From Liolophura sinensis (taxonomy: Eukaryota; Mollusca; Polyplacophora; Chitonida; Chitonidae), in assembly GCF_032854445.1 (NCBI RefSeq), contig NC_088302.1, positions 56,522,237 to 56,586,236 on the forward strand: 64,000 nt of DNA, given 5' to 3'. Positions within the stretch are counted from its first letter, which is position 1. Each line of letters opens with the position of its first letter. Shown here piece by piece: positions 1-64,000 of the stretch. Made by a program: the position numbers and the translations under genes. The notes under the pieces were generated by a model. That model was not told where the DNA came from and searched no databases. It saw only the letters and a program-made list of their open reading frames with translations.

Positions 1-857
1 TGGACAGAGAACAGTACTAATTCCCTGCAAAGGGCCATCTGCACCATGTGTGTCAAAACGACTGAAAGCTAAGCACCTTTAACCACTAGATCACAGCTTG
101 CTCCCACCAGGGAAATGGAAGAAGTATGAAGGGTAGCAAATTGCTACAGGACCCCATCCACTGATCTACAAATGTATTTATTAGAGTGGGGCTTAATTTC
201 ACTTCAAGTTCATACATAACAGTCACTGACTGCTTAGAGTCTGGCACGTAACTGCAAACTCTGCAGCGTATGATGCTCACAGATTTTCACTTTAATGAGA
301 AACTGAGCATAGCGTGTATGTCATATAACTAGTGGAATGCAAAGTCTTCATGTTAATGCACATGTGGAAATGGAGCATCTTTACAGAGCTCGTGGAAATT
401 TCTGTTAGGCTCGGTACAGCTCTGGACTTCCAAGTTCACATCCTGGTGTGACCCACACAGGGAAATCCTTTAGTTGTTCCATGTGTAATCAGCCAATGGG
501 ATGGGAGAATAATCATGAGTGGTTACAATGCCTAAAGTGCTACTGTAGCCCCAGGGCTCCAGGTAAGTTTTCATGCCCAGGTGTTTTACTCATGCCTTTA
601 AGACAATGATGAATAAAAAGGTAACCTGTACCAATAAAATCTTTGCATAGTTAATCCTTTAATCTTTTTTTCTTTCCACCCATTTTAAGTTTTGCAAATC
701 ACTTTCTGGCCATCGTGTTGTTTTCCAGAGGTGGATTGCAATAGGCTGACAACGCTATAACAATGTTCAATAAAATGTGAAGGACATTCTCCCAAGAACT
801 GTTTCCATTGCCAACAAAGTCGAGAATTGACTTTTGAGTTGACATGACACTCCACTT
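1..857. other. Intergenic sequence, no gene recognised
   Basis: No conserved protein, RNA gene or tandem array was recognised. Short open frames here lack similarity to known families and splice-site support. AT-rich with simple runs. Confidence 0.5.
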
Positions 858-870
858 TCCATTTTGATAC
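858..870. repeat. Left target-site duplication of the family 1 SINE
   Basis: TCCATTTTGATAC lies immediately before the SINE head and is matched after the tail at 1141-1153 with one substitution. Confidence 0.8.
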
Positions 871-1140
871 GGGCCTCCGTGGCTCAGTTGGTTAGCGCGC
901 TAGCGCAGCGTAATGACCTAGGAGTCTCTCACCAATGTGGTCGCTGTGAGTTCATGTCCAGCTCATGCTGGCTTCCTCTCCTGTCGCATGTGGGAAGGTC
1001 TGCCAGCAACCTGCGGATGGTCATGGGTATCCCCCGGGGCTCTGCCCGGTTTCCACCCACCATAATGCTGGCCGCCGTTGTATAAGTGAAATATTCTTGA
1101 ATACGGCGTAAAACACCAATCAAATAAATAAATAAATAAA
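871..1140 (+). mobile_element. tRNA-derived SINE (family 1), near full length
   Basis: The 5' head resembles a tRNA gene. It has an A-box-like TGGCTCAGTTGG near 880 and a B-box-like GAGTTCATGTCC near 950, both expected of an internal RNA polymerase III promoter. A body with 'CACCATAATGCTGGCC' and 'AATATTCTTGAATACGGCG' follows, ending in an AATA-repeat tail. The element is bounded by a 13-bp target-site duplication, TCCATTTTGATAC at 858-870 and TCCATTTTGACAC at 1141-1153, with one mismatch. This indicates a fairly recent LINE-mediated insertion. Related fragments lie at 5786-6009 and 27011-27130. It is not a functional tRNA gene, because the acceptor stem does not close. Confidence 0.85.
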
Positions 1141-1153
1141 TCCATTTTGACAC

Positions 1154-3260
1154 CGGAATTGGTATTGAAGGAGAATCACTAGAAGGGTAGTTTGGATTGA
1201 CTGTTTTAAAGCATGTCCAATCAAAGTGTCCGACAAATTGATGCACTGCGCTGTCTTTGCACATTAAATGTTACGATGATATAAAAGTCCACAGTTCAAA
1301 AAGTGCAGTTCAGAAAGAATAACAATAAATAGCACTATACAACCCCCACAAGTGAAGGGTCCTCAAAAACAAAATCATGAACAGTTTTTCATAAAATTTT
1401 CTTGATGTAACATGATAATATTCCTTATGTGACGATGAATCAGGCAGATGGAAGTCAAGTAAGCCAGTTATGCTGGTGTGACATGTGCACTTTAAAGTAC
1501 ATGTCTGAGGTCATTTGTGGCTATACGTCTGCAATGGGTGACGCCAAGTATTATTACACTTCGAAACTAACTACAGCAGGTTTAATACAATGCATTTAGT
1601 TTTTACAATTTAGCAAAGCAATTCAGATTATCTTTATCCTTATCACTTAAACCTGCTTTTAAGACATGTATGGTTCTTCACACTGGAGTAGCTCTTTAAA
1701 CTGTGTTCCGATCACTAGGACACTGAAAAGCCTGTTTAGTCCTGTCCTTGGCAAGAGAATTTGTAGATTGATCTCCATGCTCTCACCCTACATGTGGAAG
1801 TGAAAATAAGTCCCGTAAGAGTTGATCACTCCCATGTGGCTGTTTGCACAGTGTACTCTTTGTTGAAGACCACCAATGTGAGCTTCATATATCTATATAC
1901 GTGGGAATGTTCATCAGTATCTTGCCACTGATCTATGGTTTATATCAGGGCCAGGATCACGAAGAGATCTTAAACTGAAGTCAAAATTACAAATCACTAC
2001 AAAAGTGTTATTTCTTACATAATAAGGTCAAAATATTGCTTGACAACGTAAATTCTGGATAAGTTATAGTAAAACTAATTTCAGCTAAAATAACAGAAAG
2101 GAACATATCAAGTTTAACGAATGGTATTTTGACTCCAATCTACAAACGCTTTGAGATGCTGGGCCCTGGCACTCTAGTCTCCTCCACCAATAAAACTGAC
2201 CGGCATAACGAAGGTGAAAAACAATCAAATAAATACTAACTCGTAAACAATTATAAATAAATATTACAATCAAAGATGACCACGATGATTGCTTATGTTA
2301 TAAGCAATGCATGCATAATAATTCACATGCACCTGATACTGGATTGATAATAAAATTATATGCATATTCAATCATAGTTTTATGATCAATCCTGTAACTG
2401 ATGTTTGTGGCATAGTTATACGATGTGCAACAACAACACTATCTCCACAACTTCCAAAAAAAAATAGCCACTCCGTAAAGCAAATCTACTGAGCATAAAA
2501 GAGACTTTTATCAAATAGTCACTGAAGCTTTATAGCACATTATAACATTTGCATGTGGCATACAACAGAGAGAAAACCATAATGAAGCACCAAAATCTAT
2601 CGCTACGCTCAGCCGAGCCGAAGACGGGAACTCTGTCAAGTGGACATGACACATTAGAAGCAAAATTTCCAAAACGGAAACTTACAGTGTCTGAGTTCTC
2701 TTCAGTTTTAAATGCGCATTTACATATCAGCTGTGAACTACCGATGCATCGCATTTAAACAGTTAGGCAGCATGTTCTGAAACACTTTCCATCCACTTAC
2801 AACTTGGCCTGGATAAAAATAACCCTGCAGAAGGCCAAGTGCAGCGGTATCACGACAAGGACGCGTGTAACAAAATACTTCGGAAACCCTCGACGTCTGA
2901 TACAAACATAATAGGGCTTATCTTAGTACCAAATGTTTCCGACTGCCGCTTTCGATCAGCTGGGCTGTGCAGCGTTACCAAGCAAAGGGAGATAACACCA
3001 TCAGGCCAGTCTGAAAATTTTCCCCGAGAGGTGAACACGTGCAGTTTTCATGCGACAATTTTCCACTCCGGTGCTGGTGTACTTATGGGTCCCATCACCA
3101 GCACCTTCGTCATTTCATCATTTCGGACGTTGATAAAGGAAGGAGCCGGGAAGCGAGCAAGGGAAGGAGTTTGCAAGCGAAAGCTTTGTTGCAAGGAGAG
3201 ACCTGTGCAAGACATTGAGTTTGACACATGCCAAACAGTAAACAGTACACTGTCGTAGTC
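1154..3260. other. Intergenic sequence with dispersed-repeat segment; upstream region of PSPH
   Basis: Segment 1440-1730 is an inverted relative of 7570-7990 (separate entry). The last few hundred bases should contain the PSPH promoter and 5' leader. No TATA box, upstream exon or other conserved coding sequence was recognised. The frames open at 2549-2758 and 2839-3258 have no recognisable family. Confidence 0.4.
1440..1730 (-). repeat. Dispersed repeat copy, inverted relative of 7570-7990
   Basis: The reverse complement of this segment aligns with 7570-7990. Shared blocks include GATAAGGAT followed by AAGATA, TAAATTGTAAAAA, TTTAAACTGCTG-like text, TAGCCACAAATGAC and GTACTTTAAAGTGC, in the same order. 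Diverged, non-coding, probably an old transposable-element copy of unknown class. Confidence 0.6.
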
Positions 3261-3962
3261 ATGGCGAATTTTGAGGAAACCCAGAGGATTTGGTGTGAGG
3301 CCGATGCTGTTTGTTTTGACGTGGACTCTACTGTATGTACCGACGAAGCCATTGATGAACTGGCAAATTACTGTGGGGTGGGAAGACAAGTGGCCGAGTG
3401 TACAAAGGCTGCTATGGGCGGTGCGATGACCTTCCGCAGAGCACTGACACAACGCCTGAACATTATACGCCCCACAAGAGACCAGCTAGCTAACTTCATG
3501 ATAGACCATCCTCCTAACCTTACCCCGGGGGTGAGAGAACTGGTGCAGCTCTTACAGAGTAGGAATGTACCCATTTACCTCGTATCAGGCGGATTCCAAA
3601 GTGTGATTGAACGTGCTGCTGAGGAACTGGAGATTCCAAGCTCACATATTCACGCCAATAAACTGCGGTTTTTCATGGATGGTGAGTATGCTGGATTCGA
3701 TGAAACACAACCTACATCTGAATCAGGGGGAAAAGCTGCTGTTATAAAACGGCTTAAAGACAAATGTGGGTATAAGAAGTTAGTGATGATTGGTGATGGG
3801 GCCACAGATTTGGAAGCGTGCCCACCAGCTGATGCATTCATCGGGTTTGGTGGAAATGTGATTCGAGAGAAAGTGCAGTCCAAAGCCAAGTGGTATGTGA
3901 CAGACTTTGAAGAGCTTATTTCAACACTGGAAAATGGAGCTGCGCAAGAAATTGATCACTAA
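3261..3962 (+). CDS. PSPH: Phosphoserine phosphatase, intronless
   Basis: Removes phosphate from O-phospho-L-serine, the last step of cytosolic serine biosynthesis. The protein belongs to the HAD superfamily and matches animal PSPH along its whole length without an intron. Motif I is FDVDSTV, with nucleophile and acid/base Asp at residues 20 and 22. Motif II is in LVSGGF near residue 109, a conserved Lys lies in SGGKAAVIKRLK, and motif IV is GDGATDLEACPPADAF near 178. The substrate-pocket stretch AMGGAMTF and GEYAGFDETQPT are also present. I chose the ATG at 3261, giving 233 residues (human 225), because it has G at -3 and G at +4. An in-frame ATG at 3228 (244 residues) has a pyrimidine at -3 and would add an unconserved leader. 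No damage is visible. A possible poly(A) signal AATAAA lies at 4481. Lack of introns is unusual for this gene in animals: a retrocopy or lineage-specific intron loss. Confidence 0.95.
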   Translation: MANFEETQRIWCEADAVCFDVDSTVCTDEAIDELANYCGVGRQVAECTKAAMGGAMTFRRALTQRLNIIRPTRDQLANFMIDHPPNLTPGVRELVQLLQSRNVPIYLVSGGFQSVIERAAEELEIPSSHIHANKLRFFMDGEYAGFDETQPTSESGGKAAVIKRLKDKCGYKKLVMIGDGATDLEACPPADAFIGFGGNVIREKVQSKAKWYVTDFEELISTLENGAAQEIDH

Positions 3963-4480
3963 TGATCAGATGTCAGTCATAGAGACATTGTCACACACTT
4001 GTTAACATTTATTATATGTTGTCATTGTGTATCATAATGATATGTTATATTTGTTCTATGGACAAGTTAAGTTTAGTGGTGTGTTGGACATCTTTCTCAT
4101 CAGGTGACAGTTATATTGAAAAACCTCTGGGCATCTTTGTTCATTAACGTCTCACCTCCTTTTGTCCAACAATTAACTGTTGTCACATAGCTAAACCTAA
4201 CAATAACATGCGAGCTAATTTGTAACAGGTAAGCCTATTGAATATTTATGCAAGCCTATATTTCTGCAAGTAAGGAAAATAAGTTAAACAACTATATCGC
4301 TCAGCATGTTTTATCAGTTCAGATGTTTGGGTATGTTGAGTTAATCCTTCAAACAGTAACTGTTTTCCATTTTTTTTTTTAAACATGTCTTTTTAACCAC
4401 GTAAGTTTTTAATACATGTATATTTTATGTCAACCATTAGCTTTTGTTTCTTGTGGCTTTGCAGGCTGTAAGTTCAACAA

Positions 4481-4486
4481 AATAAA
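4481..4486 (+). terminator. Candidate poly(A) signal of PSPH
   Basis: AATAAA about 520 bases after the PSPH stop codon. It is the first canonical hexamer I noticed downstream; use is inferred. Confidence 0.35.
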
Positions 4487-5785
4487 AAGATTTTTATGCA
4501 GTTTCTGACATTTGCCTGTCAATCTTCAATGCAATAACTGAACTTTCCAGGCTGTCATCACATTTAATATGGACTACATGCCTTTATTTAATGGGAGATA
4601 TATTATGTTGCAAGTTGGAAGTTAACTTAGATCAAGGCTGTAATGTAACAAGGCCTTCTCTCAGGATTTTCTGTTCTCCACAGACAGCATATGAAGCTGT
4701 CCTGCACAAGTGTTCATATCCATCAGCCTGCTGTATTAAGGGCATAATATGGGTGAAGGATTTATCGGAAAGTTGTGGGTGTTGGGCGATAAACTGCCTG
4801 TGAACCTTGATAACTAGGGCAGGTTGACAGCTGTGTGTATTTGTGTTATTACATGTACATGTATGTAAGCTTTACAACGTGACTATTTATTACCATATAC
4901 TGAGATCAACCAGTTAACTATCCTTGGTCATAATTTCTGAGTTATTTTCAGTTGTGTTTTCACATATGACATGAATACATGAAGGCAAATTCTTATTTTG
5001 TTGCAGTTCATCAGGGTGTTGAAGAAACCGTCTAAACACCACCCAATTACATGTATTATTTGTACACTACTGTATAAAGGACATGTACTGTATGAAGAAC
5101 ATGTACTGTATGAAGTACTTGTACTGTGTACATGATTCCAATGTATTTTTCACATGCAATATATAATAAGTACATTTGTGTATATATTCTCCCATTTCTA
5201 ATTGTCATGTTTTGGACTTGCTGTCAGGGTAACCTTTCCCAGATGTAAATTGTGTTTTAGATCAGCATTGTGCCATCTGTGTGAAATTGACGGGTACAGA
5301 TCTACCTAGAGGTTAATTTTGTGGTTTAAAAAAAAAAATGTGTGAAGTTATTGAGGTAGTTGGGTGTATCGTTTTGAGATCTCAAACTTCAGACCAGGCT
5401 GTTTTACCTCGGCTTATCAACCTAATGAGTGACCGTCTTGACGGAGTTGTAAATGTTTTGATGTAACACGCTCAGGAATTCCTATTTGTTTTTACATCAG
5501 TTAATAAAATTGTGTTATTTTAATGTATTGTATCATCTGAATTCACTATTGCAGAATTTCATGTTGTGCATATAGGCTGTGTAATAAACAGCATGTTGGC
5601 GCCAGCACATAATTATTGGTGTGTTTTTTTTTTGTGTCTATACAGGTTTCGTAGATTTTCTGAATGATGAGCTTGACACAGCTCCCCTCCCCCCAAGCCC
5701 TCACCCCTGTGTGTGAACATACAAGTACATCAGTTCATACAGAGCTCTGTCTGCATTACACAGGCTGATAGCGGAGATTTTTCCA
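4487..5785. other. Intergenic sequence, no gene recognised
   Basis: AT-rich, with short direct repeats near 5080-5130 (ATGTACTGTATGAAG) and many ACATGTA-type palindromes. A second AATAAA lies near 5503. No coding exon was recognised. Confidence 0.4.
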
Positions 5786-6009
5786 TTTTTTTTTTTTGGT
5801 TTGATTGGTGTTTTACGCCATACTCAAGAATATTTCATTTATAGGACGGCGGTCAGCATTATGGTGGGAGGAAAGCAGGCAGAGCCTGGGAGAAACCCAC
5901 AACTATCCACTGGCTGCTGGCAGACCGGGAGAGGGTAGACAGCATGAGCTGGACTTGAACTCACGCTGACTGCATTGGTGAGAGGCTCCTGAGCCATTGA
6001 GCTGCAGGC
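5786..6009 (-). mobile_element. tRNA-derived SINE (family 1), 5'-truncated, reverse orientation
   Basis: The tail runs from a poly-T start through GTTTTACGCCATACTCAAG and the 'CAGCATTATGGTGGGAGG' body. It ends at the B-box-side text GAGCTGGACTTGAACTC and CATTGGTGAGAGGCTCC. The A-box half of the tRNA-like head is missing. A short flanking duplication, AGATTTTTC near 5775 and near 6010, fits a target-site duplication. Same family as 871-1140, more diverged. Confidence 0.8.
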
Positions 6010-6375
6010 AGATTTTTCACCTCAGAAGTTTGATTCAAGTCAGTCAGGTTGTAGCCAAGGCTAATTGTCAGTTAATTTGATACTCTTGTGCTCAGCATAG
6101 GATAGGTCAAGCTCAAAATGATGTCACGCCCAGTATTAGAACTAAGTTCATTGGGGGTAATTCAACTGACCTTTCAAGATGAATAAGTCCATACTGTTGA
6201 TTAGAATTTTGTTAGAATTTTTTTTTTTTTTCTTAATTTTTTAAAATTTCCTCTTTTATCAGGCAGAATAAGACTTTCCTACCAATCGAGACTTTACATT
6301 TTATGATAGGGCCAGGCTGTGTCAAACAAGGATGTTTTGGTTCAGATGGCCCAGTGTACTCAACAAGGTTGAGAA

Positions 6376-7398
6376 TAAATATACCCAGGGCACTGGTTAT
6401 GCAGAGTAGTGTCTGTACACTGTGACTGGATGGACATACCTCAAACACTGGTCAGAGCAGTGTCTGTACACTGTGACTGGATGGACATACCTCAAACACT
6501 GGTCAGAGTAGTGTCTGTACATTGTGACTGGATGGGCATACCTCAAACACTGGCCAGTGGCTGTACACTGTGACTGGATGGGCATACCTCAAACACTGGC
6601 CAGTGTCTGTACACTGTGACTGGATGGGCATACCTCAAACACTGGTCAGTGTCTGTACACTGTGACTGGATGGGCATACCTCAAACACTGGCCAGTGGCT
6701 GTACACTGTGACTGGATGGGCAAACCTCAAACACTGGCCAGTGTCTGTACACTGTGACTGGATGGGCATACCTCAAACACTGGCCAGTGGGTGTACACTG
6801 TGACTGGATGGGCAAACCTCAAACACTGGTCAGTGTCTGTACACTGTGACTGGATGGGCAAACCTCAAACACTGGCCAGTGGCTGTACACTGTGACTGGA
6901 TGGGCATACCTCAAACACTGGCCAGTGGCTGTACACTGTGACTGGATGGGCATACCTCAAACACTGGCCAGTGGCTGTACACTGTGACTGGATGGGCATA
7001 CCTCAAACACTGGTCAGTGGCTGTACACTGTGACTGGATGGACATACCACGAGCACTGGTTATGCATAGCAGTGTCCATACACTGTGACTGGGTGAGCAT
7101 AGCTCAAGCACTGTTCAGTGTCCATGCACTGTGACTGGGTGAGCATAGCTCAAGCACTGTTCAATGTCCATACACTGTGACTGGGTGAGCTTAGCTCAAG
7201 CAGTGTTCAATGTGCATACACTGTGACTGGGTGAGCATAGTTCAAGCACTGTTCAGTGTCCATACACTGTGACTGGGTGAGCATAGCTCAAGCGCTGTTC
7301 AGTGTCCATACACTGTGACTGGGTGAGCATAGCTCAAGCACTGTTCAGTGTCCCATACACAGTGACTGGGTGGATGTAGCTCTAGCACTGGTCAGGAT
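6376..7398. repeat. 46-bp minisatellite
   Basis: About 20 tandem units built on CTGTACACTGTGACTGGATG followed by GGCATACCTCAAACACTGG. The first units are about 51 bp; later ones settle at 46 bp. From about 7070 a second subfamily (GTGACTGGGTGAGCATAGCTC) takes over, so the array has two homogenised halves. Not coding: the frames here are repeat shadows. Confidence 0.9.
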
Positions 7399-7569
7399 GG
7401 TGTCGTACGGGTTACCTGTACCAAGGGAGGTAACTGTTCAAATTTAGATATATTGCCATTACATTTGCACTTGCTCTCTATGCATACATCAGGGTGTCAT
7501 CAATTTGCTCTTTATCCTGCCATCCAGCAGATAATGGTATTTTGTGTACATTGCATGCTGTAATACTAT

Positions 7570-7990
7570 GGCTCAAATGGTTAAAGGGCTACTTTAATGT
7601 CAATACATGTATGTCATAAAAAGCATAGTTAAATGATAAGGATCAAGATAGTCAGAAGTCTTTTCTTAAATTGTAAAAAAATAGCATTGCATTTAAACTG
7701 CTGTTGTTTCGGAGGATAATATGGAAACGAAAGTTTTCTGTCATTTCCATATTTGCCTGGTCATCCAAGAGCACTTGGTGTTCCTCATTACTGACCTATA
7801 GCCACAAATGACATCATACTTGCAAACATGCATGACATCGTTCCAGCATAACTGCCTTACTCGATGTCATATCGGCCTGGTTCATGGTCAGATAAGGAAT
7901 ATTATCACGTCACATCAGAAAAAGTACTTTAAAGTGCTAGCTCACTCCAATACTAGTCTCTTGACCAATGAGGTCATAGGCCGCTCACTG
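7570..7990 (+). repeat. Dispersed repeat copy, inverted relative of 1440-1730
   Basis: Aligns with the reverse complement of 1440-1730 over several hundred bases with substitutions and indels. No coding capacity was recognised. Likely an old non-autonomous element. Confidence 0.6.
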
Positions 7991-8658
7991 AAAATGGAAG
8001 TGAGAGGTTGGTTCTGTGATTCCAAAAGTTGTTTTAATGGACTAAGAAACAAGCTCAAGAAGGCATTTTTGATTCAGCTGTTATGACACTTGTGCAACAG
8101 TTGGTTTTGAAATCCTGATGGCATGATATGTTAGCATAAGCCTTGACACCTACGTGGCCATTTAATATACAGAAGATGGGCTGAGTCTGCATGGCCAGGT
8201 TCACCAGATCTGTTTGTTTAAGATTACAGGCTGACTGATAACCTATGGCCTGCTGCTTCAAGGTTTCTGGCTAACTGATAACTTTAAGAGTTATTTTATC
8301 ACATGAGTGATTGCGCATGTGAGGTTACAGCTTACGTATCACTTGTATCTCATTCACACTCTACTGACAAGCAACATACGCTTCTCACCTAGTAAACCAC
8401 TTCACTTAACTGTCATGCATGCTTATGTTGTGAATTTAAAAGTTACTTCCATCTTAACTTAAAGAGAGAAATGTGGCTTCAGTCTTACATGGTGTGACAC
8501 AGCCTATTGTAACCTGAACCAGAACAACTGACATCAATATCATGAAAATCACTGGGTGGAGCCATTTCAAATGTTGGTATTACCGTACTTTGCAGTAATA
8601 GTAAGTCAGTGCAGGCAATTTTTCTTTCACAAATGAAAAAATATACAATTTAAATCAT

Positions 8659-8664
8659 TTTATT
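8659..8664 (-). terminator. Candidate poly(A) signal of TAF7
   Basis: AATAAA on the minus strand, about 400 bases downstream of the TAF7 stop codon. The interval 8665-9057 would be its 3' untranslated region. Confidence 0.45.
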
Positions 8665-9057
8665 TAGCACTGACATTTGTACACTCCTCAACACTCTCCC
8701 GCTTCCTGTAAGTATCTTATATGTGAGATGAGCTTGTCCATGGTTATTTTGTGTTGTACAGCAGTTATATCACGGACTTGTCACCAGACTGGTCCTCAGG
8801 TACCCAGGATATTCACTCCTCTGGGATACTGGAGATGAACTGATCACTAACCACAGGGCGGAATTAGCCGTCTGCTCTGAGCCCCTCTGCTGCTTCACAT
8901 CAGACATCCATCCCAGCGTGTCTCGTATGTAAATAGTGGCTATCCTGAATGAGGGGCCACCACACCTCCTCCATCACCAGCTCACAACCGAGAGCCATGC
9001 ACATCTGGCTAAGTTGATTATAGTAGGGGAGACAACTCCCTGCACCCCACAGCCACA

Positions 9058-9087
9058 TCAGCCTAACACTGACATCAGTATGTTGTA
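9058..9087 (-). CDS. TAF7: TAF7 coding exon 10 (terminal, short)
   Basis: Proposed nine-residue end YNILMSVLG and TGA stop, after acceptor TTTAACAG in the right phase. The alternative is reading through the exon 9 donor, which would give a longer unconserved tail. Confidence 0.55.
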   Translation of the reverse strand, partial: YNILMSVLG

Positions 9088-12000
9088 CTGTTAAAGAAAA
9101 GGAAAATATGATGGATGTAAATAATGGTTTTACTGATTTTATATTGATTTAAAAAAAAAACAATTAAAGATTCAAAATATAACTTAAATGCAAGATCAGA
9201 AAATATGAATGGAAAGATCTGATGAATTCACCAAATCATGTATTCACTTGATATATATGGTTGTTTTGTGAGGTAAATACTTTCCTTCAAAGGGTACAAA
9301 GTACTAAAAAGGTCAAAGAATGAAGGGGAAAGTACAAAAACTTAATGGTGAGATCTTTTACCTCCTTTTCCTTCTCATTTTCTTGCTGTAGAAGGCTGTC
9401 AATAACAGCCTGGAACTGGTCCTGAAATCATAGAACAGTAACTCACTCAGCATATGACCACCATCGTCTCTGTCACCATTCCAATCTGGTCCACATATAA
9501 GCTACATGTAACCAGGGGAATTCAACAGGAGAGTTTCTTGTTCACACTATTTTGCTGTTAAAGGTAAAAACAGCCCTACTATATCTTGTCACTTATAAAA
9601 AATGCTACACAACCTTTGTTGACATTAATTTACCGATCATTTACCTCATTGTGCTCCAAAGGCACAAATAATATCTCTTTCATTTAGAAACTTCTCAAAT
9701 TTCTCCATCATTTGATTGTGAACTTTCTTTCAGACACCTATGTTATAGTAAATGTGATCAATAATACTTGCCCAAAATATACAGTAGGACTTTTTTTAGC
9801 TCTAGAAAACAAACAGTTTTCACCTTTATCGCCAAAGTCCACACACCACTATTAAAACATAGATGTAACAATTGCCTGCAATGGCTGTGAACTGTTTGTG
9901 ACTCTTTTATTATCACACTTCCAAGAACTTGTAGTCCTAAAACAAAGTGTACAAAAACATGCTGAAGTCTCATTTCAAACCTGCCTAGAGTATGTCTTCA
10001 CGGATGTGCAGAGCCGGACAACTCGTGTTTTTTGCTACCCACAAGGTACAGCTGTTTGTAGGCTATTCCAGAGCCTTGCATCGAGGCCATCGACTTGTAC
10101 GTTTATGCTACATACAGTTTAATGTATAGATGGTAAAAGGATAGAACTACTCGCAAACTTCAACAGCATACTGAGCTAACTGATTGGTTACCATGGCAAT
10201 GGGGTCATCAGTGGTAGCAGCCTGGTCCTCCTGTGTCTGCCTTCGTTCTCTCAAGTCTTCAATCTGCTCCTGTAACTCCGACAATCGAGCCTTCAAAGTC
10301 CCTGGTAAAAGAAAAAACAATGAGATCTAGTTACGTGTATCTCATGATAGCATGTACTCCTGACTCTGAGAGGCCCCCTGATCAGACAGGGTGAAGCCTT
10401 GATGTGATGACTCAGCTAATCCCTGTGATGTGATGTATGACAGGTGTGTTATCTGGTTACCTGTATTCCCTGATAGCATGTAGTCCTAACCCTGATCAGA
10501 CAGGTTGAAGCCTTGATGTGAGGACTCAGCTAGTCCATGTGATGTGATGTATGGCAGGTGTGTTATCTAGTTACACGTACCTGTATCTCCTGATAGCATG
10601 TAGACCTGACTCTGTGAGGCCCCCTAATCAGACAAGGTGAAGCCTTGATATGAGGACTCTGCTAGTCCCTGTGATGTGATGTATGACAGGTGTGTTATCT
10701 AGTTACCTGTATCCCCTGATAGCATGTAGTCCTAACTCTGATCAGACAGGGTGAAGCCTTGATGTGAGGACTCTGCTAGTCCCTGTGATGTGATGTATGA
10801 CAGGTGTGTCATCTAGTTACCTGTATCCCCTGATAGAATGCAGTCCTGACTCTGTGAGGCCCCCCGATCAGACACGGTGAAACCTTGGTGTGAGGACTCA
10901 GCTAGTCCCTGTGATGTTATGTATGACAGGTGTAATCTAGTTACCTGTATCTCCTGTAGCATGCAGTCCTGACTATGATCAGACAGGGTGAAGCCTTGAT
11001 GTGAGGACTCAGCTAGTCCATGTGATGTGATGTATGGCAGGTGTGTTATCTAGTTACACGTACCTGTATCTCCTGATAGCATGTAGACCTGACTCTGTGA
11101 GGCCCCCTAATCAGACAAGGTGAAGCCTTGATATGAGGACTCAGCTAGTCCATGTCATGTGATGTATGGCAGGTGTGCTAACTAGTTACACGTACCTGTA
11201 TCCCCTGATAGCATGCAGTCCTGACTCTGTGAGGCCCCCTGATCAGACAGGGTGAAACCTTGGTGTGAGGACTCAGCTAGTCCATGTGATGTGATGTATT
11301 GCAGGTGTGTTATCTAGTTACACGTACCTGTATCTCCTGATAGCATGTAGACCTGACTCTGTGAGGCCCCCTAATCAGACAAGGTGAAGCCTTGATATGA
11401 GGACTCAGCCAGTCCCTGTGATGTGATGTATGACAGGTGTGTTATCTAGTTACCTGTATCCAGTGATAGCCTGCAGTCCTAACCTTAATCAGACAGGGTG
11501 AAGCCTTGATGCGAGGAGAGCTAGTCCCTGTGATGTGATGTATGACAGGTGAGTTATCTAGTTACCTGTATCTCCTGTAGCATGCAGTCCTAACCTTGAT
11601 CAGACAGGGTGAAGCCTTGATGTGAGGACTCTGCTAGTCCCTGTGATGTGATGTATAGCAGGTGTGTTATCTAGTTACCTGTATCTCCTGATAGCAAGTA
11701 GTCCAGACTCTTCTGAACAGACAAGGTGAAGCCTTGGTGTGAGGATTCAGCTAGTCCGTGTGATGTAATGTATGGCAGGTGTGCTATCTAGTTACACGTA
11801 CCTGTATCTCCTGATAGCATGTAGTCCTGACTCTGTGAGGCCCCCTGATCAGACAAGGTGAAGCCTTGATGTGAGGACTCAGCTAGTCCCTGTGATGTGA
11901 TGTTGGTATCATCTTCCCCTGAATCCATGATGTTGACATCTTTGTCTTCCTCATCCTCAGAACTGCTCAGCTCTGGCAGGATCATGTCCTGGTCCACTGC

Positions 12001-15000
12001 AGAACAAATCAAATGAGAAATTTATTAAATATGTCCAACATATATTTTAGTGACACTGTAGTAAATGTATTACATATAATACTAAAATAGTATAGTTTTA
12101 AAAAAATTATTATAATGACAATAAAACCTGTCTAGATTAGCATCCACTTTAAGTATAGTCATGGGGAAAACAAAGCTGACATGGAATATTGGAGAATTAG
12201 TAAAATGTTACATTCTGTTTGTGTGGGAACAAGAAATCACCTGCTTATTTTGGTCCATGCTAAATGTAAAACATGTACTTGTGTGTAGGAACAGCAAATA
12301 AAGATAAAACCAACTGAAACTTGTCCCATATCTGGCTATAGACACAGTTTAGACACATCTGCATAGAGTTTCTGAGATGAGAGTCACCAAACATCTTACA
12401 CATGTCCAGTGTTGTGCTGGTGTCGGTACGCTGGAGTGGGCGGTCATCGCTAGTGGATCCAGACGCCTCAACCACAGTCTGTGGCTGACCACTCGAGTCA
12501 TTCAGAGGCTTATCATCCTCTGTGATTACCTCCCACTTCACATCAATAGCCTCCGCGTCCATACGAAAAAGTCTCTTCACTTCCTTCTCAATGTCAGGCT
12601 GCTCCATATACTGAAAGGACAACGCTGTTCATGTATGGCCAGATCTTACAAAAAATGTCTGACAGCTGCCTGCGACAAACATATGGCTCCTGCTACAGAA
12701 GGTTTTTATTCTGGAACTTCCAAAACGGAAGGTAAAATTTCAAACTTGTAACCATTAACTGTTGGTGACACACAGGCCATGTGGGCAGATGTAAGGAGGA
12801 AAATGTCCACGCTGAACATAAGTTCATGTAATAACAGCATGGCTGACCAACACGGTTAGCATTTTAATGTTGAAGGGAGGTAACTACCTTTAATGTCAAG
12901 ACATTAATAGTGTTACCTGTTCATATAAAAAAAAACTAAGTACATGGAAGTAGAGCTCAACATAGCACAACTTAAAACTGCTAGCAACGACAAGTACACA
13001 ACATGGGGTCACACACTTCAATGAGTACTACAATGTAAAAAGCTGAGTTTGAGAAAAGACAAAAGTAAGGGGATTGTACACGTAGATGGGCATTACTTAG
13101 GTGCCAGGTTTTCTATGTTATGGAACACACGTATAAGCTGTGTCTTATTTCCTTCATTTAGACACCACAGATTTTAATACTCACATTCACTTTCTTCTTT
13201 AATGTTTTCCTGAATCGACGTTTCCTTACATTTTTCAGAGGAGCTGTTACTGTAAGAGAAGAATTTGATTTTTTAACATTTAATTCTATGCATGCCATTT
13301 TATCCAATCAGTACAGAGGTCACAGATGTCTTCCAATCAACCTGAACATCTGTTGACCATAATATAAATCTATTACATTTAAACATGTAGGAAAATGTAA
13401 TTCTTCAAGTTCAGATTTCGCTGCTGAACTACATTACATCAGGCCCTGATCCAAGTGCTGAACTACATTACATCAGGCCCTGATCCAAGTGCTGAACTAC
13501 ATTACATCAGGCCCTGATCCAAGTGCTGAACTACATTACATCAGGCCCTGATCCAAGTGCTGAACTACATTACATCAGGCCCTGATCCAAGTGCTGAACT
13601 ACATTACATCAGGTCCTGATCCACTGCTGAACTACATTACATCAGGCCCTGATCCAAGTGCTGAACTACATTACATCAGGCCCTGATCCACTGCTGAACT
13701 ACATTACATCAGGCCCTGATCCAAGTGCTGAACTACATTACATCAGGCCCTGATCCAAGTGCTGAACTACATTACATCAGGCCCTGATCCAAGTGCTGAA
13801 CTCCATTACATCAGGCCCTGATCCACTGCTGAACTACATTACATCAGGCCCTGATCCAAGTGCTGAACTACATTACATCAGGCCCTGATCCAAGTGCTGA
13901 ACTACACTACATCAGGCCCTGATCCAAGTGCTGAACTACATTACATCAAGCCCTGATCCACTGCTGAACTACATTACATCAGTCCCTGATCCAAGTGCTG
14001 AACTACATTACATCAGGTCCTGATCCACTGCTGAACTACATTACATCAGGCCCTGATCCAAGTGCTGAACTACATTACATCAGGCCCTGATCCAAGTGCT
14101 GAACTACATTACATCAGGCCCTGATCCAAGTGCTGAACTACATTACATCAGGCCCTGATCCACTGCTGAACTACATTACATCAGGGCCTGATCCAAGTGC
14201 TGAACTACATTACATCAGGCCCTGATCCAAGTGCTGAACTACATTACATCAGGCCCTGATCCAAGTGCTGAACTACATTACATCAGGCCCTGATCCAAGT
14301 GCTGAACGCCAGTGACATTTTATGATTTCAAATGGCACCTTAGAAGGCAGAATGGGTTAAATGTAGTAATTTTTCACCAGTTTTCCCATAAAAAAGGATA
14401 ATCTAGGTCAAAATTAGCAAAGCACAGCCTTCAGGTATGTGAATTAACCTAGACTGATAGGGACACAGGATTCAGAAGTCATCATCAAGGTCATCCCAGT
14501 TGGTGTTTTACTTGATGAAAACTGGTACACTGTCCCTATCACGCTACCCATATATGTAACTACAAAACCTGAACATACTTCCATGGTTCCATATGTACTT
14601 CTTGTCTTTGCTGTCCTTTTTCTTTGGGCTTTCTTTCTCCTCTATTTCCTGTGTTTCCTCTTCAGTAGTGCACACCATCATCTGTTCCAAACATATGCAT
14701 TGTATCATCTCAAATGTTTCCTTAAATATAACAATGTATTAACTTGCATAATATTTGTCATAATCAGTTTTCCCTCACACATAAGAACAGTTGAAAGACC
14801 TTAAATGACTTGATATGTAAATATTGAATTATTAAATGCATTATGAAAGGTTCGTTCAAAGCTATATATCTAGATTGTGGACAAGAAGAGACTGTCAAGA
14901 CACACTGCTACATGAAGGAAATACATGTTTCCAACGAGGGAAGACATGGTACACATATACACCTGCTTTATAACAACACAGTCCAGGGGGAAAGATGTTA

Positions 15001-17555
15001 TACCGATACCAAGCAGCTTCTATGTGTAGACAGGTACCTGACATAAATCTCCAGTTTTGTAGAAAGTCTTTTTGTCAACTGTCTTTGCTGTCTCGATGAT
15101 ACAAGGCAGGTCAACCAGCTAAAATAAAAACACACAATGTTACAGATGTAAGAACTAGCATGTTATAGCAACTGCCAAGAGTAAATTTACATGAAATGGT
15201 GATTTTGTAACCATAAAATCTCATGAAATGGCTGTTCACATATTACAGGAAAAATGTATGCATCACTGTCATCAACATGTACATGTAAACAACAAAGGAT
15301 CTGCTAGGCTCCTCAGAAATATTCCAGTTGTACAATAAATAATGAATGTTCTTACTCCATGTTCATGAAAACAACTTTAATCAGGAGAATGACCCTGATC
15401 TTTCTTACAGCACACTTACAGTGTCAAGCTTTCTTTTCTTTATTTTACAGTACTTTAAAGAGACCTGCTCTGAATTACCTCCCCTGTTACATAACAGTGA
15501 CTATGACATACTAGTTACATGAGATTAGTTTTTGTAGTATGTAGGTTATGTGACGACAGTGACAACTATTTCTTTGGCAAAATATGTAAAAAAAAAAAAA
15601 AAGAAACATGATATCAGCCTTTGAGAGTCGCAGAAATGTCGAAAGATCTTATCTGAAGTCGATGTTTTCGCTTAGGTAGAGTATATGTATATGATGATGT
15701 TATCTGAAGCTGTTTACTGTATTTAATAAAGGTCAGGATTTTTAAATTACCTCTGAATAGATTGAAAAATCATAAGGTTTATTCTGGGCTTTCCAAATCA
15801 GTTTACAAATTTCAAATCTGTCTCAAAGGTAGGTCCTCAACTAGTTTCTGCCACTTTCACTTTGAAACTTGTCATTAGCCATTTTCTGAGGTCTCACCTA
15901 ACCACAGCTCACTACTAGAAACACACCTTTCAAAATGAGAGAGTGACATCAAGGAAGGTAATTCTGTGCCATCCCATTGTAACTCCTTATAAATTTAGAG
16001 TAAATATTTGCGTATTATTAAATAAGTTTACTGGCATCACAGAAAAAACTAACTTGTATCATGGATAAAAATAACAAAGTAGAAACTGGTCAGAACATGA
16101 CTTGTCCCTACTTATTTTGCTGATGGTCAGTAATTATTCCATTTACTCTTTCACCATCATCCCAGTTATTTTACAAAGCTCCTGATGCAGAGATGAAGCT
16201 GGACAGCTTTCTTCAATATCACAATCCAATCAGTCAAGAGCTTCAGGATTTCTGGAAGAAGCCAGTAGACCACTCAGCTAGCAAGGAACCAAGACATCAA
16301 AGTATTGCGGATAGTATCCTATATGACCATAAATTTCGTCCATGACTGACTTGCCTATTTTTCCTCATTCTGAGAGCTCTATGGATTTTAGAAAGGTGTT
16401 TTGAGGTTTGCTTGGAACATGGGATGATATTCTATGGGAAAACTGTAAGTTTCAGCACCAAAAATAACATTTTGTGACTTTTATTTGCCTCTAAAAATGC
16501 ACTTTTGTGGCTGAAATCTCAGGTCATTTAGGGTATGTTATCCAAAGGCATTCAATTATTGTTACTTTGCACCATATATGTATTCATACCTTTGTATTGA
16601 AAAGGTCTGCTCCATACCGAACAACGCCTATTCTGTTGTCTGGGTGAAGCTCAATGGACAGTTTATCTTTGAGAGACATTGATCCTGACTGGACATCTTT
16701 CCTTAAAGCTGCTGCTGGGCCCTGGAATATGGATATATGAAATTCATCATAAAAAAAGACAACAAAAAAGATAACTTTACAGTTTTTTCGAAAGATAGGT
16801 GGAAATTAAACTAAATGGCTGCAGCCACATTTTCCCAACCATTTCACATGTACATCTACTGGTAACCTGAACTGAACCACTGAGTGCTAATAATATCTCA
16901 CTGTTTAATTTGCATATTCCACATAACTTTGGAAACACCACAAAAATAAAGACAACGCAAATGCACAACAACATATTTCTTTGAGATGGCCTTGGTTCCT
17001 TACTTATCTGATATTACTCTTACGCAAAATTCATACTGCTGATTCTGGGCCTATAAAGTGGTTATATAGTGACATGATAGGGGGTACGATATCTACGGGT
17101 TCTATTTAACAGGGCAGGCCACCAAACAAGCTGGGGTTTTTTAGTAAGAATACATGTATGAACAGTCAGAGCATAACTTTAAAGCAGGTTAAACTGCATA
17201 GCGAGGTGGTAGGGCTAGGCTGTTAAGGCTAGCCAGAGAATTTTGCTACATTGCTGTACGTGATAAAGTGATATCAATTCATTGAAAAATCTCATTTTCC
17301 TAAAGGATGATCTAAAAAAAGTGGGCCAACTCCCCTTGTTTGCTGAATTAACACATCCCTTTCACCAGAACTCAGTTTCTATAGGCCACGAAGGGTTACG
17401 CTATGGCTTATGTTTTGTTGTTGTTGCTCATTCGAATTTATAGAACAATATCAACTTCTCACCGGGGGTAGGCGCAGAATGAATTGCTGCTCGAGATCAA
17501 ATGCAGCCTCTGACGGGCCTCCTTCTTTGCGTTTCGGCATCGGTTTGATATTCAT
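9058..17555 (-). CDS. TAF7: TFIID subunit TAF7, ten coding exons
   Basis: TAF7 is part of the general transcription factor TFIID in the nucleus and is known in other animals to restrain TAF1 acetyltransferase activity. The exons, 5' to 3' on the minus strand, are 17555-17463, 16721-16590, 15118-15038, 14681-14579, 13249-13185, 12610-12400, 11996-11802, 10301-10192, 9421-9362 and 9087-9058. All introns are GT-AG, and the phases join to 1080 nt, 359 residues plus stop (human 349). The TAFII55 N-terminal domain spans roughly residues 22-180. Signatures are LEQQFILRLPP (21-31), LSIELHPDNR, LVDLPCIIETAKTVDKKTFY (76-95), KKYIWNHGITAPLKNVRKRR and EKEVKRLFRMDAEAIDVKWE. An acidic Ser/Asp/Glu-rich stretch (about 230-255) and a C-terminal coiled coil (295-350) follow. 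The start ATG is the first in exon 1. The tiny last exon (nine residues) is the least certain. Introns 4 and 7 hold tandem arrays. Confidence 0.93.
9362..9421 (-). CDS. TAF7: TAF7 coding exon 9
   Basis: Residues 331-350, DQFQAVIDSLLQQENEKEKE, continuing the coiled coil. Acceptor GATTTCAG, donor GTAAAAGA, phase 0. Confidence 0.85.
10192..10301 (-). CDS. TAF7: TAF7 coding exon 8
   Basis: Residues 295-330, TLKARLSELQEQIEDLRERR followed by QTQEDQAATTDDPIAM, a predicted coiled coil. Acceptor TTTTACCAG, donor GTAACCAA. Confidence 0.88.
10325..11801. repeat. Exon-derived ~110-130-bp satellite in TAF7 intron 7
   Basis: Twelve degenerate units, marked by recurring CTGATAGCATGTAGTCCTGA, spaced about 109-132 bp apart. 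The exon 7 end (11802-11903) is the thirteenth. Read on the minus strand, each unit contains a copy of the 3' half of exon 7, its splice donor and about 35 nt of the following intron. Most units therefore carry a donor-like CAG/GTAACTAG. Indels have removed a common frame, so these copies are not additional coding exons in any obvious way. Confidence 0.9.
11802..11996 (-). CDS. TAF7: TAF7 coding exon 7 (source of the intron 7 array)
   Basis: Residues 230-293 with split codons at both ends. The first part is the acidic segment LPELSSSEDEEDKDVNIMDS. The last ~100 nt match the repeat unit of the array that fills intron 7. The donor is GTACGTGT. Its phase joins in frame to exon 8 across the array. 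Confidence 0.88.
12400..12610 (-). CDS. TAF7: TAF7 coding exon 6
   Basis: Residues 159-228 plus one base. Starts YMEQPDIEKEVKRLFRMDAE and continues to KWEVITEDD, then a low-conservation linker. Donor GTAAGATG. Confidence 0.92.
13185..13249 (-). CDS. TAF7: TAF7 coding exon 5
   Basis: Encodes TAPLKNVRKRRFRKTLKKKV plus N (residues 138-158), the basic end of the N-terminal domain. Acceptor CTTACAG, donor GTGAGTAT. Confidence 0.92.
13425..14306. repeat. 31/34-bp minisatellite in TAF7 intron 4
   Basis: About 26 nearly identical units of GCTGAACTACATTACATCAG plus GCCCTGATCCAAGT (34 bp). A 31-bp variant lacking AGT after CCA is interspersed. Low divergence between units indicates recent or ongoing amplification. 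It lies wholly between exons 4 and 5, so it should be removed by splicing. Confidence 0.95.
14579..14681 (-). CDS. TAF7: TAF7 coding exon 4
   Basis: Residues 103-136 plus one base: MMVC, then a charged linker, ending KKYIWNHG. Donor GTATGTTC. The split codon with exon 5 reads Ile, restoring the conserved NHGIT. Confidence 0.9.
15038..15118 (-). CDS. TAF7: TAF7 coding exon 3
   Basis: Residues 76-102, LVDLPCIIETAKTVDKKTFY then KTGDLCQ, the most conserved block of the family. Acceptor TTTTAG, donor GTACCTGT. Confidence 0.93.
15470..15930 (+). repeat. Dispersed repeat copy, direct relative of 22260-22720
   Basis: Shared ordered blocks with 22260-22720 include AATTACCTCCC, TGTTACA, TAGGTTATGT, GAGTCGCAGA, GAGATCTTA-like text, AACCACAGCT and AAACACACCTTT-like text. 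About 450 bp, non-coding, in TAF7 intron 2. Likely two copies of one transposable-element family. Confidence 0.6.
16590..16721 (-). CDS. TAF7: TAF7 coding exon 2
   Basis: Residues 32-75, with SLKDKLSIELHPDNRIGVV matching the TAF7 N-terminal domain. Acceptor TTCCAG, donor GTATGAAT, phase 0 at both ends. Confidence 0.92.
17463..17555 (-). CDS. TAF7: TAF7 coding exon 1
   Basis: Encodes residues 1-31, starting MNIKPMPKRKEGG and ending in the conserved ESQ-like LEQQFILRLPP. Donor GTGAGAAG follows, phase 0. Confidence 0.9.
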
Positions 17556-17831
17556 GATGACTTTTACCTTATTTCACTTGCAGTAATCTAATTCATAAAC
17601 CAAGGTGTTGTTGTTGTTGTTTCTATCCGGGCACTTTGAAGCGGAAGCACATTGAGTATGACGTCATACCTATGTATCGGCATTTACTTTTTACTTTCAC
17701 CTGTGAGTGATCAACTTCCTCGCAGATAAGTTGTAGAAGAAACGAATTCATACGGCTTAGAAATTTGTGGATACTTGAGGTACATGGTGACAAAAGTCGG
17801 ACATGATATCTCCGAACCAGACTGGAACACG
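17556..17831 (+). promoter_or_regulatory. Candidate divergent promoter and first non-coding exon of NIPA-like gene
   Basis: This interval lies immediately upstream of the TAF7 start codon and holds no other conserved coding sequence. On the plus strand a strong splice donor, ACACG/GTAAGTAA, sits at 17831/17832. That suggests a short 5' untranslated exon for the plus-strand NIPA gene whose coding exons begin at 32942. The arrangement is inferred; no transcript is visible. GTTGTT repeats near 17605 and ACAACA repeats near 17897 flank the region. Confidence 0.35.
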
Positions 17832-20800
17832 GTAAGTAAATGTATCATGACATCAAACGTCGACGGCAGGTGTACAAGTGTCAACTTGCCTGAGTACAAC
17901 AACAACAACAGCAGCATAACCTGATGAACTAAGGTGGGATGAATTTAGTCCGAATTTTCGAGAAGAACTTAGAAGAGGTGCTGTGATAAGCCAGGTGTCA
18001 TGCTGCAAGTCTATCCAATCCTGGAAATATGCATCAGGACAAGGACAATGCCCTGAACCCTGATGTTTAAAGTAATTGGACGAAAATGCAGATAACTTCG
18101 CACAGCTTTACATGCTTATTATCCACAATGGAGACGTTTTGCTAAGCTGCATTTTTGCCATGCTTATGCCTGTTCTTGAGAGATAAGCATCATCCGCTGT
18201 GCATGACACTTAAATAAAACATCCATGTTGTGAAAAACAGTTCACTCTGCTCTCTGCTGATGGATGCAAAGGCAATAAATTTTAAATATGGTAGTCAGCT
18301 TAAAGTTTTACTGGCTGGTGGACCAGAAATGGTCAGTATGGTCGTCACAAGAGCTAGTTGGAATTTGTCCAACAAAAGTGTGATCCCCTTGGCTAGGGAT
18401 TGCCTGTTGGGAAAAGCTCAGGTACATGTAGGAAACCCTGCAAAGGCTTTAACTGCTGATAGGTAAGATACCTTGGGTTTTAAGAGTTGACCTCTGTTAG
18501 GCATTGTATCATTGGTATGCATTCATTAGGCTATATACCCATTCCATTCGTCTAGGGCGTGGCTCTCTTTGCACACCCACCTTGTCTTGAGTTTTAGGTC
18601 AGAGATTCACGGTTGGCAGTTAGAGGTCTTTCGTTTTCTGTACCGTACTGCAGGTGTGGGAATTTTTACAGGTGTTGCTTCTGAATGGAACTGTAACATA
18701 GATATTGGGGAATAAAAGAGGTCATGCTGTTAATTTTCCTTAAGCTCCTGACTCACTTCATATGTTAGATTGTAAAGTGGTCTGTTGGGAATTTAGGAGA
18801 TGTGTTTTGTTGGAGGATCTGTGATGTTGGTCCAGGGTAAGATGAGGACAGACTTATCACCAGTATAGCTTTCTCATAGCTTGGGCAGGTGTGAATTTCA
18901 TTTGGTGACTTGACTACTACATGTACTAGCTTAAAGAGAATATTGATGGATCGCACTAGCAATCCATTTGTACTGTAGAGAACAGGGTAATGAGACATGC
19001 AAGGCTAAGCAGTAGTACATTAATACTGTGTCCATCTCATATAAATGTGTATAGACTTCAGAAGAAGTTTATAGCTGTCCTTTCTGTTCATGTGCAATCA
19101 TGTACTTTATGCTTTTGCTCTATCTGGCCTGGTGTGAGGTATATTTAACATGCACCTGCTAGGTAACTACAAGAGAGATACATGTATGTCTCCATCCACA
19201 TGTAGCCTGTTCATGTTGTGAGTATTAACTATTTTGCCCAGATCTGTTGAACAGATGGCAAGTATATAACATCTTAAAACTGTCAGAATTGTACACCGTT
19301 GTTTGTGATAAAGTAGCAAAGGGGAAATATTGATGAATGACTGTTCAGTATGAACTGAAATGGAGTCCTGTGTATTAAACACATAGTTTTAATCATCGCA
19401 GTTTTAAAATACAGGAATGTCAAAATTTCATGTTACAACATTGTGGTGATGTCCATGAGTGCTATGACATTATCAATTTCCATACACAACATGAACTTAA
19501 AGACTAATCAGTGCATTTTGACATGGACTTGCATATACAATGTCAAGTTAGCAACTTATCCACAAATACTCACTTTAATTTACTGAAATACCTTCATATC
19601 CTCTGAACTATATCTTAAGAAAGCTTTCGATTACAGATAATATTGATTATTGTGTATATTTTAAATTGCACTGCTTAGTCTTCGATTGTCGTAAAGGGAC
19701 AACATGACATAAGGGGATGTCACCAAAATGTTACACGGTCAACTCTCGAAACGTTAACTCATACATTTGTGTGGTGAAGAAATCATTTGCTGTTCATACA
19801 TGCATAGAAGAAGATTGATTCTTTATAATATCCATGGAAGAATATCTTGTCTCACAAGCATGACCTTGTACTCCCCCTGCTTCCGCTTACTGCTAACTGC
19901 CTGTATTGCAACCTTATAGGAAAGCAAAATGGGCACATTTGTATGAAATAAATGTGGCATATCAGATTTTGTTAAAATTCTTTGCAGAAATTTAAATTTG
20001 CTATGTTTTATGCATACATATTATGCACTCTGATGCATATTTGCAATTTCTACCCTTAGCTACTTGTATCATGTATTCTAACACATCTGCCAAATGTCAA
20101 CGACACAGAGAATAGAGACGTGAACTGCATATATCATGTACATGCAGTGAATTTTTTCACGCAACTAAACACTGTTGTTAAAGCGTAACATCATAGCGCT
20201 CAGAAGAGTTGTTCCAACCGCAGTTAGGATAGATTGGCATGGCACACAGTTTAAACGTATGAAAACAAATTATATTACGTCATCAACATGAAGCCGTGCG
20301 GTCTATATGTACATGTTTAACTTAAGGGCAAATTACTTACCTCCTCTGACAGATCTAGTTACACTTAGCAACTACAAAGTATAAACAACGAAAAACAATG
20401 GCAAAATTCTACTTAAAAAGAAGATGAAGTCATTCACTGCGTATATTCGGTGATAACTGCAGTAAAAAAAGAAAGTGTCCAATGTTTTTGGACGAGGACG
20501 CAGGCCAGTCCTAAAACAATGACACTTTCTTGTTTGGCTGCACAAGTGATAGAAATAATAACTTTTTGATTTGAAAATTTAAATAATCTCAGATGTGAGA
20601 TTACATATGATTTATTGTATTGATATCAGTACTACTGTATTGATGGGGATTAGTACAGTTTTGGGTTGGATCACAAACAACTGGAGATTGGTCAACTCCC
20701 CTTAGGCAATTCAACCAGCCTTTTTGCTACATGATTGGAAAAGTTGGACAGGCTCCAAAGCATTTAAAAAAATGTAAGAATGTGTTAAAATGTTTAAAAT

Positions 20801-20860
20801 GTGTCATTTTGAAGTGGTCAGTTTTTAAAGTCAGGATGATATCAATGAATGGACACTGCT
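17832..20860. other. Non-coding sequence, probably first intron of NIPA-like gene
   Basis: AT-rich, with no conserved exon recognised. A 78-codon frame at 18230-18466 ends next to a donor-like GGTAAGAT but resembles no family I know and has no upstream acceptor that I trust. Confidence 0.3.
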
Positions 20861-20928
20861 GTGTCGTCGCCATATGGCTGAAAAATTGTTGAGTATGACG
20901 TTAAACCCCCAGCACTCACTCACTCACA
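20861..20928 (+). mobile_element. SINE family 2, 3' tail fragment
   Basis: The tail CGTCGCCATATGGCTGAAAA, ATTGTTGAGTATGACGTTAAA and CACTCACTCACTCA is typical of a tRNA-derived mollusc SINE family. The same tail is diverged at about 22945-22990. The head is absent, so this is a 5'-truncated insertion. Confidence 0.7.
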
Positions 20929-21291
20929 CTGCTGTGAATCACTATTATACACTGTAAAGGATTATTAAATTAAGGAAAGGTTGTCTAATTAGCAAGGCAG
21001 TTGTAGCATGTAGGTACATGTATGCTCAGTGTGTGACAACGCTAGTAGGCACATGTTAGTACCCAGACATGTTTAGCTTAGCCATCTGGTGCTCTGGGCA
21101 CATTGTGCAGAGTTCAGTTGAATGATAACCAGGTAACCCTATCTCACCTGGTAATGATGTAGGATAACACTGGGTCCAAATCACACAGGATACAGTCTCT
21201 GTTTCTGAACTTCAGTCACACTATCTGCAGGGAAAATATGAACAGTATGGTGTCATGGAAAACAAGGTATTTGACAGAAGTTGTTAAAACT

Positions 21292-22181
21292 AGGGATATA
21301 TGAACAGTGGGACCTATGCTGTACTTTGATTGTCCCTAGAGGGTACGTGTTAGTATGTGGGCTGTGACAGTGGGGCCTATGCTGTACTATGGTTCTCCCT
21401 AGAGGGTACGTGTTAGTATGTGGGCTGTAATTGTGGGACCTATGCTGTACTATGGTTCTCCCTAGAGGGTACGTGTTAGTATGTGGGCTGTACTTGTGGG
21501 ACCTACATGTATGCTGTACTATGGTTGTCCCGAGAGGGTACGTGTTAGTATGTGGGCTGTGACAGTGGGGCCTATGCTGTACTATGGTTCTCCCTAGAGG
21601 GTACGTGTTAGTATGTGGGCTGTAATTGTGGGACTTATGCTGTACTATGGTTGTCCCTAGAGGGTACGTGTTAGTATGTGGGCTGTGACAGTGGGGCCTA
21701 TTCTGTACTATGGTTGTCCCTAGAGGGTATGTGTTAGTATGTGGACTGTGACAGTGGGTCCTATGCTGTACTATGGTTCTCCCTAGAGGGTACGTGTTAG
21801 TATGTGGGCTGTGACAGTGGGGCCTATTCTGTACTATGGTTGTCCCTATAGGGTATGTGTTAGTATGTGGACTGTGACAGTGGGTCCTATGCTGTACTAT
21901 GGTTCTCCCTAGAGGGTACGTGTTAGAATGTGGGCTGTAATTGTGGGACCTATGCTGTACTATGATTGTCCCTAGAGGGTACGTGTTAGTATGTGGGCTG
22001 TGACAGTGGGACCTATGCTGTACTTTGATTGTCCCTAGAGGGTACGTGTTAGTATGTGGGCTGTAACAGTGGGACCTATGCTGTACTATGGTTGTCCCTA
22101 GAGGGTACATGTTAGTACGTGGGCTGTAATTGTGGGACCTATGCTGTACTATGATTGTCCCTTGAGGGTATGTGTTAGTAT
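21292..22181. repeat. 63-bp minisatellite
   Basis: Fourteen units containing CTGTACTATGGTTGTCCCTA then GAGGGTACGTGTTAGTATGT. Because 63 is divisible by three, the minus strand stays open for 327 codons with a 21-residue repeat (core NTYPLGTTIVQHRSH). There is no splice, start or family support for translation, and substitutions are not obviously synonymous. Confidence 0.92.
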
Positions 22182-22259
22182 TTGCAGATAATGATACAAA
22201 GTTCTTAAAAAATAAAACAAGAGAGATTAGCGACAAACAAGTTAAATTGGGATCATGTC

Positions 22260-22720
22260 TTCCCCAAATTACCTCCCTTGTTACACAACAGCAACTGTGG
22301 CTTAATGCGATATTAGTTTTTGAGAAACTACGAGAAGTGGGACCTCACCTATTAAAGCATGCACTATGTACATGTAGGTTATGTCAACAAAATGTAAGAA
22401 AAAACAATATCACCCTTGGTGAGTCGCAGAGATTTCGAGAGATCTTAAATGAAGCCATTGTGTTTCAGTTCATTATAGACTATATATGTATATATTTGAG
22501 TTTGACGAAGCTGTCTTCTATTTTATTAGAGCCAGGTTTTTTAAATTATTGGATTTAAAAAAAATATAAAACATTTATCACGGGCATTCCAAGTACATGT
22601 AGGTTTACAAAATTAAAATCTTCAACCAGCTCATGCTGTTTTGACTCAGAAAGTTTGCAAACTTAGCAATTTTCTCACCACCCAACCACAGCTTACTCCT
22701 ATAAACACGCCTTTATCAAA
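22260..22720 (+). repeat. Dispersed repeat copy, direct relative of 15470-15930
   Basis: See the partner entry at 15470-15930. The order of shared blocks is the same; this copy carries an extra ~30 bp near 22340. The open frame at 22172-22558 is a by-product. Confidence 0.6.
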
Positions 22721-22729
22721 CCCAGGTCG

Positions 22730-22995
22730 GGTCTTACCAAAGACTTTAAAAATGGTACTTGCTGCTGCCTCGCTTGGCTTTCAGCAGTGAGAGATTAGAG
22801 TAAACCTGACTGGTTGGCCCGGTGTCAGAATAATGTGACTGGGAGGGGTGTTGTGTTTGGCGTCTTCAGCATGATGCTTTAGTGGCAGTAGCACTTCAGC
22901 AGCTTGGACTCACCCTGCCACAAGAAGACACAATATTGTTCGTCTTTCGACTGGAAAATTGTTAAATACATTGTTAAACTCCAAGCATGCATTCA
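22730..22995 (+). mobile_element. SINE family 2, body and tail
   Basis: Begins with AGACTTTAAAAATGGTACTT, followed by GCTGCTGCCTCGCTTGGC and GACTGGTTGGCCCGGTGTCA, and ends in a diverged GAAAATTGTTAAATACATTG tail. The first part matches, in reverse orientation, the tRNA-headed fragment at 58189-58320, which ties the two together. The tRNA-like head is missing here. Confidence 0.75.
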
Positions 22996-22999
22996 TACC

Positions 23000-24048
23000 T
23001 TTTAAACAGAGTAGTGATCTTAAAAGGAGTTATTCTGGGTGGCCCTATTGTACTGATGTATATTAAAGATACTTTTAAAATTGAATTATTTTCTCAAAAA
23101 AAAACTGCCACAATCTTACAAATATAATAACAGGAGAAGCTTGCTGATAACAACTTTAGCAGAAATTGAAAGTGTTGTAGTGCTCCTTTAAGCTAGAATT
23201 TATCTGGTAGGTACCTTTAGTTAGGGGTCAATACCTGGGATATGCAGATCTTCCCACACATATGTACATGGTTACCTTTACACCTTGAATGTGCCATGTA
23301 CATGTATATGAGTGTAATTGTACAGTGCATTCATTCTTAATGGGACAGTGAGGCATCTATCAAACAGATAATCAAATATCATGTGTTACTGTTATATGCT
23401 ATATAAACAGGACCTGTTCGTGTTTTAAAAAAAAAAACCTGTATTGATCTAACCCGGGTTTCCAGTAGCAAATATGCCCAGAATTATACCGTAGTGCAGA
23501 TTACTCAGTCACATGTACCTGTTACCTGTTACATGTACAAGTCAGTTTATATATATTACATATACATGTATACATATGTGGCAAATGACACTAAAATTTC
23601 CAAGAAACAATTGCTTTTTAAAAGTCAATGAATGTTTTAAAATATGACTTTTGGTGCTTTTTTTATCATCCAACCCTCAAAACAAACCTCAAAAACAGCA
23701 GTAAGACTCTCAGAATCTGGCAACATGTGCAACTTTATGGTCCTCTACTCTACTTAGATACACTGTATTAATGTCACCTGAGTAAAACCTAACCATTTAG
23801 GATGACAGCTGGTGACATTTGACACTTCAAAAGCTCTACATGCCCAAGGCCCCTGTAAGATTTACAGGTTTTAATGTATTTACTGTGTAGTGCCTCACTA
23901 GAAGAAGTAGACCCCAAGCTGGAGACAAAACCGTGTACATACATGTATCTAGTTATGCCAAATTAAAATTCACTTGGCATTGTGTGACTAGAACATGTAT
24001 GTGTTTGCATGTGATATTAAACACCTTTACTTTTAACTTTGCTTTTAG
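23000..24048. other. Non-coding sequence with an old dispersed repeat
   Basis: The part at 23645-23720 resembles the reverse complement of 16360-16470. Shared text includes TTTTGGTGCT or TTTGGTGCT, CAAACCTCAAAA and CTCTCAGAAT. No exon was recognised. Confidence 0.4.
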
Positions 24049-24231
24049 AAGGCTGCCCGCTGTTGTTCTGCCAGTAATAGACAGGTGCTAGTGGTTTGCA
24101 GTAGTGTTAGTAGGCTGTATAGTGTATACTTACCTGCAGCTACGCCTTGACACTACAGTGACCACTGTCATGGCACCCACAGGTGCAGGCGCTATCTCAC
24201 AGATGTTCACTCAGTTAAGGCTTCAACCAAG
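24049..24231 (+). other. Candidate 5' leader exon of NIPA-like gene with upstream ORF
   Basis: Bounded by an acceptor-like TTGCTTTTAG and a good donor, CCAAG/GTAAGATC. It contains an ATG at 24170 opening 20 codons plus two bases. If this exon were spliced to 32927, the frame would read five more residues after the junction codon. It would stop at TGA 32943-32945, overlapping the NIPA start ATG at 32942-32944. Existence of the exon is inferred from splice signals only. Confidence 0.3.
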
Positions 24232-25627
24232 GTAAGATCACACTCGTCTTACAGCCTGGTGGAAGGGTCAGTGGATGTACATGTACATGTATATAACTCA
24301 CATGGAAATAGCTTTATTCTTGGGAAACTTGGTCTTCTTCTTGTATATCATCATCTACTTGACTGTCAAGTGCACACATATTTTCATTTTCTCTCGTCCT
24401 CTCCCCCACTCAGAATGTGTCTGCCTTAGTTCCAGATACAGATGCTAAGACGATTTGTATCGATGGGAGAAGGGTCATCCTCAGGATTGGAAAAACACTC
24501 CTATACAAAATCTGTCTGCTGCTGTCTGATGTGGAAAGATGAAAATATCATCATAAATATACTTATCGTGCTGAGCACCACACACTGCACCCATGCACAC
24601 GCAGTGCTACATCATTTCCCATTTGCACCAATGCTCTTCCTGAACTCACTTGTTCACATGGCCAATGATTGTTGTGAACTTCGACAGCAAAATTGGAGTG
24701 GTCATATGTGTACTACATGTGTGTCACTAAAGTGGCTGGCAGAAACGCACTAGTGAAATGGTCTTGTTCAGATTTGCAGCACAATAATGATGAGTCAGGT
24801 GGGTGTCTGACTTTGAAAAGACTGCTTGTTGGAAGAGAAATATTGGCATGAATGTAGCTTATTGTGTTTCAAGCCAGAGAGAGATTGCTTTTTGTGTGGC
24901 CATTTAGCCTGCAGACAGCCTAACCCAGGCAGGCCTCTCATATGCATGTAGGAGTGCTGGGAGACAGACTCATGGCAAAACCCGCACACCCAAATAGTCA
25001 TCTGAGTATTTGGACTACACCTTTGTCTGCGTATTTGCCTGTAGCTATGTTTAATCTTGGAATACTGGTAATACCAATTATATGTACATCAAGTACAATT
25101 CTTAAAACAAAGCCAGGAAGATTTTTCAAGGTAAATTTTCAGATTGCTCCCTTACTGAGTGTTTAGTGTGGAAGTGTTGTACTACTAGGTTAGAATGTAA
25201 CTACAACTACACGCACGATGACAGGTTATAAACATCTGGGAGACTTTAGGCTCTCTGTGGAAAGATTCTGTCAGATGTTCAACTAATACAAAGAAATTTT
25301 TATCTCTTTATGGCCATATGTGTCCTTACCTACTTTGTTAATTTGTGTTAAAAAAAAAACAGTGTGTAAAGTTCAAAAACCTGTTTCAGCAGCCTGCTTT
25401 TTTCAGTAATGCATGTTTTTTTACAGTTTATATCAGAAGTATTTTGTTTCTTGTTCACGTCCATGTATGTACTTGGTACACGGTATACTCATAATATATG
25501 CACATGCACTAGCATTCCTACATGTAGCTGCACTCAGTGCTGTGTATTTGGACAACTTGAAGCTGTTCACAACTCTACATGAAAATGTATAGCCTTGTCA
25601 GTATACATGCATGCAGATTATTTTCTA
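24232..25627. other. Non-coding, no gene recognised
   Basis: The ~100-codon frame at 24442-24753 resembles no family I know and lacks convincing splice context. The sequence is otherwise AT-rich with ACATGTA-type palindromes. Confidence 0.35.
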
Positions 25628-26566
25628 CATGCACACAGCACATCATCTACGTGCACACATCACATCAATCTACATGCACACAGCACATCATCTACGTGTA
25701 CACATCACATCATCTACATGCAACACATCACATCATCTACATGCACACATCACATCATCTACGTGCACACATCACATCATCTATGTGCACACATCTCATC
25801 ATCTACATGCACACATCACATCATCTACCTGCACACATCACATCATCTACGTGCACACATCACATCATCTACATGCACACATCACATCATCTATGTGCAC
25901 ACATCACATCATCTACATGCACACATCACATCATGTACGTGCAACACATCACATCATGTACATGCACACATCACATCATCTATGTGCCACACATCTCATC
26001 ATCTACATGTACACATCACATCATCTACGTGCACACATCACATCATGTACATGCACACATCACATCATCTATGTGCACACATCTCATCATCTACATGCAC
26101 ACATCACATCATGTACGTGCACACAGCACATCATGTAACGTGCACACATCACATCATCTACGTGCACACATCACATTCTGTACATACAAACAGCATATCA
26201 TCTACATGCACACAGTACATCATCTGTACATACAAACAGCATATCATCTACATGCACCACAGTACATCATCTGTACATACAAACAGCATATCATCTACAT
26301 GCACACAGGTACATCATCTGTACATACAAACAGCATATCATCTACATGCACACAGTACATCATCTGTACATACAAACAGCATATCATCTACCTGCACACA
26401 GCATATCATCTACCTGCACACAGTACATCATCTGTACATACACACTGTACATCATCTGTACATACACACTGTACATCATCTGTACATACAAACAGCATAT
26501 CATCTACATGCACACTTCACATCATCGACCTGCACACAGTACATCATCTACATGCACACATGTAGT
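25628..26566. repeat. 22-bp minisatellite
   Basis: About 42 units of CACATCATCTACATGCACAC with two further bases. The second part (26170-26566) mixes CATCTGTACATACAAACAG subunits. The unit lacks stop codons in all three forward frames, so three overlapping long frames rich in His, Thr and Cys appear at once; that is evidence against coding. Confidence 0.95.
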
Positions 26567-26832
26567 GAACAGTATGTACATGCACTTTTGACTATATAAT
26601 GTAACTGCACACAGCTAGTGCTCATCAGCATCATGCTACACATGTGTATGTATCTTTATAATTCTCTAACCTTGGCCATGTCTGTATACATGTTGTCACA
26701 TGATAATAATCCTGTCCTGTTCCAAGTTCTGTTCTGGTCCAAGTATGGTCTTTGTTTCCCCCTGTGACATGTATATTTAGGGTAAGTGTACATGTATATA
26801 TGTAGTATGTATGTAGTATGTACATACGCCAT

Positions 26833-26836
<4 letters not shown>

Positions 26837-26872
<36 letters not shown>
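26837..26872. repeat. (TA)18 microsatellite
   Basis: Uninterrupted TA dinucleotide run. Confidence 0.95.
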
Positions 26873-26874
<2 letters not shown>

Positions 26875-27010
26875 GTGTACATGAATGGTGTTTGCTAACA
26901 CTGCATGATTTGTTGTATTACTGCATTTTTTCTGCAGGTTTGTTGCCAGCATAATGTCCTCAGCCATCGTATGTCAGAGTAAAATATTTTTGACAACAGC
27001 TTAAAATGCC

Positions 27011-27130
27011 ATTATTTATTTATTTGATTGATGTTTTACGCCGTACTCAAGAATATTTCACTTATACGAAGGCAGCCAGCATTATGCTGGGTGGAAACCG
27101 TGTAAAACACCATTAAAATAAATAAGTAAG
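27011..27130 (-). mobile_element. SINE family 1 tail fragments in inverted arrangement
   Basis: On the plus strand TTTATTTGATTGATGTTTTA, CGCCGTACTCAAGAATATTT and CAGCATTATGCTGGGTGG form a reversed tail and body. This is followed at once by GTAAAACACCATTAAAATAA and an AAATAAGTAAGTAAATAAA end, which is the tail in the other orientation. The result is a short imperfect palindrome of two SINE 3' ends. Confidence 0.65.
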
Positions 27131-27479
27131 TAAATAAACATAATTCATAGTCTGGTAACATTCAACTTGGCCTCTGTAAGTTTATCTTCTTATGTGTATA
27201 CAGATTATCAAATGTGCTCATATTTGTAACAGAACAGGTGTTATACACATTAAGTCTTTAATGCCTATTATGTACAGCTGAATGGAAATTGCCGGTTTAC
27301 ATGTACCTGCTTTATGGTTGTATTGATCTCCTCGTAGTCTCACCTGTCATTAGTTCTGGGTCTCAGGGTTTGGTAATAATCTTCCCCTAATTAATCTTGT
27401 TACTGATATTTGACAACCCATAAATACCTTGATTCCTAACAGTCAACACATCACAGTTGTTACTTTTACCTGTATTCTG

Positions 27480-27975
27480 CACAATTTTGCTAACTGATGG
27501 CTACCTGACCAGTGATATGATTGTATCCATGCTGATTGGAGAGTATGGCAGGTATTTGGTGAGGTATTCATGCTAACTGACCACTACCTGACCAGTGATG
27601 TGGCTGTGCTAATTGAGGAGTATGGCAGGTACATGTATTTGGTGAGGTACATGTACACCTGTGCTAACTGACCACTACCTGACCAGTGAAGTGACTGCAT
27701 TCATACTGATTGTGGAGTATGGCAGGTATTTGGTGAGGTTCTCTCATGCTAGCTGATCACTACTTGACCAGTGGTGTGTGATTGTATCCATGCTGATTGG
27801 AGAGTATGGCAGGTATTTGGTGAGGTTCTCTCATGCTAGCAGATCACTACTTGACCAGTGGTGTGTGATTGTATCCATGCTGATTGGAGAGGTACTCGTG
27901 TGTTAGCTGCCCAGCACCTGACATGTGATGTATGATTACATTCATGCCCATTGGGGAGTAATGGTCGTGCTCAGT
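27480..27975. repeat. Degenerate ~90-110-bp tandem repeat
   Basis: Four to five imperfect copies of GACCACTACCTGACCAGTGA, then CATGCTGATTGGAGAGTATG and GGCAGGTATTTGGTGAGG. More diverged than other arrays in the window. Confidence 0.75.
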
Positions 27976-28014
27976 TAGCACAGGTGTACCTCACCAATTA
28001 CATGTAACTGCCAT

Positions 28015-28105
28015 ACCTCCCAGCAGCATAGGTTCCTCCAAACATAATTCTGGCCATCGTCATATTTAAGTGAAATATTCTTGTGTACAGTGTAAAATAG
28101 GTATT
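28015..28105 (+). mobile_element. Degraded SINE family 1 fragment
   Basis: CCAAACATAATTCTGGCC followed by TAAGTGAAATATTCTTG and TGTAAAATAG corresponds to the 3' half of the family 1 body with many substitutions. Confidence 0.5.
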
Positions 28106-28432
28106 TTTTCAATGCTGTATAAACATTGCAGCTGGACATTGAAGTGTACCTCTAAGTAATGGTGATATCGTGAATAAGCTTGTGCATGACCATTGGCAGT
28201 GTTTTTTTTCAGAACCATTACAGGACACATGTGCATTGTTTATGGGCTGGTCGTTTTAAATGTTGTGCAGTCAACCCTGGCAAAATTGTCACTGCTCTTG
28301 AATAAATGAGATGAAAGTCACAGTCAGATCTTATAATATATTCTTGTAACAATATAAATTTCTTTTTCAATGAAAAAAACCAGATTGCTGATATACAGGA
28401 TGAATGAATGATTGATGATGACTTAATGCCTA

Positions 28433-31132
28433 TGGTGTTGTCGTGAACAGGTATCTTCTGTCAGTGTCCTGGCGTATGGTGCTGTCGTGAACAGGTATCT
28501 TCTGTCAGTGTCCTGGCCTATGTTGCTGTCGTGGACAGGTATCTTTTGTCAGTGTGCTGGCCCATGGTGCTGTCGTGAACAGGTATCTTCTGTCAGTGTC
28601 CTGGCCTATGGTGCTGCCGTGGACAGGTATCTTTTGTCAGTGTCCTGACCTATGGTGTTGTCGTGGACAGGTACATGTATCTTCTGTCAGTGTCCTGGCC
28701 TATGGTGGTGTCGTGAACAGGTGTCTTCTGTCAGTGTGCTGGCCTATGGTGCTGTCGTGGACAGGTATCTTCTGTCAGTGTGCTGGCCCATGGTGCTGTC
28801 GTGAACAGGTATCTTCTGTCAGTGTCCTGGCCTATGGTGCTGTTGTGGACAGGCATCTTCTGTCAGTGTCCTGGCCCATGGTGCTGTTGTGGACAGGCAT
28901 CTTCTGTCAGTGTGCTGGCCTATGGTGCTGTTGTGGACAGGTATCTTCTGTCAGTGTCCTGGCCCATGGTGCTGTCGTGAACAGGTATCTTTTGTCTGTG
29001 TCCTGACCTATGGTGCTGTCGTGAACAGGTATCTTTTGTCAGTGTCCTGGCCTATGGTGCTGTCGTGGACAGGTATCTTCTGTCAGTGTCCTGGCCTATG
29101 GTGCTGTTGTGAACAGGTATCTTCTGTCAGTGTCCTGGCCTGTGGTGCTGCCGTTGACAGGTATCTTCTGTCAGTGTCCTGGCCTATGGTGCTGTCGTGA
29201 ACAGGTATCTTCTGTCAGTGTCCTGGCCTATGGTGTTGTTGTGAACAGGTATCTTCTGTCAGTGTCCTGGCCTATGGTGCTGTCGTGGACAGGTATCTTC
29301 TGTCAGTGTCCTGGCCTATGGTGCTGTCGTGAACAGGTATCTTCTGTCAGTGTCCTGGCCTGTGGCGCTGTTGTGGACAGGTATCTTTTGTCAGTGTGCT
29401 GGCCTGTGGTGCTGTTGTAGACAGGTATCTTTTGTCAGTGTCCTGGCCTATGGTGCTGTTGTGGACAGGTACTGTATCTTCTGTCAGTGTGCTGGCCTAT
29501 GGTGCTGTTGTGGACAGGTATCTTCTATCAGTGTCCTGGCCTATGGTGCTGTTGTACACAGGTATCTTTTGTCATTGTGCTGGCCTATGGTGCTGTTGTG
29601 GAGAGGTAGCTTCTGTCAGTGGCCTGACCCATGGTGCTGTTGTGGACAGGTATTTTTTGTCAGTGTGCTGGCCTATGGTGCTGTTGTGGACAGGTATCTT
29701 TTGTCATTGTGCTGGCCTATGGTGCTGTTGTGGACAGGTATCTTTTTTGTCAGTGTCCTGGCCAATGGTGCTGTTGTGGACAGGTAGCTTCTGTCAGTGT
29801 CCTGGCCTATGGTGGTGTTGTGGACAGGTATCTTCTGTCAGTGTGCTGGCCTGTGGTGCTTTTGTGAACAGGTGTCTTTTGTCAGTGTCCTGGCCCATGG
29901 TGCTGTTGTGGACAGGTATCTTCTGTCAGTGTGCTGGCCTGTGGCGGTGTCGTGGACAGGTATTTTTTGTCATTGTGCTGGCCTATGGTGCTGTTGTGAA
30001 CAGGTAGCTTCTGTCAGTGTGCTGGCCTATGGTGCTGTTGTGGACAGGTATCTTCTGTCAGTGTCCTGGCCCATGGTGGTGTTGTGGACAGGTAGGCCCC
30101 TATCTTCTGTCAGTGTCCTGGCCTATGGTGCTGTTGTGGACAGGTATCTTCTGTCAGTGCCCTGGCCTATGGTGCTGTTGTGGACAAGTATCTTCTGTCA
30201 GTGTGCTGGCCTATGGTGCTTTTGTGAACAGGTATCTTCTGTCAGTGTCCTGACCTGTGGTGCTGTTGTGGACAGGTATCTTTTGTCAGTGTGCTGGCCT
30301 GTGGTGCTGTTGTAGACAGGTAGCTTCTGTCAGTGTTCTGGCCTATGGTGGTGTTGTAGACAGGTAGCTTCTTTCAGTGTGCTGACCTATGGTGGTGTTG
30401 TGGACAGGTATCTTCTGTCAGTGTCCTGGCCTATGGTGCTGTTGTGGACAGGCATCTTCTGTCAGTGTCCTGGCCTATGGTGCTGTTGTGGACAGGTATC
30501 TTTTGTCAGTGTCCTGGCCTATGGTGGTGTCGTGGACAGGTATCTTTTGTCAGTGTGCTGGCCTATGGTGCTGTTGTGAACAGGTAGCTTCTGTCAGTGT
30601 CCTGGCCTATGGTGGTGTTGTGGACAGGTATCTTCTGTCAGTGTGCTGGCCTATGGTGCTTTTGTGAACAGGTGTCTTTTGTCAGTGTTCTGGCCCATGG
30701 TGCTGTTGTGGACAGGTATCTTCTGTCAGTGTCCTGGCCTATGGTGCTGTTGTGGACAGGCATCTTCTGTCAGTGTGCTGGCCTATGGTGCTGTTGTGGA
30801 CAGGTATCTTTTGTCAGTGTCCTGGCCCATGGTGGTGTCGTGGACAGGTATCTTTTGTCAGTGTGCTGGCCTATGGTGCTGTTGTGAACAGGTAGCTCCT
30901 GTCAGTGTCCTGGCCTATGGTGGTGTTGTGGACAGGTATCTTCTGTCAGTGTGCTGGCCTATGGTGCTTTTGTGAACAGGTGTCTTTTGTCAGTGTGCTG
31001 GCCCATGGTGCTGTTGTGGACAGGTATCTTCTGTCAGTGTCCTGGCCTATGGTGCTGTTGTGGACAGGTATCTTCTGTCTGTGTCCTGGCCTGTGGTGCT
31101 GTTGTGGACAGGTATCTTTTGTCAGTGTCCTG
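28433..31132. repeat. 44-bp minisatellite, about 60 units
   Basis: Units of GGCCTATGGTGCTGTTGTGG, ACAGGTATCTTCTGTCAGTG and TCCT (44 bp). Variants alternate T/C and G/C at fixed positions (GTGCTGG or GTCCTGG; GTTGTGG or GTCGTGA). Every unit carries a donor-like ACAG/GTATCT and an acceptor-like TCTTCTGTCAG on the plus strand. The period is not divisible by three, yet few stops occur, hence many overlapping frames. No evidence for translation. Confidence 0.95.
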
Positions 31133-31388
31133 GGATATAATGGCCTTGGACCAGTTAGTCATGTTATGGAATATAATGGCCTTGGACCAGTTAGTCATGT
31201 TATGGAATATAATGGCCTTGGACCAGTTAGTCATGTTATGAAATATAATGGCGTTGGACCAGTTAGTCATGTTATGAAATATAATGGCCTTGGACCAGTT
31301 AGTCATGTTATGAAATATAATGGCGTTGGACTAGTTAGTCATGTTATGAAATATAATGGCCTTGGACCAGTTTGTCATGTTATGAAAT
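31133..31388. repeat. 36-bp minisatellite abutting the 44-bp array
   Basis: Seven units of ATATAATGGCCTTGGACCAG, TTAGTCATGTTATGGA. It starts directly after the last 44-bp unit with no spacer. The 36-bp period leaves frames open on both strands (12-residue repeats). Confidence 0.93.
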
Positions 31389-32926
31389 AAAACCCACATC
31401 AATGCATTTCATTAAGGTCCCTTGATGTGAATAAGAATCTGTTCATCCATACAGATATCATGTACAGTGAAAGTTAAAAAAAAAAGGAAGAGATGGACTT
31501 TTTAGCTGGCCTGTATGAAGTAAGGAGAAGCATTATGAGAGGGGGATCAGATGTTGTGGGTGGCGGTGTTAGTTTGGTTTAGGTTTTTGGCCAGTGGTAA
31601 GGTTGCAGTGGTACACAGATAGTACACGGATTGTCAGATGCTGTTCGTGATTTGCATATCAAAGACCTCTGTGGTAAATTGGTACGTGAACTTCCCCACA
31701 GTGTGATTTACCACTGCAATGATTTGCTACTCCATAACATGCAAAGTCACTGCTCTGCAATCCTTGTGCTTATGGTAATAATATCTGTGTATGACAGTGT
31801 CAATCATTCTACTTTATTTTGGTTTAGAGGTCAATATTTCAACATATCACATGGCATTAACATTATGCAGGTTTGCGAACTGCTTAAATCAGAGGAGTTA
31901 CCAGTATTCTCTGAATTCCTTGTTATGTATGTTTGAATATCGGCTTTAACATGAGTTTACATGTATGCAAAGTCATACATCAGTTTAGTATATTCTTGTG
32001 TTTTAAACTCATTTCACAGGTTGTTGGTTTCTCTTCATTATGGTTTGGCTACCCTCGGTTAATTATCAACATTTTCTAGTATCTGTATGTTAAAGATGTG
32101 AAAGTTACACTTCCGTGAGTTTAATGGTTCATCTGCTGTACAAATCCTGGTTAGTTTGTGTATGGCTAGGTATATGTAAGATAGGTATATGTGTGATCTG
32201 GGGAATTCCGGAACAGATCTCAGTTCTACACTTCACTATATAACAAGAGCCACATTGAAGGGATTCATGTACAAGCACGGGTACAGGAAATTCACTCTGA
32301 ATGGTGTGTACTGGAAGCATAAGGTTGTGAAGTTCACTGGTGGCTATTCCCAGACACGAACTGTAGGTATAGTGTGTAAAAAGTACAGTGAACACAGTGT
32401 GTGTTTAGGAGTCACTGTACACTGGCAGTGTTGGAGGTACATGCACTGTTCAAGTATAAAGACAGGTGCTAGGCTTGACCTACCTGTACATGTTCTGTAT
32501 ACATTAATTAACTGTATGGGGTTGTGTTCCACTTCCTGGCTCTCTGCTGGGTATGTGTCTGTCCACGTTGCTGTGAAAGGCAAGTCTGCATGTTCTAACA
32601 CTGGAAGATTTACAGTTGTTGTGTTCCCACAAAATGTTTGTAAAATGCCTAAAGGCCTTAATTGAATTATAAATTCTAAATTTTAACTATTTTTAAATTA
32701 CAAGTAAAAGTTATTTTAGCAGTCAAATGTTGGTTTTGCACAATTCACTGAGTTCGAGTAGAAGTCGTTAAAGAGGAGAATTAGATCGTTCTCTTGTTTT
32801 GCTGTATAACAGAACTAGGAGATTGAACAAAGTTTGGCAGCAGCTTACATCACTAAATTTCTTTTGAATTATTTTTCTGTGGGAACTTCACATATGTGTA
32901 TGTTCATTACGTCTGTTTGTTGGCAG
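31389..32926. other. Non-coding, upstream intron of NIPA-like gene
   Basis: No conserved exon was recognised. Frames at 31631-31936 and 32189-32665 show no known family. The segment ends at the acceptor TTGGCAG before 32927. Confidence 0.4.
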
Positions 32927-32941
32927 GTGGATCATTACCCT

Positions 32942-36618
<3,677 letters not shown>

Positions 36619-37267
36619 GGAACCAGCTTCTCCCTTGTACATGTATGTGTAGCTGCGGATGTGAAGATTCGGGTGACGGGACTGTATATGAGAGTCCATC
36701 AGCTTAGTCAAATGACCAAAACCCCTCAAGTACTATGGTCTAATGGATGACAGACAACAGAACGCCATGTTCACAATGCTAACAGACTTCCTGATGATAA
36801 GCTGTATATTCGTCAACACATTCAAGTACACTGCTATGGTGATTGCCACTCACCAGTAATAATGAAACCAAATTGTAAAAAATTAAAAATCTATATTTTT
36901 ATATAAGACAGCTGGGAAGTTGAATCTTTCTGCTAATCATAGGATTCTGTGGAAACCCAAACATCGTGGACAAGGGTATGCTTCATTTCATACTGACTTT
37001 CATCTGTGTTTACATTAAAGGCTGTAGATCACCACTGAAATACTTGCTCTAATGTGGCATACATGTGATATATGTGTGCATATCACTGAGCTATGTCACT
37101 GTGTGAGATGTTTTAGGGGGAAAGCAAAAGCTTATGAGCATTCTAACTGTTCTGGGACTTTAGCCTCAGTGTAGGTTTTAAGTGCTATGTGCAGGCTTTT
37201 TCTCACAGATGACCCTTGTGTCTGGGTAGAAACATAATGGTAGACCTATACAGAAGCCCACATGTTG

Positions 37268-37325
<58 letters not shown>

Positions 37326-39085
37326 AAAATGTGTATATATATATATATATATATATGTACAAAAACATCCACCAGTGGACGTGTATGAATCATGTTTGTG
37401 AACAGCCATCATGGCACATGTTGTTTTGTTAGTAGTCTGAACTCGTGGGTTTTATAAGGCAGTGTTCTTCCTGTTTGTCATGTATGTGTCTCCCTGGCTA
37501 CTAGTTGCAACAAAGCCAGAAATTTTAAATTTTGGCCAAAGAGCCAAAAATTTTTTATTTGGGATAAGAAGTAGAAAATTATTTTTATATTGAAAGGACA
37601 CATGTGCACTGTACAAGGAACTAAATGGACTTGAACTCTGAACAAGAAATGGACCTTTTTGTTTTACATTGAAAATGCATGTACATACCGAATTAGGTGA
37701 ACTTTGAACTTTGGAATTGGAAGTGGAGATTCTACTATACATCACAGGTGAGCAGTGGATGGACACCTTGTATAAATTTTGGACACAAATCTGTATTTCC
37801 AATTGTTTGGGCTGGAGACCATATAGTGAAAAGTCTGGTGTCTTTTGGTAAAGACACTTTCAGTAAGTGTTGAAAACTGAAATAGTCATTAAAGTTAAAC
37901 GCTGGTAAAACCTGTAGTGTTGAAAACTATCATATATGTAATCCCAAAGCAGTTAAACACATGTATGAGATTTCGCTTGCTTCATTTCGAGTGTATTTTA
38001 GTGTGGACCCTATGAGAATGTAACAGTGATGTACAACCGTGTTGAAAATATAGCATTACGAAGGGAATGCTGCAGTATTTAGTGACAATCTGTGTCTGGT
38101 GAGATTGTGTAAGCCGTTTGGATATTATTAAGTACATGAGAGGTGATGGAATAGTTTAATATCAGATGTTTGTGAGTAGAAATCTACTGGCCCGATATAA
38201 ACACACACAAAACATGTGTAAGTAGCTGTGGATGAAATCTCATGACAGAAAACACAGATAAAATGGTAAAGATGTGGGAACAGTGTAATGTTATTTTGGA
38301 CCAAAGGCTGTTGCTGGGAGACCAGCATAGAAAGCTGTACATATTACTTGTAGCCTGAGAAATACCATCAAATCTGATGTTCAGTAGGCTTTACAAGAGA
38401 CTTTTTCATTAAAACTTTATTACCAAGTGTTAACAAGCACATATGACAAAGCTAATGTTTTGTGAAACTGATGAATTTTTGGCCAAAAGTCTGTGGTGTA
38501 GTTTGTTTAATGTGGAAGTGTGTATGAAAACTTGGCCTTCCTGGCTGTCACATCTCTATGATGTTGATGATATGAATTCGGCTACAACATCAGGATATCC
38601 AAAATCAAAAGGTTCATGTCAGCACAGTTGAAAGCAATGTCAAGAATAGATCTCACAGTGTGTAGATAAATACGTTTGGAATACAAATGAAGAATTCAAA
38701 TAACAGAAAGCAGTTGCATGTCAGAAGATTTTTAGTATATTGAAGGTATCTGTTGTCAGTTGTCAGTGGTATTACAGTCAAAGATATTAACAGCTTTTTG
38801 TGAAATATTGATTTACAAAAATTGCATTTTATTATTATATGATTGAACAGCCTTGTGTTGTGTTGTGATAATCTTTGTGGATCATACCTGTATAAATGGC
38901 ATCTTTGAGCCATGATGTCCAGTATGGAACTCCTGAATATATTCAGTTTATACAAAGGTAATTTAGTCTCAAAATGAGGGATGTGGCAGTAAGATGTTTT
39001 TTTTCTTTTAAAGTAAAAGAATGTTAAAATGTGAAGAAGGTTCATCGTACAAACAACTGAAAATTATGGGTAAAACTACTTCCAC
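36619..39085. other. 3' untranslated/intergenic sequence after NIPA-like gene
   Basis: Holds two TA microsatellites at 37271-37316 and 37334-37356. Several AATAAA/ATTAAA-like hexamers exist but none can be singled out as the poly(A) signal. No further coding sequence was recognised. Confidence 0.4.
37271..37356. repeat. Compound (TA)n microsatellite
   Basis: Two TA runs (37271-37316 and 37334-37356) separated by CACACATACAAAATGTG. The whole can form a hairpin. Confidence 0.95.
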
Positions 39086-39088
39086 TTA

Positions 39089-39415
39089 TTTTTTCACAGT
39101 TTTTTAAGAGTGTTGAAAGACATTTTAATACTTGAGTAGTATGGTGGGCTTTATGAGCCAAACTGACAGTATCAAGGAACTCTGACGTCACATCACCATT
39201 TTTTCCTGATGTTCATCAGAAGAAAGGAATATTTGGCAACATTATTTCAGTAATCTTTTACTCATCTGTAAAAAGGAGTTATTCCACCATTCAGTATCGT
39301 GATTAGAGTTGGGAAAACCTCGTGATGTCAGAGTTCCTAACCATTAATGTTATGGTCCATAAAGCCCATCTTAAAATTCAAATGTTTGAATGCCTTTAAT
39401 TCTTTTCACAAAAAT
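39089..39415. mobile_element. MITE-like element with long terminal inverted repeats
   Basis: The left arm (39089-39193) and the reverse complement of the right arm (39320-39415) align over about 90-100 bp. The best stretch is GGGCTTTATG at 39145 and GGAACTCTGACGTCAC at 39177, against their counterparts ending near 39366 and 39324. The central 125 bp has no coding capacity. Imperfect arms mean an old insertion. Target-site duplication was not identified. Confidence 0.6.
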
Positions 39416-40676
39416 GTTAAAAAATATATGAAAGTATATTCATGCCTAGATTTAAATGTTCTATTTAGTGATGCGTACTTCAATTTTGAGCGGTTCTTTC
39501 CTTTAATTTTCTGAGATAGCCATGCATTTTGTATGTTGTTGTTACAATCATGCTTGAATTTTCAGTAAACTATTAAACATCTGCTATTGGATTTCTTTAT
39601 ATACCATTTCTTAGTGTAGTAGGTTTGGATGGCTAAGAGTGTCACTATTGTAACAGACTGTCTAGAACTCATTCATACTTCATGCCAGGTAAAATTTGTA
39701 CTCGTGGCTGTGTTACATACTTGGTGCTTGATTAGAACTAAAGGTCACATGGGAACTAACAATATCTATGTCTATTTTATATGTTGGGAATATTTTTAAT
39801 AACCAGGCCACATCATGGCATTGTGATAAATCAGCTTCTTTACAGGTACATACTTGTACAATATCCTACACATGTAGATAGGTGTAGATAATTTGCGTTT
39901 CACAAAACTTCACAAAGAGATGAAAATGTGAACCATGCTGTGGTGAGGATAGTGAAGTTCTGTCAACTGTTGATTTTTCAAGTTAATTTAGCTGTGTGTG
40001 TATATGAGGTAATATTTCAAGGGGTTATCGCCTTGCTGTTTGCTGTTTGAATAGAAGGTGCATAGGTATTTGGGAACTGTGCATGTCTTAACTTACTTGT
40101 CTGGGGCATGTTTCATAGAGCATTTCCAACTTGAGCCTAGAATTGTAACCCAAACTATCCCATCGTAAATATGTGATTCAAGAGTTTGCAGACAATCTAG
40201 TTAGGACACACAATGATCCGCTTTTGTTCAGCTTATGACTACTTTGTTTAGATATGTAACATTCCACAGTGGACACACATGACGTTGTAGAGTTCTTGTG
40301 TGGAAAATTAGGAGCTTAGTAAAACGAGATTTTTTTTGAGAACTGTTTTGTCACACTGTTGCTTACATATGTTTATTTAACTTCTAGTTTTGCACAACAT
40401 ACATCCATGGTAGTCATTCAGTATTTTGACTGTCAGTTGGGGCATGTGTAGGCTTCAGGGTCTGGCTGTACATGGTGTGTGATTGAGGTTGTGTCAGTGC
40501 TAAGATAACTTTAAAATCTTTAAAATTAGTGGAAATTTCACTTCACTTGAAGCTTTCACTTCTGAAATCAATCTCGTCTCTTATTTCTTTTCATGAACGG
40601 AGAATTTGTGTCATTGTTTCTGTGACCATGGCAACAATAATCATGAGTTCCTTTATGCAACCTTACCTTTATTGAT
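39416..40676. other. Intergenic sequence, nothing recognised
   Basis: AT-rich, without conserved coding exons or arrays that I can support. Confidence 0.4.
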
Positions 40677-42892
40677 GACCTCTCACTTTCCACTGCTTTG
40701 CCTCGTCCACACGCCCACAGAACTGACCCAGCCTTACATCTACAGAAGACCTCTCATTTCCCCACTGCTTTGCCTCGTCCACACGCCCATAGAACTGTCC
40801 CAGCCTTACATCTACAGAAGACCTCTCATTTCCCCACTGCTTTGCCTCATCCACACGCCCATAGAACTGACCCAGCCTTACATCTACAGAAGACCTCTCA
40901 TTTTCCCCTCTGCTTTGCCTCGTCCACACGCCCGTAGAACTGACCTAGCCTTACATCTACAGAAGACCTCTCATTTTCCCCTCTGCTTTGCCTCGTCCAC
41001 ACGCCCATAGAACTGACCCAGCCTTACATCTACAGAAGACCTCTCATTTTCCCCTCTGCTTTGCATCGTCCACACGCCCATAGAACTGACCCAGTCTTAC
41101 ATCTACAGAAGACCTCTCATTTCCCCACTGCTTTGCCTCGTCCACACGCCCATAGAACTGACCCAACCTTACATCTACAGAAGACCTCTCATTTTCCCCT
41201 CTGCTTTGCATCGTCCACACGCCCATAGAACTGACCCAGCCTTACATCTACAGAAGACCTCTCATTTTCCCCTCTGCTTTGCATCGTCCACACGCCCATA
41301 GAACTGACCCAGCCTTACATCTACAGAAGACCTCTCATTTTCCCCTCTGCTTTGCATCGTCCACACGCCCATAGAACTGACCCAGCCTTACATCTACAGA
41401 AGACCGCTCATTTCCCCACTGCTTTGCCTCGTCCACACGCCCATAGAACTGACCCAGCCTTACATCTACAGAAGACCTCTCATTTCCCCTCTGCTTTGCC
41501 TCGTCCACACGCCCACAGAACTGACCCAGCCTTACATCTACAGAAGACCTCTCATTTCCCCACTGCTTTGCCTCGTCCACACGCCCACAGAACTGACCCA
41601 GCCTTACATCTACAGAAGACCTCTCATTTTCCCCACTGCTTTGCCTCGTCCACACGCCCATAGAACTGACCCAGCCTTACATCTACAGAAGACCTCTCAT
41701 TTTCCCCACTGCTTTGCCTCGTCCACACGGCCATAGAACTGACCCAGCCTTACATCTACAGAAGACCTCTCATTTTCCCCTCTGCTTTGCATCGTCCACA
41801 CGCCCATAGAACTGACCCAGCCTTACATCTACAGAAGACCTCTCATTTTCCCCTCTGCTTTGCATCGTCCACACGCCCATAGAACTGACCCAGCCTTACA
41901 TCTACAGAAGACCTCTCATTTCCCCACTGCTTTGCCTCGTCCACACGCCCACAGAACTGACCCAGCCTTACATCTACAGAAGACCTCTCATTTTCCCCTC
42001 TGCTTTGCATCGTCCACACGCCCATAGAACTGACCCAGCCTTACATCTACAGAAGACCTCTCATTTCCCCACTGCTTTGCCTCGTCCACACGGCCATAGA
42101 ACTGACCCAGCCTTACATCTACAGAAGACCTCTCATTTTCCCCACTGCTTTGCCTCGTCCACACGCCCACAGAACTGACCCAGCCTTACATCTACAGAAG
42201 ACCTCTCATTTCCCCACTGCTTTGCCTCGTCCACACGCCCACAGAACTGACCCAGCCTTACATCTACAGAAGACCTCTCATTTTCCCCTCTGCTTTGCAT
42301 CGTCCACACGCCCATAGAACTGACCCAGCCTTACATCTACAGAAGACCTCTCATTTTCCCCTCTGCTTTGCGTCGTCCACACGCCCATAGAACTGACCCA
42401 GCCTTACATCTACAGAAGACCTCTCATTTCCCCACTGCTTTGCCTCGTCCACATGCCCATAGAACTGACCCAGCCTTACATCTACAGAAGACCTCTCATT
42501 TCCCCTCTGCTTTGCCTCGTCCACACGCACACGGAACTGACCCAGCCTTACATCTACAGAAGACCTCTCATTTCCCCACTGCTTTGCCTCGTCCACACGC
42601 CCACAGAACTGACCCAGCCTTACATTTACAGAAGGACCTCTCATTTTCCCACTGCTTTGCCTCGTCCACACACCCATAGAACTGACCCAGCCTTACATCT
42701 ACAGAAGACCTCTCATTTTCCCCTCTGCTTTGCATCGTCCACACGCCCATAGAACTGACCCCGGCCTTACATCTACAGAAGACCTCTCATTTTCCCCTCT
42801 GCTTTGCCTCGTCCACACGCCCATAGAACTGACCCAGCCTTACATCTACAGAAGACCTCTCATTTTCCCCTCTGCTTTGCATCGTCCACAAA
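40677..42892. repeat. 72/73-bp satellite, about 30 units
   Basis: Units of CTTTGCCTCGTCCACACGCC, CATAGAACTGACCCAGCCTT and ACATCTACAGAAGACCTCTC plus ATTTCCCCACTG or ATTTTCCCCTCTG. Units are about 95% alike or better by eye. Single variants (GCATCG or GCCTCG; ACGCCCA or ACGGCCA) recur in blocks. The many frames on both strands are repeat shadows. Confidence 0.95.
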
Positions 42893-45800
42893 CCCTTGAA
42901 AGAAAGTGGGAGAAAGTCAAGTTCATGTTAAAAGCAGCCATATACATATATGTGTAATGTGTTTTGTATGTAGCAGTAAGTTTGACATACATATATATGT
43001 AATGTGTTTGACGATGGATGCCATCACAGAATTAAGCTTCAATTCAGGTTTATTTATTACTACTTTGAAGTGCAAAGTGGAGATTTTATTTCCCTGATTT
43101 TGCAGTTGTCATGGCAGGGCTTTGTAAATTTGTGAACCTGAAAGGGGGGTGATTTGTCAGTGGTATGTGTATATAGAGTGAAAGGGGTTGTAGAAGTCCA
43201 CTGTTTTTGACTTCTTCCTACAAGCTCCTCAGCATGCATCTGCCTAACTTGGGCCCTGGGTTATATTATCTATGAAATCAGCATGTGGGTTTAAAATGAA
43301 AGTTAAAAATATTTTCCAAATTGACACGTTGTTTACCTTAGCAGTCACTGCTAAGTTGTACATTGGACACACGTGTATCCAAAAAGTAGCCTGATGTGAT
43401 AAAATTGCTTGTTTTGTTTAAGTATAGACATATGTATTTATATGTGCGTACAGAGGACATTTGTGATGATATAAGAGGGTGTAAAGCTATCTGCATAATA
43501 AAAACGTATATTATTAATGAATGTATTGTGTGCATCTGTTATTTCTCAAATGAGTGCCAGAAGTTGAACACGCTGCTGAGTCACTGTCAATGTCACTTAC
43601 CCATACAAAGACTTTTTCCAAACCGAATTCAAAAAGGGAATTTTTCCACATTGCTGTCAGTTGTTTATATAAGAGTGTGCTCAAATACTTATCTTTTGAT
43701 ATGTCCTGTTTTGTCCTGTTTTATTGAACATTATGATTATGATTATGATTATGATCTGTTGAGGTAATGAGAATCTTAATGACCTTCCATTAATATATTT
43801 TTTATTCATTAAATCCCCAGTTATCGAGGATCGATATTGACTATGTATAACTTGATTTCCAGCGTACGTGCTACAACACTGAACCGGTGTAGGGTGGGTT
43901 GTTGATTTTGTCAACAACTCTGGAGAACTGATAGTATCGATTCTAGTGGAATGGGAGAACCTTCCCACGCCATTGATTACACCCCTTTGTTTAGTGCACG
44001 CCACCTTCTAGAGTTTTTTCAGTGTCACCTTGACATTACCTTTGCATGTATCACCTTTGCGGTGTCCTACTAAAGGGGAATGAGCTGATTGCATGTTTTT
44101 TTCTTTTTGTTTGTATTTTTTTTTTGTATGCTTGACACAGATCAGAACCCACTGCAGAATTTATTATTTACTTCATGAGTAGGTGCTGTGTGTCTGTCTC
44201 AAACTCTGTAATCAGTGAGTGAAGGCATGATAGCTAGGCCTATACTGATACATCTATAAAATAAATCCTGGCGATATTTCTGTACATAAGGATGCATCCA
44301 TCCTTTCAATATTCACTCGAGTCGCTTGATAGGCTCCTACATGCATGACACCTCCGGCTTTCGGCTCACAGGCTTAGGATCAACACAGATACATCTCCTT
44401 GTGCATATTTAGCAGCGCATTTGTTTTGTAATGAATGAAGTGTTGGTGTGTTAAAACTTTTTTGCCTTGTTTTTCCATACTCAACAGCAGATATTGATTT
44501 TATGGAGTCCATCGTGCATTCTCAAGGCAAAAAGAAAAACACTGTTTTAGTCCGAGCCCAATTTAGGGCGGAATGAAGCTTGCTTGTGAGTTAACAAAAT
44601 AATGATGGACAGACTGGACAAAGGGTTATTCCAACCGTCAGATTATCGCTGCATACATACCACGTGTCATTCAAAACGCTCTGCCCTTTACATTGTGGGG
44701 GAACTATATGGATGCTATATAGTCATGCTTTTGTCAGAACTTTAATCTAAACCCAGGACAGCGATATTTGAGGACATCACGACATTTGTTTACATTTTGT
44801 GTTAGCAGGATGACAGCGCGACATGCTGTCGAGATTCCACGACACGGACTCGAGAATCTCGTGTAAATCTCGGGCTCTCGAGAACTGGCACCTTTTCGTG
44901 ACCCTAGTATCTTAAGAAAAAGCGACATTCTGGCGAGATTCGGTCAAAATTTAGGGTACAAACTGAGGCTAATGGTCATCAAGATTTGGTTTCGAGATTT
45001 ACAGGATCTCGTACATGGTCGATTAAATGGCGCCTTTACCTTGTCAGGATGTCACGTTGTTTTCCGAATCTCGTCCGAATCTAGTCTAAGCTGGTGTAGA
45101 CCACAAAATCAGTTAGAACACAAACGTCAACGTCATCGAGGAGACGGCGTATTGTTCTGATTACAGGAAAACATTATGGCAATAGATTCAACGCACTGTG
45201 TGAGATTTGATCTAGATTCAGACAAGATTTGGACCAGGAAGGAACGCTAACGCGACACTGGATCGTGTGGGCGCCAGATCTCCTCTAGGTGCTCTTCCGA
45301 ATATTGCTCATAATTTGTTGAGAAAGATTCTTTGTCAAGCGCCTGTGAATTACCCCAGGCAAACCGGTTCTCTCCACTCTCGAGACTGTCAAGCGTCGTA
45401 TTTGTAAGTAAAATATTCTTCAGTACCCGGCACGTCGGTAAACACCATTAAGTCAGTCACTCAGTAGGCTAAATCAATCCATTATATTGACAGCATCACG
45501 GCTGATGCCTTGATTTATCCCTTGTCATTGATAGTGATGTCAAGTCTCTATATATTCTGCAGGGCTTAAGAGAATTTTCTGAAATGTATTCTTGTGAAAG
45601 AAACAGTCAGATTTTATTTCATCAACTGCCAGTGCAAAGAGCTCTACTGCGCCGGTATGTATGATTATTTCTTAACTAGACACTATTTATGTCTTTTAAG
45701 TCCACAAGTTAAGTTATATAGAAGTTGCATCAGCATCGTTGCCTGTTAGACATGTCAGACAATGTGCATATAGCGAGTAGCCGTTAAAGTGCCAAGATAT

Positions 45801-46479
45801 AATCTGCTTGTATTTTACTCAGACATTAATCACACACAAGTTCGATGGCAATTTTATATCAGTTGAACCCATGTCTCTCTCAAATTCATTACACGCTGAC
45901 GACTGTTTCTCTGCTCCTCCTCGGACAAGTATTAATTATGAACCTTTAAGTCTTACATCCTCCTGTATCAGCCACGATATAGATGACCCACATCGATCAA
46001 ATGCTTTTTTAAGCATGCCAGCTTGGTTACTTATTACAGGCTGACAAACCTCCAGTTTTACAACCTTTACCACGAATGTGCAATACGCCTCATAAGGTTT
46101 TGAGCGTCACGTATTAGACGTAAATTGTGTAAATTACTTTGTTTTCTCATAGTCTGTTATTTTATGGAGGACCCTACAGCTTCTAGATTAAGCAACGTAA
46201 ACAGTATACTTAACAAAGCCGTGGAAACAGATCATATACCTCCTCAGGTAAAGGCATAAGAGTCCTCTGGATGAGGTATACATTCCTCACCAGCCACTGT
46301 TCCATCAGAGGCTGGAGGACTCCCAACCCTCCCATCTCACCCCCAAAACGACATCATGTCAACTTCAGCAAGGTTAGGCAGTCTATTTAACCAGACTCAA
46401 GTAATTTAATTTATGCATTTTATGCTGTGTTGGCATGAAATCATCACCCTCGGAGGCAACCATGTCAATCTTGCCGCTA
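42893..46479. other. Intergenic sequence, no gene recognised
   Basis: Includes a short ATTATG hexanucleotide run at 43730-43755 and a degraded SINE-like tail at 45395-45465. A CG-richer stretch at 44750-45300 has recurring TCTCGAGA/CGAGATT motifs. No conserved protein was found. Confidence 0.4.
45395..45465 (+). mobile_element. Degraded SINE tail
   Basis: GTAAGTAAAATATTCTTCAG, then CGTCGGTAAACACCATTAAG and TCAGTCACTCAG, resembling the 3' end of the family 1 SINE. Confidence 0.5.
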
Positions 46480-48530
46480 TATATTCAAGCGAACAAAACA
46501 AATGCGTAAATGAATAGGAAATCAACCTATATTCTCCCATCCAAATCTACACGGTGTTAGTCGGGCAAAGGTGAGTGAAAGTGTTCCTAGTCACGATATC
46601 CGTGCTCACGTGACTGAACAGTTAGACGAACGTGTGTTGGCTGTCACGTGATTAGTCGATCATTCCGGGCACTTCCGGTACACCACAGAAGCGTTTGGAC
46701 CACGTTGACAATGACCTTTCTCTCAAGACATACAAAGAACCATAACTGGATTCCAGACATTAGAATAACCCCCTCGTATCTAGAACGTCTTACTTACATG
46801 GCTGATGACTTTTCGATTTTTTTGTATTGTTAGAAAAACCTATTTCTGCAATATATTGTTTTCCTGGTTGTGGTAATGGCCACGCTATGTTGTCGACTTT
46901 TGTCTATCATGACTCGGGAATGGCGATGATCTTATATTTTTGGATTCTCAGTGATCTCCATTGCAGACGTTCCGTGCTTTTAATTTATTGGTGGCAAGAC
47001 AGACATTTTTTCTGTCATTATACATTCAAGAGTAGGGGTTTCGTCTGTTTTGCTGCGGCCCTGATGTATATGCCTGATACACAATATATTTCAAGTCATG
47101 AATGGCTTTGAAACTTTCAGTTTTAGGTGCAACAATGAGAAATAGTGTTGCGTAGTCTGCAACATTATTATTATATTAGATTCTAGCATCTTGTTCAAAA
47201 AATGATAAGGCCGAGTAAAGTTGATTTTAAGGAAGATACTCTCTGCTTTTTCATACGGTAATCACAAATCATTTCTCAAATTCAGGTAGAAGCCTCTTTT
47301 ACCAAAACTTTTAACGACTTGCTATAGTGACTTTTAAAACTTTAAGAAGATAGCATGATGAAGTGAGACGGGTAACATCTCGTCGTGTTTTGTTTACAGC
47401 GACGTTTCGGTGTAGCTACAAACATCATGTGCCACGTGCTAACACCTACATGTACAACAAACCATAGCTAAGAAGAAGCTGTTATCCATATATTCGTGTA
47501 AAGATTTTTAACGTTCCACGCCCTTAACTTCCAGGACACTGGTTTTGTTCTGTAAACTCCAAAAGTAAGGAAGCCCAGATTAATTGTCCTATTTCTCCCG
47601 TAGCCATTTCAAGAGATTCCAGGCTATCAGATGTGGTCGGAGAATAAATGACCTAAGACCAACTGTAAACCATTTGTGTTAATTAAGTGCGGAAGCATGA
47701 ATGGGACCCGTGTTTAGTTACACAAAAGCGACGGAATATCTTATCAGTTAATTTTCAGAAGATGGCCTGGGTATTTGACGAAGGTCTGATGGCGGCATCT
47801 GAGGAAGAACGACATGGACGTGGTCACTTGATACAAAGGCGTGTTACGGTTTTGTCGTAAGCTCAATTTACAGATTATCAGTACGAACCGAACTTGGTTC
47901 CTGCGCTGATTAATTCCCCAGTGCACTCTCCAGAAAGTAACCAAGAATAAGTAGCTTCTGGTAGCACACAAAACCGAAGATTTAGGCTTCGGTGGTTATG
48001 TTTTCAAAGAAAACTGATATAATTTTTGGAAACCCTCTATCAAGATGTAGTAAACACGATGATATGAACAATATCGTTCCATCTCTGCTCGGCACTACTA
48101 ATCCTTGGCTTCACAATATCGTCCCATCGATCCGCACTATCTTTCCATCGCTTCATTTAATCGTCGGACGATGTAACGATACTGTAGGATGATTTGATGA
48201 TGGCCTCCATAGTCCTCCATACCCATCACATTTTTGTGACAAAGTTTAGCTCAATCTGCGCTCAGCCCTTGTATTTTATTATTATCTGTTTTCTAGTCGT
48301 TAATTCTGATCGATTTGGATATTAAACATTGTGGTGCCCCCTACCTTGTCAGCTGTATCGATTTTACCACTCTGTTGGATTTTTTTACCTGAGCTATTGC
48401 AGTGTTTGTGGCGCCTAATTGCCCTTAATCGCTGACTCCTAATCTCAAATACAGCAGACAACGTCTTGTAAATACAAACGTATATTATAGTAAAGGCAGT
48501 GATCTGATTCACGACATCACTATGTGTAAA
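46480..48530 (+). repeat. Duplicated block, copy A
   Basis: Collinear with 57490-59540 in the same orientation, about 11 kb apart. Matching anchors are AACAAAACAAATGCGTAAAT (46493), GTGCTCACGTGACT (46602), CCTAAGACCAACTGTAAACC (47652), AAGATTTAGGCTTCGGTGG (47977) and GTCGTTAATTCTGATCGATT (48297). Conserved islands alternate with unalignable stretches, so the duplication is old or the copies evolve fast. No open frame is shared between the copies, so a conserved protein is unlikely. Confidence 0.7.
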
Positions 48531-49026
48531 CAAATAAATGATGCTTTAGTAGAACATAAATGTTGTTCCTGAAAACATTTTTTTTGGACTGAAAAGCCAG
48601 AATTCGGACTGGTAGTGTTCATTCTGCATCCATCCTAAGGTTTTCATGGGATGAGAAAGCTCATCGCCAAAACATCTTCTATTACAGCTGTCAAAATGTA
48701 CCTTTCTTTTCGTCAGTACATGGACGTTCAACCTCAAGTATACATAGTTAAGGCGTTCAACCAAACGCGCTACAGTGATTGTGTCCTCGCTGAGAAAGGG
48801 GCACAAAGACGAGAACTCCTAAAAGGTGAGGTAGACATGACTTGCACTCGCAACCATATTGGATTCCTAATAAAATAATTTGATGTTCCAGTACACATAA
48901 TGAAAACATACTTCAGAAATTCTTTTGTCGCAGATTAAACATGACCACGAATACATGTCATACAACATCAACTGAGACAAACTGACAAGAGGACGTAATT
49001 CACCCATAATGTGTAGCCATTAATGT

Positions 49027-50755
49027 GCCAATTATCACACTGTCGTCGTTGTTCTGGTTTTACTCTCTATGCTGTACGTCTATCACACTGTTGTCCTTGT
49101 TCTGGCTTTACTCTCTATGCTTTACGTCTATTACACTGTCGTCGTTGTTCTGGTTTTACTCTCTATGCCAGATAATATGTACGTCTATCACACTGTCGTC
49201 GTTGTTCTGGTTTTATTCTCTATGCTCTACGTCTATCACACTGTGGTCGTTGTTCTGCTTTTAGTCTGTATGGTGAACGTCTGTCACACTCTCATTGTTG
49301 TTCTCCTTTTACTCTCTATGCTGAACGTCTATCACACTGTCGTCGTTGTTCTTACCCTACACTGTGATGTACGTCTATCACACTGTCGTCGTTGTTCTGC
49401 TTTTACTCTCTGTGCTGAACGTCTATGACGTATAGTCTGTATGTTGTACGTCTATCATACTGTCATCGTTGTTCTGGTTTTAGTTTGTATGCTGTACGTC
49501 TATAACACTGTCGTCGTTGTTCTGGTTTTACTCTCTATGCTGAACGTCTATGACACTGTTGTGGTGGTTCTGGTTTTAGCCTGTATGCCGAACGTCTGTC
49601 ACACTGGCGTCGTTGTTCCGGATTTAGTCTCTATGCTGTACGTCTATCACAATGTCGTCGTTGTTCTGGTTTTACTCTCTATGCTGTACGTCTGTCACAC
49701 TGTCGTCGTTGTTCTGGTCCTACACTATGATGTACGTCTGTCACACTGTAGTCGTTGGTCTGGTTTTACTCTCTATGCTGTACGTCTATCACACTGTCGT
49801 CGTTTTTCTGGTTTTAGTCTCTATACTGTATGTCTATCACACTGTCGTCGTTGTTCTGGATTTATTTTCTATGCTGAACGTCTATCACACTGTCGTCGTT
49901 GTTCTGGTTTTACTCTCTATGCTGAACATCTATCACACTGTTGCCGTTGTTCTGATTTTACTCTCTGTCCTGAAGGTCTATCACATGGTCGTTGTTGTTC
50001 TGAATTTACTCTCTATGCTGAACGTTTATCACACTGTCGTCGTTGTTCTGATTTTTGTCTCTATGCTGTACGTCTATTACACTGGCGTCGTTGTTCTGGT
50101 TTGGTCTATATGTTGTTCGTCTGTCACACTGCCGTCGTTGTTCTGGTCCTACACTATGATGTACGTCTATCACACTGTCGACGTTGGTCTGGTTTTAGTC
50201 TGTATGTTGTACGTCTATCTCACTGTCGTCGTTGTCCTGGTTTTAGTCTGTATGTTGTACGTCTATCACACCGTCGTCGTTGTTCTGGTCCTACACTATG
50301 ATGGACGTCTATCACACTGTCGTCGTTGGTCTAGTTTTAGTCTGTATACTGTACATCCATCACACTGTCGTCGTTGTTGTAGTTTTACTCTCTATGCTGA
50401 ACGTCTATCACACTGGGTTCGTTGTTCTGGTTTATTCTATATGCTGTATGCCTATCACACTGCCGTCGTTGTTCTGGTCCTACACTATGATGTACGTCTA
50501 TCACACTGTCGTCGTTGTTCTGGTTTTAGTCTGTATGTTGTACGTCTATCACACTGTCGTCGTTGTTTTGGTCCTAGACTATGATGTACGTCGATCACAT
50601 TGTCGTCGTTGGTCTGGTTTTAGTCTGTATGCTGTACATCTATCACACTGTCGTCGTTGTTGTAGTTTTACTCTCTATGCTGAACGTCTACCACACTGTC
50701 GTCGTTGTTCCAGTTTTACTCTCTATGCTGCATGTCTATCGTGGTTGTTTTATTT
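49027..50755. repeat. 48-bp satellite, left part
   Basis: About 35 units of GTCGTCGTTGTTCTGGTTTT, ACTCTCTATGCTGTACGTCT and ATCACACT. The same unit resumes at 54372 after the retroelement. A 48-bp period (16 codons) gives long frames coding hydrophobic 16-residue repeats such as VYHTVVVVLVLLSMLN. The other frames are open too, arguing against real protein. Confidence 0.95.
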
Positions 50756-50767
50756 ACGCTTATATTT
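50756..50767. repeat. Left target-site duplication of the retroelement
   Basis: ACGCTTATATTT, repeated exactly at 54360-54371, where satellite sequence resumes with TGGTTTTACTC. Confidence 0.7.
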
Positions 50768-50778
50768 ATAACCTGTGC

Positions 50779-51948
50779 ATGCCTCGATTCTGTTTTTTGA
50801 CCCCGATGCGAGGCCTCTCCACAATTATACCAATAACTGTGAACAACAACAATATGTATAGGACTAACGCTGGGAATAGTGGTGCATGTTCCCAGGGCGA
50901 GTCAATGAATGATTCGTTTGCACTAAGACCCATTTCCATCCAAATACCGGATATATTTGAGACCATTAAACATGGTATTTCCACCAAACCGTGTTCTATC
51001 CAACTGAACGATTGTTTGACACTGAATTCCCAAAGCAAACATTTAACTATTTCCAAATGTGGACATACCAATTGTCTTACATGTCCATCATTTGATACAT
51101 CCGCCACTTTTATTTCCTCACTGACTGGTAAATGTTATTCTGTTAATTCCTACGGTAACTTAAGTTGTATTGCCTCCAGCTTTATTTACTTGGTAACATG
51201 CAAGAAGTGTGGTCAGCCGTATGTTGGGAAGACCACCCAGAAACTACATCTACGGGTGAACGGGCACCGTAAGTCCGTGCGCAAGAAACAATTGCTAGGC
51301 AAGCATTTCTCTGCCTCCGACCATGACTGGGACCATTTCAGCATTCAAATAGTAGAATCGGTTTATCCATCAACAAATGAGACAGATGTCGAATTTGAAC
51401 GTAAAATCCGTGACTGTGAGCTTTTCTGGATGCTAGAGATTGGTTCAGTCTTCCCATATGGGTTGAATGATAACGTTATGGGAATCGGCAATGTAACATC
51501 TAGCCAACCATATGACTCCAATGTAACAAATTTATTCAAATACCATAAACGTAGACCTCGCAGTCATGGTAGGAGGAAGTTCAACAGAAACATTATTCAC
51601 AAACACGTTAGCGTTAGCTATTTAGTAGGATTGTCGTATGACACCAATAGCATGCATGCTCTACGCACAGTATTATATGCACTGCCATTGAGCTTGCTAA
51701 AACAGGTAGTTCAAGACGTATCCAATAACATACACAATTTTAATGTTCCACCTCACCTTGTACGTCTGTGTCAAGACATATCGTATTTTCGATTGAATCG
51801 CCCTGTAACTACAACTGAAACTCAACACGATCGGCTCTTTCTGAAGAAAAAGTATATAGACAGTGGCCTTGATTTAATTAACCTACCACGCATCTTTAAT
51901 GAACCTGACGTTCGCAATGCTGTGCCTAATTATTTTAATATCCAATAG
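50779..51948 (+). pseudogene. N-terminal part of PLE protein: zinc finger and GIY-YIG endonuclease
   Basis: The open frame starts at ATG 50779, just inside the insertion boundary; the frame also runs upstream into satellite by chance. A Cys/His cluster KCGHTNCLTC near 51055 is followed by the GIY-YIG core IYLVTCKKCGQPYVGKTTQK at about 51187 and by RVNGHR. The endonuclease nicks target DNA to prime reverse transcription. A linker of basic and hydrophobic residues follows. A TAG at 51946 interrupts the frame; the same frame continues after it with family-like text (SYEYTKPIASKIFNY), so the stop is a lesion and not the natural end. Confidence 0.8.
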
Positions 51949-53728
51949 CCACCTTGCATATCCTATGAGTATACAAAGCCTATCGCTTCCAAAATTTTCA
52001 ATTATTCCCAGGCCATCAAGAAGTTCGATTTGGCGACGTATACTTCTGGCGGCTATAACTGTGATTGTGAATCCTCAGTTTTTACCTACGACAAATGTAA
52101 ACATGTCCTGACTGTTGACCTTAATATTATTAAGAATCATGATCTAAGGAATCTCTTTGTGAGGGGTCCTAAGTATAGAGAAAAGAGAAATGTTAACATT
52201 AGATCAAACAAAAAAATATCATCTCGGCACTTGACGAGTATGTTAAAAAATGGTCAAAACGAGAGAAAGTGGATTCTTCGGTACTTAACGATTGGCTTGA
52301 GATTGTCAAAAGGAAAGTTAGTTTAACTATACACCTTCTAGACATTGATGCTCTACCTAAAGCTAAACAGGTTCTGAAGGATCCCACTGTGCAAGAAACA
52401 CTCGTTGACCTTCATAGTAAATTTGTCATCACTGTAGCAGACAAGGCTCCTAATAATGTCATCTTTATTTGCAAGAATTATTATTATCAAATTCTTGTTC
52501 AAGAGCATCTACAACGACATCCACGTATTCTGCTACTACATGTACTCTGGAGGAACTATTTAACAAACACAAAACCTTTCTTAAAGAAAGGCGCATAAAT
52601 ATACCTACCCGTCACACAAAAATACCACAACTTTACTGGATTCCTAAAATGCATAAATCCCCATACAAGGCTCGATTTATTGCAGGTTCAAGAAGTTGTA
52701 CCACCAAACTCTTGTCAACCCTACTTACGAGAGCGTTACAAGAAGTAAAGTCATTTTGGAATAAGTATTGTTGTGCCATAACAAAAAGTCAGGTGTCAAC
52801 TGCATGTGGATTCTTAACTCCAAACGTCTTACAGAAGAACTCGATGCTCATATGCATATACCGTACAAAGGCGTATCCACATGGGATTTCTCTACTCTAT
52901 ACTACGATTCCTCACAAAGATCGTATTGAAAGAATATCGTCGTTAATTGTCTCGGTATTTACTAAAACAAGTCACCGTTGCATTAACGTCAGAAGCAATA
53001 AGGCTTTCTTTAGTTCTGCTCTTTATAAAGGTTACCACTCATGGGATGTTACATTATTTATTGAATTACTTGAATTTCTCATCAATAACATCTATGTGAA
53101 ATTCGGAGATACCATTTACCAACAGTACATAAGTATTCCAATGGGTACCAATTGTGCGCCTCTTTTGGCAGGCCTATACCTGTTTTCATATGAATACGAC
53201 TATATGCAGAAATTACTTAAAAGTAATATCTTTAAAACTCGATCCTTTTCATTTACCAAGCGGTATATTGATGATCTACTGGCGTTAAATAACCCCCATA
53301 TTGCTGAAGCGGTGCAGGAAATCAATCCGCCTTCATTGGATTTAAAGGAGACAACAGATAGTCCTGATGGTACATCTTATTTGGATCTATATCTCTACAA
53401 AGACGAACAAGGCCTCCTTTCACGCCGCCTTTACGACAAAAGGGATAATTTCAATTTTAATATTGTAAATTATCCTTATTTAGATAGCAATATAACAAAG
53501 GGTCCTGCATATGGCGTATACATATCTCGCCTTGTAGCTTTTGTCAGATCTTGCGTTAATTGTGATGACTTTAATCTGCTTCACAAGTTGCTAGTTCAAA
53601 AACTAGTTTGTCAAGGATACTCCATCAAACGCTTTCATTCTAAGTTTCTCAAATTTTACAACGAGTATAACACTCTTGTTGGCAGGTATGGACAGAGCGT
53701 TCAGAATCTCTGGCGATCTGCATTGTGA
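51949..53728 (+). pseudogene. Reverse transcriptase part of PLE protein, frameshifted
   Basis: Family motifs occur in order but in different frames. CDCESSVFTYDKCKHVLTVD lies near 52060 in frame 1. After an A-run at about 52208-52214, SALDEYVKKWSKRE follows in frame 3. After about 52510, IPQLYWIPKMHKSPYKARFI is in frame 2. Shifts at about 52780 and 52895 put the motif A Asp (TWDFSTLY) in a different frame from the following TTIPHKD. QQYISIPMGTNCAPLLAGLY and the catalytic box YIDD at 53264-53275 are intact. At least four frameshifts plus the upstream stop mean the copy is dead. Confidence 0.85.
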
Positions 53729-54371
53729 TCTACCACATAGACGGCGCTGTTACCCCTATGTACATATCTATCACGTACATGGTATTTAACAACATAGATG
53801 GCGCTGGTTGCCTAGTGTAACCGTCTATCTTGTATGTCATGTGTAACATCATACATGGCGCCTCTTGTAGCATGAGATCTTTACATATTAACGGGAAAGA
53901 CGTAATCGTCCGTTACTTTTGAATCACATTCTGATCGGTTAGGGTCTGTAACGCTCTTCATTTTCAAACTGTATCTAATACCGCTTAACCTGGGGCTAGG
54001 GGCCGTAAAGGTAGTCATGCTAATTATATCAGCATGATGCCTTTTATGAACAGTTGCAATTAAAGCGCGACTGAGATACTTGTTTAATTGTTATTTGACA
54101 TGGAACTCATTCACGGACTATGAATTTGAACTTTGATATGGAATTCATGCCTGGAATATTCATTGTCTGCCCAGCATCATTGAAAACTGATGACCGCTTC
54201 TCTCTTGTGTGTTACCGGCTTTATTTCTTATTTGTATAATTTCTTATATACCTTTGTCTTTGGGAGTTAGTGTTAAACGTTGTTTTGGAAATGGATCTTG
54301 CGATTATCGACTTGAAACGCCCTTTACGCACTACAAATGGTATATGAATGTCGGACTTGACGCTTATATTT

Positions 54372-57262
54372 TGGTTTTACTCTTTATGTTGTACGTCTAT
54401 CACACTGTCGTTGTTTTGGATTTATTCTCTCTGCTGTACGTCTATCACACTGTCGTCGTTGTTCTAGTTTTACTCTCTATGCTGTATGTCTATCATACTG
54501 TCGTCTTTGTTCTAGTTTTTCTTTCTATGTTGTACGTTTATCACACTGTCGTCGTTGTTCTAGTTTTTCTTTCTATGCTGAACGTCTACCACACTGTCAT
54601 GGTTGTTCTAGTTTTTCTTTCTATGTTGTACATCTATGTCGTCGTTGTTCTAGTTTTACTTTCTATGCTGAACGTCTATCACACTGTCGTCGTTGTTCCA
54701 GTTTTACTCCCTATGCTGAACGTCTATCACAATGGCGTCGTTGTTCTGGTTTTACTCTCTATGCTGTATGTCTAATGTTCTAGTTTTTCTTTCTATGCTG
54801 AACGTCTATCACACTGTCGTAGTTGTTCTAGTTTTACTGTTAATGCTAAACGTCTATCACACTGTCGTCGTTGTTCCAGTTATTCTTTCTATGCTGAACG
54901 TCTACCACACTGTGGTCGTTGTTCCAGTTTTACTCTCTATGCTGAACGTCTACCACACTTTCGTCGTTGTTCTAGTTTTTCTCTCCATGCTGAAAGTCTA
55001 CCACACTGTCGTCGTTGTTCAAGTATTACTCTCTATGATGAACGTCTATGAAACTGGGATCGTTGTTCCAGTTTTACTCTCTATGCAGAACGTCTGTCAC
55101 ACTGTCGTCGTTGTTCTAATTTTTTTCTGTGCTGAAGGTCTATCACATTGTCGTCGTTGTTCCAGTTTTACTCTGTATGCTGAACGTCTATCACACTGTC
55201 GTCGTTGTTCTAGTTTTACTCTTTATGCTGAACGTCTATCACACTGTCGTCGATGTTCCAGTTTTACTCTGTGCTGAACGTCTATCACACTGTCGTCGTT
55301 GTTCTAGTTTTACTCTCTATGTTGAACGTCTACGACATTGTCGTCGTTGTTGTAGTTTTACTCTCTATGTTGAACGTCTATCACAATGGCTTCGTTATTC
55401 CAGTTTTTCTTTCTATGCTGTATGTCTACCACACTCTCGTCGTTGTTCTAGTTTTACTTTCTATGCTGAACGTCTATTACACTGTCGTCGTTGTTCTAGT
55501 TTTTTTTCTATGCTGAACGTCTATAACACTGTCGTCGTTGTTTTAGTTTTATTCTCTTTGCTGAACGTCTATCACACTGTCGTCGTTGTTCCAGTTTTAC
55601 TGTATGCTGAACGTCTACCACACTGTCGTCATTGTTCTAGTTTTTTTTTCTGTGCTGACGGTCTTTCACACGTGGTAAACGTCTATCACACTGTCATTGT
55701 TGTTTTGGTTTTACACTCTATGCTGAACGTCTACCACACTGGCGTCGTTGTTCCAGTTTTACTCTCTTTGCTGAACGTCTACCATACTGTCGTCGTTGTC
55801 TTAGTTTTTGTTTCTATGCTGTACGTCTATGTCGTCGTTGTTCTAGTTTTTCTTTCTATGCTGAACGTCTATCACACTGTTGTCGTTGTTGTAGTTTTAC
55901 TCTCTATGCTGAACGTCTACCACACTCGTCGTTGTTCTGGTTTTACTCTCTATGTTGAACGTCTATCACGCTGTCGTGGTTGTTCCAGTTTTACTCTCTA
56001 TGCTGAACGTCTACCACAGTGTCGTCGTTGTTCTAGTTTTACTCTCTATGCTGAACGTCTATTACACTGTCGTCGTTGTTTTGGGTTTACTCTCTATGCT
56101 GAACGTCTATCACACTGTCGTCGTTGTTCTAGTTTTATTCTCTATGCTGAACGTCTATCACACTGTCGTCGTTGTTTTGGGTTTACTCTCTATGCTGAAC
56201 GTCTATCACACTGTCGTCTTTGTTCTAGTTTTATTCTCTATGCTGAACGTCTACCACACTGTCGTCGTTGTTCTAGTTTTGCTTCTATGCTGAACGTCTA
56301 TCACACTAGCGTCGTTGTTTTGGTTTTACTCTCTATGCTGAACGTCTATCACACTGTCGTCATTGTTCGAGTTTTACTCTCTATGCTGAACGTCTATGAC
56401 ACTGTCGTCGTTGTTCTAGTTTTTTTTCTATGCTGAACGTGTATTACACTGTCGTCATTGTTCTGGTTTTTCTTTCTATGCTGAACGTCTATCACACTGT
56501 CGTCTTTGTTCTAGTTTTTTTACTATTCTGAACGTCTATAACATTGTCGTTGTTGTTCCAGTTTTACTCTGTATGCTGAACGTCTACCACACTCTCGTCG
56601 TTGTTCCAGTTTTACTCTCTATGCTGAACGTCTATCACACTGTCGTCGTTGTTCTAGTTTTACTTTCTATGCTGAATGTCTACCACACTTTCGTCGTTGT
56701 TGTAGTTTTACTCTCTTTGTGGAACGTCTACCACACTGTTGTCGTTGTTCTAGTTTTACTCTCTATGCTGAACGTCTACCACACTGTCGTCGTTGTTCTA
56801 GTTTTACTCTCTATGCTGAACGTCTATCACACTGTCGTCGTTGTTCCAGTTTTACTTTCTATGCTGAACGTCTATCACACTGTCGTCGTTGTTCTGGTTT
56901 TATTCTCTATGCTGAACGTCTATCACACTGTCGTCGTTGTTTTGGGTTTACTCTCTATGCTGAACGTCTATCACACTGTCGTCGTTGTTCCAGTTTTACT
57001 CTCTATGCTGAACGTCTACCACACTGTCGTCGTTGTTCTAGTTTTTCTTTTTATGCTGTATGTCTATCACACTGTCGTCTTTGTTCTAGTTTTACCCTCT
57101 ATGCTGAGGGTCTATCACACTGTCGTGGTTGTTCTAGTTTTTCTTTCTATGCTTATCGTCTGTTACACTGTCGTTGTTGTTCTGGTTTTTCTTTCTATGC
57201 TGAACGTCTATTGCACTGTCGTCGTTGTTCTATTTTTTCTTTCTATGCTGAGCGTCTACCAC
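54372..57262. repeat. 48-bp satellite, right part
   Basis: About 60 further units of the same 48-bp repeat as 49027-50755. Here CTGAACGTCT and TTCTAGTTTT variants predominate, while the left part is richer in CTGTACGTCT and TTCTGGTTTT. The two halves therefore differ in variant make-up. Confidence 0.95.
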
Positions 57263-58077
57263 ACGAACAGACTGGCAAACATCAGAACTTCCATGTAATG
57301 ACACGGTATGTGTCGGAGAAGAGGTACACATACATGGTTAGCTGTTAGAATACATGCTCCACGGCATCATGGTAATTTCATGTTGATTTAAGCAATTATC
57401 CAGTATGAGTTGATCTCATGGGGAGTATTATATTCTTAGTTGGGAGGAACATTACATTTTCTTGTCACCATGACAACGTTGGCGCCATCATAAAACATAT
57501 TCAGGGGAACAAAACACATGCATAAATGAATACGAAACCAGTCGACACGTTCTCTACTCTAAATCCATACGCTGTACAATGGTGTAGGTTTGCATAGAGA
57601 AAAGCCCAGCGGAAGTGTTCCTTGTCATGTCTTATTTGCTCACGTGACTAAACGCCTGTCCCAAATTCCTGTCCCGAAGAGAACGTTCTTCCGGTACACC
57701 GGCTGCTCCTAGACCGTCTGATACCTCGACCTTGACGACCTTGATTGTCCAGACCTGTACAGAAATATAAAGGGATTGGAGACATTTGGTTTGCGCCTTA
57801 TCCAAATGTGGCGTGGTATGATTAGGTACAACAAAGATGTTTGTTTTCTTTCTTTGTTGTCGAAACGACCCCACAACAGTGTAATATAAGTTTTACTGTT
57901 TCTGTGATATGTCTTCAGTGGGGTAGAGATTTTTTTCAGGTAGGCTACTAAAATCAATGACAGTAGTGTGCAAGTTGGGCTATGTATGGTTCTAATATAT
58001 TGTTTTGAAACTGTTACCAGTAGCGATATTTATTAAGTTTGGAGAAGTTTCTTTCTGTTATATGTTTTTCATTTCGC

Positions 58078-58182
58078 TGTGTGCAAAATGAGTTATGTGT
58101 CATTACGCTGTGTACAAAATGAGTTATGTGCCATTACGTTCAGTGTAAAAAGAGTTATGTGTCATTACGCTCTGTACACATC
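58078..58182. repeat. 34-bp tandem repeat, three units
   Basis: Three copies of GTGTACAAAATGAGTTATGT followed by GTCATTACGCT, with the third more diverged. Confidence 0.8.
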
Positions 58183-58188
58183 CTAACC

Positions 58189-58320
58189 TGTCAGTGCTGA
58201 GCGCCAAGCGAGACAGCAACAAGTAGGACACGCCAATTTTAAAGTCTCTGGTACGATCTGGCCCGGGTTTTTTCCTAGGTCTCCCGACATCGTAGAGGGC
58301 GCTCTATCCATTAAAGGCCA
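58189..58320 (-). mobile_element. SINE family 2, tRNA-like head fragment, reverse orientation
   Basis: The reverse complement starts TGGCCTTTAATGGATAGAGC and contains GATGTCGGGAGACCTAGG and CCAGAGACTTTAAAATTGG, ending CTCGCTTGGCGCTCAGCACT. The A-box side is recognisable; the B box is damaged by an A-run. The end overlaps the start of the 22730-22995 copy, so together they outline one family. Confidence 0.7.
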
Positions 58321-59540
58321 TCGAAGCGGTCTCAAACAGTGGCAAGTTATGTTGAATATAACTACTATGAACAATGGTAGTTACAAACAAACTTTGTCCA
58401 CGGTAACTGTGCATTTCCATTGATCCTTTCCTGGAGACTTTTGTTCGGAGAACAAATAACCTAAGACCGACTGTAAACCATTTCTATGGTGTGCTGAGCT
58501 ATTGATAGAACCCGTGTTTAGTTACAGGGAAGATATGCTTGCAGTGTACTTCTCCAATCAATTCAGTTTAGAAAGACAGTCTGGGTACTAGTGTATGACA
58601 AAGCGGGGTGAAATCGACGGTCTTGGGGAAGAAGAAGAAGACGTGGTAACAGTGAAGCTGGCAAATAGGGCACAGTGGCCGTTCCTGCCACAAAGGGTAG
58701 GTGTGAGCCTGTGGTGCTCTGAAGGCCATTCCGTTACCACGTGTTTGTCTGCTAACACATGCACCCACCAAACACCGAACAATGAACGACTAGCCAAATT
58801 CAAATGTGGCGTCGTTTTAATCAGAAAGTGACTTAAATTCGGTTATACTGCAAAGCTAGACGTCCAGACCAATACAAAAAGTGGATTCGTCTTTCACTGG
58901 TTCGTTTACGTCTATATTGTCCGTCTACATGCCAAGAATTAGGTAATTCAGAAGAGCTTTTATGTCAGGTTCCCGGAAACGAGACCGTCTGGTGTTGGGA
59001 CGAGTTTGATTTACTTGAGTTAATAAACTCGCACTTCCCTTAGCACACAAAACCCAAGATTTAAGCTTCGGTGGCTTTAATTCACTGGAGTGAGATTCGT
59101 ATACAAAGCTGGTCCAATGATAATTTTGGGTAACCCTTTGGCAGTATATGACGAGGGATGGCCTTGGCAGACGGCCGTCGAGTAGTTCACGTGGTGGAAA
59201 AATCACAGGTAATTTTTCTGCCCAAAGCCGGCTTATCACCTATAACGGTACCAGTTTTATGACAAAGTTGGGCTCAGTCTGTGATCTGCAATAACTTTTC
59301 TCTATCATCTGTTTTCTAGTCGTTAAGTTCTGATCGATTTGAATATTAAACATCGTGGTGCCCTATACCTTGTTAACTGTATCGATTTTACAACTGGTCT
59401 GGATTTTTTAACTGAGCTATTGCAGTCTTTGTGGTGCCTAATTATCCCAAATCGCCGATTTCACACAAAGCTGACAAGCTGATTTCTTGTAAATGCAAAC
59501 AAAGACGAAGGAAAGGTGTCTCGTCTACAGTGATAATACG

Positions 59541-59919
59541 TCCGTCGTGACGATTGTATGTTAGCATATACTGCCCATGTGATGGGTAATCTTAACAGAT
59601 GGTCGGGTGATTCGCACGCGGAGGTATACACCGATAAAGGTCAGACCACACTCACAGCCTTGATGGCAAATGTAAGATTTTTTTATAAATTTAAGAACTC
59701 ATGGTAAACCTACCCTTTTTCATAGCTACCATACAGCCACTCTGATATCGTACATAACATTTCAGTGTCGCAAGGCTTTTGAAATCGATTCAAACAGTGT
59801 GTAGTTATCGGTAGAAATAGTGGCGGGCAAACAATTCTGATTGGCATCTTAATGTAAGGAGTGAAAGCATTTTGCAACACTTACAGGGATATACTCCAAG
59901 AAAAGCGTTTGTCTGTTTT
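59541..59919. other. Non-coding spacer
   Basis: No gene, array or element recognised. Confidence 0.4.
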
Positions 59920-60122
59920 CATGACTTGTGCGTTTATCTTGATGGCTCATATTTGTGTTTTCATGAATTCTGCATGTGTCGTCGAGACGTATGTACATGT
60001 CTTCATGGCTCATGAGTCTGTCGTTATGGTTCATGTGTTCGTCGTGATGACTCCTGCCTCTGTGTCAATGCAGGAGCACTGATAGCATGTCGTGATGACT
60101 CATGCCTCTGTGGTCATGCAGG
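59920..60122. repeat. Degenerate repeat of TCATG-rich units
   Basis: Imperfect units around TCATGGCTCATG and CGTGATGACTCATGCCTCTG. They include a clear ~50-bp direct duplication that contains GCAGGAGCACTGATAGCATG, which leads into the next array. Confidence 0.7.
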
Positions 60123-60812
60123 AGCACTGATAGCAGGAGCACTGATAGCATTTTTCACACAGCAGGAACACTAATTGTTTTTCGTATAGCTGGAACACTG
60201 ATAACATTTCGTGTAGAAGAAACACTGATAACATTTCATGTAGAAGGAACACTGATAGCATTTCGTGTGGCAGGAACAGTGGTAGCATTTCGTGTAGCAA
60301 GAACAGTGATAGCATTTCGTACAGCAGGAACACTAATTGTGTTTCGTGTAGCTGGAACACTGATAGCATTTCGTGTAACAGGAACACCGATGACATTCAG
60401 TTTAGCAGGAACACTGAAAGCATTTCGTGTAGCAGGAACACTGATAGCATTTTGTATATCAGGAACACTGAAAGCATTTCGTGGAGCAGGAACACTGACA
60501 GCATTTCGTGTAGCACGATCAGTGACAGCATTTCGTGTAGCAGGAACATTGATAACATTTGTGAAACAGGAACAGTCATGAGATTTTGGGTAACAGGAAC
60601 ACTGATAGCATTTCGAGCAACAGGAACTCTGGTAACATTTGTGAAACAGAAACATTGATAGCATTTCGTGTAGCATGAACAATGATAGCATTTCGTGCAG
60701 CAGGAACCCTGGTAAGATTTGTGAAACAGGAACCCTCATAAGATTTTGTGTAACAGGAACACTCATAACATTTCGAGTAACAGGAACTCTGATAAGGCTT
60801 CGTATAACAGGA
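60123..60812. repeat. 27-bp minisatellite
   Basis: About 25 units of GCAGGAACACTGATAGCATT plus TCGTGTA. The period (27, occasionally 24 or 30) keeps frames open on both strands. Units vary at the ACACTGATA and GTGTAGC positions. No coding support. Confidence 0.92.
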
Positions 60813-61385
60813 CATCAGTGATTAATGACCATTAATCAGCTCAGCTGCATGTAGCGATGTGATATTTTCGCAACAAGTCAAACCGATGAAAATTCAGTCA
60901 GGTGTATGAACCGTCTGAAGTGATGCAATCAATCAACACTATAAAGCCCGTAAATCCACGGCTAAGATGCAACAAGTCAAAAAAGCCCGAGAGTTTGAAT
61001 CAGACAACTGTTTCATCTTCACAGCTGCTAGGATCACCGCTAGGATGTGTACTCAGAGGAAATAACCCGCCCCCAGGGTAATCCAAAGTAATCAGGCCGG
61101 CAGATATCAACAGGTTGTAATTACATACTAACATTATGTAGTGTGGATTGAACAATTCTCTGATCGATTTCCGTTTTTTTTTTTCATGACGCAGGATTCA
61201 ATGTAATAACAATGAGCCTTTTTGTAACTTAAAACGTTATACATGTACACCGGTCCGTTTGTACAAAGTTTCAAGAGGGATAATTCTGTCAAACACAATG
61301 CACTAGTCGATGCTCAGAAGATGACATAAACACAGGAACAGCTACTTTACAAGCTACTCGGCCGACGTACATTAGTTAACCAGTA
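60813..61385. other. Non-coding spacer between arrays
   Basis: No conserved gene or element recognised. Confidence 0.4.
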
Positions 61386-61599
61386 TTGTACTGTCAGATC
61401 TGTGACACCCGTCAGAAATGTGACACCTTGAGAAGTATGGAGCCCGTCAGATCCGTGTGAACACTCGGATTCGCGTCACCAAGCGTCGGGTTCGTTGCAC
61501 ACCTCAGATCCTTTATATACCACAGATCCGTGACATCTGTCAGGCCTGTGACATCAAACAAATTCATGGTGCATGTCAGATCTGTGACAGATCCGAGGT
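61386..61599. repeat. Short degenerate repeat around GTCAGATCTGTGACA
   Basis: About nine imperfect occurrences of CAGATCCGTGACA-like text at irregular spacing, leading directly into the 61-bp satellite. Confidence 0.65.
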
Positions 61600-63020
61600 G
61601 TTCATCACTGTGTAATCTACTCACACCTGATCTGAACGCTGGACAAAGTCACTCAAATTGTTCATCACTGTGTAATCTACTCACACGTGAACTGAACGCT
61701 AGACAAAGTCCACTGAAGGTGTTCATCACTGTGTAATCTACTCACACGTGAACTGAACGCTAGACAAAGTCCACTGAAGGTGTTCATCACTGTGTAATCT
61801 TCTCACACGTGAACTGAACGCTAGACAAAGTCCACTGAAGGTGTTCATCACTGTGTAATCTACTCACACGTGAACTGAACGCTGGACAAAGTCACTCAAA
61901 TTGTTCATCACTGTGTAATCTACTCACACGTGAACTGAACGCTAGACAAAGTCCACTGAAGGCGTTCATCACTGTGTAATCTTCTCACACGTGAACTGAA
62001 CGCTAGACAAAGTCCACTGAAGGTGTTCATCACTGTGTAATCTACTCACACCTGATCTGAACGCTGGACAAAGTCACTCAAATTGTTCATCACTGTGTAA
62101 TCTACTCACACGTGAACTGAACGCTAAACAAAGTCCACTGAAGGCGTTCATCACTGTGTAATCTTCTCACACGTGAACTGAACGCTGGACAAAGTCACTC
62201 AAATTGTTCATCACTGTGTAATCTACTCACACGTGAACTGAACGCTAGACAAAGTCCACTGAAGGCGTTCATCACTGTGTAATCTTCCCACACGTGAACT
62301 GAACGCTAGACAAAGTCCACTGAAGGTGTTCATCACTGTGTAATCTACTCACACCTGATCTGAACGCTGGACAAAGTCACTCAAATTGTTCATCACTGTG
62401 TAATCTACTCACACGTGAACTGAACGCTAGACAAAGTCCACTGAAGGTGTTCATCACTGTGTAATCTACTCACACGTGAACTGAACGCTAGACAAAGTCC
62501 ACTGAAGGTGTTCATCACTGTGTAATCTTCTCACACGTGAACTGAACGCTAGACAAAGTCCACTGAAGGTGTTCATCACTGTGTAATCTACTCACACGTG
62601 AACTGAACGCTGGACAAAGTCACTCAAATTGTTCATCACTGTGTAATCTACTCACACGTGAACTGAACGCTAGACAAAGTCCACTGAAGGCGTTCATCAC
62701 TGTGTAATCTTCCCACACGTGAACTGAACGCTAGACAAAGTCCACTGAAGGTGTTCATCACTGTGTAATCTACTCACACCTGATCTGAACGCTGGACAAA
62801 GTCACTCAAATTGTTCATCACTGTGTAATCTACTCACACTTGAACTGAACGCTAAACAAAGTCCACTGAAGGCGTTCATCACTGTGTAATCTTCTCACAC
62901 GTGAACTGAACGCTACACAAAGTCCACTGAAGGTGTTCATCCCCGTGGAATCTACTCGCAGGGGAACTAAACGCTCCACAAAGTCCACTCTGAAAGATGT
63001 TCATCACTGTGTAATCCTAG
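61600..63020. repeat. 60/61-bp satellite with higher-order structure
   Basis: About 23 units starting GTTCATCACTGTGTAATCTA. Type A ends CTAGACAAAGTCCACTGAAG (61 bp). Types B (CACACCTGATCTGAACGCTG) and C end GACAAAGTCACTCAAATT (60 bp). A' has CTTCTCACAC or CTTCCCACAC in place of CTACTCACAC. The unit order over the first seven units, B-A-A-A'-C-A-A', is repeated at units 13-19, about 727 bp later. The last units (from 62935) are degenerate, as expected at an array edge. Confidence 0.92.
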
Positions 63021-64000
63021 CTGATACATAAATACTCTATTCTCTTCATCAATTCTAAAGCTTTAATTGAGGATTTGGAATCATTTTAAGCAGACCACCA
63101 AATCTTAAACTACTGGTTGAAGTTTGAATACATAGGTAGAAGATTTATCTGATCAACGCAATATTAACACTAGGGCCTTGACCTTTTATTAAATTAGTAA
63201 ACTGAGCAATAACGCTTCAGACACAGGCGATATGGTGTCAAGAATCCCTGACATTTTCTTTTCTTTGAAATCCGATCACCTTGTGAATATGAATCATTAA
63301 TCCCTTCTGTTCATTTTATTTCCGAACAAAGACCCTTGAAGTTTTGCTTACGTGACCCCCTAGCCGAAAAAAGAGCTTCAAAATCATGTTTGTGGAATAA
63401 ACAATGGTAGGTTTGGCCATATTTACGTTGTTTATAATTGTATAAAAGATGACAAAAATTCATTGGACTGGATCTTATGAGCGGGAAGCCGTGAAACACT
63501 ACACACAGCTCCCACATAACTTTCTGTAAATAACTGCCACAGAGCTCTGTCTTTTCTCGGATAACGGAACGTGATAAGATTGATGAGGGGAAAACGCTGA
63601 TAAATATACTTTTTGCTGTCTAATGGCAACCATCGTTCAGTAAACATAATGCCGCCAAAGGGCCAAATTTCAGGTTCAGTGGACATATTTATTTGATCTC
63701 AAATAGTCTCCAGGATTGAGTTTGTGAAGCGATTGATAGGCAAAACTTCATCTTTACGAGCGAATGGCAGTGTTTTCCCCCTGTTATAACATGTGCAAAT
63801 GATATTGTTGTAAATGAGGACATTCTGGAGAATCTCTGTGACACGTTCTTCTATGGATGATGAGTCTAGATTGATGTGGTGCCGGCCTTCATTTTGACCA
63901 CCCAGTCATACAGTTATCATTCCTAATCACTTCATTGTTGGTTTGGCTGCTGTGAATTAATTAAATTGTTATCAGTTTGATTTAGATTTAGCAAAGATAA
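63021..64000. other. Intergenic sequence to window end, no gene recognised
   Basis: AT-rich. Two short minus-strand frames (63311-63517, 63432-63686) show no family similarity or splice support. Confidence 0.4.

What the first reader, a model, noticed from the sequence alone, without database searches (positions are those of the whole stretch)
10325..11996. A coding exon of TAF7 has seeded a satellite that fills the next intron
The last ~100 nt of exon 7, its splice donor and about 35 nt of intron are repeated twelve more times, in the same orientation, across intron 7. Each unit keeps a donor-like sequence, so the real donor faces many decoys. Unit lengths vary (109-132 bp), and the exon copy is close to the consensus. 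The exon may therefore either be the founder or be converted by the array. It is a live example of satellite birth from coding sequence, with possible effects on isoform choice or exon evolution.
Basis: partly seen in the sequence, partly recalled or inferred. Interest (0 to 1): 0.7.

Follow-up and report, generated by a model that had tools for sequence, protein, structure and literature searches.

The report
Exon tail multiplied into its intron
In this invertebrate's TAF7 gene the end of one protein-coding exon, with its splice site, has been copied twelve more times and makes up nearly all of the next intron; the same kind of structure is known from lancelets under the name mirages, and here it turns up in a mollusc-like animal.

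Summary
The last 102 nt of TAF7 exon 7, its donor and about 30 nt of intron form a 132-bp unit that recurs twelve times across intron 7, filling 1,477 of its 1,500 bases. A whole-genome DNA search matched only this place: a local minisatellite, not a classical satellite.

Exon-as-founder is the better reading but not proven. The exon copy is closest to the consensus of the rest and has 1 coding substitution where 6.4 are expected; 8 of 12 intron copies carry stops. It shows no similarity to the human linker beyond shuffles, and no relative could be compared.

Any downstream decoy donor adds an early stop, so fidelity probably rests on exon definition (inferred; copies also hold weak acceptor-like sites).

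The kind is known: lancelet "mirages". Mitochondrial gene order points to a lophotrochozoan host, probably a mollusc; the nearest report that I saw there is exon duplication in earthworm metallothionein genes. Interest moderate.

The parts
11802..11996 (-). TAF7 exon 7 (acceptor ...TTCTGCAG before 11996; donor after 11802, phase 1)
   Evidence: homology
11802..11903 (-). Repeated coding segment: last 102 nt of exon 7, reading ITSQGLAESSHQGFTLSDQGASQSQDYMLSGDT
11772..11903 (-). Unit U00 (exon copy, 132 bp: 102 exon + 30 intron)
11796..11804 (-). Authentic donor CAG|GTACGT (last exon base 11802)
   Evidence: score 9.29 with a donor matrix recalled from memory
10325..11771 (-). Twelve intron copies U01-U12 (starts 11771, 11654, 11541, 11429, 11297, 11165, 11033, 10922, 10796, 10682, 10550, 10436)
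10302..10324 (-). Non-array acceptor tail of intron 7 (CTCATTGTTTTTTCTTTTACCAG); its first bases may still be a remnant of the unit
10192..10301 (-). TAF7 exon 8 (3' end provisional: weak donor ATG|GTAACC)
10329..10337 (-). Last decoy CAC|GTAACT, -1 G lost; 33 nt from there to the end of the intron

Best explanation
The array is a 'mirage': a minisatellite born from an exon-intron boundary. A segment made of the 3' end of TAF7 exon 7, its 5' splice site and about 30 nt of intron was duplicated in tandem (first step inferred: slippage or a microhomology-mediated duplication) and then amplified by unequal exchange between copies (inferred), until the array replaced or outgrew nearly all of intron 7 except the acceptor tail. 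Intron copies then drifted (shown: stops, frameshifts, 12-nt and 6-nt indels), while the exon copy was held near the starting sequence by selection on the protein (inferred from its shortage of substitutions). The decoy donors are probably tolerated because the spliceosome recognises exon 7 by pairing its own acceptor with the first donor (exon definition, inferred); the copies have donors but only weak acceptor-like sites. Using any later donor would read an in-frame stop after three codons of intron (shown by translation). I think it has no function of its own: a by-product with a possible cost (mis-splicing to a truncated TAF7) and a possible channel of gene conversion into the exon.
For: Unit anatomy and count. 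Exon copy most central: mean identity 0.931, 0.977 to the others' consensus, 3 differences in 132, the only one in coding sequence being TTG/CTG, synonymous. Exon-part substitutions 1 in 102 vs 6.38 expected from the 12 intron units, Poisson P=0.0125, while its intron part is not slow (2 vs 2.1). ML tree: branch to U00 0.0076, the shortest (U10 0.0077 and U09 0.0087 are close). Intron copies read in the exon's frame: 3 of 12 keep an open reading, 1 is frameshifted without a stop, 8 meet a stop; variable columns do not depend on codon position (11, 9, 14 of 34; P=0.43). The long form (with 12 nt) is shared by the exon and edge unit U12; short units fit a deletion at a CAG microhomology (my reading). 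The coding frame is the only open frame of six and scores like other coding windows. Every downstream decoy gives a stop 69 residues into the exon 7-onward reading. Minisatellites abound here (14 groups, 18,123 of 64,000 bases).
Against: No relative's TAF7 was available, so founding versus early capture is not separated. The repeated segment shows no detectable similarity to the human linker (957 of 2000 shuffles as good). The codon score also overlaps the intron controls (5 of 55 open intron frames as high), and 17 of 25 other TAF7 windows score higher, so that test is weak. Tree support is poor (nodes 30-67, one at 96). Unit substitutions are not independent, so the Poisson value is approximate; to be closest to the consensus has a 1 in 13 chance by rank alone. 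A founder intron of unit part plus tail would be only about 50 nt, short for an animal, so part of the old intron was lost or the model is incomplete. Exon definition: a rough scan finds, in 8 of the 12 intron copies, one AG after C or T with pyrimidine content (0.69-0.75) like real TAF7 acceptors (0.44-0.81 in the five placed correctly; three of my eight acceptor positions were off and gave no value), so cryptic mini-exons are not excluded. Splicing is unobserved.
Confidence: 0.72

Rival explanations
1. Capture: the minisatellite arose first in intron 7 and its first copy was later exonised by a donor shift, adding about 34 residues to the protein.
For: No sequence similarity of the segment to the human TAF7 linker. 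The region is full of minisatellites. One open frame of 102 nt is not rare.
Against: Window linker from VNIMD to RRQTQED is 71 residues vs 61 in human; without the segment it would be 37. The exon copy is the most central unit, not a random one. Codon usage is ordinary for coding sequence (weak).
Confidence: 0.18
2. Conversion (not exclusive of the others): exon and array are homogenised together, so the exon copy is repeatedly overwritten by array copies and the question of founder has no fixed answer.
For: Exon is near the consensus. 53 of 136 character pairs among units are four-gamete incompatible, against a mean fraction 0.222 in 300 simulations on the ML tree, 10 of which reach it, so units probably exchange sequence.
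Against: The simulation used kappa 4 and no rate variation, the fit had a ratio of 1.95 and a gamma shape of 0.64, which makes the contrast less sure. The exon copy is sole carrier of a gamete in 6 cases; four units exceed that (7, 18, 7, 7), one equals it and seven have fewer, so it does not stand out. Common array variants that would damage the protein (TAG in 3 and in 4 of 12 copies) are absent from the exon, so any conversion is filtered.
Confidence: 0.25
3. Regulated decoy system: copies act as poison splice sites that tune TAF7 level through nonsense-mediated decay.
For: Four decoys have the same 9-mer as the real donor and every decoy gives an early stop. Strong donor-like sites are 7.1 per kb here vs 1.9 per kb in other TAF7 intron pieces. 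Eight of 12 copies hold an acceptor-like site.
Against: Copies vary like neutral sequence. Lancelet mirages are reported not to disturb regular splicing (PMC3087553, PMC3902484 passages), though the former notes that copies could act as cryptic sites.
Confidence: 0.06
4. Assembly artefact: collapsed or falsely expanded repeats.
For: Only one assembly; a contig of head-to-tail mitochondrial copies suggests that it contains some artefacts.
Against: Units differ pairwise by 2-18% with orderly indel classes, which misassembly of one sequence would not make.
Confidence: 0.04

Closest known systems
Lancelet 'mirages' (Adh3, globins BflGb6 and BflGb9, troponin C, PGBD5; PMC3087553 and PMC3902484, passages read; the Adh paper of Canestro et al. 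2002 not held, not read)
   Same: Tandem copies of a unit that straddles an exon-intron boundary, many with the splice signal, inside the same gene. As in BflGb9 the 3' end of an exon is copied.
   Different: Host is not a lancelet. Units quoted there are 150-160 bp (globins), 60 and 108 bp (PGBD5), 10-72 bp (Adh3). Copy number here (12) exceeds the 6 and 3 of the BflGb6 haplotypes and the single duplicate of BflGb9. Here the array is 98% of the intron.
Earthworm metallothionein genes (PMC12783039, passages read)
   Same: A lophotrochozoan gene with minisatellite-length tandem repeats in an intron (the first), and in one clone tandem exon duplications absent from the transcript.
   Different: In the passages I saw the repeats are not said to derive from an exon boundary, and the duplicated exons are a separate feature with inversions.
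Intron gain by tandem duplication of AGGT-containing exon sequence (model of Rogers; potato RdRp case PMC4974935, abstract read)
   Same: Tandem duplication across an exon-intron boundary as a source of splice sites.
   Different: Here the acceptor lies outside the array and no new intron is shown: an intron grew.
Other minisatellites of the same window (for example the 34-bp array in TAF7 intron 4 at 13422-14307)
   Same: Same genome, same type of tandem growth.
   Different: Of 14 array groups only this one overlaps any of the 13 exon pieces that I could place.
Classical satellite DNA
   Same: Tandem, with subfamilies.
   Different: One small locus; no other place found.

Membership tests
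mirage (exon-intron boundary minisatellite) | tandem unit spans an exon-intron boundary of the gene that hosts it | tested here: met
   102 nt of exon 7 + 30 nt of intron, 12 further copies
mirage (exon-intron boundary minisatellite) | copies carry the splice signal | tested here: met
   11 of 12 intron copies keep CAG|GTA; the twelfth has CAC|GTA
mirage (exon-intron boundary minisatellite) | normal splicing is not disturbed | not testable with these tools
   no RNA data
mirage (exon-intron boundary minisatellite) | copy number differs between haplotypes | not testable with these tools
   one assembly only
mirage (exon-intron boundary minisatellite) | internal units homogenised, boundary units left out | tested here: inconclusive
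   U01 and U12 are among the three least similar units (0.871, 0.880) but so is internal U03 (0.869), and edge unit U00 is the most central
mirage (exon-intron boundary minisatellite) | cephalochordate host, as in the cases named in the passages read | tested here: not met
   mitochondrial order ND3-ND2-COX1-COX2-ATP8-ATP6 fits lophotrochozoans (PMC3091637, PMC2728741 passages); I treat the host as a habit of reports, not part of the definition
intron gain by AGGT duplication | acceptor derived from a downstream copy of the duplicated exon | tested here: not met
   acceptor is in the 23-nt non-array tail
classical satellite DNA | long arrays at many sites of the genome | tested here: not met
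   1 match in 609 Mb, this locus (the tool says counts of repeats are lower bounds)
TAF7 | TAFII55 N-terminal region | tested here: met
   E=2.5e-56, bits 190 vs cut-off 25

The most novel reading that the evidence does not exclude
Boundary minisatellites are not a lancelet oddity but a recurrent way in which introns grow in minisatellite-rich animal genomes, and the array stays in genetic contact with its parent exon: copies drift freely in the intron and can be written back by conversion, so the tail of a general transcription factor evolves partly from a reservoir of variants stored in its own intron.
Probability: 0.2. Interest if true: 0.7.

Novelty: new member of a known kind. Interest (0 to 1): 0.42.

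Why it matters
It is a well-preserved case in which the starting sequence of a minisatellite can probably be read, because selection seems to have kept one copy legible as protein. It carries a structure that the papers I could read describe only in lancelets into a lophotrochozoan, so the process may be general. It offers a natural test of how splicing finds the right donor beside eleven copies that keep CAG|GTA, and of whether a coding exon exchanges sequence with a decaying array next to it.

Tried and rejected
Amphioxus as host: first suspected from the mirage literature; rejected on the mitochondrial gene order and, more loosely, on contig sizes. The lancelet gene order and karyotype that I compare with are recalled; the lophotrochozoan orders are from passages read. 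The tRNAs between the mitochondrial genes were not found by ARAGORN (0 in two loci), so the finer placement (mollusc rather than nemertean) is only likely.

Human homology of the segment: no signal. Search of the exon 7-8 stretch alone against solved structures: best E 1.3, nothing useful. Higher-order periodicity: mean identity by lag is flat, 0.897-0.913. Codon usage: the segment (0.139) looks like average coding sequence (68 held-out windows, mean 0.167; 25 TAF7 windows, mean 0.231) and is about one standard deviation above 55 open intron frames (mean -0.008), so weak. Tallies of array changes relative to the exon: 14 synonymous, 21 nonsynonymous, 5 stop among 40 distinct changes; counted with repeats 30, 34, 10 against expected fractions 0.27, 0.67, 0.06, an excess of synonymous and stop changes that I do not interpret.

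Genome survey for other exon arrays: matches to Myosin_head (81), Kinesin (132) and Pkinase (138), 351 in all, read by eye: no family range recurs three or more times within 2 kb on one strand, though some neighbours overlap in part. Only part of the candidates were scored (65 of 213, 122 of 207, 131 of 842) and short exon-tail copies would be missed; as a positive control the TAF7 protein itself found 9 rows that cover the repeated segment outside exon 7. DNA pattern searches of prokaryote and viral collections: 0 matches, as expected. Rfam: 0 matches.

In one search the row labelled 10472 used a wrong position for the decoy at 10461; the stop it reports lies upstream of that point, so the conclusion is unchanged. 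In one search three of eight real acceptors (E2, E3, E6) were placed wrongly and are not used.

I also added the earthworm report.

Literature: ten searches of the held library, of which 6, 26-29, 48, 63 and 87 bear on this structure; lists were judged by title and start of abstract and some were capped (15 of 18, 8 of 10, 6 of 14). I saw no report of such a boundary array in a mollusc or other lophotrochozoan beyond the earthworm case; most subscription papers are not held.

Full report
What is there. On the minus strand the window carries TAF7: the spliced product matches Pfam TAFII55_N at E=2.5e-56 and PDB chains named TFIID subunit 7 (human, by recall) at about 6e-70 along nearly its whole length. 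A whole-genome search with it lists 15 matches, all in this locus, so no second copy was found. Exon 7 runs 11996-11802 and exon 8 starts at 10301. From 11903 a 132-bp unit begins: 102 nt of coding exon, then the donor and 30 nt of intron. Twelve further copies follow in the same orientation. A core pattern is matched 13 times in the window and 0 times in 100 shuffles. Of the 1,500 intron bases 1,477 are array; the last 23 are a pyrimidine-rich acceptor tail, whose first bases may be a remnant of the unit.

Units. Two indels define classes: a 12-nt block (present in the exon copy and in U04, U05, U06, U08, U10, U12) and a 6-nt block after the exon end (present in the exon copy, U04, U05, U06, U10). 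The short form can be had from the long one by a deletion between CAG repeats (my reading). U04, U06 and U10 are 97-98% identical and form the one well-supported group (96), a sign of later amplification inside the array.

Which came first. The exon copy has the highest mean identity to the other twelve (0.931) and differs at 3 of 132 sites from their consensus. In the coding part it has 1 departure where the rate in the intron copies predicts 6.38 (P=0.0125), while its intron part has 2 against 2.1. So the coding part, and only that part, looks slow, as selection on the protein would make it; the units are not independent, so the value is approximate. In the intron copies variation is spread evenly over codon positions (P=0.43); 8 of 12 meet a stop in the exon's frame, 1 is frameshifted without one, 3 remain open. 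The segment's codon score lies near the middle of held-out coding windows (31 of 68 as low or lower; among TAF7 windows 8 of 25) and above most open intron frames (5 of 55 as high): a weak test. Linker length favours an old segment (71 residues vs 61 in human, 37 without it), but the sequence is not recognisably related to the human one (957 of 2000 shuffles as good). I favour the exon as founder; early capture of an intronic repeat remains possible.

Exchange. Among units, 53 of 136 pairs of informative characters fail the four-gamete test; simulations on the best tree give a mean fraction of 0.222, and 10 of 300 reach the observed one. The simulation used kappa 4 and no rate variation, unlike the fit, so this supports exchange between units only moderately. 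The exon copy does not stand out in it.

Splicing. Ten of the twelve intron copies score at least 8.56 with a recalled donor matrix, the real donor 9.29; four have the identical 9-mer. Strong donor-like sites are 7.1 per kb in this stretch (11 sites, the real one included) against 1.9 per kb (7 in 3,764 bases) in other TAF7 intron pieces. Reading past the real donor meets TAG after three codons, so every downstream decoy gives an early stop. Against a simple exon-definition account, a rough scan of 124 AGs in the array finds 8, one in each of 8 copies, that follow C or T and have pyrimidine content of 0.69-0.75, like real TAF7 acceptors (0.44, 0.69, 0.75, 0.75, 0.81 in the five placed correctly). 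The acceptor of exon 8 is the strongest by that measure. Exon definition therefore remains inference. Published lancelet cases report regular splicing undisturbed (PMC3087553, PMC3902484 passages).

Host. The genome held is 609 Mb in 632 contigs; of the 30 contig lengths that searches show, 13 are chromosome-sized (19-96 Mb). Around the mitochondrial COX1 the order is ND3-ND2-COX1-COX2-ATP8-ATP6 (ATP6, cut by the end of the locus, scores below its curated cut-off). A block cox3-tRNAs-nad3-trnS-nad2 conserved in chiton, octopus, abalone and other caenogastropods is described in PMC3091637 (passages), and the nemertean Lineus has nad3-S-nad2-cox1-W-cox2-D-atp8-atp6 (PMC2728741, passages). So the host is a lophotrochozoan, most simply a mollusc; the species is not known to me. 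A lancelet is excluded with the help of the recalled lancelet gene order.

Compared with the known. Tandem copies of exon-intron boundaries, named mirages, are reported in lancelet Adh3, globins, troponin C and PGBD5. The present array meets the structural definition. It differs in host, in copy number and in filling almost the whole intron. The nearest lophotrochozoan report that I saw concerns earthworm metallothionein genes: minisatellite-length repeats in the first intron and, in one clone, tandem exon duplications absent from the transcript (PMC12783039 passages); whether any of these copy an exon boundary I could not tell. The array is not an AGGT-type intron gain, because the acceptor is not in it, and not a classical satellite, because only one locus was found.

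Background. The window is rich in minisatellites: 14 groups, 18,123 of 64,000 bases, against 15,222 of 160,000 in 16 stretches from set places on ten contigs. Of the 14 groups only this one overlaps any of 13 exon pieces of TAF7, PSPH and NIPA that I placed. In 351 exon-level matches to three large domains elsewhere no comparable close repetition was seen by eye, a test of low power.

Noticed in passing
49033-50740 and 54374-57264, with 50741-54373 between: Two arrays of the same 48-bp unit flank about 3.6 kb that holds a GIY-YIG domain (Pfam E=8e-5) upstream of reverse-transcriptase-like reading frames (RT recognised by eye, no Pfam hit). It looks like a Penelope-like element with the endonuclease in front (the Naiad arrangement, recalled) inserted into a minisatellite.
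   Followed up: partly
3225-3962: Phosphoserine phosphatase lies in one open frame without introns (PDB phosphoserine phosphatases, E about 1e-92); possibly a retrocopy.
   Followed up: partly
whole window: 28% of the window is minisatellite (14 groups) against 9.5% in 16 sampled stretches of the genome.
   Followed up: partly
28428-31133 and 31135-31389: A 61-copy 44-bp array abuts a 36-bp array of a different unit with one base between them, upstream of a NIPA magnesium transporter gene.
   Followed up: no
21253-22344: The 63-bp array is open on the minus strand for 363 codons (21-residue repeat); perhaps only because 63 is a multiple of three, coding status unknown.
   Followed up: no
G000 contig C99 (L046-L049): A 108,685-base contig carries seven COX1 matches about 15.5 kb apart: apparently head-to-tail mitochondrial genomes, perhaps an assembly product.
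   Followed up: partly
G000:C1:26642195-26643386: Two myosin-head matches of nearly the same range (118-152, 121-152) 1.1 kb apart; alternative exons or a duplicated exon.
   Followed up: no
10325-11771 (U01-U12): Array changes relative to the exon show more synonymous and more stop changes than uniform mutation predicts (30 synonymous, 34 nonsynonymous, 10 stop, counted with repeats); not explained.
   Followed up: partly
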